Assembly: GCA_021234155.1 (NCBI GenBank)
Contig: JAJEKV010000073.1
Span: forward strand, 6,350,083 to 6,414,082
Source of the DNA: Isoetes taiwanensis
Taxonomy: Eukaryota; Streptophyta; Lycopodiopsida; Isoetales; Isoetaceae
Length of the DNA: 64,000 nt
Reading direction: 5' to 3'
The position numbers were made by a program, and so were the translations under genes. Below the pieces are notes generated by a model. That model was not told the origin of the DNA. It saw only the letters and a program-made list of their open reading frames with translations, and did no database searches. This document shows, piece by piece, positions 1-64,000 of the stretch (position 1 is the stretch's first letter; each line of letters starts with the position of its first letter).

Positions 1-138
1 GGGTGGTTAACAGTCTCCTAAAGATTGGAGAGTGTTTCTATTTCTTTATTTCGTGTTGTTTCCAGTAGTGTTTTCTTTAGTTTTCAGTCGATTCAAAAGC
101 AAACTAAACTAGCCTATCTACAAATTCTAGATGAACTT

Positions 139-1378
139 TTAACTAAACAAACTTAAGGCAACATGTTGTTGCCAGTACCTCTTCAAGTGTAGGATGTTGA
201 TAGGATTCAACAATTCTCTGCCATCAAGTACGTCTCTCAGCCAATAGGAATCTTTCCCTGCCTTACCAATTACTTCGAAAGGCCCCTCCCAAAGATTCTC
301 AAACTTTGTTGCTATGTCTTCCCTTGCCTTGTTCCATTTTAAAACCAGTTCACGTGATTTGAGAGTGCCTTGGAGCTTGTGAGCAGCTTTAAATGCTGCT
401 ATATCTTTGGCCTTTTTTATCATAACTGCATTCTCAGCTTCATATCTGTGTTCTTCCAACTGCATCAATCTCACACATCTTTCTTTTAGTGCATCATCCA
501 TTTCTAAATTTATTTGATATGCCAATCTGAGTGACGGAAGCTCAAGCTCAATTGCCACCACATATTCTATGCCATAAACCAGACTGAAAGGCGTGTGTTT
601 GGTGGAAGCTTTAATGGTGGTCCTATATGCCCATAATGCATCATGAAGCTTCAAATGCCAATCTCTTTTGGAAATGCTGATGGTTTTCTTCAGAATTGAC
701 TTCAAAACCTTGTTGCTTGACTCAGCCCTGACCATTACCTTGAGGTTAATATGCCGAGCTTTTGGTGTGTTTGACCTTTAGAGTGGCTAGCAACAAGGCG
801 ATAGTTTGGCTCATGAACTGACTTCCCCTATCAGAAATAATTTTAAAAGGGATTCCAAATCGAGCACAAATGTTCTCATCTTGATGTGGTGTGGGCATTT
901 GTTTCTCTAAGAGGAACTGCTTCAGCCCATTTGGTAAAATAATCTGTGGCCACAAGTATAAATTGATGCTAAGCTAAGGAAGGTGGATCTATTGGACCTA
1001 TGAAATCAAGTCCCCATGTTTGGAATGGCCCTGGAGAAGTTATGGCAGTGAAAGAAGCTGGTTGCAATGTCCTTTTGCCAAAGATTTGGCATTTATGACA
1101 ATACTTTATAAGCAATCTTTAAAAAGGGTAGGCCAAAAGTATCCAGACCTTAAAATCATTTTGGCAGTTGTATTAGCAGCAAAGTGTCCACCACAAATGC
1201 CTTCATGACAAGCCTCAATGATCATTTCGGCTTCTTCATGATCCACACATCTCAGCAACACTCCCTCCTTGTCAACTTTGCACAATATTTCTCCAATCAA
1301 TCTGAACTTTTTGCATTTCTCTTTGAATCTTCTTTCCTGGCTGCTACTCAAGTCTTCTGGCAACTCATTGTTCTCCAA
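139..1378 (-). pseudogene. Gypsy B integrase (Ty3/gypsy pol, C-terminal part), broken
   Basis: Integrase of a Ty3/gypsy retrotransposon, read from 1378 down to 139. The zinc-binding H2C2 segment is at 1106-1378 (HEGICGGHFAANTTAKMI, then GYFWPTLFKDC). The catalytic core fragment is at 746-955 (ARFGIPFKIISDRGSQF, with the second catalytic Asp in SDRG). The rest of the core and the C-terminal GPF module are at 139-735 (WAYRTTIKASTKHTPF, then WEGPFEVI). I see no chromodomain after the GPF module, unlike elements 1 and 2, although the element's 3' end may lie beyond the window edge. The frame is broken near 740 and between 955 and 1106. Similar sequence lies in gypsy C at 60434-61470. Bases 1-138 hold no recognisable gene and are probably the 3' untranslated part. 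Confidence 0.85.
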
Positions 1379-1399
1379 ATAATTCCTGATATCAAGTTG

Positions 1400-1620
1400 T
1401 CAGTCCGAGTCTTTTGCATGAAAGGCAACCAAATTAGTGACACCAACATTATTTAAATCCTCATGTTTAAACAAAGCATAAGGCAAATAGGAACTAGGAT
1501 TCTCAACTAAGTTCACCACCTTGACCGTAATATTGTAAGCTTGAAGTTTACAAGCCCATCTACATAACTTGGCCTTAGGCTGTTTTTTTTGCAAACAGGA
1601 GAGATAAAGGATTTTGCCTC
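1400..1620 (-). pseudogene. Gypsy B RNase H C-terminal fragment
   Basis: The segment after RT in Ty3/gypsy pol, recognised by AKLCRWACKLQAYNITVKVV (the 'R..RW...L..Y...V' motif ending the RNase H/connection region) and by NPLSLLFAKK in a neighbouring frame. The fragment stops at about 1620, where LINE-A sequence begins. The N-terminal half of the same domain reappears at 19610-19952 on the same strand, so LINE-A (plus element 1 inside it) splits one gypsy B copy. Only about ten residues are missing between the halves. One frameshift separates the two readable frames. Confidence 0.75.
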
Positions 1621-1639
1621 ATGTAGATTTGAGTATAGT

Positions 1640-1725
1640 TGTTTTGCAAAAGGAAGGAAGGAAGGAAGGAAGTTTATTTTAACGTCCACGGAGGCCAGAG
1701 GCCTATGAGACGGCACAGAACAGGC
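1640..1725 (-). other. LINE-A 3' end: stem-loop, conserved box and CCTT-type tail
   Basis: Read on the minus strand, the LINE ends with a small hairpin (AGGCC, loop TCT, GGCCT), the box TCCGTGGACGTTAAAA and then a short tandem tail made of TTCC repeats (plus-strand GGAAGGAAGG at 1650-1670). The same hairpin-plus-box arrangement closes the LINE-B copies at about 23880, 40960, 48670 and, on the plus strand, 43130-43190. The box marks the true 3' end of the element and its orientation. Confidence 0.7.
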
Positions 1726-1837
1726 AAAAAAGCCAAAAACCCCAACACCAAAAACAAACAATGTAACTGTACAGTAGAACCCTACTACCGGGATGAAAAA
1801 ACCCCCACTTGGGAGGAAAAACCCTAACAGTAGGCTC

Positions 1838-4168
1838 TCAAATACCATGCCCCAGAAGAGCAAGTCTGACGGCCGAAATCTGCAGGATGTAAGCTCCCAG
1901 TCGCGCTACCATAGGTGATGCGAGTAACTGATGTAGCGGTGTGTCAGAGCATCTAAGATCAGTGTGCACTGCTCGGACATGGGCATATGCTGGGCACCGT
2001 TGGAGGGCATGGTGCTCATCCTCTATCACGTGCATCTCACAACACTGACATATCCTCTCCTCCACAGGGATCCGTGCCCGCCATTCACCCCCGGCCGACT
2101 GTCTCAATTACGGAGGTAATGGGAACTTCGTCCTTATGGCGGCAATAGCTCTCCGTTTCTTCCGCGAGAGATGTGTGCTTTCAAGTACCGATGGGGTCCA
2201 TGCTCAAGGCGGGATTAATGCGGCGTGATAGTGCTACGTCTTGGGCTTTGCAAGAGTAGAGGCATCCCACAGAGTGGCAGCATAGCCCGCATCCAATTCC
2301 CCATTCTGCGCATCAGAATCTGCCAGTGCCACCATCTGTTGGTAATCCATAGACCACCTCCTAAACCATCCCTTACAATGCTCGTGCCATACCCTCTTCA
2401 GCCGCTGGGGGCCCTGCGTTAACAACACGGCCTGTGGGGGCAAGCGATGCTCATCCATCCCATCCACCTTATGGAAGCAAGTAAGATGCCTTCGATAGAA
2501 TCTTTGTAAAAGGCGAACCCCGCCTCATACAACAAAATCTGATGCGATGCGGTGTCCTTCACTCCCAAGCTATATGTCAAGAAAGCTTTACGCACCCTTT
2601 CCAACCTATCCCACGTATTTTTGCTATCTTTGGGCCCCAAACCTCCACCCCATATAGCAAAGACCGGCTCAACCAAAGCCCTAAGCGGGTGTGCTCTCCT
2701 CGCCTGATCCAGAGAGATCTATCAGGCAACACGCGTTTTTGAACTTTGCATATAAAGCCTTCGGCCAGACCGGCTCTCCTCTCCACACATTCATCCCACG
2801 GCATGTTAGTAGTGAAATCAATTCCTCAGATACTTGAAGCTCCAAGACCATCTCCACTTCCTGCCCCCTCGTAATAGAACTCCGGGATAGGGTGTTGCGA
2901 GGACAGGATCGCGAGAAGCTTAGTTTTGTGCAAGTTCATTGTCATTCCCGTTGCCCCACGTAACCCCGAGGGCATCCAAATCTTTGCTGCATCTTTGCTG
3001 GCCGTGTGAGCTAGCAAAGCTACATCATCCGCGATATAGTGGCCTGGCTCACGAGGTCGCATCGGATAATTGCACCCGGCTCCCCCATGGTGTCGCATCC
3101 ACGCCTCGAAGCTATCAATGTACAACCCAAAAGCGTTGGAGACAACGGCAGCCCCGCTTAACTCCCATAGTGCTAGCTACCCGCCGATCCTCATAAGGCG
3201 GTCGCAAAGATAAATCCCATCATAAAAGCTGGTGCACCACATTCGCAACTCTGTGGAACTTCGCAATTCTTGCAACCTGCCACAAGATGTCTCGGGGGGG
3301 CGGTATCATATGCGATCTTAAAATCTACAAAGCAAAGAATACAAGTCCTCGCCGCTCATTACGGCTTGCCTCCATCAACACTCTCAAAGTGAAGATATGG
3401 TCATCGTGGAGTGAGGAAATTAAAGCGCTCGCCAATTGCCCGCACCCCCCCTCCTCGCCCACTTAGTAAGTTTCTTCTCCACCACCCCGCGGGAGCTTTG
3501 CAAACAAGGCGAGCTTACCATAATCATCCAGGTAATTCGCGGCTCATCCAGATATTACCTTTTATGAGCGAGGAACAACCTTACTAACCATCCACTCTCG
3601 GGGAGCCCCTCGCTCGAGCACGGTTAATGATCACCGGGGGCCCTACCACAGATGGGCCACCCCATTTCAACGGCTTCGGCCTGCAGCCCCAGCAAATCCT
3701 TTGCCTTGCCATTAGCCGGATGCTCGAGACCTGGCGAACATCCTCCCGCGTGAGCCGCGGCACCTCTCCTACCTGATCCGGGACCACGGCATTAGCTCCG
3801 GCCCGGGTCATATAACTCCCGCAAGCGGTGCATCCATTGCTCCACACTTACATTACCAGCCACCGGGCGCTTCTTATATAACACCTTACGCCAAAAGCTT
3901 TTGGCTCGCCATGAGCATGTCAAACAAGCGCCCGGTTTTCGCCATGTATCTCCCCTTCTTGGCTTTTAGGAAGAGCTTATAGTCTTTGGGCCTGTGGGCG
4001 CAACCGTGGATCTATGACCAAGCGCAACCTGGCTCTTTAGAGCCTTGCAATCAACATCAAACCACGGGTTCTCGTGAAAATGCGCGGTGTCCCTCCTTGG
4101 AGGGCCCTTTCACCGCAAAGGAAGCCTCGCAGCTGCAGCGGCGCCCTCACCAGCCATGCACACTGTCT
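1838..4168 (-). pseudogene. LINE-A ORF2, reverse transcriptase half, 3' part
   Basis: Non-LTR retrotransposon ORF2, heavily frameshifted and GC-rich. From its N-terminal side downward: the start of the linker before RT (DVDCKALKSQVALG, about 3990-4040), an RT-entry segment (LTREDV... KWGGPSVV, 3584-3847), the RT palm with HYIADDVALLA in place of the usual YADD core and a following MNLHKTKLLA (2826-3125), and thumb regions (2234-2804). At the end is a zinc-knuckle-like C-terminus, ICQCCEMHVIEDEHHALQRC (1838-2107), the terminal Cys/His cluster seen in plant LINE ORF2. The reading continues at 17243 after the element 1 insertion. No frame is intact. Confidence 0.8.
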
Positions 4169-5735
4169 TGTCGTGGACGTCCCCTACTCGTATCGGTGCT
4201 CTCACCGTGATACAAACAGAGTTCTTCCCCACACCAGCTCCATGTGTCGATCTGGGGCCCTCCACATATCATCGCACCTGCAACGAGTCCCAAAGTGGGA
4301 AGAGTGAAGGTGTCATTCTACCCCGTCTCCCTCGGGGCCTACCTAGTCATGAAGCGTAAACATACATGTCAAGCACCAACGGAATCCTCCATCCACCTAG
4401 AGGGGTGGTATATCAACATCTGCATAGGCAGTGGTCAGCACATCACATGGGGATCCTACCCAAGGCTCGAGACTCAAGGGTGATGACGGCTTGGGTCTCC
4501 CGTGAGTTCATTGCGCAGGCAATTCATGGCAATGGATTTGGCTGGCATAAGAACATGGCATAGGGTTGTCCACTCCATCCGCCCCTCCCTGTGCACACTT
4601 TGGTGTAGTAGGCTGAAAAGTGTTGGGACTGACTGTAGCCGCACGGATGCATAGCCAAGGGGCTATTCCTGGGTCTCATCCTCCCATTCGATGGGGGTGT
4701 AGGGATCACTCCCTCCGAGATCTACATGCTAACTCAAGGTGACTAGAGGGCCCCTTTGCGTGACCGACCGGAACCTTTGGAAAGTGTACACCACTTCACG
4801 GGTGTCGAGCCCATGCCTTACCCGCATTCGGTGGTAAGCCATTGGACCTAGTCACAATGATCCCCGGAGAGGCTTTTACACACCAGGGGATCGTTCAAGA
4901 GTCGACAGGACATGAACCTCCTTCTTAGCCGGTCCGGCCCCTTCACCCACAACCGTGTGTGGCTCTTGTACACAGGCCGAATCTCGGTGTGCTAGAGAGG
5001 CTACTCTAGGAGCATCAACTACAAGCTTTAGGGCCTCTACCCCCTTCCCAATACAAGGAGTTCACAGAGATACATCATCCAAATACATCGGAGAAGAACT
5101 AAAGAACTAGATCTAATCATAGAGTTAGGTTCTTTAGTTAGTGTCCGAGATCTAAGATCTAGATAGCTACTATGGGCAATTTAATAGTCTAAACCTCACC
5201 GATTCTATGACTAGAAGGCGGTTTAAGCTATTAAATTGACCAAATACCTGATCCTTGAGTGGCTCCTCCCGACCGAGTTCAACCATCGGGCTGAAATGAG
5301 CGAATTCGTGGGAACCGATGGTGCAATTACAGGCGGGCGCACGGGAGGCGTTTTTGGCTCCCGGGCAGCCAAAACTGAGCTCTAAAACCCTAAGGACGAA
5401 AAAACTAGCAAGCTAGGGTTTTCCTACCCCTAAATAGATATGGGGTTTAGGCTAGGGTTTCCAATTACCCAATTTGGCATGTGGGATAATTGGAAAGGCC
5501 CCACTTGCCTTTAATGGCTAGGTGGCAAAATATGCCAACATGGAAAGGTGTGTTCTCATTAATGTGCACATGTGCACATTAATAATATATGAACACTCCT
5601 AGCAAGTTGCCCCTAGGGCTACTTACCGGCTATCCGCTGGGCGACACGCCGGTCGGAGTGGTGGTAGGGCGTATGATTTGGGCGGTATAAAGATATCGCC
5701 CGGGACCGTAGAGCATCGTATTTTGGAACATCACA
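4169..5735 (-). repeat. Element 1 3' LTR (left copy)
   Basis: Direct repeat of 15701-17242. Long identical blocks (for example around 5040-5220 and 16560-16740) are separated by short scrambled patches. The inner edge ends in GGAACATCACA at 5735, directly beside the polypurine tract, which makes this the 3' LTR of a minus-strand element. The outer edge is blurred (TGTCGTGGACGTCC instead of TGTGACGTCC). A block near 4540-4600 (GGGTTGTCCACTCCATCCGC) is shared with the LTRs of element 2. Confidence 0.85.
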
Positions 5736-5748
5736 TTCTCCCCACCTT
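5736..5748 (-). other. Polypurine tract of element 1
   Basis: On the minus strand AAGGTGGGGAGAA directly precedes the LTR start TGTGATG. Element 2 has AAGGAGGGGAGAA at the equivalent place. It is the expected primer site for plus-strand DNA synthesis. Confidence 0.75.
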
Positions 5749-6640
5749 GAAATGATGTCGTCCGGCAGCATCGTGGGTCTCCCCACCTTGGGATCTTCCT
5801 AACCCGCAACCGCAATCAACGTGATGCCTACAATATAATCTTTATACATTTATCACGATTACTCTAAGGTAATTACTTTTTAGAACATTATTACGTCATT
5901 ATATTATGGAATACTTATCAATTCATAACACCATTAACAAGTTATTCACTATCTTAAGTTAGACAAAATTTCAACATTTCATATCTATAATTATTGTCCG
6001 AGGTACTTTTCATTCCTTGCAACACATTCCAACAAAACTTGTGTTGCAAGTCTTCGTGAGTTCGACCTCCTTGCCCTCCTGAGCGCCCCATCGGGCTTGG
6101 CTAGTTGTCGACATTCACGTTAGTACCGCTTTTAATTATTTAATAAATTTTGGTTATATGGTGACCACCCCACCTATCTACATGAATGCATGGCTAATCT
6201 CCCGCCGTAGGAAGAGGATGAATCTTCCATAATGGCAGTGGAGGCGGCCCATATGCCTATATGCCGCTCATGCCTACACCTCTAGTTGCCCAAGTGGAGG
6301 ATATCCTTCTCGCGGGGGCGGAAGGATGGATTCCTCCTATCAAAGCATATATGGGGCTAAAGGTGCTTTCCCTATCAATGCATTCCTTAATGACCTCCTT
6401 TCTTTCGAGGTCGCCTACTTCCGCGGGAACGAAGTAGACTTTCTAATCTACCTTCCACTCGCCCAATCGGAAACGCGGTCATGCCTACATTGACATTACA
6501 CCACGCCCTAGAGATCACCGTAGTGGTCTCATCATCGGTAATAACGCATGCGACCCATACCAAGCGTAGGTTGCATGCGTAGATTAATCTATACAAGAAT
6601 TAACCTACACAAATCGACATGCCCGAGGCGATTTCTTCGG
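5749..6640 (-). other. Element 1 3' untranslated region with conserved block 6474-6556
   Basis: No convincing coding region. A block at 6474-6556 (minus-strand core TACCGATGATGAGA, later GTCAATGT and CATGACCGCG) is clearly alignable with 38169-38237 of element 2 at the same place, downstream of the chromodomain. Differences between the two fall mostly at would-be first and second codon positions, so I read it as a conserved RNA or DNA element and not as coding sequence. The remainder shows nothing recognisable. Confidence 0.55.
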
Positions 6641-8140
6641 AGATGACCTTGCCGTCCCATTGCTCCATAAACCGCGGGTATGCTTGCTTTACTAAATCCT
6701 TCTTAAGTACCCACGTCGCGTCTTCCACGGCAAGTGTTTCCACTTGACCAAGTATTGGAGGAACTCCCACCTCCTTGTCTTCTTGAAAGCTTTATCAAGA
6801 ATCATTTTCTGGAACTATTTCCAGTTTGCTCCTCCGCTCATTTCCAACAACGTTGGAGTGTCCAAGACCGATGCGGATTTGGATTATGCTTCTTCAACAA
6901 ACTCACGTGGAAGACCCTATGAATCTTTAGGTGTTTGGCAAATCCAACTTGTAGGATTGATTACCTACTCTCTTGATTATTCGAAGGGTCCAGCCCACCT
7001 TGGAGCAAGCTTTTGCAATTGCCAATCCCGAGCTTACCGCTTTACCTTTATCTTGAGCCATACATCATCTCCAACTTTGAACTCTCGATTGCTCGATGCT
7101 TGCCTACGATGCTCTTCCCGACGACTTCTTGCCGCTAGCGATAACCTCGAACTTCTTCCACGAGCTGCGCGTGATATCGGCCAACATCTGATGCGAAACT
7201 TCTACTTTTGACACGGGGGGTTGTTGCCAAGTGTCCGAGTTAGGCAATCGATAGCCATAATTGATCATAAATGCGACATTTGGGACGATTCCTCGCTTGG
7301 TGCTATTGTATGCAAACTCCACCAAGTGAATGAATTCTTCCCACATACTTTGCTTATTCCGCACATAGTTTAAGTAGCATGTCTTCTAAGATCTGTTGGT
7401 CCGCTCCGTCGGCCATCCGTCTCGAGGATGATACGCCGTGCTCATGGATAGCTTGGTCTCGAATCGTCGCCAAAGAGGTCTTGCCAAAAGGCACTCATGA
7501 ACCGGATCCCGGCCGGAGATAATCTCCTTGGCATGCCGTGAAGCACGAAGATCTCTTTGGTGAAGAGCTTTATTTTGTATCCATAGCTGTATCTCGTGGT
7601 CCCGCAAGGCAAAATGTGCCATCTTCGACAACTTGTCGACCATTACCATCAAGGCATCCTTGCCTCTCATTTGTTCTTGGGAGTCCCGTGATGAAATCCA
7701 TGCTGATGACCTCCCACTTAGCGTTTGGCACCGCTAATGGCTCTAATGCCCCCGACCAATTTTGCTCGCCCAGCTTTCGCCCCGCTGGCATAGCCGACAT
7801 TCCTTGATGTAGCGAGCTATTTGCTTCTTCATTCCGGCCAATAATAGCTGCTGCAAGACTTTGAAATATGTTTTCATGAATCCCGCGATGGCCAGCTATT
7901 GGGCTGTTAGTGTCATGGAGGATCAACTTCCTTACACCGATGATGAGATGCACGCACAACTTGTTCTTATGGTATAACAGGTTGCCTTCCTTCTTATAAT
8001 GCTTGAAGGCCTCCCGCTCTTTATCTGTTCTAGCCTCCTTAGAGAGGCTTGCCCATACTTCCCACGAAATCCACATCCGTTGGCAAGGACTCTTCAATCT
8101 TCTTACCAAAGTCATTTGAGAGGCGTCGAAATTGCATTGC
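6640..8140 (-). pseudogene. Element 1 integrase with C-terminal chromodomain, broken
   Basis: Chromovirus integrase read from 8140 down. Visible parts are the H2C2 zinc region (GHRGIHENIF), the core entry NAKWEVISMDFITGLPRT (first catalytic Asp), DRDPVHE and MSTAYHPRDGWPTERTN (second Asp and catalytic Glu region), and WEEFIHLVEFAYNS and MINYGYRLP at 7104-7364. The GPF module (PRWAGPFRII) is near 7000, and the chromodomain at about 6640-6815 has LQYLVKWKHLP and EDATWVLKKDL. Chromodomains of this type direct integration towards particular chromatin, classically methylated histone H3. Several frameshifts break the reading. Confidence 0.85.
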
Positions 8141-9450
8141 AATGCACTCTAGTTGTCGGGGGATGCCTTGAAAGCGCATCTCGCTACCACATTGAGCTTC
8201 CCAGGGCTTGTAGACTATATCAAAGTCATATTCTTCGAGGAACTCCATCCATCTCCGTTGCCTTTTCAGATTAAGGTGTGGTTGCGTGAATACATATTGG
8301 AGGCTCGATGGTTCGTGATCCAATTGGAACTTCCTTCCCAAGAGATAGTGCCTCCATATTCTTAATGCCCCGACAACCCCAAGCAATTCACGGTCGATGC
8401 GTTGGGGGTAGCGTCCTCGGCGTCGTTCATCTTTACGGAATCATAACGCTACCACACGCCTCTTGCATAAGCCTTTTGTAGCTATCTTACTCGCATCTGT
8501 TGCTACAAGCTTATCTTTCTCGGGTCCGGCAAGGTCAAGGCAGGGGCTGTCGTCGAGCTTCTTTCAACAATTCAAACCCCTTTTGGGCTTTCTTGTGCCA
8601 ATGCTCTACCCGGTCTTTCACCTTCTCGCCCTCGTCGGTGCGATTACCGGGCTGCTATCTTAGCAAAGTTCTTCACGAACTTCCTGTAGTACCCTGCTAG
8701 ACCGAAAACTTCGACCTCGTGCACATTCTTGGCCGCCCAGATTATTGCTTCAATCTTGGCGGGGGTCCGTCGAGATGCCTTCTGCCGAGATCACATGACC
8801 AAGGTATTCCACCTTCTCTCATTTGGAAGGCGCCCGACAACTTTGGCATACAACCGGTGCCTCTTCAACTTCTCTAGCACCCTTCTCAAGTGTTGCACGT
8901 GTTCTTCAAGGGATCTGCTATACACCAAAATGTCATCAAAGAAAACAATCACAAAGGTGTCGGGAACTCCACGAAGATATCGTTCATGAGCCTCATGAAC
9001 GTTAGCGGGGGCATTTGATAAGCCGAAGGCATCAATTGTGAACTCATAATGCCCATTCCGTCCTCGAAGGCGGTCTTGTGGATATCTTCCTCCTTTATCC
9101 GTATCTGATGATAACGACCTTAAGTCGATTTTTGGAGAAGATCTTTGCTCCTTGAAGCTGATCCATCAAGTCGTCGATCTTGGAAGCGCATACTTGTTCT
9201 TAATGGTGTGCTTATTCAACATGCGTAGTCTATGCACATCCTCAAAGATCCATCCTTCTTCTTGACAAAAGAATGGGCGCCCAAGCGGTAGACACTAGGT
9301 CTAATGAAACCTAGGTCGGCAGCTCCCCGCATTGCTTCTTCGACTCCGACAACTCCTGGCGTTGTCATTCTATATGGAGCCTTGCTTGTAGGCTTTGTTC
9401 GGTCGAGTGCTATCTCGCACTCGACTCCCCTATAAGGAGGGGCTGCTTGA
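8141..9450 (-). pseudogene. Element 1 reverse transcriptase and RNase H, broken
   Basis: RT read from about 9330: KHTIKNKYALPR, then NGHYEFT, and the catalytic strand FVIVFFDDILVYS at about 8918-8965 (plus-strand coordinates), followed by LEEHVQHLRRVLEKL and [14 protein letters not shown]. RNase H continues below 8600 and ends in [17 protein letters not shown] (8150-8386). FFDD in place of the more usual FIDD also occurs in element 2. Many one- and two-base shifts are present, so no single ORF spans the domain. Confidence 0.85.
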
Positions 9451-9599
9451 TCTCATCTGGAAAGAGATCGTGGAACTCCGTGATCAACTTAGCTATTTGC
9501 TTCCGCAACTTGCGAGCATCTTGTCTTCTTTGCTTCCTTCCAATTCCGGCTCGCTAATCTCAAGCTTGAAGATGTATGCTACTTGCTCACTCGGATGCA

Positions 9600-9990
9600 C
9601 TTGAACAGTTTAGAAGACATGCACCGCATGATGGGAACAACTTCTTTACTGTTATCTCAATGATCTTGCCGTTCGGGCGTTGGGAAGGTCACCTTCCGCT
9701 TTCCACAATCAATAATGGCCCTGCTGGTCCAAGGTACTCCATACCTATTATCAAAGTCGTACTTGCCAATGCCCATTATTTCTGCCCCATCGGATCTTAA
9801 TCCCGGCAAGTCGATGTCAAAGTTGATTCTTTTACTGCCGATGCGCCTTCTTTGCTCCACTTGCTAAGACAACGGGCCTTGGCTTTGACTTTAATGGTTT
9901 CAACTTCAACATTTGAACCATTGCGGGAGATGCAAAGTTATGGCTACTTCCGAATCTATCGGGACTATAAATGACTTGGCCTTGGCCTTT
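9600..9990 (-). pseudogene. Element 1 aspartic protease, broken
   Basis: Retroviral-type aspartic protease. The active-site segment near 9945-9975 reads FIVPIDS, and after a one-base slip GSSHNFASPAMVQML, that is a D-S-G-S active site followed by the typical HNF. The C-terminal part at 9657-9860 (YDFDNRYGVPW, AIIDCGKRKVTF) matches the 'DVILGMDWL... IDC..K.V.F' end of Ty3/gypsy proteases with shifts. Confidence 0.7.
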
Positions 9991-10349
9991 CCCTTAATGG
10001 AAATTACTTTATCTTGGCTCTCTGCTTGCTCTCAGTATCTATTGCGGCAAAGATATGACACTCACCACGAATGTAGTCGCGGGCCTCCTGCGCCCGTCGT
10101 CGTCGGTCAAAGTGTCCCAATCTCCCAACTCGCTCTATTTGCACTCATGACATATGGGCGGATTCATTTGTTCTATGGCTTTGGCTGGAAACACCTAAAG
10201 CAAAGTTGCTTTTCTATGCACTCTGTCTCTTCTCCTTGGGCATGGCTGAGAGAAAGGATCGCACGGCTTTGGAGTAGTTTGACCCTTCTGTTTGTCTTTG
10301 AAGGATACCTGCTTCTTCTCCTGCTTTGCTTCCCTTGATTGCCACTATA

Positions 10350-11396
10350 TGGGGGCTCTAGCAGTCTGGGGTTTTTTGTTGTTCTCGGTGGCCGCTTGCT
10401 GCGCCTTTATCTTAGTATCACTTGCTGCCTCGCCCGCTATTAGAGGTCTGTTCCTTACCAAACTTATTGCCTTGGACTCAAGCCGATCTTGTTCTCGGGT
10501 TTATTGCCCTTACAAACTGCGGATCTCCTCGTTCGGGCCTTCAATGTAGCTTTTCAACTGCGTGCTTCTCACCTAACTTTGGCACCTCTGACCTTAGCCT
10601 CATAAATTCCTCCGTGTATTTAAATGCTTGATTTGTTGCCTTCTTTGCAGCACTTTGTAAATTCTTTGCATCATCTTGGACTTGTGTTCTCTTGGGATAA
10701 TGGCGAAGGCTTTAGCAAACTTCTTGAACACCGCAAGCATCCACAGCTTAAGCCATGAGCCTTGGCATAGCCCTTCCACCAAATCGTCTTTGCTCCTTGG
10801 GTTATTTGTTGCCACCACGCCTTTATCCTTATCCTTCATACCATAGGCATTGCCGTATTGGCTCATCTCGTCAAGCCAAGCCTCGCCTCCATGCGACGCT
10901 GTTTCGCTGAGAATTGCTTTCGAGCTTCTGGCCTTCAAACATTTCCCAATCACGAGTCTACTTTCTTACGGTAGTGAGGAGGTTCTTGTGTCCCTTTGTC
11001 GTCCGTCCGGTTGGTTCCTCGCCTTTTCGTGCGCTTTCGGACTTGGTTACGCTCTTCTTCTTCCTCGAGTCGGTGCGAATCTGAGCTTGAGTCGGTCAGA
11101 GCTGAGGGGACCTTCCTCTCTTGCTCCTCTTCTTGTCTCTACGTTCTCCGGTGATGCTTGCGGCGGTTGGCGTTACCACCGACCTGCTCCTGCTTGCGGC
11201 TAGCAAAGCCTTTATACCTTTCGAGGTCCGTCCTCATTTGCGATATTTCTTCTTACGGGGTCATTTGTCCAAATTCTTCAAAGCAGGTTCCTTGCGAGGC
11301 GTGGCTTTGGGCGGACTCTGTTCCTCTCGTAAGTTCCATGGTTATTGTCGTTCTCTGGCGCTTTCGGGCCTCTAGCTGCATACACAAGTGATTCAT
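10350..11396 (-). pseudogene. Element 1 gag, broken
   Basis: Probable Gag structural protein. An ATG at 11396 opens MNHLCMQLEARKRQRT, followed by a highly charged linker rich in R/K/E. The capsid-like part at 10600-10953 ends QSAAKKATNQAF and continues in another frame as KYTEEFMRLRSEV, comparable with AYTYEFMRLRLYV in the gag of element 2. The region between gag and protease (about 9990-10350) should hold a zinc knuckle, but I could not read one cleanly. AT-rich DNA at 11397-11523 separates gag from ORF2. Confidence 0.6.
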
Positions 11397-11523
11397 ATCT
11401 ACATGGTTAGTTTTCCTTGCTTTCTTGCATTATTTATGTTTGTTGGCATGGTTGAGGGGACACAAAATATATCAACAAAACATTTATAGTGCGGAGAATG
11501 TTATATTTATATTTTATATTACA
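11397..11523 (-). other. AT-rich spacer between ORF2 and gag of element 1
   Basis: Very AT-rich, following directly on the TAG of ORF2 (11524) and preceding the gag ATG (11396). It resembles a plant 3' untranslated/polyadenylation region more than linker sequence. Element 2 has comparable AT-rich spacers after each histone ORF (32222-32486 and 33895-34030). This suggests that the histone ORFs are expressed as separate units and not as part of the Gag-Pol frame. Confidence 0.4.
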
Positions 11524-13056
11524 CTAATACAAGAACTTGCAACTCTCGCTAATCATTTTCATTGATGCTTGGTAAGATGGATTATCCTCCAAGAACTTTT
11601 TCACTTGGGCTGTTCCCCACCGAATGGCCCAAGTTCCTAAGGACATTGGCTGGAGATCCACCTGTAATGCTCTTGCTAAATCTTCTATTAGCGATTGGGA
11701 GGTATAAGTAGCATCAGCGGCCTTGTCTTGCCGCTTTTGTAAGGTATGGCGAAGTCGAAGGCGTCGAGTGCTACCGCTCTTTTCACCGAGATTGCATACT
11801 TTCGGTGTTAAGGGGTAGCCGCGTGCATGCGGCCGAATCGAGAGTGCAATCAGCAGCGATACTCCTTCCTGCGCCTCACGGGGGTGAACTGCGATTGGAT
11901 AACCGCTATTCTTCCATCCATCGGCGGTGGCGGGTAATAGCGTAGTGACATGTCGTTGCGAGGCGGGTCCTCGGCCACTCGGTATCCAGCTCGTAATGCG
12001 CTTCCGAAATCATCAACCTCCCCACCGTGGTGAGCTCCACGTAGTCCACATTTGAAGCCCTCACGAGGTCGGTCGCTGTCCTATCGGGGAGGTGCTGCGG
12101 ACGAAGCTTGCGTTAGGATGTTTGAGGTCGCATAAGCGGATCCCCATCGTTCACGAAGAGCAAGGGGAACTCTTCCTCGTCGGTAGCTTGTTACAGCCTT
12201 ATGCGCCTCCATAATGCGCGATATTCTTTGTAGGCTTGGATGTGAGGTAAACTCTCCATGTAAGTGTCGGCTTCCCTTACTTGGAGGGGGGAAGTCGGAC
12301 TCTCCTCGGACGATGAAGTCGTCCAAGTCTGATTGCCGGGTTAGTGCGGCAACTCTTGGTCGATACTCCCTTTCCCGCATTCCGGGAGGTTTTGAATGTA
12401 AACAGGGCGAAACTCCTCACCGCCGATTATAATGGGAGCTAGGCTTGTGATGCCTAACCGGGGGTGGCGCGACTTCGAGTCTGCCGACTTCTTTGAAGTC
12501 TTGCCCTCTCCTGCTCGCTTGTCGCCCGGCTCCTCGCTAGGTCGAGCTCGACATCGTCTTCCTCCTCCTCAGTTCTGTTCATCCGAGTCTTCTTCCTTCC
12601 CTTCCTGCTCCTGTTCATGCGTGGTGAGAGGCCGTTGTTCTTTGCTATGGCTAATGGGTCCCGTCCATGGGGGAATGGAGGTTTCCCCACGGTGTTCGGA
12701 CGCGGTGGGTGAGAAAGATTACCCGGGCGGTGTTGAAGAAGTACTTGGTCTGTTGACAGTTAGGACCATTGGCTCGAGGTGTGCGGTGCGCTTTGTTTGT
12801 GAGGTATTTGGCGATGTTGGGACATCGTCTAATCTTTGCCTGCAGGGAATCTAGGAACAAAATATCCTACACAAGGGGAGTTGCACTAGCGGAGTTCTAC
12901 CCTAGCTTGAAACTTCGGTCGGGGACTCTACTATAAGGGGTCGCGTGCAAAGGTTGCTTGGGCGTCTACCTCCTTCACGAAGATCCGGAAGATTTGGTCG
13001 ACGTCGGCCTCGGCTGACATGGTGGCTGTACCATCTCTGGAAATCGAAGTTGCCAT
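11524..13056 (-). pseudogene. Element 1 ORF2: long N-terminal region plus C-terminal histone H2A-like fold, frameshifted
   Basis: Starts at ATG 13056 (MATSISRDGTATMSAEADVD), about 117 bp after a CTATAAATAG box, and ends at TAG 11524. The last ~105 residues (11524-11840) match H2A in order: RFGRMH (H2A PVGRIH), KYAISV (H2A NYAERV), AVALDAFDFAI (H2A AAVLEYLTAEI), SG-K-AA (H2A AGNAA, across a shift), EDLARALQVD (H2A RHLQLAIRND), then L-G-x3-I-x2-G. The family packages DNA as an H2A-H2B dimer. The middle contains EEFRPVYIQNLP, like YSRPVYVPEI in ORF2 of element 2. At least four shifts or stops interrupt it. I considered H2B for the C-terminal end (see rejected items). The fold is likely, and the H2A assignment is supported by its position and by element 2. 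Confidence 0.65.
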
Positions 13057-13172
13057 TGATTAATTGCGAGGAAGAGGGTAACAAAGCGGTTGCAAGAGCG
13101 CCTCGGGGGAGTTGGGAAATCGGCTAGAAGGGCAGGGCAGATTTGTAGGGTGCTATCGAGAAGTGACGGGTC

Positions 13173-13182
13173 TATTTATAGA
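13173..13182 (-). promoter_or_regulatory. TATA box before ORF2 of element 1
   Basis: CTATAAATAG on the minus strand, 117 bp upstream of the ORF2 ATG at 13056. The identical 10-mer lies at a similar distance before ORF1. The leader between box and ATG is pyrimidine-rich, as in plant 5' UTRs. Confidence 0.6.
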
Positions 13183-13366
13183 AAAGGGGAAACCCTAATT
13201 TTTGGATGACTTGAAAATTTCCTAGGATTGGGTAATTCTAACTTATCGAGGTCAAAATAGGAGTTTGAGGACTATAGGAGATGCTTGAGCAAGGCTAGGT
13301 TACCTAAAAGATGCTATGCGGTGGTTTGAATGTGACTTTGACAAGTCTGGTGAAGAATTGGTAAGA

Positions 13367-13625
13367 GGTCTCACGGCTTAGCCTCGCTTCAAAACTAACT
13401 TTTTGTTTTTGCGACGGTATGAGTGAGACATCGATCCCATTTTAATCAAAGATGTCCAACTTGGGTAAACTAATGGTGTAAGGGTGATGGGCTCATCAAA
13501 TTAGGAAGAATCGACCCTTATTTGGTCAATTTGGAGCTTGTTTTGGTCAAGCTTGGTAGGTCTCACACTTAGCCTCGCTTCAATCCTAACTTTTGTTTTA
13601 TGACGGCCAGTAGCTGTGAGACATC
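13367..13625 (-). promoter_or_regulatory. Pair of ~65-bp repeat modules upstream of ORF2 (13367-13432 and 13559-13625)
   Basis: Two copies of a module with plus-strand core CTTAGCCTCGCTTC, then an AACTTTTTGTTTT-like run and GCGAC, bracketed by GGTCTCAC and GTGAGAC, which are inverted repeats of each other. They are about 192 bp apart. The same pair, with the same spacing, lies upstream of ORF1 (15241-15497). Position relative to the TATA boxes suggests upstream promoter elements. The function is inferred. The rest of 13183-13767 shows no gene and is the promoter region plus the 3' flank of ORF1. Confidence 0.6.
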
Positions 13626-13767
13626 ATGTCTCTCGGCTCCCAAATGTCCTATTTCTTGAAATAAAAGCTAGAACTTATTAATCTGCTCTAATTACCCAAG
13701 TTTATGTCATCAAGGTACACAAAATTGCTCTCTATTACAAAATTTTTAATTATTTACAACAAAGTTT

Positions 13768-15029
13768 CTAAAGGCGTTCTCCCTTAATGCGGGTTGCAAG
13801 ACTCATGTCTTGTCGCATTAAGGTTACTAAGCTTGGCGTGGATAGTGCGAATTTTGTTGAATCTTCAAAATGTTGTACTATCTTTGCCTCGGCCGCCTCT
13901 TGCATTGCCAGTGGCGCCTCGTCGAGTGACTCTAAAAGTGCATTGCACGTAGGCTGCATCACTTTCCGCACCAACCCGGCGAGAAGGGGGCACGGGGGAT
14001 TAGGAGGCCGAAGCTGCTTGTTGGAAGTGTCTAATCTCCCTTAGCGCTCTTCTCTCCACCTCTTTCCTATCGGCTTTCTTCACGGGTGGCGGCAGGAACC
14101 TTGGGCTTGGTGGTGGCCTTAAGGTTTCTTGCTGCCGTTGAGTCGCCCTCCCTCGATGAACTTAACTCTACATTTTCTTCATAATATTGGTTGTAGGCCT
14201 CCCATTTCTTCATGTAGGCCTCGTGCTCTCTCATCTTCCTCTCGTAGATCTTCACCCTGTCGGTGGCGTAGGCTTCCAGGGCAGGTCTTGGTTTCTTCTT
14301 TCTATCCCATCTTTGGGTACTTTCGGGGGCTTACGCACTTGGTCTGGCTTTGGGGTTGCTTTCAGTCTTTGCTTTCGGGTGCTTCTGTTGCGTGCGCTGG
14401 GTGCTTGGAAAGCTTCCACTGCGGCATTAGGGTCGAAGTCCTCCTCGAAAAGAGTCGTCCGGAGGGTTTGGGGGTTCGTCGGGTTGCAGCTCCTTGATGA
14501 TAATATTGGGGTTCGGCCTCTTCCTTGGCGAGGCGGATCCGCCGTTCTCCTTATGCGACCCACGAACTTCCCTTTCTCTTTCTTCTTTTCTTCTGGTTGC
14601 CTTTTGTTCCTCTTCCTTCCTTTTCCTCTTCTTGTCTTCCCTTTTCTTACGCATTTCGTACTTTTCGATGAACCTTCTAAAGATTACGCTACCTCCTCCC
14701 GGCTCCGGACATCACACCTGCCCATCACGCTTTCGAGGATTTCCGTGGAGTCGCGTCCGAATAGTCTGCTTGTTCTCTTTGCTGGATCTCCGGCTCTATT
14801 TCTTCATACACCTCCCTCGTCTCCTCGTCCATGGGTTGGTGATGTGGCCTCGTCTGCTCACTGCTGGTTGAAGCCCTCGATCCGGATCCGGACGTGTCTT
14901 GCTCCTCGTCCGGCGAGCGTCCCCCCCTCGCGAGCCTCTCACGAAGCATCATCGAATTATCTCCGCCTCGATGGCTGGTGGGTGGCTTCGCTGGCGGCAG
15001 CTTCCGCCGATCTGTTTGGTTCGGGCCAT
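13768..15029 (-). pseudogene. Element 1 ORF1: H3-type N-terminus, charged middle and C-terminal histone H3 fold, frameshifted
   Basis: Begins at ATG 15029 with MARTKQ, the exact canonical H3 N-terminus, about 102 bp after a TATA box. A frameshift follows at once, and the neighbouring frame continues TDRRKLPPAKPP. The middle (about 14060-14980) is charged and coiled-coil-like (KREDKKRKRKEEEQKATRRK; YERKMREHEAYMKKWEAYNQ). The H3 fold is at 13768-14053: ALREIRHFQQ, then LLIPRAPF in another frame, LVRKVMQPT, AMQEAAEAKIVQHFEDS, SLVTLMRQDMSLATRIKGER. RHFQ and LLIP are features I associate with plant CENH3, but the remainder is equally H3-like. The layout matches ORF1 of element 2. It is a retroelement gene and not a free-standing histone gene. 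No intact frame remains in this sequence. Confidence 0.82.
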
Positions 15030-15130
15030 GCTTCTGGATCGTCAATCGGATAAAAGCGTCGAGAGATCGCCCTAAGTTGGGAAGAAGCGGATTTCTAGGG
15101 CTTGGGACGAAAAAATGAGGGGTTCTACAT

Positions 15131-15140
15131 CTATTTATAG
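15131..15140 (-). promoter_or_regulatory. TATA box before ORF1 of element 1
   Basis: CTATAAATAG on the minus strand, about 102 bp upstream of the MARTKQ start codon at 15029. Identical to the box before ORF2. It lies inside the element and about 560 bp downstream of the 5' LTR, so it would be an internal promoter. Confidence 0.6.
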
Positions 15141-15240
15141 CTTGGGGATTTTTAGGTCAAAACTCAAGTTGCTCTGTTTAACATGCTAAGGCACCAATTT
15201 ATCTAAAACTTATACTTATTTCGGACTTTTTCTACCCATT

Positions 15241-15497
15241 GGTCTCACGGCTTAGCCTCGTTCCAATACTAATGTTTAGTTTTGCGACCCGGTAGCGGTA
15301 TGTGAATCTCATACATTTCTAGGGTTTTTAGGTAATCAAAACATGCTATTCTAACTAATTCCTACCTTAGAATTAGCCTTACCATATTATTTTTCTCAAA
15401 TTCATCATGTTTTGGTGTTCTTATTTCGATGTCTCCACTGACTTAGCCTCGCTTCAAAACTAACTTTTTGTTTTGCGACCGGTAGCGGTTTGTGACC
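15241..15497 (-). promoter_or_regulatory. Pair of ~65-bp repeat modules upstream of ORF1 (15241-15306 and 15431-15497)
   Basis: Same module as at 13367 and 13559. Plus-strand core CTTAGCCTCG(C/T)TYC, then TTTTGCGACC and GGTAGCGGT. Copies are about 190 bp apart, as before ORF2. They lie between the 5' LTR and the ORF1 TATA box. Confidence 0.6.
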
Positions 15498-15686
15498 TCC
15501 TCACTGGGAAAATTTTGGCTCATTCTTTTTAATCTTGTTAAATTCCAATTCACTTAATTGTTACTAGCTTAGCATAAACTACAAAGGTGAGAAAAATTTT
15601 CCCACTTTTCGAGGCTTGAGGATCCTATCAAGTTAGTACTCTTTGGAAACATGGTGGGTGCTTTGCTCTTGGTCTCCAAGAACATT

Positions 15687-15699
15687 GCTCACGATACCA
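15687..15699 (-). other. Primer-binding site of element 1
   Basis: On the minus strand TGGTATCGTGAGC sits one base inside the 5' LTR. It matches the usual initiator-Met tRNA site TGGTATCAGAGC except at the CAG. Element 2 has the same TGGTATCGTGAG at 30259. Confidence 0.6.
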
Positions 15700-15700
15700 T

Positions 15701-17242
15701 TGTGACGTCCCCTACTCGTAATACGGTGCTCTCACGGTATACAAGCAGGAGTTCTTCCCCACACCAGCTCCATCGTCACGGGGCCCTCCACATATCCAGC
15801 GCGCCCCGTGCTAACGAGTCCCGGTGGGAAGAGTGAAGGTGTCGTACCCTGTCCCCGGGGGCCTACCTAGGCTGCGGGCGTAAACATACATGTCGGTACC
15901 AGCAGAATCCTCCATCCACCCGGAGGGGTGGTATATCAACATCTGCATAGGCGGTGGTGACACATCACATGGGGGATCCTACCCAAGGCTTTCGGACTCA
16001 AGGGGTGGCCCGGCTTGGGTCTCAGAGTTCATTCTGGGGCGAGGCAATTCATGGCAATGGATTTGGCTGGCATAAGAACATGGCATAGGGTTGTCCACTC
16101 CATCCGCCCCTCACATTGCACACTTTGCGAGTAGGCTGAAAAGTGTTGGGACTGGCCGTAGCCAGCGGGATGCATGGCCCAGAAGGGGCTATTCCCGGTC
16201 TCATCCTCCCAGTTCGATGGGGCAGGTAGGGATCACTCCCTCGAGAGATCTACATGCTAACTCAAGGTGACTAGAGGGCCTTGCGGTATTCATTGAACCC
16301 CCCGGAAAGTGTACACCACTTCACGGGTGTCGAGCCCATGCCTTACCCGCTTTCGATGGTGGTAAGCCATTGGACCTAGTCACAATGATCCCGGTAGGCT
16401 TTACACACCCGGGGATCGTTCAGAGTCGAGGACATGAACCTCCTTCTTAGCGGTCGGCCCCTTCACCCACAACCAGGTGTGGCTCTTGTACCGCAGGCCG
16501 AATCTGGGTGTGCTAGAGAGGCTACTCTAGGAGCATCAACTACAAGCTTTAGGGCCTCTACCCCCTTCCCAATACAAGGAGTTCATGAGATACATCATCC
16601 AAATACATCGGAAGAACTAAAGAACTAGATCTAATCATAGAGTTAGGTTCTTTGGTTAGTGTCGAGATCTAAGATCTAGATAGCTACTATGGGCAATTTA
16701 ATAGTCTAAACCTCACCGATTCTATGACTAGAAGGCGGTTTAAGCTATTAAATTGACCAAATCTGATCCTTGAGTGGCTCCTCGACACGAGTTCAACCAT
16801 CTGCTGAAATTTGGCGAATTGGGAACCGATGGTGCAATTCGGGCTTGGCGTCACGGGGGAGGCGGTTTTGGCTCTGGGGCAGCCAAAGCGAGCTCTAAAA
16901 CCCTAAGGGCGAAAAACTAGCAAGCTAGGGTTTTCCTACCCTAAATAGATATGGGGTTTAGGCTAGGGTTTCCAATTACCCAATTTGGCATGTGGGATAA
17001 TTGGAAAGGCCCCACTTGCCTTTAATGGCTAGGTGGCAAAATATGCCAACATGGAAAGGTGTGCCCTCATTAATGTGCACATGTGCACATTAATAATATA
17101 TGAACACTCCTAGCAAGTTGCCCCCTAGGGCTACTTACGGCTATCCGTTGGCGTACACGCCGGTCGAGTGGCGTGTATCGCGTGATTTGGTGATAAAGAT
17201 ATCGTCCCGGGACCGTTATCATCTTGTCTTTGGAACGTCACA
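15701..17242 (-). repeat. Element 1 5' LTR (right copy)
   Basis: Starts TGTGACGTCC at 15701 and ends GGAACGTCACA at 17242. It is the direct repeat of the left LTR. It should hold the RNA start and polyadenylation signals of the element. The block near 16065-16130 is conserved in the LTRs of element 2. Confidence 0.85.
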
Positions 17243-18480
17243 CACGCGGTGTAGAAGCTCTCAAACCCCTGTAATTCCCGCACCAACACAGATTCATACT
17301 GTCCCTGCTTCTGATAGTGTGGGATGTATGGTAACCCTCCACGCCCCCTTTGCAGTGTCTCCACTATTGAGTGCTCCCAATTCAGCGTGACATAAAGCGG
17401 GTAGTGATCGACAAAGCCTCCTCATCCCCCGTGCTTGTGCCAATGGAGAAGTGTGTAACCATGTCAAGTCCGCTACGAGCGAGAAGGTAATCCAACACAC
17501 TAGCTCCCCATCCCGCCTATCACTCCCGCAAGTAACACCCACGAGTGTGGCCATCGCTGCATCCCATTACAAATTACCATGTCAAAAACACGGCAGACCC
17601 GGACCAGCACCGCCAAATGGTCTAGCCACCATATCACGGGAGTGCCGTGTATTACGAATAGCGGTGTCTCTGCCAAAGCGGATCGGCATTATCGTCACCT
17701 TTGAAGGTCACCGATTTGCAATCGGCCGTCACGAGCATTGAAATCTCCAAGCAAAAACACTGTCCCTGCTGATTATAGCAGTCTATGTCATCATCTGAGT
17801 TCCCTATCGGCAGACGGACATCCGGTAATGCGCATCATGTACACGGTAGAACTTAGAGCCTGCGATGGGGAATGTAGCAAGCTAGCAAGAAACAATGGGA
17901 CATGACCGGGGCTCTAATACCATTACCCACATGTAGCGGTTAAACACATCGGACTTCGAAGTGTGATCTTGCATGCTAAGGCATCCCTAAAGTAGCAAGC
18001 CACTCCACCGCACCCAGCGTACGCCGCCATGGCTCATTAGCAAGTGAGAAATGCCGATATCCTCGAATGTCCGGCAATCGATGCCCTTCATACTCCCATG
18101 TCTCCTGCGGAGAAGACGATGTCCATGTCTGTCGCGATCCCATTCAAAGCCTTTCGCTTCTTCCGCCACGGGAAGCCCCTACAATTCCAGGAAACAATAC
18201 GAAGACACTTTCCCTATGTTTTGCGTACCGTGGATCCATCCGAGTGCCCGAGGACGGCTTTGTAGTTGGAATAACTTCGGGCAGCCCGCTCCGCGGGACC
18301 ACGATGGATGTCTTTGCAGTTGTGGAAGGCCTCAATCCGCCTCTCCACGCCGCGCCTGGCCTGATGCCCCTGGACCGCTCTGCCCTGCGGACGCATTTGT
18401 TGTTGGGAGTGTCTGCCCCGCAGAATCGGCGAGGAGGCACATATACCTTCATCTTGCCATTAACCAAACCCAGCAGCCCC
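17243..18480 (-). pseudogene. LINE-A ORF2, endonuclease half
   Basis: Continuation of LINE-A beyond element 1. This stretch should encode the apurinic/apyrimidinic-type endonuclease of ORF2. Degraded frames show RELQGFESFYTA next to the insertion point (17200-17360), the region equivalent to SDHYPL of LINE-B (17294-17554), and an N-terminal part with DRDRHGHRLLRRRHGSMKG (17987-18169). It is GC-rich and full of shifts, so individual catalytic residues cannot be assigned. Confidence 0.6.
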
Positions 18481-18539
18481 TCCGGCTTGTCGAATGTCTC
18501 TTATCTTGACCAACTCTTGGCTTCTTTCCCCGTTGTTGC

Positions 18540-19080
18540 GGTGGCGTGAGATCCACATCCGGTATATGGGCGTACCTTTCAAGCTTAATCGGTGCGTTGC
18601 AACAACAAAGATTTTGCCTCCCAATCCAAGACGCAAACTTAACTAGCCCGAGGTCTCATGCTGGGTCCTCCCGATCTGATTGGACTCTTGATAACCAAAT
18701 CTGTAATTGGAGCTTTGCAAGTACCGGGGTGGTAAGCTTACGGCAAATCCTGCGCCTTGCTCCTCCGGCAATCCCCGCACAATAAGGTTGAGGCGGCGTG
18801 CACGGATGTCTTGCTCCTCCCGCAAGTACCCTTTGATTCCACCGAGCCACCTCGGCCTGCGGTATGGGGGTGCTGGTGCAGATGGCGTGGTGCACTCGGG
18901 ACTCGTTGCACCTCCATTCGGGAGGTCTGCATCTCTCTTCGTAAAGTGGGCCATATGGTTCTCTATATGTGAGCATCTTCGACATCTCCTGCACGTGCGC
19001 CTTTGCTTCATCAAGGAATTGGAGCCACGCCCGCACCGCTTCCACATCCTTTTCCTTAGCATCTATCCGACCAGCCATGC
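18540..19080 (-). pseudogene. LINE-A ORF1 (nucleic-acid-binding protein), broken
   Basis: Read from about 19078: MAGRIDAKEKDVEAVRAWLQ, a short coiled-coil-like helix, then YLREEQDIRARRLNLIVRGL, the RRM-like start typical of plant L1 ORF1 proteins, then RPRLVKFASW and LEGTPIY near 18540-18660, matching the C-terminal 'VKF...LKGT.LY.D.DLT' region also seen in LINE-B. ORF1 proteins coat LINE RNA. Several frames are needed to read it. 19081-19600 shows no further gene and is probably the LINE-A 5' region. Confidence 0.65.
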
Positions 19081-19609
19081 TTGTGACTTGTACAATCTGG
19101 CTGGAGCAACCCCTTCATGTCGGCCCGTTGCTTGCGCCATGTCTTCCATCCACTCTTTGGTGGACCTTATCCAAGCGGTGCCCCATCTCGAAGTGACTAG
19201 CTGCGTTGTTGCTTGTATCTCCCCTCTTATCGGTCATCGACCTTTTAGGCTCCCCCGCAATCATAATCCCCAAGCCGAACTTCCACAAGGGAAATTCGCT
19301 CCTTACGTTGGAGAAGCCGCTTGAGCCAGCCTGACCCGCGGCAGATGGTCCCGTGATGCCTCAAGCTTGCCGCCTTAGCACGGAGGGAATCGGCCTGTTC
19401 TGTACAACCCCGATTGCCTCGGCCCGAGATACCTGCTTCTCGATGGGGACGAGGTGTCCAAATTGCGGGCTCTTTTCTTCAACGCATGCATGCTGTCAGA
19501 GGTGGCCATAGAGGGCCGGGACTGTCAGGTGGATTCCGGCGGCTAAAACAGAGGAAACACCATACAAATCATACACCGACGGAAAGCTCGTTCGATAAGC
19601 TTTATCTAT

Positions 19610-20560
19610 ATATTAGAAACATCAATGCAGCTGCACTCTTCTCAAGTCTAGGGTATCTTAATTTAGTATCAGACTACATCTTGCTGGCAAAAGAAATAAC
19701 ATGGTCTTCTTGAAGCAAAGCCATACCAATTGCCTTTTTGGTGACACTAATGTAGGCTTTAAAAGGCTTTTCTAAGTCTGGAGGTTTCAGCATAATAGAA
19801 TGGCAGATAGCCTTGATAATTTTATCAAAGGATTCTTGGCATATTTCATTCCAATCAATCAAAATGTGCTTGCTCTCATTCTTAGAGAATTTTCCAACCT
19901 TTGTGAGGTTAGAAATTGGATTAATGGTGTGTGAGAAATGAGGAACATACATTCTCTAAAAACTGGTCATTCCCAAAAAAAAATTTACCCGTTTGAGTGT
20001 TTTGGGAGGAGCAAGCTTCTTCAAGGCCTCAATTTTATTCTCTGCTACCCGAATACCTTTTGTAGACACTTCATGTCCCAGCAAGTCTCATTTTGAGCAT
20101 AAAAAGACGCACTTCTTTGGATTTGGGCTGACACCTCCTTTTCTGCATAAGGCAAATAGCTTTGTTAGAGAATCAAAGTGGTCTTTGAAAGAGGTACCTA
20201 AGCAGAGATCATCCAAGAAGACACGAAATGCAGTTGGAGGCATATCCTTGAAGATAGTATCCATGGCTCTTTGGAAGGTTGCTGATGCATTCATCAATCC
20301 AAAGGGCATTCTCCTCATTGCAAATGTTCCCCATGGTGTAATGAAAGAGGTCTTTGGCTGCTCTTCCTCCTTTATACTTATTTGATTAAAACCTGAGAAG
20401 CCATCTAAGAAAGAATAAATCTCCTTACACCGCAATAAAGCAGCACACTTCTTCCAAGAAAGGCAAAGGGTAACAATCTTTGATAGTGGCTTTATTCAAG
20501 TCCCTATATTCCATGCAAATTCTTATGGTTTTGTTTTTCTTTTCAACAGGTACAACGCAA
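19610..20560 (-). pseudogene. Gypsy B RT and RNase H start (array unit 1)
   Basis: Ty3/gypsy pol. RT at 20088-20435: EIYSFLDGFSGFNQISIKEE, FITPWGTFAMRRMPFGLMNA, and the catalytic FRVFLDDLCLGTSF (FLDD). RNase H starts at 19674-19952 (ILIDWNEICQESFDKI, MALLQEDHVISFASKM) and continues to about 19610 (LRYPRLEKSAAA). Compare YLDDLCLGS in gypsy C. The reading is interrupted near 19960 and 20440. It continues at 1-1620 beyond LINE-A. Confidence 0.88.
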
Positions 20561-20608
20561 GATAACCATTCTAGACAACAGGTACAATGTAATATAACCA
20601 TTCTAGAT

Positions 20609-21230
20609 TTACATTTTTGAGATCACACCAGCATCTTTCATTTTATATAACTCTTCTTTGATTATGCCAAGCAAAGATTCATTTATTCTCCTCAGCTTTT
20701 GATCCACAGGTTTCATCCCTTCCTTGATCTTTATTTCAAACTCACACACTCCTTTGTCAACACCAACTAGTGTAATCCAAGCAAAGATATCTTTCCATTC
20801 ATCAAAAAACTTGGTGATAAAAGACTCATCCTCTTCTTTGAATAGATCTCCAACATACAAAACTCTATCTAGACCTTTTTTGTCCAGTCTTACCTCCTTT
20901 ACCTATATTTTCCCCACTTGCATTAATTATCAAGATAGGATAGAGTTGTTGCAGATCATCTTTTTCCAAGCTTCTTCTTGAATTGCTCCCTCAACCAAAT
21001 GCTCAAGCATGACACTTCTGCACAATGCATCAGCTTTACAATTTGTGGCAGCTAAAGCTAACAATGATCCCATTGCTCTGGAGTTGGGAGACTCCTCTAT
21101 GGAATAGGGTAGTGAAAATTTGCTAAAAGGCAGTGAGCTAGCCAGCATTGCACAAAAAGGGTCTAATAAGGTACTAATAGCATCAATTCCCTCAGGCGTT
21201 TGCATTCCAACTGCTTCTCAGTCTATAGAT
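20609..21230 (-). pseudogene. Gypsy B: RT N-terminus and upstream RNase H-like tail (unit 1)
   Basis: 20609-20860 is the RT entry (DQKLRRINESLLGIIKEELY, then MKDAGVISKM). Above it, 20930-21205 reads IEESPNSRAMGSL, then ATNCKADALCRSVMLEHLVEG, which aligns with EESSNGSALELC and GDALCRETLMSHLTKG at the end of the RNase H-like domain of gypsy C (63292-63822). The element therefore carried an RNase H-like domain on the N-terminal side of RT. The catalytic half is missing here. No 5' LTR is visible. Sequence above about 21230 is non-coding. Confidence 0.65.
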
Positions 21231-23875
<2,645 letters not shown>

Positions 23876-26650
23876 TGGAAGAATAGAATAGAATAAATTT
23901 TTTAACGTCCACGGAGACCAATAGGTCATGGGACCCATACAATGGGCTAGTACAATCATTACTACTAGGATTAAAAAACCCCTGCCTCGAAAGGTTTTCA
24001 AGGGAAAAACCTTTGCAGTAATGATGATACTAGACAAGCGGAGATAATGACTACTGAGGGATCAGTAATTGCCGACGTTTGTCTAGAACCTCAAGTATGT
24101 ATAATGCCAAGTCATGCACAGATGGTGCTCTGAGAAGTTGTGGAAGCGTGGAATGGAATGCTAAGGTCAAAAAATGATTCCGGACTATCTCAAAAGCAGG
24201 GCAACTCAGAAGAGTATGGCTTTCATCTTCAATAACCTATAACTGGCAACAGGCATATAGTCTCGCTTCTCGCGGCAATTGCGGCCGCTCCCATCTACCT
24301 GTCTCAATCCGTAGCCTGTGGGACCCCGTGCGAATTGATGTAATAGCTACAAGCTTGTTCCTGGACAATGAAGCAAGCAAATAAGCTTGGGGCCCTGGTG
24401 CCAAAGTGGGATTTATGTGTGCATGACAGTGTTGTTAAAAAACTCTGTTTTTAACCATAGAGTACTTTTAAAAAAACCCCTACGTTTTCTAAACGTTTGC
24501 AACCATCGTGGGTTATCAAAAACTGTAAAAAAAAAAAAAAACCCATTACTAATGCCTCGAATGACTTTCATCTTCTTCTTTTACAACTAATTTTATTTCG
24601 ATTCATTTTTTTCTATATTGCTTCTGAAGATCTGACTGCCATAAGTGATAAATAGAAGTAGGAAGTGAACCAAAACCGTTCCAAAGGTATAGCTGCTTCA
24701 AATAATTCTTTTTTACCTATATTTATTTCTCTTCTGTCTACCTCTAGTATGATAATAAGCTAAACCTTTATGTTAGTTGTTATATTATTAAGTTAAACCT
24801 TTGAATTGAATACACATTTTTGTGATTTGATTGGAACCCAAATATGGTGCTGGTATTAAAAAATGTTATATAATCTGTTTCAAAGGGGCAATTTGGGGTT
24901 TTTAAAGTTTTTTTTACGTTTTTAACGTTTGCAATGTTTTTAACGTTTTTAATATTATAAAAACGTATTCTAAGATTTTAAAAACCAAAAATAAAAAACT
25001 TTAAAAAAACTTAAAAAACGTATGGTACCCGTACGGTATGCAAAGTATGTAACAACATTGGTGCATGATAATGACCAGTTTTCACTTGGGCCAAAGTAAC
25101 TGCGTCCCATATCTTTTGAGAAAAACGACCATTGAGATATTGTTGCAAAAGCTGAGGATCAGAACTGGCAAGCATCAGGCAGTGCTCTGGTTACACCCCA
25201 ACGGGCAAACCATGTAGTGCAATGCTCTTTCCAACATCGTTTCAAACGCTGAGGAGATTCAGCCATGGCAAGTGCAAGAACAGGATACCTAACATCATCC
25301 ATGTGGTGCACCTTTATGGATATAGTGGAGATGGCGCTTCATGGCGTAATGTTGAAGAGGCCAAAAACCCGTCTCTTGTAAAAGAATAGCATAGGGCACC
25401 GTTGTTTTAACTCCAAGGCTGTAAGTGAGAAAGGACTTTTGCACCCGCTCCATGCTCTCCCAAGCACTAGCACTAATGGCGTGGCCCCCACACTTCGTAA
25501 CCATCACAAAAATGTGCTCTACCAAAACTTCGAAACAAGTGAGCTTTTCCGTGGCCAATCATGAATTTCTGGCGTGAAAACAATTGTTTTGCATTGCATA
25601 GAGTGCTCTCCATCCAAAGCAGACCACCCGCTTGGTAATACTTCGTTCCCAAAGTGTGTTCTTACAGAATTCTACACCAAGATACTTGTAGCTATCTACA
25701 ACTTCAACCCGGCGGCTATCATAGTGCATAGTGGGAACATTGTGACGAGAAGATTGAACTACCAAAAGCTTGGTCTTTTGGAGATTAACACGAGACTGTG
25801 TTCTCACAAAAATTGTGCAGAGCATGTAAATGTTGCCGCATACAAGCGGCAGTATGTGCGGAAGTGAAACATCATCAAGATACATAAATTGCCTAATGAT
25901 ATAGTGTGCCAAATGTGGACCTCCGCCATGATTATCAAGCCATTCTTCCAATTGATCGATGTACAAGCCAAAGAGTGTAGGAGATAAAGGGCAACCCCGA
26001 TTTAACTCCAATATTGCTAGTGATTTGAGTACCGATCTTTGGAAATTTAGCAAAAACCCTTTTATAGAGTCGATAAACTACATTTTGAAGATCTTGTGGA
26101 ACCCCAAGTGCACAGTTACCGCCAAAGAAGCTCATGATGGTGCTTGTATCAAAAGCAGAAGTAAAATCCACAAAGCATATATAGAGGTCTTGTTTCAAAC
26201 GTCGACTATGTTCAATAAGCATGCGCGAATGTGAAAATATGGTCTATTGTAGAATGGCATGGACGAAAAGCCCCGCCGCCCTACAAAGACGTATACCCAA
26301 GATATGTTACGCCCATGATGTCAATCGCTTCTCGTAAGACCGGCTAAGAGCTTTGAGAATATGGAACTTACCATGATCATGCGATAATTAGAAGGGTCAT
26401 GCTTATCACCGCTTTGTAAATTGGTACGACCTTATCGGGAAAATGCCCCCAAGTTTACGGCGCAAGCCTTCTTGCAAAGCTTGATTTAAAAGAGTAGTGA
26501 TGATTGAAAGCAATAGCGGACCCCCCCATTTAAGCAATTCTGCTTGCAAACCTTGAAGATCAGGAGACTTGCCATTAGATAGATGCCGCAGTCCTTCTTT
26601 GACTTCCTCCTCTGTGAATTGAAGAATATCACCTACCAAAGGAGAATGTA
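23876..26650 (-). pseudogene. LINE-B, 5'-truncated copy (unit 1), split by a hAT-like element
   Basis: Non-LTR element. The 3' end at about 23880 shows the hairpin-plus-TCCGTGGACGTTAAAA box and an ATTCT-repeat tail. ORF2 RT is visible at 25559-26222: CFVDFTSAFDT, LNRGCPLSPTLFGLYIDQLEEWLDN (in two pieces), QFMYLDDVSLPH (YLDD where sister copies have YADD), NLQKTKLLVVQSSRHN. Thumb and C-terminus are at 25295-25558. RT entry HLSNGKSPDLQGLQAEL is at 26406-26660. The copy stops abruptly at 26650 where unit 2 begins. 24427-25060 is a later insertion. Confidence 0.85.
24427..25060. mobile_element. Non-autonomous hAT-like element (unit 1)
   Basis: 634 bp, no coding capacity. Ends CAGTGTTGTTA and TAACAACATTG form an inverted repeat (10 of 11). 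It is flanked by a perfect 8-bp duplication GTGCATGA (24419-24426, 25061-25068). Eight-bp duplications and CA(G/A)TG-type termini fit the hAT superfamily. Unit 3 has the uninterrupted site. The interior holds TTTTTAACG-type repeats. Confidence 0.85.
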
Positions 26651-26654
26651 TGAG

Positions 26655-27750
26655 GAACATACATTCTCTAAAAACTGGTCATTCCCAAGAAATTTTTTAC
26701 CCGTTTGAGTGTTTTGGGAGGAGCAAGCTTCTTCAAGGCCTCAATTTTATTCTCTGCTACCTGAATACCTTTTGTAGACACTTCATGTCCCAGCAAGTCT
26801 CATTTTGAGCATAAAAAGACACACTTCTTTGGATTTGGGCTCACACCTCCTTTTTTGCATAAGGCAAATAGCTTTGTTAGACAATCAAAGTGGTATTTGA
26901 AAGAGGTACCTAAGCAGAGATCATCCAAGAAGGCACGAAATGCAGTTGGAGGTATATCCTTGAAGATAGTATCCATGGCTCTTTGGAAGGTTGCTGATGC
27001 ATTCATCAATCCAAAGGGCATTCTCCTCATTGCAAATGTTCCCCATGGTGTAATGAAAGAGGTCTTTGGCTGCTCTTCCTCCTTTATACTTATTTGATTA
27101 AAACCTGAGAAGCCATCTAAGAAAGAATAAATCTCCTTACCTGCAACAGCAGGCACACTTCTTCCAAGAAAGGCAAAGGGTAACAATCTTTGATAGTGGC
27201 TTTATTCAAGTCCCTATATTCCATGCAAATTCTTATGGTTTTGTTTTTCTTTTCAACAGGTACAACGCAAGATAACCATTCTAGATTTACATTTTTGAGA
27301 TCACACCAGCATCTTTCATTTTATATAACTCTTCTTTGATTATGCCAAGCAAAGATTCATTTATTCTCCTCAGCTTTTGATCCACAGGTTTCATCCCTTC
27401 CTTGATCTTTATTTCAAACTCACACACTCCTTTGTCAACACCAACTAGTGTAATCCAAGCAAAGATATCTTTCCATTCATCAAAAAATTTGGTGATAAAA
27501 GACTCATCCTCTTCTTTGAATAGATCTCCAACATACAGAACTCTATCTAGACCTTTTTTGTCCATCTTACCTCCTTTACCTATATTTTCCCCACTTGCAT
27601 TAATTACCAAGATAGGATAGAGTTGTTGCAAATCATCTTTTTCCAAGCTTCTTCTTGAATTGCTCCCTCAGCCAAATGCTCGAGCATGACACTTCTGCAC
27701 AATGCATCAGCTTCACAATTTGTGGCAGCTAAAGCTAACATCCCATTGCT
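26655..27750 (-). pseudogene. Gypsy B RT fragment (array unit 2)
   Basis: Duplicate of 19940-21080. RT palm is at 26800-27186 (FSGFNQISIKEEEQ, FRAFLDDLCLGTSF), RT entry and upstream region at 27287-27646. The frame is more intact than in unit 1. Small variants are shared with unit 3 and not with unit 1. Integrase and the RNase H end are absent. Confidence 0.85.
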
Positions 27751-28620
27751 CTGGATTTGGGAGACTCCTCTATGGAATAGGCTAGTGAAAATTTGCTACA
27801 AGGCAGTGAGCTAGCCAACCTTGCACAAAAAGGGTCTAATAAGGTACTAATAGCATCAATTCCCTCAGGCGTTTGCATTCCAACTGCTTCTCAGTCTATA
27901 GATAATCCTGCATCTACAACCATGTTGGACGCATAGTCTGTGTTATTTATGATGAATTTGCTTAGAAATTGTGGCTTATTATTGGTTAAATTATATGATA
28001 TTGCAGTTATGTATGATGTAGCAAGTAGTTTTATAATGGTTTTGCAATTATCTATATGATCTGAGTTTGCATTATGCTGAGTTTAATATTTGCGATGTTT
28101 CTACCCGATATGGCTGAGCTAGTTAACATAAGATTCAGTCACTTATAGATGACCATTTACAGACCTGAGAGCTGATTTCTTGCTTAACATCTACCTCTGA
28201 CCTCTTAGACAATATGAACAGGATCTTGTCTTAGATCTATGGGCATGGCTAGTTTTGATGCCTTTATCTTTCTCTAGTGTTGTATGGATCTAGTATTGAT
28301 CTGCAAATCATGGTTTTTATGCGGTGTTCTCGTAGGACCTCTGTGTTTACAATAATGCTATTTCTAACATGCGGGGCATTATTCTGCTCCACATTTCCAG
28401 AATCCAAATCGTGCAAAGGAAGGGGGGAAAAAAAAAAAAAAAAACTGGCCACAACAACGGCGATGGCATGGAGGGAGCAAAAGTAGAATGCTTACCAGGA
28501 CTGTGCTTGTGCAGATGCCAAAACGATATGTGCCAGGTCTGCGTTGTGAATTTTTTTCGCTAACTTTGTGAAGTTGAACTTCAGTCTGTTGGGTCAAGCT
28601 TAGCGTTGTATCTAAGTTTG
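27751..28620. other. Non-coding part of unit 2, left of element 2
   Basis: Matches units 1 and 3, but lacks about 1.3 kb between 28315 and 28320 (equivalent to 21753-23033), including the microsatellite. It shares with unit 3 a 120-bp deletion relative to unit 1 (GATTCAGTCACTTATAG at 28133). Ends TCTAAGTTTG at the element 2 insertion point. No gene. Confidence 0.6.
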
Positions 28621-30256
28621 TGTGACGTTTCACGTATTTATATGGTATACGTAACGTATTTATACGGTATACGTATAAATATACCGACACGTCACCCACT
28701 AAAGGTACGCCACCATGGGGTATTGCAACAACCAAAAAGGGATTAAATTAGCTATATCATTAAGGATAATAACCTATGATTAGGGAATTAAGGTCTAAAT
28801 GGATTAATTAGGTTAATTAATGCTTTGGGAAGGCGCCACCTGGCCTAAATCGATAGGCCAGCATGGGGACTTCCAAATTGGGCCATCAACTTGACCCCTA
28901 TCCCTAATTGACTCCCAAAAATCGTCCAAGAGGAGCAGGAGCTGAGCGCCTACCTTTGCCAAGCTGAGCGCCACCTTTGTCAAGCACTTATACCTGTGTA
29001 GCCAGAGCTGAGCGCCAAGTCCCAGGAAGATGGAAGCACCAAATGACAACGGATCCAACAGGAACTCAGGTGGGTGGTTAGTATAGCTTGAGAATTCTAG
29101 GGTAGCGCCCCTGTTGGGCACTGGTTGTGTTTGTTTCTCTGTTCTCTCTATGTTTTACTTGTAGGAACTAACCCTTGATTGTAAAGATGAGTTCTCTTTA
29201 TTTCTGATTCTGGTCTTGCTCTTAAAGGATGGATTGATAGTTCTTTGCATAGCTTTACTCTGGAAATGGGGGAAATAAGGGGGGTAGAGACCTCTGAGCC
29301 ATGTTAGTAGTATACTCCTAGGTTGATCCCTGTATTTCCCATTAGTTGCGGCCTGTGTACAAGAGACCACCGAGTCGTGGATGCTATGGAATGACTTAGC
29401 ACCAAATAAGGGACACAGTGGTGAAGTGGGGGTGGGGTCTTGCACGAACATAAAAGGCTCCTGAGACTCCTACAGTGGGCTAGGCCTGATAGCCGGTCAC
29501 GTAGAGGGCCGGGTATGGGTCTGACACTCCCTGGGTGTAGAGGTGTGATCTATATGGAGCATCTTGCACTTTGAGTAGATTTAGGGTGAGTAAGTTGGGT
29601 ACGGATGCGGGGGTCGCTGACGCGGCACGTATTCTCTAGCTCACCCATGGAACCACCGCGGATCCCGGAAGGGGACGCTTCCCCGACCTGCCTCATTCGG
29701 ACGGGCTTCATGAACCCCGAGTAGGCTCAAGGGTGATACCTTGAGTCTCTGCGGTCGGGAAGGCTATAGTGACGCCATAGCATGATTCACTCATCCGCAA
29801 AGTGTGCAATGAGAGGGGCGGATGGAGTGGACAACCCTAGCCGATGTTCTATGCCAGCCAACGCCATGTCAAGACTTCGGCCTGGGCTGATCTCTTGAGA
29901 CCTAGCCATCACCGATCCTTCACGGAGTCCGAGCCGGGTAGAACCATGGGTTTGGGTGTTTTCCTTAGTATTAAATGCATATTCTTTGTTGTTGTCACTT
30001 GATGGATGTGCCACCCCTCGTGGTGGTAAAATTATGATATGATTATGCTGTGTGCTAACTTTGTATTCACGCTTCCGACGTAGGAGCCCCATCAAGGCGC
30101 AATAATGACCCTCTCAGTGTCCTTCACTTGAGCATCTTCTTACAGATGGCCCAAGTTAGACTGAGGCCCCCCGCCATGGTGAGTTGGTTGCCATGGGAGG
30201 GAAAGTCCCCCGATGTATATGTCCGAAAGTGTCGTGATATGTTCGGGAGAGCCACA
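28621..30256 (+). repeat. Element 2 5' LTR
   Basis: Direct repeat of 38779-40411. Starts TGTGACGTTTC and ends GAGAGCCACA. Contains the block GTCCACTCCATCCGCCCCTC (minus sense, 29806-29866) that is also found in the LTRs of element 1, and a small inverted repeat CCACCCCTCGTGGTGG (30010) with a counterpart in element 1. Short ORFs inside it are not conserved coding sequence. Confidence 0.9.
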
Positions 30257-30258
30257 GT

Positions 30259-30270
30259 TGGTATCGTGAG
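30259..30270 (+). other. Primer-binding site of element 2
   Basis: TGGTATCGTGAG begins three bases after the LTR. The first seven bases match the initiator-Met tRNA primer site, and the mismatch falls at CAG. Same sequence as in element 1. Confidence 0.6.
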
Positions 30271-30431
30271 TGGTTTTGGGAAACCAATCTAATTGCACTG
30301 GCCACATACTAACTCGTTAGATCGTTAGTAGTGAGTGAGGATTTCGGAGTAGTATGAGATTTGGGTGGTGTAGTAGATGCCGTCATGATTGATTTAATGT
30401 GGTTTAAGTCTAATATTGGTATATGTACCCG

Positions 30432-30531
30432 GTGCGAAACCCTAACCCTAAGTGGCGGGCAGGGGGTACCCGGGTGTTGTTGGCAACGGTGGCGAGGTCG
30501 GGATAGTGTCTGCCCGCCACCCTAATTATTA

Positions 30532-30565
<34 letters not shown>

Positions 30566-30655
30566 CTAACCCTAAGTGGCGGGCAGGGGGTACCCGGACG
30601 CTTCTGGCGGCCGTAGCAAGGTCGAGGTAGGGGGTGCCCGCCACCTAAAAAAATG
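30432..30655 (+). promoter_or_regulatory. Duplicated leader module with telo-box and GTGGCGGGCA/TGCCCGCCAC inverted repeat
   Basis: Two copies (about 30436-30525 and 30561-30650) of AAACCCTAACCCTAAGTGGC, then GGGCAGGGGGTACCCGG, closing with TGCCCGCCAC. The arms GTGGCGGGCA (30452, 30576) and TGCCCGCCAC (30511, 30635) are perfect inverted repeats. A run of about 30 A lies between the copies. AAACCCTAA is the plant telo-box found in promoters of growth-related genes. The location just upstream of the H3 ORF suggests a promoter role. That role is inferred. Confidence 0.45.
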
Positions 30656-30862
30656 CGTTTCCGCCAGTTTCAAATTTTTAGGGTAAAAATTTAAATTTAG
30701 GTTAAGAGTAATATTTTTCATTATTTCTTTTAACGTTGGTTGCTTCCCTGAGCTCCGCCTAGCCGCCATAGCCGCCGGAACTGGAAGCTTCCCTCCGCCA
30801 TAGCCAAACCTCATTTCTTGCCTTCCTCTCCCAAGCGCCCACTCAGCGCCCACCTTTTTGTG

Positions 30863-32221
30863 ATGGAGGAACCTAAGCAGGTATACAAGCGCAAGCCTCG
30901 CTATTCTAAATCTCCCATAGAGTCCCTGATGGCCGAACTGCTGCCACGCCCAAACCCATCGCCAGAAGAAGAGGCTAAAACTGAGGAATTATTGGAGTAT
31001 TTTGTTAAACGTTTTTATGAAGGGGTTAGGATACCATACCCGCTCTTCTGCTATAACGAGCGCTTTGTATATAAGCTTAACGCCATCCGAGAGTCCTATA
31101 CCGTAGTTGAACAGGAAGATGGTGTCCAGAAATATACACGGTTCTTCCCACCGGAAGGGGATGAGCAAGCTGAAGCCGAGGCCATACAAACGCAGGCCCA
31201 TAAGATCCTTCACATGGCACAAGCAGCGGACCTACAGTGGCTTGCAGCCGATGACCCAGCTTCAGGGTACCGTTATCTTGGTAACGGGATGTGCCTCTTT
31301 AACAGGGGGTCATACACCATTCCATCTTTTTCATATGAGCAGGAGACAAATCGTATCATTTGGGAAGCTGGAACACCCCCATTTTTCACAGATCAGTTCC
31401 AGCGGGCTGTCGAGCAGGACATGCAGGCCAATCCCCCACGGTACTTCCTGGAGCTTAAAAGGAGAACAGACATCTGGCTAGCCGGGGAAAAACGGGCAGA
31501 GGACCAGGTAACACTCCAAGCACAAGCACAAGCGGCAGCTCAGTTAGCAGAGGAGGCTGCTAAGCTTCGTGAAGATACCCTCCATGCACAGCAGCAGCTA
31601 GAACAGGAGCAGAATAGGAAAAGAATGCAGGATGAAGCAGAGCAGAGGGCGAGAGAGGCAACAGAGGCAGTTAAGGAGCGGCTTAGGAAAGAAGAACAGG
31701 AATGAGACCGTCAAGATCAGCCACCTCCGAATGTTTCTATTCCTCGCCGAAGACTGAAGAAGACACCCCGTAAGTCGGGTGCTCAGTATAAGGATCAGCT
31801 CAAGGCTCGGGGTGGTGTCGCTAAGGCTGCAGGGGACAATCGGCGAGATGAGATCATCCGAAAGGCCCGACATCCAAGGACAGCAGGGAAAACTATTCCT
31901 GGAGCCCCACCCCAGCCTAAGAGGAGGCATCGTTATAAGCCTGGCACCGTAGCACTTAGGGAAATAAGAAAGTATCAGAAATCTACCGAGTTCTTGCTAC
32001 GGAAACTTCCCTTCCAGCGTTTGATCCGAGAGATTGCTCAAGAGTTTAAGACGGATCTCCGGTTTCAGACTCATGCAATTCTAGCACTCCAGGAAGCGGC
32101 TGAAGCCTATTTGGTGGCCCTCTTTAGCGATGCAAATTTATGTGCTATCCATGCTAAGCGAGTGACGATAATGACAAAGGACCTTCAGCTGGCACGCCGG
32201 ATCCGTGGGGAACGGCCGTGA
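30863..32221 (+). CDS. Element 2 ORF1: N-terminal domain, coiled coil and C-terminal histone H3
   Basis: Start ATG 30863 ([18 protein letters not shown]) and stop TGA 32219-32221, 452 residues if the single in-frame TGA at 31703-31705 is ignored. Residues 1-200 are an unrecognised domain ([37 protein letters not shown]). About 205-290 is an Ala/Gln/Glu-rich coiled coil. About 300-355 is a basic tail with TPRKSG, reminiscent of the ARKS motifs of H3. Residues 356-452 are a complete H3 fold: [83 protein letters not shown]. By eye, roughly four in five fold positions match canonical plant H3, with no CENH3-type longer loop 1. H3 with H4 forms the nucleosome core. Here the protein is retroelement-encoded, between 5' LTR and gag. 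The TGA may be a CGA-to-TGA change, readthrough or an error. Confidence 0.93.
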
Positions 32222-32486
32222 CTATTGTAAAATAACATTTTTGTATGTATGTAATCGATATATTAATATGAATCCTGTTTTGACTTCTTATTCCGACTGT
32301 GATTTTTTTCTTTCTTTTATGTATGTATAATAGGAAATAAATAAATAAATAAATAAATAAATACACATAATTAGCTGGCGCCTCGAACGTCGTGCCCGGA
32401 AGTTTAAAAGTGACATTTCTTTCAGGGTTTTCATTCATTTCTTATTCCTTCCATTTTCTTCCTCCCCCTATTTCTCGTCCTCAACG
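32222..32486 (+). other. AT-rich spacer between ORF1 and ORF2 of element 2
   Basis: AT-rich, with TAAA tandem repeats (32335-32362) and TATA-like stretches (TATATTAATATG, TGTATGTATAATAGG). Pyrimidine-rich just before the ORF2 ATG (CCTCCCCCTATTTC). It looks like a 3' UTR followed by a 5' UTR. I see no copy of the leader module here. Confidence 0.45.
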
Positions 32487-33894
32487 ATGGATTATGCTGG
32501 GCGCCTAGCATGGTACATGGGAGGCGAGCAATGGGATCCTCAGGTCCCCTACCCTCTTCTAGACCCCTTCCTGCAGTGCAAAGTTGATCTCGTCGACAAC
32601 ATGCGGGCACACCCTGATTATGACACCTTCCTAGAGTTTTATGACGAGGAAATCCTGCCCCAAGCAGAGTTTTTCGGAGAGCCGCCTCAACCCTATCTCC
32701 ATAGGGATATCTTAGGGCACATGTTTGGGGATGACCGTCACAGTTATGATATTCTTAAGAGCATTGTCAGACGTGCTAAGCACGCCCCCATTATTGACTG
32801 TGGCTCTAACGAGCTGTACTTTGAGGCCCAGTTTGCCCTTGCGCTCATCATGGATAGGTATGTTGACGGTACCGACACGGCCTTAGAGCAAGCCAAGTCC
32901 CCACTTCCCCCAGATCCTGAGGAGGATGAGGAGATAAGCTATGCCGACTTTGTAAGATGGAAGAAATTGGCCACAGAGAAGCCTTCCTCGTAGCAAGGGC
33001 CAAGCTCTTGTCGGCTTAAGCTCCCTTCCTACTATAAAGGTTGGGGATCAAGATTACTTGCTACTGAGCGACATTCAATGGGGATATCAGCATATCGCCA
33101 ATAAGGGCAAGCAAAAGACGGCTCATCTCCTCTATGAGCTGGCCGAGTATTGTCAGGGTCAGAACGACTTCATCGATTATTCTCGACCCGTCTATGTGCC
33201 AGAGATACACCAACTGCTCAACTATCAGCCTCTTGATGTTGAGCCTATCAACACACTGTTATCCTTACGGCAGTTAATGATTCAGGGTACTCCGTCCTCA
33301 ATTCCTGAATCGGCTTTCCACGCTACGGCCCCACATGTTCCCAACATCAACGATGTCGTCGTCAAGGTCGAAGACGACCCAACTATGGAGGATCTATGTG
33401 ATGAAGGCCAGTATGCTCAGGAGGAGAAAGATTTTGCTATGGAAGAGGAACTGCCCCAGAACTTGGAGTCTGAATTGGCTTCTTCAACCCATCCGACTGT
33501 TGCGGGGTTGAAATGCCATATTACCCGATTCTTCTTGTCGGCCTTCACGAGCAAGCAAGTCCTCTTCTTTGCTAAAGCAATTGCACCTAAAGCAGAGGCG
33601 GCTGTATGGGCACTTAGGGCACTTTCTACGACAGCCGGCCATAAGAAGTTGCCCACTAACCTCGAGCAGGTCATCCTGGTAAATCGTGATCTGGCCATTG
33701 CAGTATTTGACCACGACATCGGCTCTTGGATGAATTTGAGTCTCCTGATTGCAGCGCCATTAGCTACAAATGTTCCTCCAGAGATAGCTTCATTAGCTGC
33801 CTCATCAGTTAACCCTAGTGTGTTACTTCTGCAGCACCGACCAGAGCCTGAGTTTGATATCCAAGCACAAGATGTTGAAGGGTCCACCTCTTAG
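32487..33894 (+). CDS. Element 2 ORF2: N-terminal domain plus C-terminal histone H2A, one frameshift
   Basis: ATG 32487 (MDYAGRLAWYMGGEQW). This frame stops at TAG 32991. The +1 frame is open through the overlap and runs to TAG 33892-33894, so one shift near 32960-32990 joins about 470 residues. Residues 149-245 of the downstream part (33502-33792) match H2A in order and nearly without gaps: AGLKCHITRF (H2A AGLQFPVGRI), AIAPKAEAAV (AGAPVYLAAV), VILVNRDLAIAVFDHD (RIIPRHLQLAIRNDEE), LLIAAPLATNVPPEI (LLGRVTIAQGGVLPNI). The last piece is the H2A docking tail. The spacing AAV-26 residues-R(D/H)L is identical to H2A. The upstream part, SYDILKSIV... ALIMDRYV... PTIKVGDQDY... QHIANKG, faintly resembles H2B. 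The protein would pair with H2B in an H2A-H2B dimer. Confidence 0.8.
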
Positions 33895-33936
33895 TTCTAG
33901 ATTTTATCAGACAATTGTATCCAGTTTTATGTAATT

Positions 33937-34640
33937 TTGATTGGTATTACCTTTAATGGGCCATCACATAATCTATGTACTATCTTCTTATATATTCAGG
34001 GTATCTTCTTATATTTTCTTGTACTGTTGAAAACCATTGAATTGACTTTTTACCGGTTGGAGCAAAAGAGTATGTCAGTCCAGGCCTACACATATGAGTT
34101 CATGCGCCTGAGGCTGTACGTGCTGGGTATGAATGAAAAGAGGGCGGTGGAGGGTTATATTGAAGGATTGGCCCCATCAATTAAACGAATGGTTAAGGCT
34201 ATAGACCCCAAGTCGGTTGCAGAGGCTGAGGCTAAGGCATTGAGCCTTGAAGAGGACACGCCGCAAAGCTAGTACCAACGTCCAGCACCTTACTCCCAGC
34301 CACGCCCATACACACCTTATAAGGGTCGTTCGCCGAGTTCGGGACCCTCTCAGCAGAACTCTAACAGCCGCTAGGAAAGGAAAGTCTCCTTCAGCGTGCC
34401 CAATAAATCGCACAATGTCGGTAAGGAAGTTCGGAACCTCTTACAGTCCATTCCCAAAGAGGCCCGAGAACAGCTCCGCCGAGATAAGGCATGCTGTGTG
34501 TGTATGCGACCCCGCACTTCATGCAGAATTGTCCTTATGTCACGCAGACTGCCCAGCTGGCTATGGCCGACCTCGACTGGGATGATCTTGAGTCTACACT
34601 ACCTGTTGAGGAAGGACTCCAGAGTATATTCACGGTGCAT
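33937..34640 (+). pseudogene. Element 2 gag remnant with zinc knuckle
   Basis: Retrotransposon Gag C-terminal capsid part: LEQKSMSVQAYTYEFMRLRL, NEKRAVEGYIEGLAPSIKRM, ending at TAG 34270-34272. The usual N-terminal half is missing, replaced by hydrophobic AT-rich translation, so gag is truncated. At 34483-34530, CCVCMRP followed after a slip by HFMQNCP gives a CX2CX4HX4C-type zinc knuckle. Gag coats genomic RNA and builds the particle. Confidence 0.75.
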
Positions 34641-34659
34641 CTCATATCCTTGCAGCCAT

Positions 34660-35100
34660 AGAAACCGGCAATGCTGAAAGTCAACCTGCTGTTATTTCCA
34701 CCATAGGTCAAGTAGACAGTAAGCCTTTCATAATTCTAATGGATACGGGAAGTACACATAATTTTGCTTCTCCTAGAATGGCCCTGTATTGCAGCTTGAA
34801 ACGTTGAGGTCCCCGAATCAAGCCTCGCCACTTTAGCCAGCTGGTAAGATCAGGCATACTCATGGCCGCCGTGATTAACCTTTAAGATGCAGCTGCCGTG
34901 CACCAGCTTGCTTTTGGGTGCCGAAGCTAATGGATATTGGCAAATATGATCTCATTGTTGGTATGGAATTCTTGGCATCCCGAAAAGCCAATATAGATCG
35001 AGAAACGGAAGTTACCTTCAACGCCGCTAATGGAGCCCGCGGACTATAAAAGGTGATCCATTCAACCCCATTATGCGGTGTATGTCCATCAAGCAATTAG
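34660..35100 (+). pseudogene. Element 2 aspartic protease
   Basis: Active site ILMDTGSTHNFASPRMAL, with DTGS at 34742-34753. The C-terminal part near 34930-35040 reads LMDIGKYDLIVGMEFL after slips (YDLIVGM, typical of this protease family), then IDRETEVTF. Frames shift several times. The enzyme cuts the Gag-Pol polyprotein. Confidence 0.8.
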
Positions 35101-35299
35101 AAAAGCTATACGCTAAGGATAACCTCCTCTCAAGGTCATTAGACTTGCCTCCATTGAGTCGATGCTAAAGTAAGGCAAGTAGTTGATACCTTGCCGTAAG
35201 GGATTGCCAATCTTCTCCGAGAATTTAGCCATCTTTTTCCAGATGAGATCGTAAGCTTCCTCCTTTTAGAGGGGTAGAATGTGAGATAGCTTTAGAACC

Positions 35300-36205
35300 G
35301 TGTACTAAGCCTACCAAAGAAGGCCCCATACCGTATGAGTCCCCCGAGTTGGCGAGCTTAAGAAGCAACTTCGTGAGTTACTAAACCTAGGTTTCATTCG
35401 CCTAGTGTTTCGCCTTTTACGCCCAATCATTTTGTTAAGAAAAAGGATGGCTCCTTGAGAATGTGTATTGATTATAGGCAGCTCACTAAGCATACCATCA
35501 AGAATCGCTACGCTTTGCCTAGGGCAGATGATCTAATGGACCAGTTGCAAGGGGCCAAATATTTCTCAAAGATTGACTTACGCTCCGGATGTCATCAAAT
35601 AAGGATTAAGGAGGAGGACATCCATAAATCTGCTTTTCGCACTAGATATGGGCATTATGAGTTTACTGTTATGCCTTTTGGACTGACTAATGCCCCCGCG
35701 ACTTTTATGCGGTTAATGAATGATGTCTTCCGCCAATACTTGGATGACTTTGTTGTGATTTTCTTTGATGACATTCCCATCTACAGTAAAACTCTAGAGG
35801 AGCATGAGGCCCATCTTCGCTTGGCCCTACAAAAGCTAAAACGCCATCAGCTCTTTGCCAAATTCTCTAAATGCAAGTTTGCCACTCCCAAGGTGGACTA
35901 TTTAGGCCATGTCATTTCTACGACGGAATTGCTAATGGATCCAAAGAAAAATAGAGGCAATCAAGGATTGGCCTATTCCTGGTAATGTGTCAGAGGTCCG
36001 AAGTTTCTTGGGATTGGCAGGATATTACCGGAAATTTGTTAGGGATTTTGCAAAGATTGCAGCACCTCTTACCGATCTTACAAAGCATGAGAAGGTAAAG
36101 GATTGGATTGAGCATTGGAAAACAAAGGTCCGTGGAAATTTTAAGCTTAAGGATGCTTTAACCTCAAAGACCAGCCCTCACATTGCCCGATCCCTAAAAG
36201 GATAA
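35300..36205 (+). pseudogene. Element 2 reverse transcriptase
   Basis: RT of a Ty3/gypsy chromovirus. Longest open part is 35455-35985: [60 protein letters not shown], and catalytic [14 protein letters not shown] (FFDD; Pro replaces the usual Leu/Val after DDI). Then LGHVIS, and at 35987-36205 [19 protein letters not shown]. The two pieces are joined by one shift near 35980. Confidence 0.9.
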
Positions 36206-36580
36206 ACTAGTAGCAACGGATGCCGCAGAAGATTGCTACCGGTGGAGTCCTAATGCGTGAGGGGAGGGTTATTGCCTATGATTCAAAGAAAATGAACGAG
36301 ACCGAAAGCAAAATATACCCTACCCATGACCAGGAGTCGTTAGCAGCTTGTCCGTGCTTTATATGATATGGAGACACTACCTTCTTGGTAGAAGATTCTA
36401 GCTGGATACGGATCATCAGAGTCTCCGTTATATAACAACCCAGCCCAATCTCAATCTTCGCCAGAGAAGATGGATGGAGTTTCTCGAGGAATATGACTTT
36501 GAGATTATGTATAAGCCTGGGAAACACAATGTGGTTGCGGATGCCTTGTCACGCCATCCCTTGGTAACCCGAACCCACTG
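36206..36580 (+). pseudogene. Element 2 RNase H
   Basis: Segments in alternating frames: VATDA at the start of the domain, GRVIAYDSKKMNETESKIYP, HDQESLAA, and the ending [20 protein letters not shown] (36474 onward) followed by [11 protein letters not shown], the classical end of Ty3/gypsy RNase H. Shifts are frequent. Confidence 0.8.
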
Positions 36581-36589
36581 TAATGCAAT

Positions 36590-37707
36590 CTCTACACTCA
36601 CCGCTGAGTTTGGGAAACGTGATAGAATCGTACCTTGGCCACCGATCCCGAAGTTCCGCGGATGTTTGGGTTAGTTTGGCTAAGGAAGCACGCATTGATA
36701 AAGAACGCCAAGCTTTCCGCTCGTGACAAGAAAGAAGGCAACTTGTTATATTACAAAGATAAGTTGTGTGTACCGAGACTTCGTGGAGCGCGAACCGATT
36801 CTCCATGACACGACAACAGCCCTATAACCGACATGCAGTTTTATGAAGACCTACTTTAAGATCCGCTCCCGCTTATTTCGCCTTCGATGAAGAAGGATAT
36901 TGCTAGATACATTAAGCGCTGTCGTGTGTCAACAAACCAAGGTTGAGCAATTAAGAGTTCCGTGAGAGTTGCAACCTCCGGATGTGCCCAACGCTAAGTG
37001 GGAAGTGATAACCATGGATTTCATTGTGGGCCTTCCACGCATCTCGCGGGATATGATGCATTGATGGTAGTGGTCGACAAATTGTCGAAAATGGCTCATT
37101 TCTTGCCATGTCGCACCACCGGATAGAGCCTTCGACATCGCTATGCTATTTGCCAAAGAGATCTTCGGGATTACACGGAATGCCTCGAAAGTGATTGTAT
37201 CCGACCGGGATCCCAAATTCGTAAAGTGCATTATGGAAAGATTTCTTTGCCACCATCCGCATACAAAGCTTGCTATGAGTACGCCTATCATCCTCGACGG
37301 ATGGTCAAACAGAACGCATTCAATCATATTATCAAGATATGCTACGGTTATGTGTGGTGTAAGCAATCGCAATGGGTCGACTATATATATCCGTAGAGTT
37401 TGCCTATATAACAAAGATGAAACAAGAGTCTTCCAGATGTCTCCCTTTATGATAAATTATGGTTATCAATGTCTTACTCCGCACACATGGCATAACCCCG
37501 CTTATTCTAAGGTGGAGGTTTCTCAACAACCTCTTGGAAATGCAAGTCTTGGTTGAAGAAGTTCGGGGTTACTTATTAATGCACGCAATGGGCCGTAAGA
37601 GTGTAGCGGATAAGCACGTAACCCCACGAAGTCTTCCAGTGGGCTAATCAGTTTGGCTTAAGATTAAAGTAAAACAAGCCAAGCTTAAGATTGGTAACTG
37701 CAAGAAG
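36590..37707 (+). pseudogene. Element 2 integrase core
   Basis: Core recognised by VPNAKWEVITMDFIVGLPRI (first Asp, about 37013), AMLFAKEIFGITRNASKVIV, SDRDPKF (second Asp, about 37200) and MINYGYQCLTPHTW (about 37450-37500). The TDGQTE stretch that carries the Glu is unreadable here (ILDGWSNRTHS). The H2C2 zinc region (36840-36960) is also damaged. Confidence 0.8.
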
Positions 37708-38148
37708 TTGGCACCCAGATGGGCTGGGCCGTTCAAAATCATTGAACGTGTTGGAGAACAGGCATATCGCTTGGATTTGCCACCCCGCTTGAAGATCCAC
37801 AAGGTCTTTCACGTGAGTCTTCTGAAACAACACACCCCTGATCCAGAGGAGGTTTTGGATACCCCAACCCTCCTAGAAATGACAGAGGAGCAGTTGGAGA
37901 TAGTGCCTGAAGCTCTTCTTGATCGAGCTTATAAACAAACCAGAAGGACTCAAATGTTGCAATACTTGGTTAAGTGGAAGCACTTACCAGTTGAGGATGC
38001 TACCTGGGTGATGAAGATAGACCTTGACAAGCACTATCCGGACTTCATGCGGGAATCTCAAAGCCGCACCATCAACGATGCTATCAACCCCGCAACCGGC
38101 GGTAAGCTTGGAAGCTTGATTGCCAAGAGTAATGCTCTACAGGGGTAG
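37708..38148 (+). CDS. Element 2 integrase C-terminus: GPF module and chromodomain
   Basis: Open for 146 codons, the C-terminal part of Pol. It has the GPY/F module PRWAGPFKIIERVGEQAYRL, the linker IHKVFHVSLLKQH, then a chromodomain at about residues 70-115: EALLDRAYKQTRRTQMLQYL, VKWKHLPVEDATWV, DLDKHYPDF. Chromodomains read histone tails (methylated H3 in the classical case) and steer integration. The two Trp of the KW...TW pattern are present. The same domain with near-identical wording (LQYLVKWKHLP) occurs in element 1. A chromodomain together with an encoded H3 is the notable combination. Confidence 0.93.
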   Translation: MAPRWAGPFKIIERVGEQAYRLDLPPRLKIHKVFHVSLLKQHTPDPEEVLDTPTLLEMTEEQLEIVPEALLDRAYKQTRRTQMLQYLVKWKHLPVEDATWVMKIDLDKHYPDFMRESQSRTINDAINPATGGKLGSLIAKSNALQG

Positions 38149-38765
38149 ATGCATCGTAAGTAATAATAGTTACCGATGATGAGATCACCTATGTGTTCTC
38201 TAGGACGTGGTATATTGTCAATGTGGACATGACCGCGAATTGCTTGGAAAGCATATAGTTGATAGACTGCGTTCATCTCGGCTATAATGGGAACTAGACC
38301 ATTCCTTATGCCGCAATGAATTGCAAACTATAGACATGATAGGTTCCCTTGTAGATAGGGTTTTCTTTTACTTATTATAGGGGGTGGTTCCTTCAACCAC
38401 AATCTAATTATATTATTGATATATACTGATATATTGACATGTGCAGCTGTTGAGCGCTTTCGCGGACTCGCCCATGTATAGAGAACCGCTGATGACCCGA
38501 CTTTTTCAGATCCGTTTTGTTTACATGTGTTATTTTCGTCGTCTATGATGTTTTAAAATCGGACTTCGGTCCTTGAACTTTCTCTGATGATAAGTCTGTA
38601 AAATGCACTTTGGTGCTTGCACTATGATATATTTTCAACTTCAATGTATTACTGTCCGACATAATGAGTTATCTTCCTTTCTTAAGTATACTCTTTCCTA
38701 ATTCAGTTTCTTCAAGTAACTGTCTCTGATTAACTAACCCCAATGCTGAGGACATCATTATTTTT
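38149..38765 (+). other. Element 2 3' untranslated region with conserved block 38169-38237
   Basis: No gene. The block TTACCGATGATGAGA...GTCAATGTGGACATGACCGCG aligns with element 1 (6474-6556). The rest is AT-rich and unrecognised. Confidence 0.55.
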
Positions 38766-38778
38766 AAGGAGGGGAGAA
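38766..38778 (+). other. Polypurine tract of element 2
   Basis: AAGGAGGGGAGAA immediately before the 3' LTR start TGTGACG. Confidence 0.85.
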
Positions 38779-40411
38779 TGTGACGCTCCATCGATTTATA
38801 CGGGTAATGCGAACGTATTTATACTGATAATGATAAATATATCGACACGTCACCCACTAAAGGTACGCCACCATGGGGTATTGCAACAACCAAAAAGGGA
38901 TTAAATTAGCTATGCTAATTTAATCATTAAGGATAATAACCTATGATTAGGGAATTAAGGTCTAAATGGATTAATTAGGTTAATTAATGCTTTGGGAAGG
39001 CGCCACCTGGCCTAAATCGACACACAAAGATGGGGACTTCCAAATTGGGCCATCAACTTGACTCCTATCCCTAATTGACTCCCCAAAAATCGCCCAAGAG
39101 GAGCAGTGAGTCGAAGGCCTACCTTTGCCAAGCCGAGCCACCTTTGTCAAGCACTTATATAATTGTAGCCGAGAAGCCGAGCCAAGTCCCGTGAAGATGG
39201 AAGCACCAAATGACAACGGATCCGCCAGAACTCGTGTGGGTGGTTAGTATAGCTTGAGAATTCTAGGGTAGCCCATGTTGGGCAATCGGTTGTGTTTGTT
39301 TCTCTGCTCTTTCTATGTTTTACTTGTAGGAACTAACCCTTGATTGTAAAGATGAGTTCTCTTTATTTCTGATTTCGGGTCTTGCTCTTAAAGGATGGAT
39401 TGATAGTTCTTTGCATAGCTTTACTCGAAATGGGGGAAATAAGGGGGTAGAGACCTCTCGAGCCATGTTAGTAGTATACTCCTAGGTTGATCCCTCAGAT
39501 TTCCCATTAGTTGCGGCCCGTGGGTACAAGAGACCACCGAAGTCGTGGATGCTATGGAATGACTTAGCACCAAACAAGGGACACAAGGGTGAAGTGGGGT
39601 GGGGTCTTGCACGCAACATAAAAGGCTCCCCCCGAGAGGCTAGGCCTGATAGCCTGGCCACGAGGGGCGGGTATGGGTCCGACACTCCCCCGGGTGTAGA
39701 GGTGTGATCCGTATGGAGCATCTTGCACTTTGAGTAGATTTAGGGTGAGTAAGTTGGGTACGGATGCGGGTCGGGCCGACACGCACGATTCTCTAGCTCA
39801 CCCATGGAACCACCGCGTGATCCCCGAAGGGGATGCTTCCCGACCTGCCTCATCGGACGGGCTTCATGAACCCCGGAGTAGGCTCGGCGGTGATACCTTG
39901 AGTCTCAAGGCGGTCCGTAAGGCTATAGTGACGCCATAGCATGATTCACTCATCCGCAAAGTGTGCGTGAGGGGCGGATGGAGTGGACAACCCTAGCCGA
40001 TGTTCTATGCCGCCCAACGCCATGTCAAGACTCTGGCCTCGCCGATCTCTTTGAGACCTAACCCACACGATCCCACCGAGTCCGAGCTGGGTAGAACCAT
40101 GGGTTTGGGTGTTTTCCTTAGTATTAAATGCATATTCTTTATTGTTGTCACTTGGATGGATGTGCCACCCCTCGTGGTGGTAAAATTATGATATGATTAT
40201 GCTGTGTGCTAACCTTGTATTCACGCTTCCGCCGACGTAGGGAGCCCCATCGGCGCAAATAATGACCCCTTTGTGTCCTTCACTTGAGCATCTTCTTACG
40301 ATGGCCCGAAAGTTAGACAGAGGGCCCCGCCATGGTGAGTTGGTTGCCATGGGAGGGGAAAGTCCCGTGATGTATACGCCCGAAAGGTCGATATGTTCGT
40401 GGAGAGCCACA
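38779..40411 (+). repeat. Element 2 3' LTR
   Basis: Copy of 28621-30256. Long identical blocks are interrupted by short patches of difference at sites that in the 5' LTR contain CTGAG, CTCAG or CAGG (for example 39100-39120 versus 28940-28960). Confidence 0.9.
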
Positions 40412-40950
40412 GCTTTGCAAAGGGGAACTACAGTTTGCGGATTTGCAAGTGTCAGCCATAGTCTTCCGAAGAATGAATGCTTGCCGATTTTTTCTCCCCA
40501 CCTTTAGCAACGCAGAGGCCAGACAAAAACTTATCAAGGTAAACTTGTATGCAATCTAAGCCAAGGTAAACTTGTCATGCGATACATGGAAGAAGGGATT
40601 CCGATACATCAAAAGGAAATATTGGCTTGCGCTACAGAATATGGCTTCATGTACATTGCCGGAATATGGTGGATTCTGTTGCAATGCTTCAGCAAGAACT
40701 GCACTTCAACAAGAGACTCGTCTGAGGTGATACAGAATCTGGTGTATGCTTTGAATTCTGCTACTTGCAGTCCAGAATTACTAGCTTCTACCGAATTGAA
40801 AAAACTAGTTTCTCAACCACGAATTTAGACCTTAGAACCTTGCGCACGAAAGATTAAACCGGAGCTCTTCATAAAACTAAACCCAAAAACCTAGTTCATA
40901 ATCCTTTTACATCTTTACCTTAATCATAAAGGTAGTCATGCATAAAATGG
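40412..40950. other. Non-coding part of unit 2, right of element 2
   Basis: Continuation of the unit interrupted by element 2. It closely matches unit 1 at 23330-23870. The 83-codon ORF at 40577-40828 recurs in units 1 and 3 but has no recognisable domain. I do not call it a gene. Confidence 0.5.
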
Positions 40951-43080
40951 AAGAATAGAATGGAATAGAATAAATTTTTTAACGTCCACGGAGGGTCATG
41001 GGACCCATACAATGGGCTAGTACAATCATTACTACTAGGATTAAAAAACCCCTGCCTCGAAAGGTTTTCAAGGGAAAAACCTTTGCAGTAATGATGATAC
41101 TAGACTGACTACTGAGGGCTCAGTAATTGCCGACGTTTGTCTAGAACCTCAAGTATGTATAATGCCAAGTCATGCACAGATGGTGCTCTGAGAAGTTGTG
41201 GAAGCGTGGAATGGAATGCTAAGGTCAAAAAATGATTCCAGACTATCTCAAAAGCAGGGCAACTCAGAAGAGTATGGCTTTCATCTTCAATAACCTATAA
41301 CTGGCAACAGGCACATAGTCTCGCTTCTCGCGGCAATTGCGGCCGCTCCCATCTACCTGTCTCAATCAGTAGCCTGTGGGACCCCGTGCGAATTGATGCA
41401 ATAGCTACAAGCTTGTTCCTGGACAATGAAGCAAGCAAATAAGCTTGGGACCCTGGTGCCAAGGTGGGATTTATGTGTGCATGACAGTGTTGTTAAAAAA
41501 CTCCGTTTTTAACCATAGAGTACTTCTTAAAAAACCCCTACGTTTTCTAAACGTTTGCAACCATCGGGGGTTATCAAAAAATGTAAAAAAAAAAAAAAAC
41601 CATTACTAATGCCTCGAATGACTTTCATCTTCTTCTTTTACAACTAATTTTATTTCGATTCATTTTTTTCTATATTGCTTCTGAAGATCTGACTGCCATA
41701 AGTGATAAATAGAAGCAGGAAGTGAACCAAAACCGTTCCAAAGGTATAGCTGCTTCAAATAATTCTTTTTTACCTATATTCATTTCTCTTCTGTCTACCT
41801 CTAGTATGATAATAAGCTAAACCTTTATGTTAGTTGTTATATTATTAAGTTAAACCTTTGAATTGAATACACATTTTTGTGATTTGATTGGAACTCAAAT
41901 ATGGTGTTGGTATTAAAAAATGTTATATAATTTGTTTCAAAGGGGCAATTTGGGGTTTTTAAAGCTTTTTTTACGTTTTTTACGTTTGCAATGTTTTTAA
42001 CGTTTTTAATATTATAAAAACGTATTCTAAGATTTTAAAAACCAAAAATAAAAAACTTTAAAAACTTAAAAACGATGGTAAATTGCACGGTATGCAAAGT
42101 ATGTAACAACATTGGTGCATGATAATGACCCGCCACTTGGGCCAAAGTAATCAAGGCCCCATATCTTTTGAGAAAACCACCATTGAGATATTGTTGCAAA
42201 AGCTCGAGGATCGAATCGGCAAGCATCGCAAAGGTTTCGTTGCACTGCCCAACCGGCAAAACCATGTAGTGCAATGCTCTTTCCAACATCGCTTCAAACG
42301 CCGAGGAGATTCAGCCATGGCAAGTGCAAGAACATGATACCTAACATCATCCATGTGGTGCACCTTGCAGATATAGTGGAGATGGCGCTCATGGCGTAAT
42401 GTTGAAGAGGCCAAAACCCGTCTCTTTGTAAAAGAATAGCATAGGGCACCGTTGTTTTAACTCCAAGGCCGTAAGTGAGAAAGGACTTTGCACCCGCCTC
42501 CAAGCTCTCCCAAGCACTAGCACTAATGGCGTGCCCCCATACTTGAACCATACAAGAAAACAAGCTCTACCAAAGCCCCAAACAAGTGAGCTTTCCGTGG
42601 CCAATCATGAATTTCTGCTAAAAACAATTGTTTTGCATTGCATAGAGTGCTCTCCATCCAAAGAGCCACCCGCTTGGTAATACATCGTTCCCAAAGTGTG
42701 TTCTTACGCAATTCTACACCAAGATACTTGTAGCTATCTACAACTTCAACTTCAAGGCTATCATAGTGCATAGTGGGAACATTGTGACGAGAAGATTGAA
42801 CTACCAAAAGCTTGGTCTTTTGGAGATTAACACCCGCACTGTGTTCTCACAAAACCGCGGCAGAAGCATGTAAATGTTGGCCGCATACAAGCAAATGGTA
42901 TGTGCCGAAGTGAAACATCATCAGCATACATAAATTGCCTAATGATATAGTGTGCCAAATGTGGACCTCCGCCGCCATGATTATCAAGCCATTCTTCCAA
43001 TTGATCAATGTACAAGCCAAAGAGTGTAGGAGATAAAGGGCAACCCTGACGAACTCCAATATTGCTAGTGATTTGAGTAT
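40951..43080 (-). pseudogene. LINE-B copy of unit 2 (main part)
   Basis: 3' box and ATTCT tail at about 40950-40990. ORF2 C-terminal and thumb parts are at 42035-42807 (FLTYGLGVKTTVPYAILLQ), and the RT palm at 42827-43060 (YIDQLEEWLDNHGG, QFMYADDVSL). It is interrupted by the hAT-like copy (41485-42114) and, at 43080, by a 1.44-kb insert. RT upstream of the insert resumes at 44521-45080. Confidence 0.85.
41485..42114. mobile_element. Non-autonomous hAT-like element (unit 2)
   Basis: 630-bp copy of 24427-25060 at the same position in LINE-B, with the same 8-bp duplication GTGCATGA (41477-41484, 42115-42122). It was copied by the tandem duplication and did not insert independently. Confidence 0.85.
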
Positions 43081-43195
43081 CCTGGTAGTAATATGCCTGC
43101 TGCTCTCTCTTTGTACTTGGGTCCCATAGGCCAGTTGGTCTCCTCCGTGGACGATAAAATCATATTCTATTCTATTCTATTCAATCATATTCAAC
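43081..43195 (+). pseudogene. Short LINE 3' end in plus orientation
   Basis: About 110 bp resembling the reversed LINE-B 3' end: TCCTGGTAGTAATATG, GGGTCCCATAGGCCAGTTGG, TCCGTGGACGATAAAA, then ATTCT repeats. It forms the left edge of the 1.44-kb insert in unit 2 and points opposite to the surrounding LINE-B. Confidence 0.65.
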
Positions 43196-43639
43196 CATTT
43201 TGCAAGAACAGGAATAAGGAGACACTTTAAAAGGTACCTCTAACTGCTGAATGATATCTTGTGATGCTTTCTCTACTATACCACATGAATCTAAGTCTTC
43301 GCTAAATAGTTCTTCATTTCTGCTATGCATGTATAGAAGGGTGGAGTTGTTGCAACCTATCGAGTAGGCAGGATACAGAAGAACAAAACACGTCCTATCT
43401 TTCTCCAATTTTTTGACATGGCTAGCCATCTTCATATCTTGCAGAAATATTGTAATTTAAGTGGATTACCTTACGTTTCAGGAACATTTGTCATTGCAAC
43501 AATTAGCCCAATAAAGTTCTGAGTTAACTAAAGTAGCTCGCTTAGCACGTAAGTGAGCAGTATATAGAGGGGTTCGAGCAATTATTTTTTTATCATCTAC
43601 ATATTGATCCCTGCTTTAGTTATTAGATCAGTGTTTGGA

Positions 43640-44180
43640 TCAAATGCAGTTAGAAGGTATTGCTCCTGATTGCTGTTATATTTACATGCAATTTGAAAGC
43701 TTGCAGTGGCAAAGCTATAGACCGGGATAGAGAAATACATAATGAGGTTTTGCAGCAAGGACTTGAAAAGGTTGTTATTCTTGGCATGTCATGTATGTTA
43801 AATGTGGCACACTTGTAGAGGCTTGTAAAACTTTTAACAACCTAGCAGCTCAAGAGGTGTAGTATCTGGGAATTCGATAATGTCAGGACATGGAGAAGAT
43901 GGTTTTGCCTAGGTAGCCATCAAATTATTTGAAGAGATGAACCTAGGACTAGCATATTCAAATTTTGTCACATTTATTTGCAGTTTGAAATGCTGTCGAT
44001 ACACAAGGGCCATAGCCAAGGGCGCGACAATACATGCTGAGATTGCCCTTGAAGTACTTAAGGAAGATCCTTGTGTTGCAAATGGTTTAAATTGACATGT
44101 GTGTGAAATGCAACTCTCTTGGAGAGGCTCAGGATGTCTTTGACAAGGAAATATAGTGGCAGGAGATATTGACAATGGGT
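43640..44180 (+). pseudogene. PPR protein pseudogene fragment
   Basis: Pentatricopeptide-repeat sequence in shifting frames: MQLEGIAPDC, LKACSGKAIDRDREIHNEVL, QQGLEKVVILG, VMYVKCGTLVEACKTFNNLA, NFVTFICSLKCCRYTRAIAK, GATIHAEIALEVLKED, PCVANGL. These are successive ~35-residue helical repeats of the plant organellar RNA-binding family. Stops and shifts occur in every repeat, and there is no start or end. The flanks 43196-43639 and 44181-44520 show nothing else. Probably a captured or duplicated exon piece. Confidence 0.8.
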
Positions 44181-44520
44181 GTAGTTTAGAATGTTGGTAA
44201 GTTAGAAGGTGTCATCAAATGATAGCAATTGTGCTCAATTCTTAGCAGTTGTGCTCATCTCTTCATGGATATTTCTGTAAATAAGGGAGTCAAGGGTGCA
44301 TAGTTCAATGGTTAAAAAGGGTTAAAGATGTAACCATTGAACTTGTATATACATGACCAATTATTTATGTTTATAAAGGTTCGAAATAAGGAAAGTTGGA
44401 GGGAATAGTAATATGAATATGTCGGCCACTGAGACCGACCAAATCTTCTGCCTAAACCGGCGTTCTGCACCGATCCTGTAAACCATAAATTGTACAGAAC
44501 CTCAGAGATAATATGTTCGA

Positions 44521-45083
44521 TGATTGCAGATCTTGTGGAACCCCAAGTGCCTACAAGCGCTGCCAAAGAAGCTCGCATGGTACTGTATCAAAAGCAGAAG
44601 TAAAATCCACAAAGCATATATAGAGGTCTTGTTTCAAACGTCGACTATGTTCAATAAGCATGCGCAATATGAAAATATGGTCTATTGTAGAATGGCATGG
44701 ACGAAAGCCTGCATGTCCTACAGCACGTACACCAGTATGTTCTGCCCATGATGTCAACTGCTTCTCAATAAGACTGGCTAAGAGCTTTGAGAATATGGAA
44801 CTTACCATGATCATGCGATAATTAGAAGGGTCATGCTTATCACCTGCTTTGTAAATTGGTACGACCTTACTGACAGCCAAAGTCAAGTTTTGGCAAGCCT
44901 CTTGCAAAGCTTTGATTTAAAAAGAGTAGTGATGATTGAAAGCAATAGCAGACCCCCATTTAAGCAATTTCGCTTTGCAAACCTTGAAGATCGAGACTTG
45001 CCATTAGATAGATGCCGCAGCCCTTCTTTGACTTCCTCCTCCGTGGAATTGAAGAATATCACCTTACTAAAGGAGAATGTATG
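44521..45083 (-). pseudogene. LINE-B copy of unit 2, RT N-terminal part
   Basis: Resumes LINE-B after the insert: VPIYKAGDKHDPSNYRMIMV, HAGFRPCHSTIDHIFILRML, LYICFVDFTSAFDTVP (44551-44907, the most readable RT stretch in the window), then LRHLSNGKS (44883-45095). It is cut at 45083 by the junction to unit 3. Confidence 0.85.
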
Positions 45084-46170
45084 AGGAACATACATTCTCT
45101 AAAAACTGGTCATTCCCAAGAAATTTTTACCCGCTTGAGTGTTTTGGGAGGAGCAAGCTTCTTCAAGGCCTCAATTTTATTCTCTGGCTACTGAATACCT
45201 TTTGTAGACACTTCATGTCCCAGCAAGTCTCATTTTGAGCATAAAAAGACACACTTCTTTGGATTTGGGCTCACACCTCCTTTTTTGCATAAGGCAAATA
45301 GCTTTGTTAGACAATCAAAGTGGTCTTTGAAAGAGGTACCTAAGCAGAGATCATCCAAGAAGACACGAAATGCAGTTGGAGGCATATCCTTGAAGATAGT
45401 ATCCATGGCTCTTTGGAAGGTTGCTGATGCATTCATCAATCCAAAGGGCATTCTCCTCATTGCAAATGTTCCCCATGGTGTAATGAAAGAGGTCTTTGGC
45501 TGCTCTTCCTCCTTTATACTTATTTGATTAAAACCTGAGAAGCCATCTAAGAAAGAATGAATCTCCTTACCCGCAATGTAAAGCACACTTCTTCCAAGAA
45601 AGGCAAAGGGTAACAATCTTTGATAGTGGCTGTATTCAAGTCCCTATATTCCATGCAAATTCTTATGGTTTTGTTTTTCTTTTCAACAGGTACAACGCAA
45701 GATACCATTCTAGATTTACATTTTTGAGATCACACCAGCATCTTTCAGTTTATATAACTCTTCTTTGATTATGCCAAGCAAAGATTCATTTATTCTCCTC
45801 AGCTTTTGATCCACAGGTTTCATCCCTTCCTTGATCTTTATTTCAAACTCACACACTCCTTTGTCAACACCAACTAGTGTAATCCAAGCAAAGATATCTT
45901 TCCATTCATCAAAAAATTTGGTGATAAAAGACTCATCCTCTTCTTTGAATAGATCTCCAACATACAGAACTCTATCTAGACCTTTTTTGTCCATCTTACC
46001 TCCTTTACCTATATTTTCCCCACTTGCATTAATTACCAATACAATAGAGTTGTTGCAGATCATCTTTTTCCAAGCTTCTTCTTGAATTGCTCCCTCAGCC
46101 AAATGCTCGAGCATGACACTTCTGCACAATGCATCAGCTTCACAATTTGTGGCAGCTAAAGCTAACATCC
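45084..46170 (-). pseudogene. Gypsy B RT fragment (array unit 3)
   Basis: Third copy of the RT fragment. Palm is at 45230-45616 (FRVFLDDLCLGTSF). RT entry plus the upstream RNase H-like tail lie in one frame at 45716-46168 (LALAATNCEADALCRSVMLE, DQKLRRINESLLGIIKEELY). The continuous frame confirms that the DALCR segment belongs to the same polyprotein, N-terminal to RT. Confidence 0.88.
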
Positions 46171-48660
46171 CATTGCTCTGGATTTGGGAGACTCCTCTAT
46201 GGAATAGGCTAGTGAAAATTTGCTACAAGGCAGTGAGCTAGCCAACATTGCACAAAAAGGGTCTAATAAGGTACTAATAGCATCAATTCCCTCAGGCGTT
46301 TGCATTCCAACTGCTTCTCAGTCTATAGATAATCATGCATCTACAACCATGTTGGACGCATAGTCTGTGTTATTTATGATGAATTTGCTTAGAAATTGTG
46401 GCTTATTATTGGTTAAATTATATGGTATTGCAGTTATGTATGATGTAGCAAGTAGTTTTATAATGGTTTTGCAATTATCTATATGATCTGAGTTTGCATG
46501 ATGCTGAGTTTAGTATTTGCGATGTTTCTACCCGATATGGCTGAGCTAGGTAACATAAGATTCAGTCACTTATAGATGACCATTTACAGACCTGAGAGCT
46601 GATTTCTTGCTTAACATCTACCTCTGACCTCTTAGACAATATGAACAGGATCTTGTCTTAGATCTATGGGCATGGCTAGTTTTGATGCCTTTATCTTTCT
46701 CTAGTGTTGTATGGATCTAGTATTGATCTGCAAATCATGGTTTATATGCTGCCTTTTATTCTAATACAGGCTGACTTGATGAATCATTACGGCTTTATTA
46801 TGTAAGCGTGCATGCATGTTCATCTTGCATGGTGCATGTTGGTTTCAGCTTGGCATGGGGTGGAGTCACCTGGTCGCTTTCTGCTTGCTGTAGACTGATT
46901 AAATAAGCTTTGCATATGGAATCATATATATATAGGGTCTTCCTTTTTGTATTGCCCTATCTTAGGGTTTATTATGGATTGTTTGAATTATGTCTATTCG
47001 AGCCCTAGATGAATACAAATTGTGTGGTTCTTTTCCAAAATTTTGTGTGATATGAGACATGCCTATTGAAGCATACTTGACTATTAGAATATGGTCTATG
47101 GAACTACTATTGGTAATTGAACTATTATTCCTGACTTAAGAAAAGATTGAGTATCAAAATCGTCAAAAAAGCGAGGAACAACATCAATCTTTGATACTAA
47201 GATTGTTAGGTTCAGAGATCTAATATAAATATAAGAAAAAATTGTTTTAAAGTTGACTATCCATTTGAGTGATTTGGGTGAATGTGTGAAAAGATATTTG
47301 TGATTAAAGCTCCTTGGATTTGAGTGATTTGTGTGAATGTGTAAAAAGAATTTATGATAAGAGCTCCTTGGCATGTGTTTTATTTGAATTTGTCGCCGTG
47401 TAAATATTGTCAAAATAATTAAGCAAAAAAAAAAATGGTGAAACATTTTGCTTAAGAATGATTCGAGAATTGTGCATTTATAGGTTAGCAAAATAGAACA
47501 TAGTTTGAGCTTTATATAACTAATGTTGGCCCTGCATACTTGCATGAAGATGTGTTCTATATGAGTCCCATTAAGTTCAGACTTTTCAGTCTTTTATAAT
47601 TCTAGCCTTTTAATACCATGAAAACCACGAGGTGTTGCGACTTACATGCCTGAATGTTTGATTGTCACTTTTTTGACCGCCTGAGATGTATTAATTGGTT
47701 GAAGAATGATATTTAAATTAAATTTATAATTATATGATCTATAATTTCTAACATTGGGTAATATACATTTCATGGAATAAATTAGCAAAAATTAAATCTG
47801 CATCATGTATTCCCGTGTTTTCAAAGAATTCCATGCGGTGTTCTCGTAGGACCTCTGTGTTTACAATAATGCTATTTCTAACATGCTGGGCATTATTCTG
47901 CTCCACATTTCCAGAATCCAAATCGTGCAAAGGAAGGGGAGAAAAAAAAAAAAAAAAAAAAAACAACAAATAAACTGATGGCATGGAGGGAGCAAAAGTA
48001 GCAAAAGTAGAATGCTTACTAGGACTGTGCTTGTGCAGATGCCAAAAAGATATGTGCCAGGTCTGCGTTGTGAATTTTTTTCGCTAACTTTGTGAAGTTG
48101 AACTCCACTCCAAATGGGTCAAGCTTAGCGTTGTATCTAAGTTTGCAAAGGGGAACTACAGTTTGCGGATTTGCAAGTGTCAGCCATAGTCTTCCGAAGT
48201 AGATAAATGAATGCTTGCCGATTTTTTCTCCCCACCTTTAGCAACGCAGAGGCCAGACAGAAACTTATCAAGGTAAACTTGTATGCAATCTAAGCCAAGG
48301 TAAACTTGTCATGCGATACATGGAAGAAGGGATTCCGATACATCAAAAGGAAATATTGGCTTGCGCTACAGAATATGGCTTCATGTACATTGCCGGAATA
48401 TGGTGGATCCTGTTGCAATGCTTCAGCAAGAACTGCACTTCAACAAGAGACTCGTCTGAGGTGATACAGAATCTGGTGCATGCTTTGAATTCTGCTACTT
48501 GCAGCCCAAAATTACTAACTAGTTTCTCAACCATGAATTTAGACCTTAGAACCTTGCGCACGAGAGATTAAACCGGAGCTCTTCATAAAACTGAACCCAA
48601 AAACCTGGTTCATAATCCTTTTACATCTTTACCTTAACCATAAAGGTAGTCATGCATAAA
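46171..48660. other. Non-coding AT-rich stretch of unit 3
   Basis: Equivalent to 21080-23870 without the long AT tract. No gene seen. The ORF at 48311-48571 is the counterpart of 40577-40828. Confidence 0.55.
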
Positions 48661-51600
48661 ATGGAAGAATAGAATAGAATAAATTTTTTAATGTCCACGG
48701 AGACCAATAGGTCATGGGACCCATACAATGGGCTAGTACAATCATTACTATTAGGATTAAAAAACCCCTGCCTCGAAAGGTTTTCAAGGGAAAACCTTTG
48801 TAAAGAATGATGATACTAGACATGTTTGAGATAATGACTACCGGAGGGCTCAAGAATTGCCGACGCTTATCTAGAACCTCAAGTATGTATAATGCCAAGT
48901 CATGCAATGATGGTGCTCGAGAAGTTGTGGAAGCGTGGAATGGAATGCTAAGGTCAAAAATGACTCGACTATCTCAAAAGTAGGGCAACTGTAAGAGTAT
49001 GGCTTTCATTTTCAATAACCTATAACCGCAACAAAGTACATAGTCTCGCTTCTCGGGCAATTGGCCGCCTCCCATCTAATTGCCTCAATCAGAGACCGTG
49101 GGACCCCGTGGCGAATTGATGCAATAGCTACAAGTTTGTTCCCCGACAATGAAGCAAGCAAATAAGCTTGGGCCCCCGTGCCAAGGTGGGATTTATGTGT
49201 GCATGATAATGACCCCGCCACTTGGGCCAAAGTAATCAAGGCCCCATATCTTTTGAGAAAAACCACCATTGAGATATTGTTGCAAAAGCTCAGATCAGAA
49301 TCGGGTAAGCATCAGGCAAGTTTTCGGTTGTACCCCAACGGCAAAACCATGTAGTGCAATGCTCTTTCCAACATCGCTTCAAACGCCGAGGAGATTCAGC
49401 CATGGCAAGTGCAAGAACAGATACCTAACATCGCACCTTATGGATATAGTGGAGAGATGGCGCTTCATGGCGTATCGTTGAAGAGGCCAAAACCCGCCTC
49501 TTTGTAAAAGAATAGCATAGGGCACCGTTGTTTTAACTCCAAGCTCTCCCAAGCACTAGCACTAATGGCAGCCCCCACACTTCGTAACCATACAAGAAAA
49601 CAAAGCTCTACCAAAGCCCCAAAACAAGTGAGCTTTCCGTGGCTAATCATGAATTTCTGCAAGGAAAAAACAATTGTTTTGCATTGCATAGAGTGCTCTC
49701 CATCCAAGCAGCCCACCCGCTTGGTAATATTAATCGCTCCCAAAGTGTGTTCTTACGTAATTCTACACTAAGATACTTGTAGCTATCTACAACTTCAACT
49801 TCATGGGCTATCATAGTGCATAGTGGGAACATTGTGACGAAGATTGAACTACCAAAAGCTTGGTCTTTGGAGATTAACACGCTGCACTGTGTTCTCAAAA
49901 ACTGCGGCAGAAAGCATGTAAATGTTGTCGCGATACTAGCAGATATGTGCTTAAGTGAAACATCATCAGCATACATAAATTGCCTAATGATATAGCGTGT
50001 ACAAATGTGGACCTCCACGCCATGATTATCAAGCCATTCTTCCAATTGATCAATGTACAAGCCAAAGAGTGTAGGAGATAAAGGGCAACCCCGATTTAAC
50101 TCCAATATTGCTAGTGATTTGAGTACCCGATGCCTGGAAATTTAGCAAAACCCTTTCATAGAGTCGATAAACTACATTTTGAAGATCTTGTGGAACCCTG
50201 TGCCTCGCAAGCTACCGGCCAAAGAAGCTCGCGTGGTAATCAGATCAAAAGCAAGTAAAATCCACAAAGCATATATAGAGGTCTTGTTTCAAACGCCGAC
50301 TATGTTCAATAAGCATGCACAATGTGAAAATATGGTCTATTGTAGAATGGCATGGACGAAAAGCTCGCTTCGTCCTACAAAAGACGCATACACCAAGATG
50401 TTCTCGGCCCATGATGTCAATCGCTTCAAGAAGATCGCTAAGAGCTTTGAGAATATGGAACTTACCATGATCATGCGATAATTAGAAGGGTCATGCTTAT
50501 CACCCGCTTTGTAAATTGGTACGAATTTTACCGACAAATTTAAGTTTCTCGGGCAAGCCTTCTTGCAAAGCTTGATTTAAAAAGAGTAGTGATGATTGAA
50601 AGCAATAGCGGACCCCCATTTAAGCAATTTCGCTTTTGCAAACCTTGAAGATCAGGAGACTTGCCATTAGATAGATGCCGCAGTCCTTCTTTGACTTCCT
50701 CCTATGTGAATTGAAGAATATCACCTACCAAAGGAGGCACAGAATTAAGGACCCCAAGATGATCATATAAGTGGACCAATCGCTCATCCCATTGCTGCAT
50801 AGAAATATGTCCAAGGGTAGGAGGTGGTCGATATAATATTTTGCGCTCCGAGGCTCACGTAGCAATAATTCAAATATTTGCTTCTGATGCTCATCAACAA
50901 AGCGCGGCCTCTTGCGCTTCAAAACGGATTTATAATCTGAATGGCATTATGTCGCGTGATCCGACTCAACTATCATTCGCAATTGTTTTGCCGCTTTGCG
51001 CCTTCATCAAACTGCATTTCTAGAAAGGATTTCCTACCAGCATGAGCAACACCGTAGTGCATGTACCAAAGCAAGAGACAATGAAAGTAAGCAAAGCATC
51101 AAGCAAATGTCGATTACGCTCTTGAAGAGTTGGGTAATCCAAAATACCTGCAAGCACAAGAGCTAATGTCTGCTCATATTCAAAAGATCTAGAATAAGTC
51201 CGTTTAATGCGAGGGGTGGAGCCCTCGAATAGCAATAGGTTGAAGAGGTGGAAGCCGCCACTTTAATGACAAATAAAGTGGGTAGTGATCGATTTTATCT
51301 CCTATCTCTATGCCTTGTGCCAATGAAAAAATCTGAAATGAGATCCAAGGCTTGCACTTGGGAAATGACATAATCAACAACACTAGTACCACCACCCCCG
51401 CTTATCCCGTCTGCATGTAATACCTTTAGAGTGTGGCCATTGCTCTAAGCCATTACAAAGTACCATCTCAAAGACTTCACACAACTGGATGAGCTCCCTT
51501 CCAAATGTTGAGACGGGTTTGTTAGCATCAGCGATGAACGTGGAAAGACCGTATCATTAGCGTAGACATCCATAAAGGGTCACGGACATCCTCAAGTATG

Positions 51601-52040
51601 AGTTGAGCAGTTTGCATTTCATCGCAAGGCGGTAGCATTGAAATCACCAAGAAGAATAACATGCCCCAACTGCTTAAATTGAGCAATGTCATCATAAAGA
51701 TCACCATAGGGATCATCGCGAAACCACATCATATTCATCATAAAAAGGTGATGATGTAGGTGGAAGTAACAAAAAAGAACAAAAAATGGTGCTACTATTG
51801 TGGCAATGAAGTTTGATCCACATGTAGCGATTATATCTATCACGCCTTTTCAAGCGTGATATATGGAGCAAGGGCATCCTTGAAATAGCAGCAACCCCAC
51901 CGCAACCTCAAGTGTCTATGACATTCATTAAATAATGAAATGAATTGATAGCCCTGTAAAATGAGGTAGCCGCTTGGGTGAATGCTCCCACATTTCCATG
52001 AGCGTAAGGATATCCATATCTTTGCAATGGGATTCAAGCC
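48661..52040 (-). pseudogene. LINE-B ORF2 (unit 3): endonuclease and RT
   Basis: Longest LINE-B. Endonuclease: start region PWFGVLELARLSMRKVMA (about 52040), YGDLYDDIAQFKQLG followed by VILLGDFNA (51619-51843, the GDFN active-site motif), and IDHYPLYLSL near 51300 (the SDHYPL motif with the catalytic His). RT: VPIYKAGDKHDPSNYRMIMV (50337-50537), ELNRGCPLSPTLFGLYIDQL and QFMYADDVSL (49647-50105). 3' box and tail are at 48662-48690. It lacks the hAT-like insertion. Frames are broken, mostly at 48800-50700. Reads C- to N-terminal with rising coordinate. Confidence 0.87.
49199..49206. other. Empty site of the hAT-like insertion
   Basis: Single GTGCATGA between ATTTATGT and TAATGACC. Units 1 and 2 carry the element between two copies of this 8-mer. 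Confidence 0.85.
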
Positions 52041-52423
52041 ATCACCTTACGCATGGAAAGCCTCGCCAATTCCAAGACACCAAACCAAGGCACATTTCCT
52101 AGGAAGGTACATTTGAGGTATGAGCAAAGGCGAACCGAGGAGGCTGGAGCAACAGAGGCGGCAATGCAAGAAATGCAGCAAAGAGTGCAATATCGCCGGG
52201 CAAAGATCAAGGGTACCATTAGCAACATCATGAGAGGAGTGGCCTTGAGCAGAAGAAAATGTGGTGGGTGCGTAAGATGGAACAACACGAGGCGACGGAG
52301 CGCTGGTGTGTGCATGAGAAATGGGGAGAATGGACTTCAACACCAAATGATGAGTGGCCTTTAGCATGATGAAAGGCGCCAACAAAGGTTGCATGTGATG
52401 GTGTAAAACACGTAGTCTTCCAC

Positions 52424-53022
52424 CTAATCGCGCAGCCTTACCACCATTCTTCTGAATGTCCTGGACCTTTTGCAAATCCTATGGCGCCTGGCTAACTCTT
52501 GGGACTTAGTAAGATCAAAATCCAGATAGAGAGATGTCCCTTTCAATTGCTTGGCCTGCTTGAGGATATCCATTTTAGTACTCAAATTTCGCACTGTAAA
52601 TTTCACTATGCGTGGGTGGTGGGGCTGCAATGCTCCAACCCTATGTGCAAAGCAGTTGACAACAACCGGTGTTGTGAAGTCCAATTTAGCTAACACCAAA
52701 GTCTGACTCTTCGCTGTAAGTCCTCCGATGCTTCTTCCGGCATGCCATGAATGACCAGATTACACTGACGGTTGTGCCTATCAATGTATTCTCTACGCCT
52801 CTGAGCAGATGTAGATGCAGGTGTAGATGCAAAACCTATTACATGAGAGTTTTGAAATTGGGGGGAGGATGAACTAGGCATGGATCTCACATTAGGATGA
52901 TGCTTTGAAGAAGAAGTTGGAGGTGCTTTGGTTGCATGAGAATAGGAACGCTCCAAGGCAAAGAACTCGACTAGATGTGTCCTTAGTAAAGCGGGCCACT
53001 TGGGTGTCATGCTTTCTTCCAA
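52424..53022 (-). pseudogene. LINE-B ORF1 protein
   Basis: Two adjoining frames. 52690-53022 has a Ser/Pro-rich linker and then RQCNLVIHGMPEEASEDLQ, the RRM-like start of plant L1 ORF1. 52424-52699 has RIVKFTVRNLSTKMDILKQA, KQLKGTSLYLDFDLTKSQEL, the C-terminal domain. One shift near 52695 joins them. ORF1 coats the LINE RNA and lies upstream of ORF2, as expected. Confidence 0.8.
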
Positions 53023-54460
53023 TGCTCGCGATGCGTAGTATTACAACCGTAGACACCTCGGAGCATGCATGAGTAAATCTTGCCTTTGCTTGCCAATATC
53101 AACCATTAGGTGCTCCAGTCATATGACACGAAAAACTCCAACTTTGCTTGCCAATTGCTTCCCAAAGCTTTGCATGTTCAAAGATGAATTTTTGCTGAGC
53201 TGTTGTAAAGGTCGTTTACGACACTTTGCCAATTCAGACCTCAATGCACATCAAAATTGTGTCATCTCTTGTTGCCGCATGTGCAAAGTAGTCAAGAATG
53301 TCAAACTTGTTCTCTAGGTCTTTTGGAGCAAATTGACATAGAGAGGAAGATGTGCCGGACGAGGGACCTTGAGAGATCATCCGGGGTCAATGCCTCATCA
53401 ATCCGCCCCCTTCATCATCCTCGAGTTGAACCTCCAACGCATGTTGGAGGTGTGGTCGAGCGATATACACTTCCAACACCTTTAGCAGAGGCAATATGCT
53501 CCCCATCGATTATGGTGAACCCCAACGCCAAGTTGAGGAGGTCGCCCGATTGCAACCGCCAACACCGTAACGGATGCAACCGGCCTCCATCATCATAGGT
53601 TGAACCTCCAACGCATGTTGGAGGTTCGTCTGGGCCATTTGTTCCATCAACACCTGTGGGAATTTGCGATGGACAACGCTTATCCCGTTGAGAGTAAAGA
53701 TGCAATGCCCTATTTAATGTCTGCTGTTTAAGATGAGCATCTTTATTGAGAGATCGAGTCACATCACCTTTGTAACCGTTATCTTTGTTCGTGGATCTGA
53801 GAGACTTCAAGGGGTGACGAGCAGGCCCTGACGGATTTGGCTGATCAAAGGGATTAATACCCACCATAGAAAAGTCCCCTAGCTGCTGCAAAGGAATTGA
53901 AGAAACCATTACTTCCAGAGGGCCGAAATGCGCTGATCTATAATAGTAATCAGTCCCGAAATCAAAAAGTCCAAAAAGCTGAAATGTATAAGGATGCAAA
54001 TGGTCTGAATCATATGTCGTTGGAAAGATCCAGGCATAAGCTTTCCAACGAGCCCGAAATCACCTGATTCTGATGTCTCTAGCTCAAGTTATGAGCTCGA
54101 GAAGTTTTGCCGTCAGGCACCAAAAAGGCAGAGCACCAGAAGGAGCGCCAAAAGGAGTGCGAGAACATCAAACTTGACATGCAAGAAGCAGGAGACACAC
54201 CTTGAATGAAGCCGATTACAGTCTCAGCGAATGAAAACAAAATGGGCAATCTATCTATTTATACTCAGAAAAATCCACCTGAAATTTTACACATAGACAT
54301 AGTTGGATCCACATGTATTCCCTAAATCCAGACTAGACTGACATAGTTGGATCCATAATAATCTTCCTAGAATCCAGGCTAACACCAACTTGCATTCTCA
54401 TGGCAACATTTACTTAACCTGCTAGATGTCAGCTAGGTAAACCATCGATGGAGACTCGAA
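53023..54460 (-). other. LINE-B 5' region
   Basis: Contains a 194-codon frame (53415-53999) with Pro/Gly-rich sequence and a repeated PPTCVGGST motif, the latter from a direct repeat (CCTCCAACGCATGTTGGAGG at 53430 and 53606, itself palindromic). It may be a further N-terminal part of ORF1 or 5' UTR. I recognise no domain. 54100-54460 has two copies of ACATAGTTGGATCCA (54297, 54340) and no gene. Confidence 0.4.
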
Positions 54461-54462
54461 GA

Positions 54463-54636
54463 GATCAAGACGCCATATATTGGTGGCATTTTGCAGATCA
54501 TAGCTGTATAGATGCAGAGCTGCCAAGATCAAGATGCCACATATTGTTGCGGATCACAGCTATAGATCGTAGAGCCACCGAGATCAAAGATTGCCACAAA
54601 TTGTTGGCGTTTTGCACATCACAGCTGTACGGAGGA
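54463..54636. repeat. Three tandem repeats of about 55-64 bp
   Basis: Three successive copies start GATCAAGACGCCATATATTG, GATCAAGATGCCACATATTG and GATCAAAGATTGCCACAAAT, each followed by a CATAGCTGTA- or CACAGCTGTA-like segment. They lie at the 5' side of LINE-B and may be its 5' UTR monomers. That role is inferred. Confidence 0.65.
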
Positions 54637-54711
54637 AAAATGGCAGCGGAGAAAAAATGAGCAAGGAACAAAAAAAAAAGAAAAATATGAGACTCAATTA
54701 TATGTGTTCAG

Positions 54712-56540
54712 GTGATCTGAGTTTGCATTACGCTAAGTTTAATATTCTGTGATTTTTTCTATCCTATATGGCTGAGCTAGTTAACATAAGATTAAATCTA
54801 GTGTATCTAATGGATATCTTCTAGTTGCTATCCTAGTGTAGGCAAAAGATGAGATAATTTGGTAATTAACTCTCAAATATATTAGAGCTTGTATAATTTG
54901 ACTCGGATAAATCACCTATAGGTGACCATTTACAGGCCTGAGAGCTGATTTCTTGCTTAACATCTACCTCTGACCTCTTAGACAGTATGAACAGGATCTT
55001 GTCTTAACTCTAAGGACATGGCTAGTTTTGATGCCTTTATCTTTCTATAGTGTTCATCTTGCGTGGTGCATGTTGGTTTCAATTTGGCATGGGGTGGAGT
55101 CACCTGGTCGCTTTCTGCTTGTTGCAGACTGATTAAAATGAGATGCTAAATAAGCTTTGCATATGGAATCATATAGGGTCTTAAGTAGTAAGGTGAGTCC
55201 TTAGGCTTATAGACATGGCAACTTACTGCTGTCAGATTGTTTGTTTATATAAATATAACATGTTTACAGAGCTGGATTTAACAGAGACCTTGAGAATGTT
55301 TTAGCATTGCCATACTTTAGGGGCCTGGGCCTCAATGCAGGAAGTCCATGAGAACAAATGAAATACAAGAGTCCAAAACTAGTGTTGTATGTGAATATGA
55401 TATCTGTATTGTTCTACTGGGGCTTTCAGGAGATTCATACTTCTAAGTATTTCTGTAACTTGATATTATTGTGGCCTTTTATGCATCTCCCTTAATGCTT
55501 AAATGCTTGATTGGCAAATTGGGCATAAAACAGGGTAAGCTCTTGCTGAGGCTAGGTTAACACAGGACTAGACACTCTATCCTGACTTTTTAAACATGCA
55601 AGGTGAAGGGCGAAGAGCCCAAGAGATCTGTAGCTTACCTGTGATGGCTTATGTGGTTACCATTCTTAGGCTGACTTGCATCTGGTTTCATTGCAGGTAA
55701 CGAGATTTCTTGCTCCTGTGTATGTTTGTTCAAATTATTTCAAGTTTGGATAAGCTTACAAGGCATGATAAGGGAAGTTCTATGACTGAGATATCTTCGC
55801 ACTATTGGATTTTTTGAGATCCAATATTTTTAATTCTTGAAGGGCAGTACATTCTTAATTCATATGGTTTGCTAGTTATTGCAGTAAGTTTAATGGATAT
55901 AAGTATTTTGATCTCTGTTTAGAATATCAGGAATCTTCTCTTGTAATGTGACCATTTTGGAAAAACAAGTTTCTTTGGCTAATGTCGGCTTTAACTTTAA
56001 ATATTCTAATTAACAAATACGTGTTTATTGTTGAAACTGTAACCATGTTATGGCCTAAGTTGAAATACACCTATTTTAAACTTAGCGCTGCTAATTGTAC
56101 CTTAAAAAGGTCTTTGCAAAAGGTCTTGGAAAGGTAGAAAGTCTATTTGAATAGGTTTAAGGATTTTTCAATATTTTTTTTTAATTTTTTTGTTGACATC
56201 CTTGGATTGCAGAAAAGAAGGCCTCTAATTAAGCAGGATTTCGTTAATTAGAGAAATTTGGTTTTCTCAATCGACAACGAAATAGGTCGCAGTACCCTCC
56301 TGGAAAGGGAAAATTTGTTATTGTCAAGCAAATTGCAATGGCAGTGAGAACACTTTTGGCTCGCCATATTTTTATCCGCGGGAAAAGCATTGTATGGGCA
56401 TGGCTTCATTGTGTTGGAACACAAAACTTAGAACAGGCATAGCATCAGCAATGCTCGTGGAAATCGCCATGGCGATGTTTTTGACCAGATAGGCAAGGCG
56501 TGGTTGCTGAGTGCAAGCTTCATGGGAGGAGTTTAACATC
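54712..56540. other. Non-coding stretch; start is a diverged copy of the array's AT-rich DNA
   Basis: 54712-55190 resembles 21385-22140 (CTGAGTTTGCATTA... CATATGGAATCATATAGGGTCTT), without the microsatellite. It retains the 120-bp segment deleted in units 2 and 3. From 55190 on it is intron-like AT-rich DNA. I see no gene. Confidence 0.55.
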
Positions 56541-56549
56541 ATTCCCAGA

Positions 56550-56603
56550 TTACTGAACATGTCGAGAAGATCGCGATGGCGATCTTCCCGACAAGTTCAG
56601 TAA
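56550..56603. repeat. Inverted repeat with 25-bp arms and a 4-bp loop
   Basis: Arms TTACTGAACATGTCGAGAAG-ATCGC and GCGATCTTCCCGACAAGTTC-AGTAA pair with two mismatches around a short loop. It could be a foldback-element remnant or a small-RNA hairpin. Nothing coding overlaps it. Confidence 0.8.
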
Positions 56604-56681
56604 TGCTATTCGGATATGAATACACAACTTTCGGATAATAATACACAAGTTCAGTAATTCTAATCGGTAAAAAAAAAGTAA

Positions 56682-57290
56682 CTAAATATACACAAGTTCA
56701 ATAGAAGCACATAACTTATATAACATTTCAAAATGATTACATGAGCTTTCACATCCAATAAAGTCAGAATACTTCACTAAGTCCGTTCTATTGAGTCTCT
56801 GCAACAGAATCTGGAATAATGCCAAGTTCCTTGGCCATTCTATCTGCATGTTCTTTCCTAAGGCAAGGGTCTGTGAGAGATTCATTTCGGAATATCCTGT
56901 AATTGAAGGGATCTCTACGTCCATTGCATTGGCGATATCCTGCACACGCCCTGAGCACTCTGTATCCATCAATTCCTTCTGTGGAATAGAGAATCTAGAC
57001 GTGTCCAGTAATTTCCTTCTCTTGATTCCTTCGATGTTTTTGGGGTCTTCAGACTGAGAGTTCGCTTTAGACGTATCCACATATTCAAACTGGGTAGATT
57101 GTTTGTTGAGCATACCACTTATTAATGGCATTGCCATTTCAAATTTCTGGTTCAGTATCTCGAGCTTTTCGAATGTTTGATCAAGTGCAGCCGAGTCCTT
57201 TTCCGTTTTCTCTAGCAAAACCCGAGTTTCCTATAGCCTCTCTTCAAAGCCTTTCTGATCTAACTGATCCAGAATCTCGTTCATTTTACT
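56682..57290 (-). pseudogene. Broken ORF with predicted coiled coil, unknown function
   Basis: Not recognised. The readable frame (about 200 codons) starts at an ATG near 57287 (MNEILDQLDQKGFEERL), meets an in-frame TAG, and continues LLEKTEKDSAALDQTFEKLE, ILNQKFEMAMPLISGMLNKQ, with heptad spacing suggesting a coiled coil. A serine/charged part (GIKRRKLLDTSRFSIPQKEL) follows, ending YKLCASIELVYI. Further up, MARSKCEEEEEIAQRS (about 57370-57400) and KPKFSWAAMEGISFLKARLK (57513-57707) may be earlier parts in other frames. It could be a decayed host gene or a gag-like remnant. Confidence 0.35.
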
Positions 57291-59510
57291 CGACGGCCTG
57301 GCTGAAGTTATTTTGAGGTCCCGTAAGTCCAAGACCGTTAGGGACTTCTTTGTGCAATTTCTTCTTCTTCTTCACACTTAGACCTTGCCATTTTCTCTAA
57401 TGTCTCGAAGAAGGATCTCAAAAACCTGCACACTTTGTCATCATACTCCAAGGAAACGCTACGTTTCCCTTGCATCAAAGCCACTCTAGAAGCTGTCCCC
57501 GCGGAAAAGAAGTCAAGAACAGACCGCTATCTGAACCAACTCCTTGACCATGGCGTGAAATACATGACATTTTAGCCTGGCCTTTAAGAACGAAATCCCT
57601 TCCATAGCTGCCCATGAGAACTTGGGCTTACCCGTGAAGTATTCCCCGATACTTTTTCTTCGTTGCCTCCACCTCCTCGCTGACCCTAAACCTGGCTTAA
57701 AGGTCAACTACAAGGAACCAATTCAAGTTTTCACCAAATTGTAGAACCTCCAGATCACTTGAGGTGATCAGCCTATGCAAGGAAATCCCAAAACAAGTTC
57801 AAAAGTTCGAAGTTCTATACCTTTCCCATTTCCAAAAAATAGTACCTTTGCCAAAACAAATGTGGTGTCGAGATGCAGATCGATTTTTAAGTCGATGCAA
57901 TAGACTTGGTCAAAAGTGGTAGTTAACCAACAAGAAAACCTCCACCAAGTCGTAAACTTAACTCGGAGTTATTCGAGCTCAAAGTGGGGTCAAATTTTGG
58001 TCAATAGAGGTCAAATGTAGAAAAATAAAGGATCGAAATTGAGATTTGAGTTGCCAATCATCTTTTTGAGAAATTCCCAAGTAGATAGGTTGCAATGATG
58101 CTAGGGAAGAGGGGCAATCAATCAAATCTTCATTTGGATATGTAAAAGTATTTTTTGTGGCTAGATTTGGCAAAATACAACCAAAACCGCCCAAACCCGA
58201 GAGCAATTTTTTTGAATTTGAGCTATACTTGGTATTTTTGAATGATTCCAACTCCTTTGGACCGCACATGTCCTAAGGATAGATGGCAAGTGGTCCAAAG
58301 GAATAGAAAACACACTAGAATTTTCTCAGAGACTATTTTGTAGCAAGAATTGTAGAATAATATATCGTAGATGGATTTGACAACTTGGCAATCGATTTGA
58401 ATTGATATGGAAGTAAATATATCATGATAAATGTAATATAAGGATGCTTCATATCTTTAAATCACAGGAAAATAATCTTCTCAAGTCAATAAATAATTTT
58501 TGAAGGTAATGTCAATCGATCTTGTGGATCCAATTGAGGAGAGCTCAAGAACTTCAAGGATCGGCCCGTGATCTTGCTCAAGAATGATCAATGTAGGATC
58601 TGAATACTGGCCTTCAAATTTTTTCTCTGCCTTCGCTTTCCCATGTATATAGATTTAGATTTTAAATCTGCTCCCAAGATCTTAGAGCTTAAATTTAGGC
58701 TTGATTGGATGCTTAGGGGCGGAATACGGAAGTAGGTAGTTTTCGTGAGTCCAAGGCTTCCATTCCTCGCTGCGATTCGAAAGCAGTTTTTCAATTTTAG
58801 GGTTCTTCACCCATTTTTTCCAGAATTTGCGCCGATACGCAAGGGTCTGATTTTTGGGAGTATAAACCAGAATATGTCAGATTTAGCCATTTAGAAATGT
58901 TAGGCCATGGTTTCAAAGGGTGCCTTATAAAATAATTAGATAGATAGATCAATTGAGGAGATGGCAACCCTAATTTTGAGGAATATGCTAGGCTTAGATA
59001 CCATGCATTGGGATATTCCATGGGTAGCATGAATATTTAGGGCACAATGGTGGACAAAGCAAAGTGGTCATAAAATTCCAAGCTAGAAATGGGCTAGGGT
59101 ATTTATGAAGGTGTGATAAGAGTGGGAAAAGGGATATGAAATAAGGAGGCAAAAAGAATTAAGCAATCAAGGTGTGATTTGGCAAAAAAAATGAACAAGG
59201 GAAAATATAAGCATAAGGGGAATATGACTAGGGAAATGGGGGTAAGAATATGGATAAAAATGACTAGGAGGTGGAATCTAATGCCATGGGATCTTCCAAA
59301 CTTTTAACTTCCAATCTTCAAAAATTGTCTTCCAAACTTCATAACCCGTAATCTTCTAGAGCATATTCTTGACTAAGCACTTTGACCTTAAAAAAAAGTA
59401 CCTCATGTGAGTTTTGAACCTTGAGCACATTGTTGTCTTGTAAAATGAACATCCTTTGACCTTCATATCAATGTTGACTACCAAGTCCTCGTTTGACTTA
59501 GCCTTCCTAA
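57291..59510. other. No recognisable gene
   Basis: AT-rich sequence with short unrelated frames on both strands. Apart from possible upstream pieces of the coiled-coil ORF at 57370-57707, I see no domain, repeat or RNA gene. Confidence 0.5.
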
Positions 59511-59537
59511 CTTCAACAAATAAACCATTCAATTAGT

Positions 59538-60260
59538 ATGTTGCCCTTTGGGGCAACATCTCGCCAAAACAAGAAAATGGCTGGTCCCCCACCCACAAGG
59601 GTCTTCAGCTTGGTACCAAGGTATCTAAGGAGAATTATGGTAAAAAGAGAATGTAAAGTGCAAGTGCTGATGGAATGCCAATGAGTGCAAGTGCTGATGA
59701 GTGCAAGTGCCGAGAAGTGCCGATGAGTGCAAGTGCCGATGGAATGGGGTGAATATGGTGGTGTGAAAAGTGAATGAGTGAGAAGGAGGTGAGAATGAAT
59801 GTAAACATGGTAAAGTAGTGATGGGAATGGAATGTATGAGGTGATATGGATATGTAAATGTTTGAATCTCGCCAAAACAAGAAAATGTGTGGCTTGATCC
59901 TTAAAAATGCAACTCGCTATGATGGTAAAGTCGAATTGCAGAGTGCCTTCTTTGGGAATGAGAACAAGAGTAAGGAGTTTAAATGGATAGCGTGACCACT
60001 TATGGCGATGAATAAAGATGGAGAAAGGGTGCACCCGTCATGGAAACATACAAACAAGTTAAACTTGATTCTTGCACCGCTATGATGGTGAAGTCGAATT
60101 TGTAGAGTGCACATTTGGGGAGATAAAAATAAAAGAGCATGGCTGAATGGAGGGCAAGACCACATCGGAGACGATGAATAAAGATGGATAAAGGGTGCTC
60201 CCCGCAAATGACACTTGGCGCTAATAAAAAATCCTTGTCCCGAGATCGCTTGATAGCTCA
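59538..60260. repeat. Repeat-rich stretch: hairpin, minisatellite and direct repeats
   Basis: Perfect 9-bp-arm hairpin ATGTTGCCC/GGGCAACAT (59538-59559). Minisatellite of GTGCAAGTGC(T/C)GATGAG-type units (about 59658-59745). TCTCGCCAAAACAAGAAAATG occurs at 59560 and 59867. An imperfect duplication of about 170 bp carries CGCTATGATGGTRAAGTCGA (59910 and 60080). It may be part of the 3' LTR of gypsy C, which ends nearby, but I cannot define LTR ends. Frames crossing it are repeat artefacts. Confidence 0.55.
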
Positions 60261-60433
60261 TCCTTCATGTCCGGCTAATCCGCAAAACATAAACTTAATG
60301 AAGACATTAGTTCTAAATTTAAGACAAAGTGAAATCCAATCTATCTAACATCTAAATTTAATTCTAACTTGTTTAAATTCTAGAGCATAAAAAGGGACAA
60401 GCAAATGTGTCGATCCCAGCATTCTTTTCGATG

Positions 60434-61470
60434 AATAGTGTTGATGGGATTTGGGAGTGACAAAACCCGGGTTAATTCCTTTAGCCAATATGAATTGGTG
60501 CCCTGCAGGTTCCAACACTTCATAGGGACCCTCCCAAAGATTCTCAAACTTACCTGGCTGAATCCTCCCTTGATTTATTCCATTTTAACTAATTCTCCAG
60601 CCTTTAAAAATCCCTTTGTATTTTATGAGCAGTTTTGAAAGCAACCAAATCCTTGGCTTTTTAAGCAAATTAGCATTCTCAGCTTCCATCCTATATTCTT
60701 CTAAATGCAAAAGGGCATCCAAATTCTTTCCCGCAAGGCATACTCAAAAGGCAAACACAACTTATGAGCTAACCTCGAGATGGAAGCTCAAGTTTCACCG
60801 GAAGCACACAACTTCAATGCCATAAACCAAGTTAAAAGGGGTATGAGTGGTTGCTGCTTTGATGGTGACTCTATAAGCCCATAGGGCATCCACTAATTTA
60901 GCATGCCAATCCTTTTGATTATCATCCATCTTTCTCGCAAAATACCCTTCAAAACTTTGTTAGTAGATTCTCGCTTGACCATTACCTTGGGGATAGTAAG
61001 AGGAACTCTTGGTATGTTTGACTTTAAGAATGGTCAATAAATTAGCAATAACTTCATTCACAAAAGGAGTACCTCTATCGTAATGTAATTGTAGAGGAAT
61101 ACCAAACCGCGCACAAATGTACTCATGTAAGAACTTTGTTTGTTGTAAGGGCATTAGCCCTGCCTCAAAGGAATTGCCTCTGCCCATTTGGTAAAATAAT
61201 CAGAGCTACAATAATGTGCTAATGTTGCCCCCGCGTAAGAGGGGTTAATAGGACCAATATAATCTAATCCCCAAATTTGGAAGGGTCCCGAGAAATTATG
61301 GGGTTTAGTGCAAATTTTTTGGGATAAGGATCCTCTTGCCAAATATTTGGCACTTGTGGCAAGATTTTATAGCAAAGATAACAATCTTTAAATATTGTAG
61401 GCCAATAGTATCCCCGACCGAGATTTTTTTTTAGCAAGAGTATCTCCAAAGAAAATGGCCTCCACATATT
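60434..61470 (-). pseudogene. Gypsy C integrase, broken
   Basis: H2C2 zinc region remnant GYYWPTIFKDCYLCYKI (61264-61467). Core: KFGDWGLDYIGPINP (near 61260, first Asp), ARFGIPLQLHYDRGTPFVNE and LKVKHTKSSSYYPQGNGQA (60960-61187). The C-terminal part (60434-60950) is only readable in fragments. Closely related to gypsy B. No chromodomain seen. Confidence 0.8.
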
Positions 61471-61639
61471 CCTTCATGCATTTCTTTTAATGATCAAGGC
61501 GCATTCTTCTTCATTGACACACCTCAATAATAGTCCATCCCCTGTTGACTTTACATAAAACATCATTAATCATTTTGAACGCCTTACACTTTTCTTTTTA
61601 AATCTCCTTTGTCTGGCTCGAGGTCAATCCCGAGGGCAT

Positions 61640-62460
61640 CTCCTTGAATTGTAGAAAATTTTTATAGGTAGTCGCCAACTCGCTGGCCCCCCGCCATCAT
61701 CATCCTGCATGTAAATAAGCTAAGGCATCCACAAAATCAACAACTTCCATTACATCCTCATGGTCAAAGAAAATATAAGGTAAATAGAGACTGGACTCTT
61801 TACTTGATGTAACTCTTTATAGAATATCAAAGGTTTGTAACTTGCAAGCCCACCTTTGAATTTTTGGTTTAGAGGTAGCCTTACCAAATAACAAACCTGT
61901 TGGATTTTGCTTCATATAAACTTGAACTGAACTCTTCAATAATAAATGACCTTGTCTCTGGCCAATGAGAAACATGAGAGCAAAGAAGACTCTTTCTCCA
62001 TTCCGTGTATTTTTCCTCGCTTGAACTCCATTGTTTGTCGGGCAAAAGCTATGGTGTGTTTGTCCCAAGCAGAATAGCTAAGCCTATGGCTTTTTAGTAA
62101 TAGTAATGTAGACCCTCAAATGGCTTGGCCAAATCTGGTTTTTAGGAGAGTTGCTTCACAAATGGACTTTATAAGCAACTCAAAAGACTCTTGGCAACTG
62201 ATGACCATGTGACAGAACATACTTTACTCGATTTGGAAATCCCTCGCCTATTCTTGTCAACTTAGAAATAGGACTTATAATGTGAGCAAAATTAGGAATA
62301 TACATCCTAAGAAAACTAGTCATGCCAATAAAACTTTTGACCCGCTTCGTGTTTTGGGGCACCCGCTTTTTGAGAGCTTCAACCTTTTCTTGTGCCACCT
62401 GTGATACCATTGTTGGATACCTCATGTCCCAAAAGTTGTCCTTTTGATGCAAAAAATACA
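61640..62460 (-). pseudogene. Gypsy C RT thumb and RNase H
   Basis: 62180-62461: VKSFIGMTSFLRMYIPNFAH, ISPISKLTRIG. Then RNase H pieces including KATSKPKIQRWACKLQTFDI (61817-62068), matching the end of the gypsy B RNase H. Multiple shifts. Confidence 0.75.
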
Positions 62461-63198
62461 TTTCTTTGGATTAAGGTTGACTCCAGATTCCCTACACAAA
62501 GAACATATATTTTTGCCAACAATTCCAAATGATTAGTAGGGTGAGATCCTAAACAAAGGTCATCCAAATAAACTGAATTTTGAGGAGACATAGGCCTAAA
62601 AATAACATCCATGGCTCTCCGAAAGTAGCAGTGTGCATTCATTAGTCCAAAAGGCATTCTTTTTCATTGCATAAGTTCCCCAAGGGGTAATAAAAGAGGT
62701 CTTGGGTTGGTCTTCTTCTTTAATACTAATCTGATTGAATCCCGAGAAGCCATCTAAAAATGAATACACCTCTTTACCCTCGCTACAAAGATATAAGATT
62801 TCTTCTAAAAAGGGCAAAGGGTAACAATCTTTGATGGTAGCTTTGTTGAGATCTCGATAGTCAATGCAAATTTTAAAGCACCACTTTTCTTTCCACAGAA
62901 CAATACAAGATACCCATTCGGATTAATAATTTCAATAATAACACCTGTGATCCAACATCTTATCCAATTCATCTTTAATTAGTCCCATTAGTGAAGCATT
63001 AATCCTTCTTAATTTTTGAAAAACAAAGTTTACAACCTTCTTTAATCTTAATTTCAAATTGACATACATCAGTTTGATAATTGATAGCTCAATAATCCCA
63101 AGCAAATACATCTTTCCTTTCTTCAAAAACACTTGTATGTTCTCTTTGTTTTGATATTCAATCAAATCCCCAACAAACAAGGTTCGAAGTCTTACCAT
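62379..63198 (-). pseudogene. Gypsy C reverse transcriptase
   Basis: RT entry FQKLRRINASLMGLIKDELD (62932-63198). EVYSFLDGFSGFNQISIKEE and FITPWGTYAMKK (62596-62817). MPFGLMNAHCYFRRAMDVIF and catalytic NSVYLDDLCLGSHP (62379-62657). YLDD is intact. Two or three frameshifts. Confidence 0.87.
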
Positions 63199-63291
63199 TC
63201 TTAGTGATTACAATCTCTTCGGGGCCTTTTTTTCTCGATGCATCAATGGTCAAAATAGGGAGAAAGTGCTTTTACCTCATTGTCATCAAGA

Positions 63292-63822
63292 TCATCTTCG
63301 TGGATAGCTCCCTTTAGTTAAGTGTGACATGAGAGTCTCCCTACACAAGGCATCGCCCAAAATTTTGTTCTCGGGGATATGAGTGATTTCCATGAAGCAA
63401 AGCTCGAGAGCACTCCCATTGCTTGATTCTTCAAGAGCTCCATATCTGCATTTTTTGTTTGATAGTCTCCCCTCAAACTTGTCGCAGATTAATTGTGAAT
63501 CACCATAAATGTGAATATTGGCAATATTCATAGATTTAGCTTCCTGGAGACCTGCAATCAAGGCTTTATATTCTGCCACATTAGAAGTGACTTGAGGAAA
63601 GATCCTTCCTATTTTAGCTAAAAGTTTGTGAGAAGAGTCTTTCAAAATAGCAGCAGATGATGCAACATTTAATTTTTTAGAGATACCTCCATCAAACCAT
63701 AAGAACCCCGTTGGTCCTTGTATGCTGGGAGGTGCACTTTCCATAATAAGAGGAACCATTTCATATTTTCTTGGTTTTGTATTTTTATCCCCAGAAGATC
63801 CCAAAGGTTCTTCAATTAGCAT
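63292..63822 (-). CDS. Gypsy C RNase H-like domain N-terminal to RT
   Basis: 176 codons open. Residues about 35-165 form a second RNase H-like fold: GFLWFDGGISKKLNVASSAA (first Asp in FDGG), VTSNVAEYKALIAGLQEAKS (Glu in AEYKAL), IHIYGDSQLICDKFEGR (GDSQ Asp), and THIPENKILGDALCRETL (DAL Asp). These are the D-E-D-D catalytic positions of type-I RNase H, in the archaeal/plant style seen as a second RNase H in Tat/Ogre elements. It sits between the protease end and RT, whereas the placement I know for such domains is between RNase H and integrase. Gypsy B retains the C-terminal part in the same place. Confidence 0.85.
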   Translation of the reverse strand: MLIEEPLGSSGDKNTKPRKYEMVPLIMESAPPSIQGPTGFLWFDGGISKKLNVASSAAILKDSSHKLLAKIGRIFPQVTSNVAEYKALIAGLQEAKSMNIANIHIYGDSQLICDKFEGRLSNKKCRYGALEESSNGSALELCFMEITHIPENKILGDALCRETLMSHLTKGSYPRR

Positions 63823-63849
63823 TTCTTTAATAAAATGTACCTCTTCCTT

Positions 63850-64000
63850 GGAGTCATAGGAGCCCCTTGGTTATAAATTGTAGCAACTGAGAGCCATTGG
63901 AGATGGTACATCTCCCTTGAGACCAGACTGGCCTGGCATCCACAGTGGCTAACCATCTCCTCCCCAAAAGTAAGTCATAAATATCAGATTCATCTCCTAT
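63850..64000 (-). pseudogene. Gypsy C protease C-terminal end
   Basis: Minus-strand reading from the window edge: DIYDLLLGRRWLATVDARPV, WSQGRCTISNG, matching the 'YD.LLGR.WL' end of retroelement aspartic proteases. The active site lies beyond the window. Confidence 0.6.

Follow-up and report, generated by a model that had tools for sequence, protein, structure and literature searches.

A histone H3 core carried by a lineage of chromodomain Ty3/gypsy retrotransposons in Isoetes taiwanensis

Introduction

Plant Ty3/gypsy chromoviruses are delimited by LTRs and a short target-site duplication, encode a Gag with a Ty3_capsid domain and a zinc knuckle, and carry their enzymes in the order PR-RT-RH-INT with a chromodomain at the C-terminus. 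The element of Isoetes taiwanensis described here shares this organisation but differs from plant chromoviruses in that Gag is preceded by extra ORFs, and the first of these ends in a histone H3. Core histones encoded by parasites are known from viruses, namely the H4 of bracoviruses and the histone doublets of Marseilleviridae.

Extra ORFs in 3372 Ty3/gypsy elements from 80 surveyed plant species were reported by Neumann et al. (2019; PMC6317226), and the domains given for them in the main text are the plant mobile domain, Transposase_28 and Athila ORF-1; "histone" appears there a single time, as the target of the chromodomain. Alvarado-Marchena et al. described captured domains, including AlkB, in LTR elements across 121 angiosperm genomes, section 12 of their paper containing no histone, and the AlkB m6A demethylase of orchid Gypsy elements is proposed there to counter host surveillance (PMC9289625). 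Histone sequence has been described within a rolling-circle transposon, the Culex Helentron, as eight copies with H4 and H15 fragments that contain a stop, a frameshift and indels (PMC4067079). The main texts of the genome papers on I. taiwanensis (PMC8566536) and I. sinensis (PMC10541799) report Gypsy elements and do not contain the word "histone". Within the open-licence PMC literature, with subscription papers and preprints outside the scope, no earlier report of an intact core histone encoded by such an element was found.

Results

The window, which is the whole 64,000-nucleotide stretch of I. taiwanensis DNA that was analysed, contains a Ty3/gypsy element of a chromodomain-type family, an old and broken copy with an H3 inside it. 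Self-BLAST and LTR alignment placed the 5' LTR (TGTGACG...CCACA) at 28621-30256 and the 3' LTR at 38779-40411, both on the forward strand, as are all features of the element given below, and the two LTRs have diverged by a K2P distance of 0.111. Comparison with empty sites identified a left target-site duplication, GTTTG (28616-28620), and a right one, GCTTTG (40412-40417), so that the LTRs are flanked by a short duplication as in chromoviruses, the right copy being one base longer. The same window holds the uninterrupted target site AAGTTTGCAAAGG twice, in paralogous copies of the host segment at 23311-23370 and 48116-48175 (both forward strand). Given the LTRs, the target-site duplication and the two undisturbed sites, this is a clean retrotransposon insertion, of some age, with the H3 inside; the first-pass annotation had likewise placed the H3 ORF inside bounded Ty3/gypsy LTRs, and a reverse transcriptase, an integrase tail and a chromodomain follow it.

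Three parts of the window (21384-28322, 40414-46749 and 46924-50736) are copies of a single host segment, diverged (about 86-99%); one copy holds the inserted H3 element and the remaining copies are empty sites. Frames resembling a non-LTR reverse transcriptase, named by eye, lie in the host-segment copies at 25559-26077 and 49647-50141 (both reverse strand). A second gypsy pol lies at 6701-9468 on the reverse strand and is 66% identical to the pol of the H3 element over 2.9 kb.

The 5' LTR is followed by a putative primer binding site, TTGGTATCGTGAGTGG (30257-30274), read by eye, which we take to be of the initiator-Met-like family, and by two 85-bp leader repeats with poly(A) between them (30437-30645), each starting with AAACCCTAACCCTAA, which is telomere-like. 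The frame at 30863-32221 comprises 453 codons with a single internal TGA (31703-31705), copies with an open frame existing elsewhere in the genome. It consists of an N-terminal domain and helical linker (30863-31702) with no convincing relative in Pfam or the PDB, a basic linker (31706-31927) and, at its end, a histone H3 core running from alphaN to alpha3 and the C-terminus, stop included (31928-32221). ORF2 is split over two frames (32487-33894) and has no known domain, and of Gag there is a C-terminal remnant with a broken zinc knuckle (34045-34640), ORF3 and the N-terminal half of Gag having been lost. The reverse transcriptase (35377-35985; RVT_1 7.3e-36) and the SH3-like C-terminal domain of the integrase with its chromodomain (37648-38148; SH3_Tf2-1 5.4e-22, Chromo 1.2e-08) lie downstream. 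This copy has a single stop in ORF1 but several breaks in pol.

The part of ORF1 after the TGA matches the Pfam Histone profile with 146.8 bits and an E-value of 4.7e-43, against a curated cut-off of 26.4 bits, which was the check proposed for the initial claim that H3 forms the C-terminus of the first ORF in a frame with one TGA. Its best relatives in the PDB are H3.3 and H3 chains (E up to 4.5e-53, residues 52-170). The core (31928-32218, locus L009) aligns to host H3 with no indels, in keeping with the earlier description of alphaN to alpha3 with canonical loops, and mean core identity to host H3 is 86-88% in each of four subfamilies. The hallmark of CENH3 is a divergent core with a longer loop 1; with this level of identity and no indel, the element H3 does not have the features of a CENH3. 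In an H3-directed protein search the best 120 of 4862 proteins were H3-bearing proteins of many eukaryotes, none of which was recognised as a member of the Isoetes element family. ORF1 is 394-459 amino acids long from a recognised start in 23 copies, among them L019 with an internal stop, and is an extra ORF of at least 250 codons on the forward strand upstream of the polyprotein.

Searches of the one genome, 1,658,258,908 bases (1.658 Gb) in 1110 contigs, indicate that the window's element is one of many: H3 is carried family-wide by a chromodomain Ty3/gypsy lineage with at least four ORF1 subfamilies (A, B, C and D). A Pfam Histone profile search, in which the best 150 of 8705 first-look candidates were scored, returned 15 top matches at 164-165 bits, of which the eight fetched were all ordinary host H3 genes, and the other 135 matches were taken as element-type. 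Merged with a search using the window's H3 half (best 150 of 9233 scored), these place element-type H3 at a minimum of 244 distinct places on many contigs. An element ORF1 was seen in all 50 of the H3 places inspected. The longest open frames among the listed H3-search matches reach 546 amino acids from stop to stop, and lower-scoring copies are decayed and frameshifted in H3. The LTR search (best 40 of 7743 candidates) listed 44 matches, 36 of them at least 1.4 kb long; besides the window's own, the other 35 of this length have 86-90% identity.

The H3 is also linked in position to the rest of the element. Among the best 150 of 27147 first-look candidates for the reverse transcriptase, 39 are preceded, at 2-9 kb and on the same strand, by a listed H3, and the spacing is clustered, with 22 of the 39 pairs at 5.1-5.27 kb; among the matches listed, the controls gave no pair with the order reversed and one with the two on opposite strands. 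A listed H3 lies 0.2-3.5 kb upstream of 47 of the 141 listed ORF2 matches (none reversed, none on the opposite strand) and within 1.6 kb downstream of 99 of the 139 listed matches to the ORF1 N-terminus. The remaining 40 N-terminal matches, without a listed H3, were sampled in 12 downstream stretches: H3 or its frameshifted remains were present in 10, and no H3 was found in the other two (L087 and L089).

Three better-preserved copies from other subfamilies, read in separate pieces (L054/L059/L060, L044/L061/L062 and L053/L063/L064), have H3 between LTRs that are 95.2-95.7% identical in the parts read. The fullest order, in L060, is ORF1, ORF2, ORF3, Gag, PR, RT, RH, INT and chromodomain; most of ORF3 is missing from L062, and RT and RNase H from L064. 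Stops or frameshifts interrupt ORF2 and parts of pol in each of the three copies. The first-pass annotation had put the H3 ORF directly upstream of gag; the order stands, but the two are not adjacent, since ORF2 lies between them and, in two of the three copies, ORF3 as well. Gag of L060 matches Ty3_capsid (2.7e-15) and Retrotrans_gag (5e-15), while its zf-CCHC match (0.0093) is below the Pfam cut-off, the CCHC motif being read by eye. RT, RNase H, H2C2, rve, SH3 and chromo domains were gathered from L060 and L062 and, pooled from these two, follow the chromovirus order PR-RT-RH-INT with a terminal chromodomain. Of the three aromatic cage positions, which we presume from comparison with HP1, the element's chromodomain by eye lacks two. 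Neither ORF2 nor ORF3 has a Pfam match in L060, L062 or L064; ORF2 frames of 470-510 amino acids, stop to stop, occur in many of the 141 listed matches, and ORF3, of about 170 amino acids, was seen in L060 and L064.

Conservation of the H3 core was examined in 58 fetched loci, 30 from the H3 search, 20 from the Pfam Histone search (chosen for subfamily spread and mostly with long frames) and eight host loci. The full 94-residue core is present in 57 of these, eight host and 49 element, L033 being the exception among the 50 high-scoring element loci, and no indel occurs in any of the 57; six of the 49 element cores contain a stop codon. Once L051, a duplicate of L022, had been removed, the residues C110, H113, L126, I130, T45, R83, K56, K79, D81, E94 and E97 were unchanged in all 48 cores, and R63, R72, R116 and D123 were kept in 45-47. 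Thus the positions to which we assign, as an assumption, roles in H3-H3' and DNA contacts are retained with the exceptions of R42, which is Lys in 28 of 48 cores, and R40, which is His in four. All 48 share T107A, and in place of E105 they have either G or S.

Substitution ratios (NG86) were calculated for 28 long ORFs (9 A, 14 B, 3 C and 2 D), a choice of long open frames that favours conserved copies, although the core of L019 contains a stop, and saturated pairs were excluded from the medians. The median omega of the core is 0.047 in A (36 pairs) and 0.036 in B (91 pairs), with 0.032 in C (three pairs) and 0 in D (one pair). For the N-terminal domain the medians are 0.128 in A (36 pairs) and 0.142 in B (73 of 91 pairs computable), with 0.098 in C and 0.158 in D, and for the linker they are 0.228 in A and 0.259 in B (69 of 91 pairs), all subfamilies lying within 0.17-0.37. 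Between subfamilies the core omega is 0.045, for which only 17 of 247 pairs were computable. This comparison across copies, suggested at the outset as a check on the H3 segment, sets a core median of 0.036-0.047 in A and B beside 0.13-0.14 for the N-terminal domain. In open-frame copies the ratios show that the H3 core is under strong purifying selection, and it is clearly more constrained than the neighbouring regions of the same frames; furthermore, the N-terminal domain is itself under selection.

The extreme N-terminus of ORF1 resembles that of H3. Host H3 begins MARTKQTARKS, and the starts of the element ORFs are MARTKGTKS in D, MANTKSA or MANIKST in C, MPRFKLT in B and MEEVKQV in A, so that Lys stands at H3 position 4 in 23 of the 23 starts recognised by eye among the 28 ORFs (three B copies have two consecutive Met). 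The peptide MARTKGTK is encoded at 59 places in the genome in 29 synonymous spellings, its backward control at none, and a listed element H3 lies 0.3-1.8 kb downstream of 14 of the 59. Twenty of these places were fetched: one has an ORF open through H3, and short H3 motifs lie downstream in most (at least two motifs in 12, one in five, none in three). In a check independent of the peptide, on 12 low-identity H3-search matches with starts outside the MARTKGTK list, all seven starts that could be placed have Lys4 (three MARTK and four MA[NI][TI]K), four copies had lost the start and one gave no match. Because the N-terminus keeps this ARTK-like start, ORF1 may derive from an H3 into whose tail a domain was inserted.

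The ARKS motif of the H3 tail is mostly missing before the core. Host H3 has two ARKS sites in eight of eight genes, whereas within 75 amino acids before the core ARKS is found in two of 48 element sequences, PRKS in 18 and neither in 28; TARKSG occurs in three of 12 older stretches (L089, L090 and L094). Loss of K36 was considered and rejected, Lys being kept at position 36 in 27 of 48. When the basic linker was aligned to the H3 tail, between 60 and 459 of 500 shuffles reached the observed score in the 11 sequences compared, and the linker as a displaced H3 tail around K9 and K27 was therefore set aside as a finding and kept as a possibility. As the linker does no better than its shuffles, neither the loss nor the retention of K9 and K27 can be assigned to individual residues.

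The first-pass annotation had credited the protein with N-terminal and coiled-coil domains of its own. The N-terminal domain is borne out, and a long helical linker is present in subfamily A, to which the window's copy belongs, but the linker of subfamily B is Q-rich. A search of about 5.8 billion proteins with the window's N-terminal piece gave 1958 candidates, none of them a homologue at E<=0.001; for 15 aligned N-termini, likewise, no homologue was found at E<=0.01 among the 8000 candidates that ranked highest by shared words, and searches against the PDB and Pfam gave weak, chance-level matches only. In the IMG/VR viral contigs, a set that possibly does not include Isoetes kin, an N-terminal peptide pattern matched 57 stretches, none of which was confirmed. 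The structure predicted for the N-terminal piece alone has a mean pLDDT of 52.7 and is confident only at about residues 221-280, as one long helix; Foldseek with this model returned nothing at E<=0.001.

All 39 element sequences form one branch (100/98) when compared with host H3 and nine other eukaryotic H3s, in a tree of 50 rows with few columns and with many inner forks open. This is most simply explained if a host H3 was captured once, long ago, and then kept as the C-terminus of ORF1; a single recent host retrocopy is excluded by the minimum of 244 places, the four or more subfamilies and the near-saturated synonymous divergence. Between subfamilies, pS is 0.67-0.88 for the H3 core and 0.71-0.78 for the N-terminal domain, that is saturated or nearly so, and the dS of Gag-Pol is 0.40-0.87 in seven piece comparisons. 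BLASTN between subfamilies aligns Gag-Pol pieces at 79-87% and LTR pieces at 68-89%, and of ORF1 it aligns only the H3 part, at 70-80%. Between subfamilies Gag-Pol therefore appears to be younger than ORF1. Given a Gag-Pol dS of about 0.4-0.9 against a near-saturated ORF1, we infer that ORF1, perhaps together with ORF2, has been exchanged as a cassette between related backbones, for which homogenisation of Gag-Pol is an alternative.

Discussion

An H3 of such sequence pairs with H4 and dimerises through C110, H113, D123 and L126. It is suggested that the ORF1 H3 domain would fold with host H4 and form (H3-H4)2, that ORF1 would then go into nucleosomes as an element-made replacement for H3, and that the element DNA, either fresh cDNA or new copies, would thereby gain chromatin that is poorly marked by host silencing. 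With an N-terminal part of 230-300 amino acids and mostly no H3-type ARKS site, ORF1 might be a weak substrate for methylation of the K9/K27 type; fewer ARKS-type sites would mean poorer methylation and weaker silencing, and the element would stay expressed. The balance tips slightly in favour of this reading, in which a captured and selected H3 enters nucleosomes with host H4 and leaves the chromatin of the element poorly marked. The fuller statement is offered more tentatively: that an LTR lineage makes its own nucleosomal H3, its tail bearing an element-specific domain, under near-histone-level constraint and traded as a cassette, and that the resulting chromatin escapes silencing.

Four other functions or fates of the H3 have to be weighed. 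First, ORF1 might be deposited in open chromatin like a replacement H3, its N-terminal domain docking Gag or integrase so that the H3 steers integration. The presence of H87 and L90, presumably an H3.3-like pair, in subfamilies A and D is consistent with such deposition, as are a chromodomain in the element's integrase and the strong divergence of the N-terminal domains in contrast to the H3 core. Nevertheless, this is unlikely for two reasons: first, Gag-Pol is similar between subfamilies despite very different ORF1 N-termini, which argues against a tight fit between ORF1 and integrase. Second, the chromodomain, by eye, is without two of its three cage residues; the idea of a contact with the chromodomain integrase, raised in the first-pass annotation, appears weakened by this, the cage positions being those we take over from HP1.

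Second, ORF1 and host H4 might coat the cDNA in the particle or at nuclear entry, in the manner of a nucleoprotein and not as lasting chromatin. Most of the DNA-contact and H3-H3' residues checked are retained, and ORF1 precedes Gag in the same orientation; however, the Gag already has a nucleic-acid binder in its zinc knuckle (CCHC by eye, below the Pfam cut-off), and such a role is considered quite unlikely. Third, ORF1 might deprive host H3 of H4 and H3 chaperones, or poison host nucleosomes, and so loosen silencing across the genome. The H3 core is retained, and the very long tail would be expected to give aberrant nucleosomes, but the DNA-contact residues are mostly retained too, even though a decoy need not keep them, and this possibility is regarded as very unlikely.

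Finally, the captured H3 might ride along unused. Fragments of host genes are common in transposons and many copies of this H3 are broken, that of the window included. Nevertheless, the core omega of 0.036-0.047, the presence of H3 in all subfamilies despite near-saturated synonymous change, and H3 or its remains in 10 of the 12 sampled stretches without a listed H3 speak against this reading, which is already contradicted by the selection on the core and is left with little probability. A late insertion or assembly join confined to one element is negligible, the H3 spacing upstream of RT and ORF2 being clustered in many elements on many contigs, which excludes the join that had been named as a refutation, and three other copies having H3 between LTRs about 95% identical.

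In the conflicts between transposons and host chromatin known to us, the elements act on marks, enzymes or RNA; an element-supplied core histone, if the suggested nucleosomal role is true, would act on the nucleosome itself. The family amounts to many natural H3 variants in which the core is fixed and the tail replaced, and could make the requirements for the H3 tail directly testable. It further suggests that retrotransposons can capture and keep core histones, which bears on the origins of viral histones and of odd H3 variants, and an H3-carrying family may have shaped Isoetes genomes.

The anatomy of the element is of a known kind, a gypsy element with extra ORFs, and the H3 cargo is, as far as could be found, without precedent. 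Ogre (plant mobile domain), Retand (Transposase_28) and Athila (ORF-1) have, like the Isoetes element, a fast-evolving extra ORF outside the polyprotein. The domains reported for them are, however, not histones, and these elements belong to non-chromovirus lineages (PMC6317226, main text). The Gypsy AlkB elements of orchids are alike in that a host-type regulatory protein has been captured and kept, but there the cargo is an RNA demethylase and here it is a histone (PMC9289625). Bracoviruses and Marseilleviridae also provide core histones encoded by a parasite, but these are large DNA viruses and not LTR retrotransposons. The Culex Helentron, like the Isoetes element, has histone sequence within a transposon (PMC4067079); unlike in the Helentron, the H3 core of the Isoetes element is complete and under selection.
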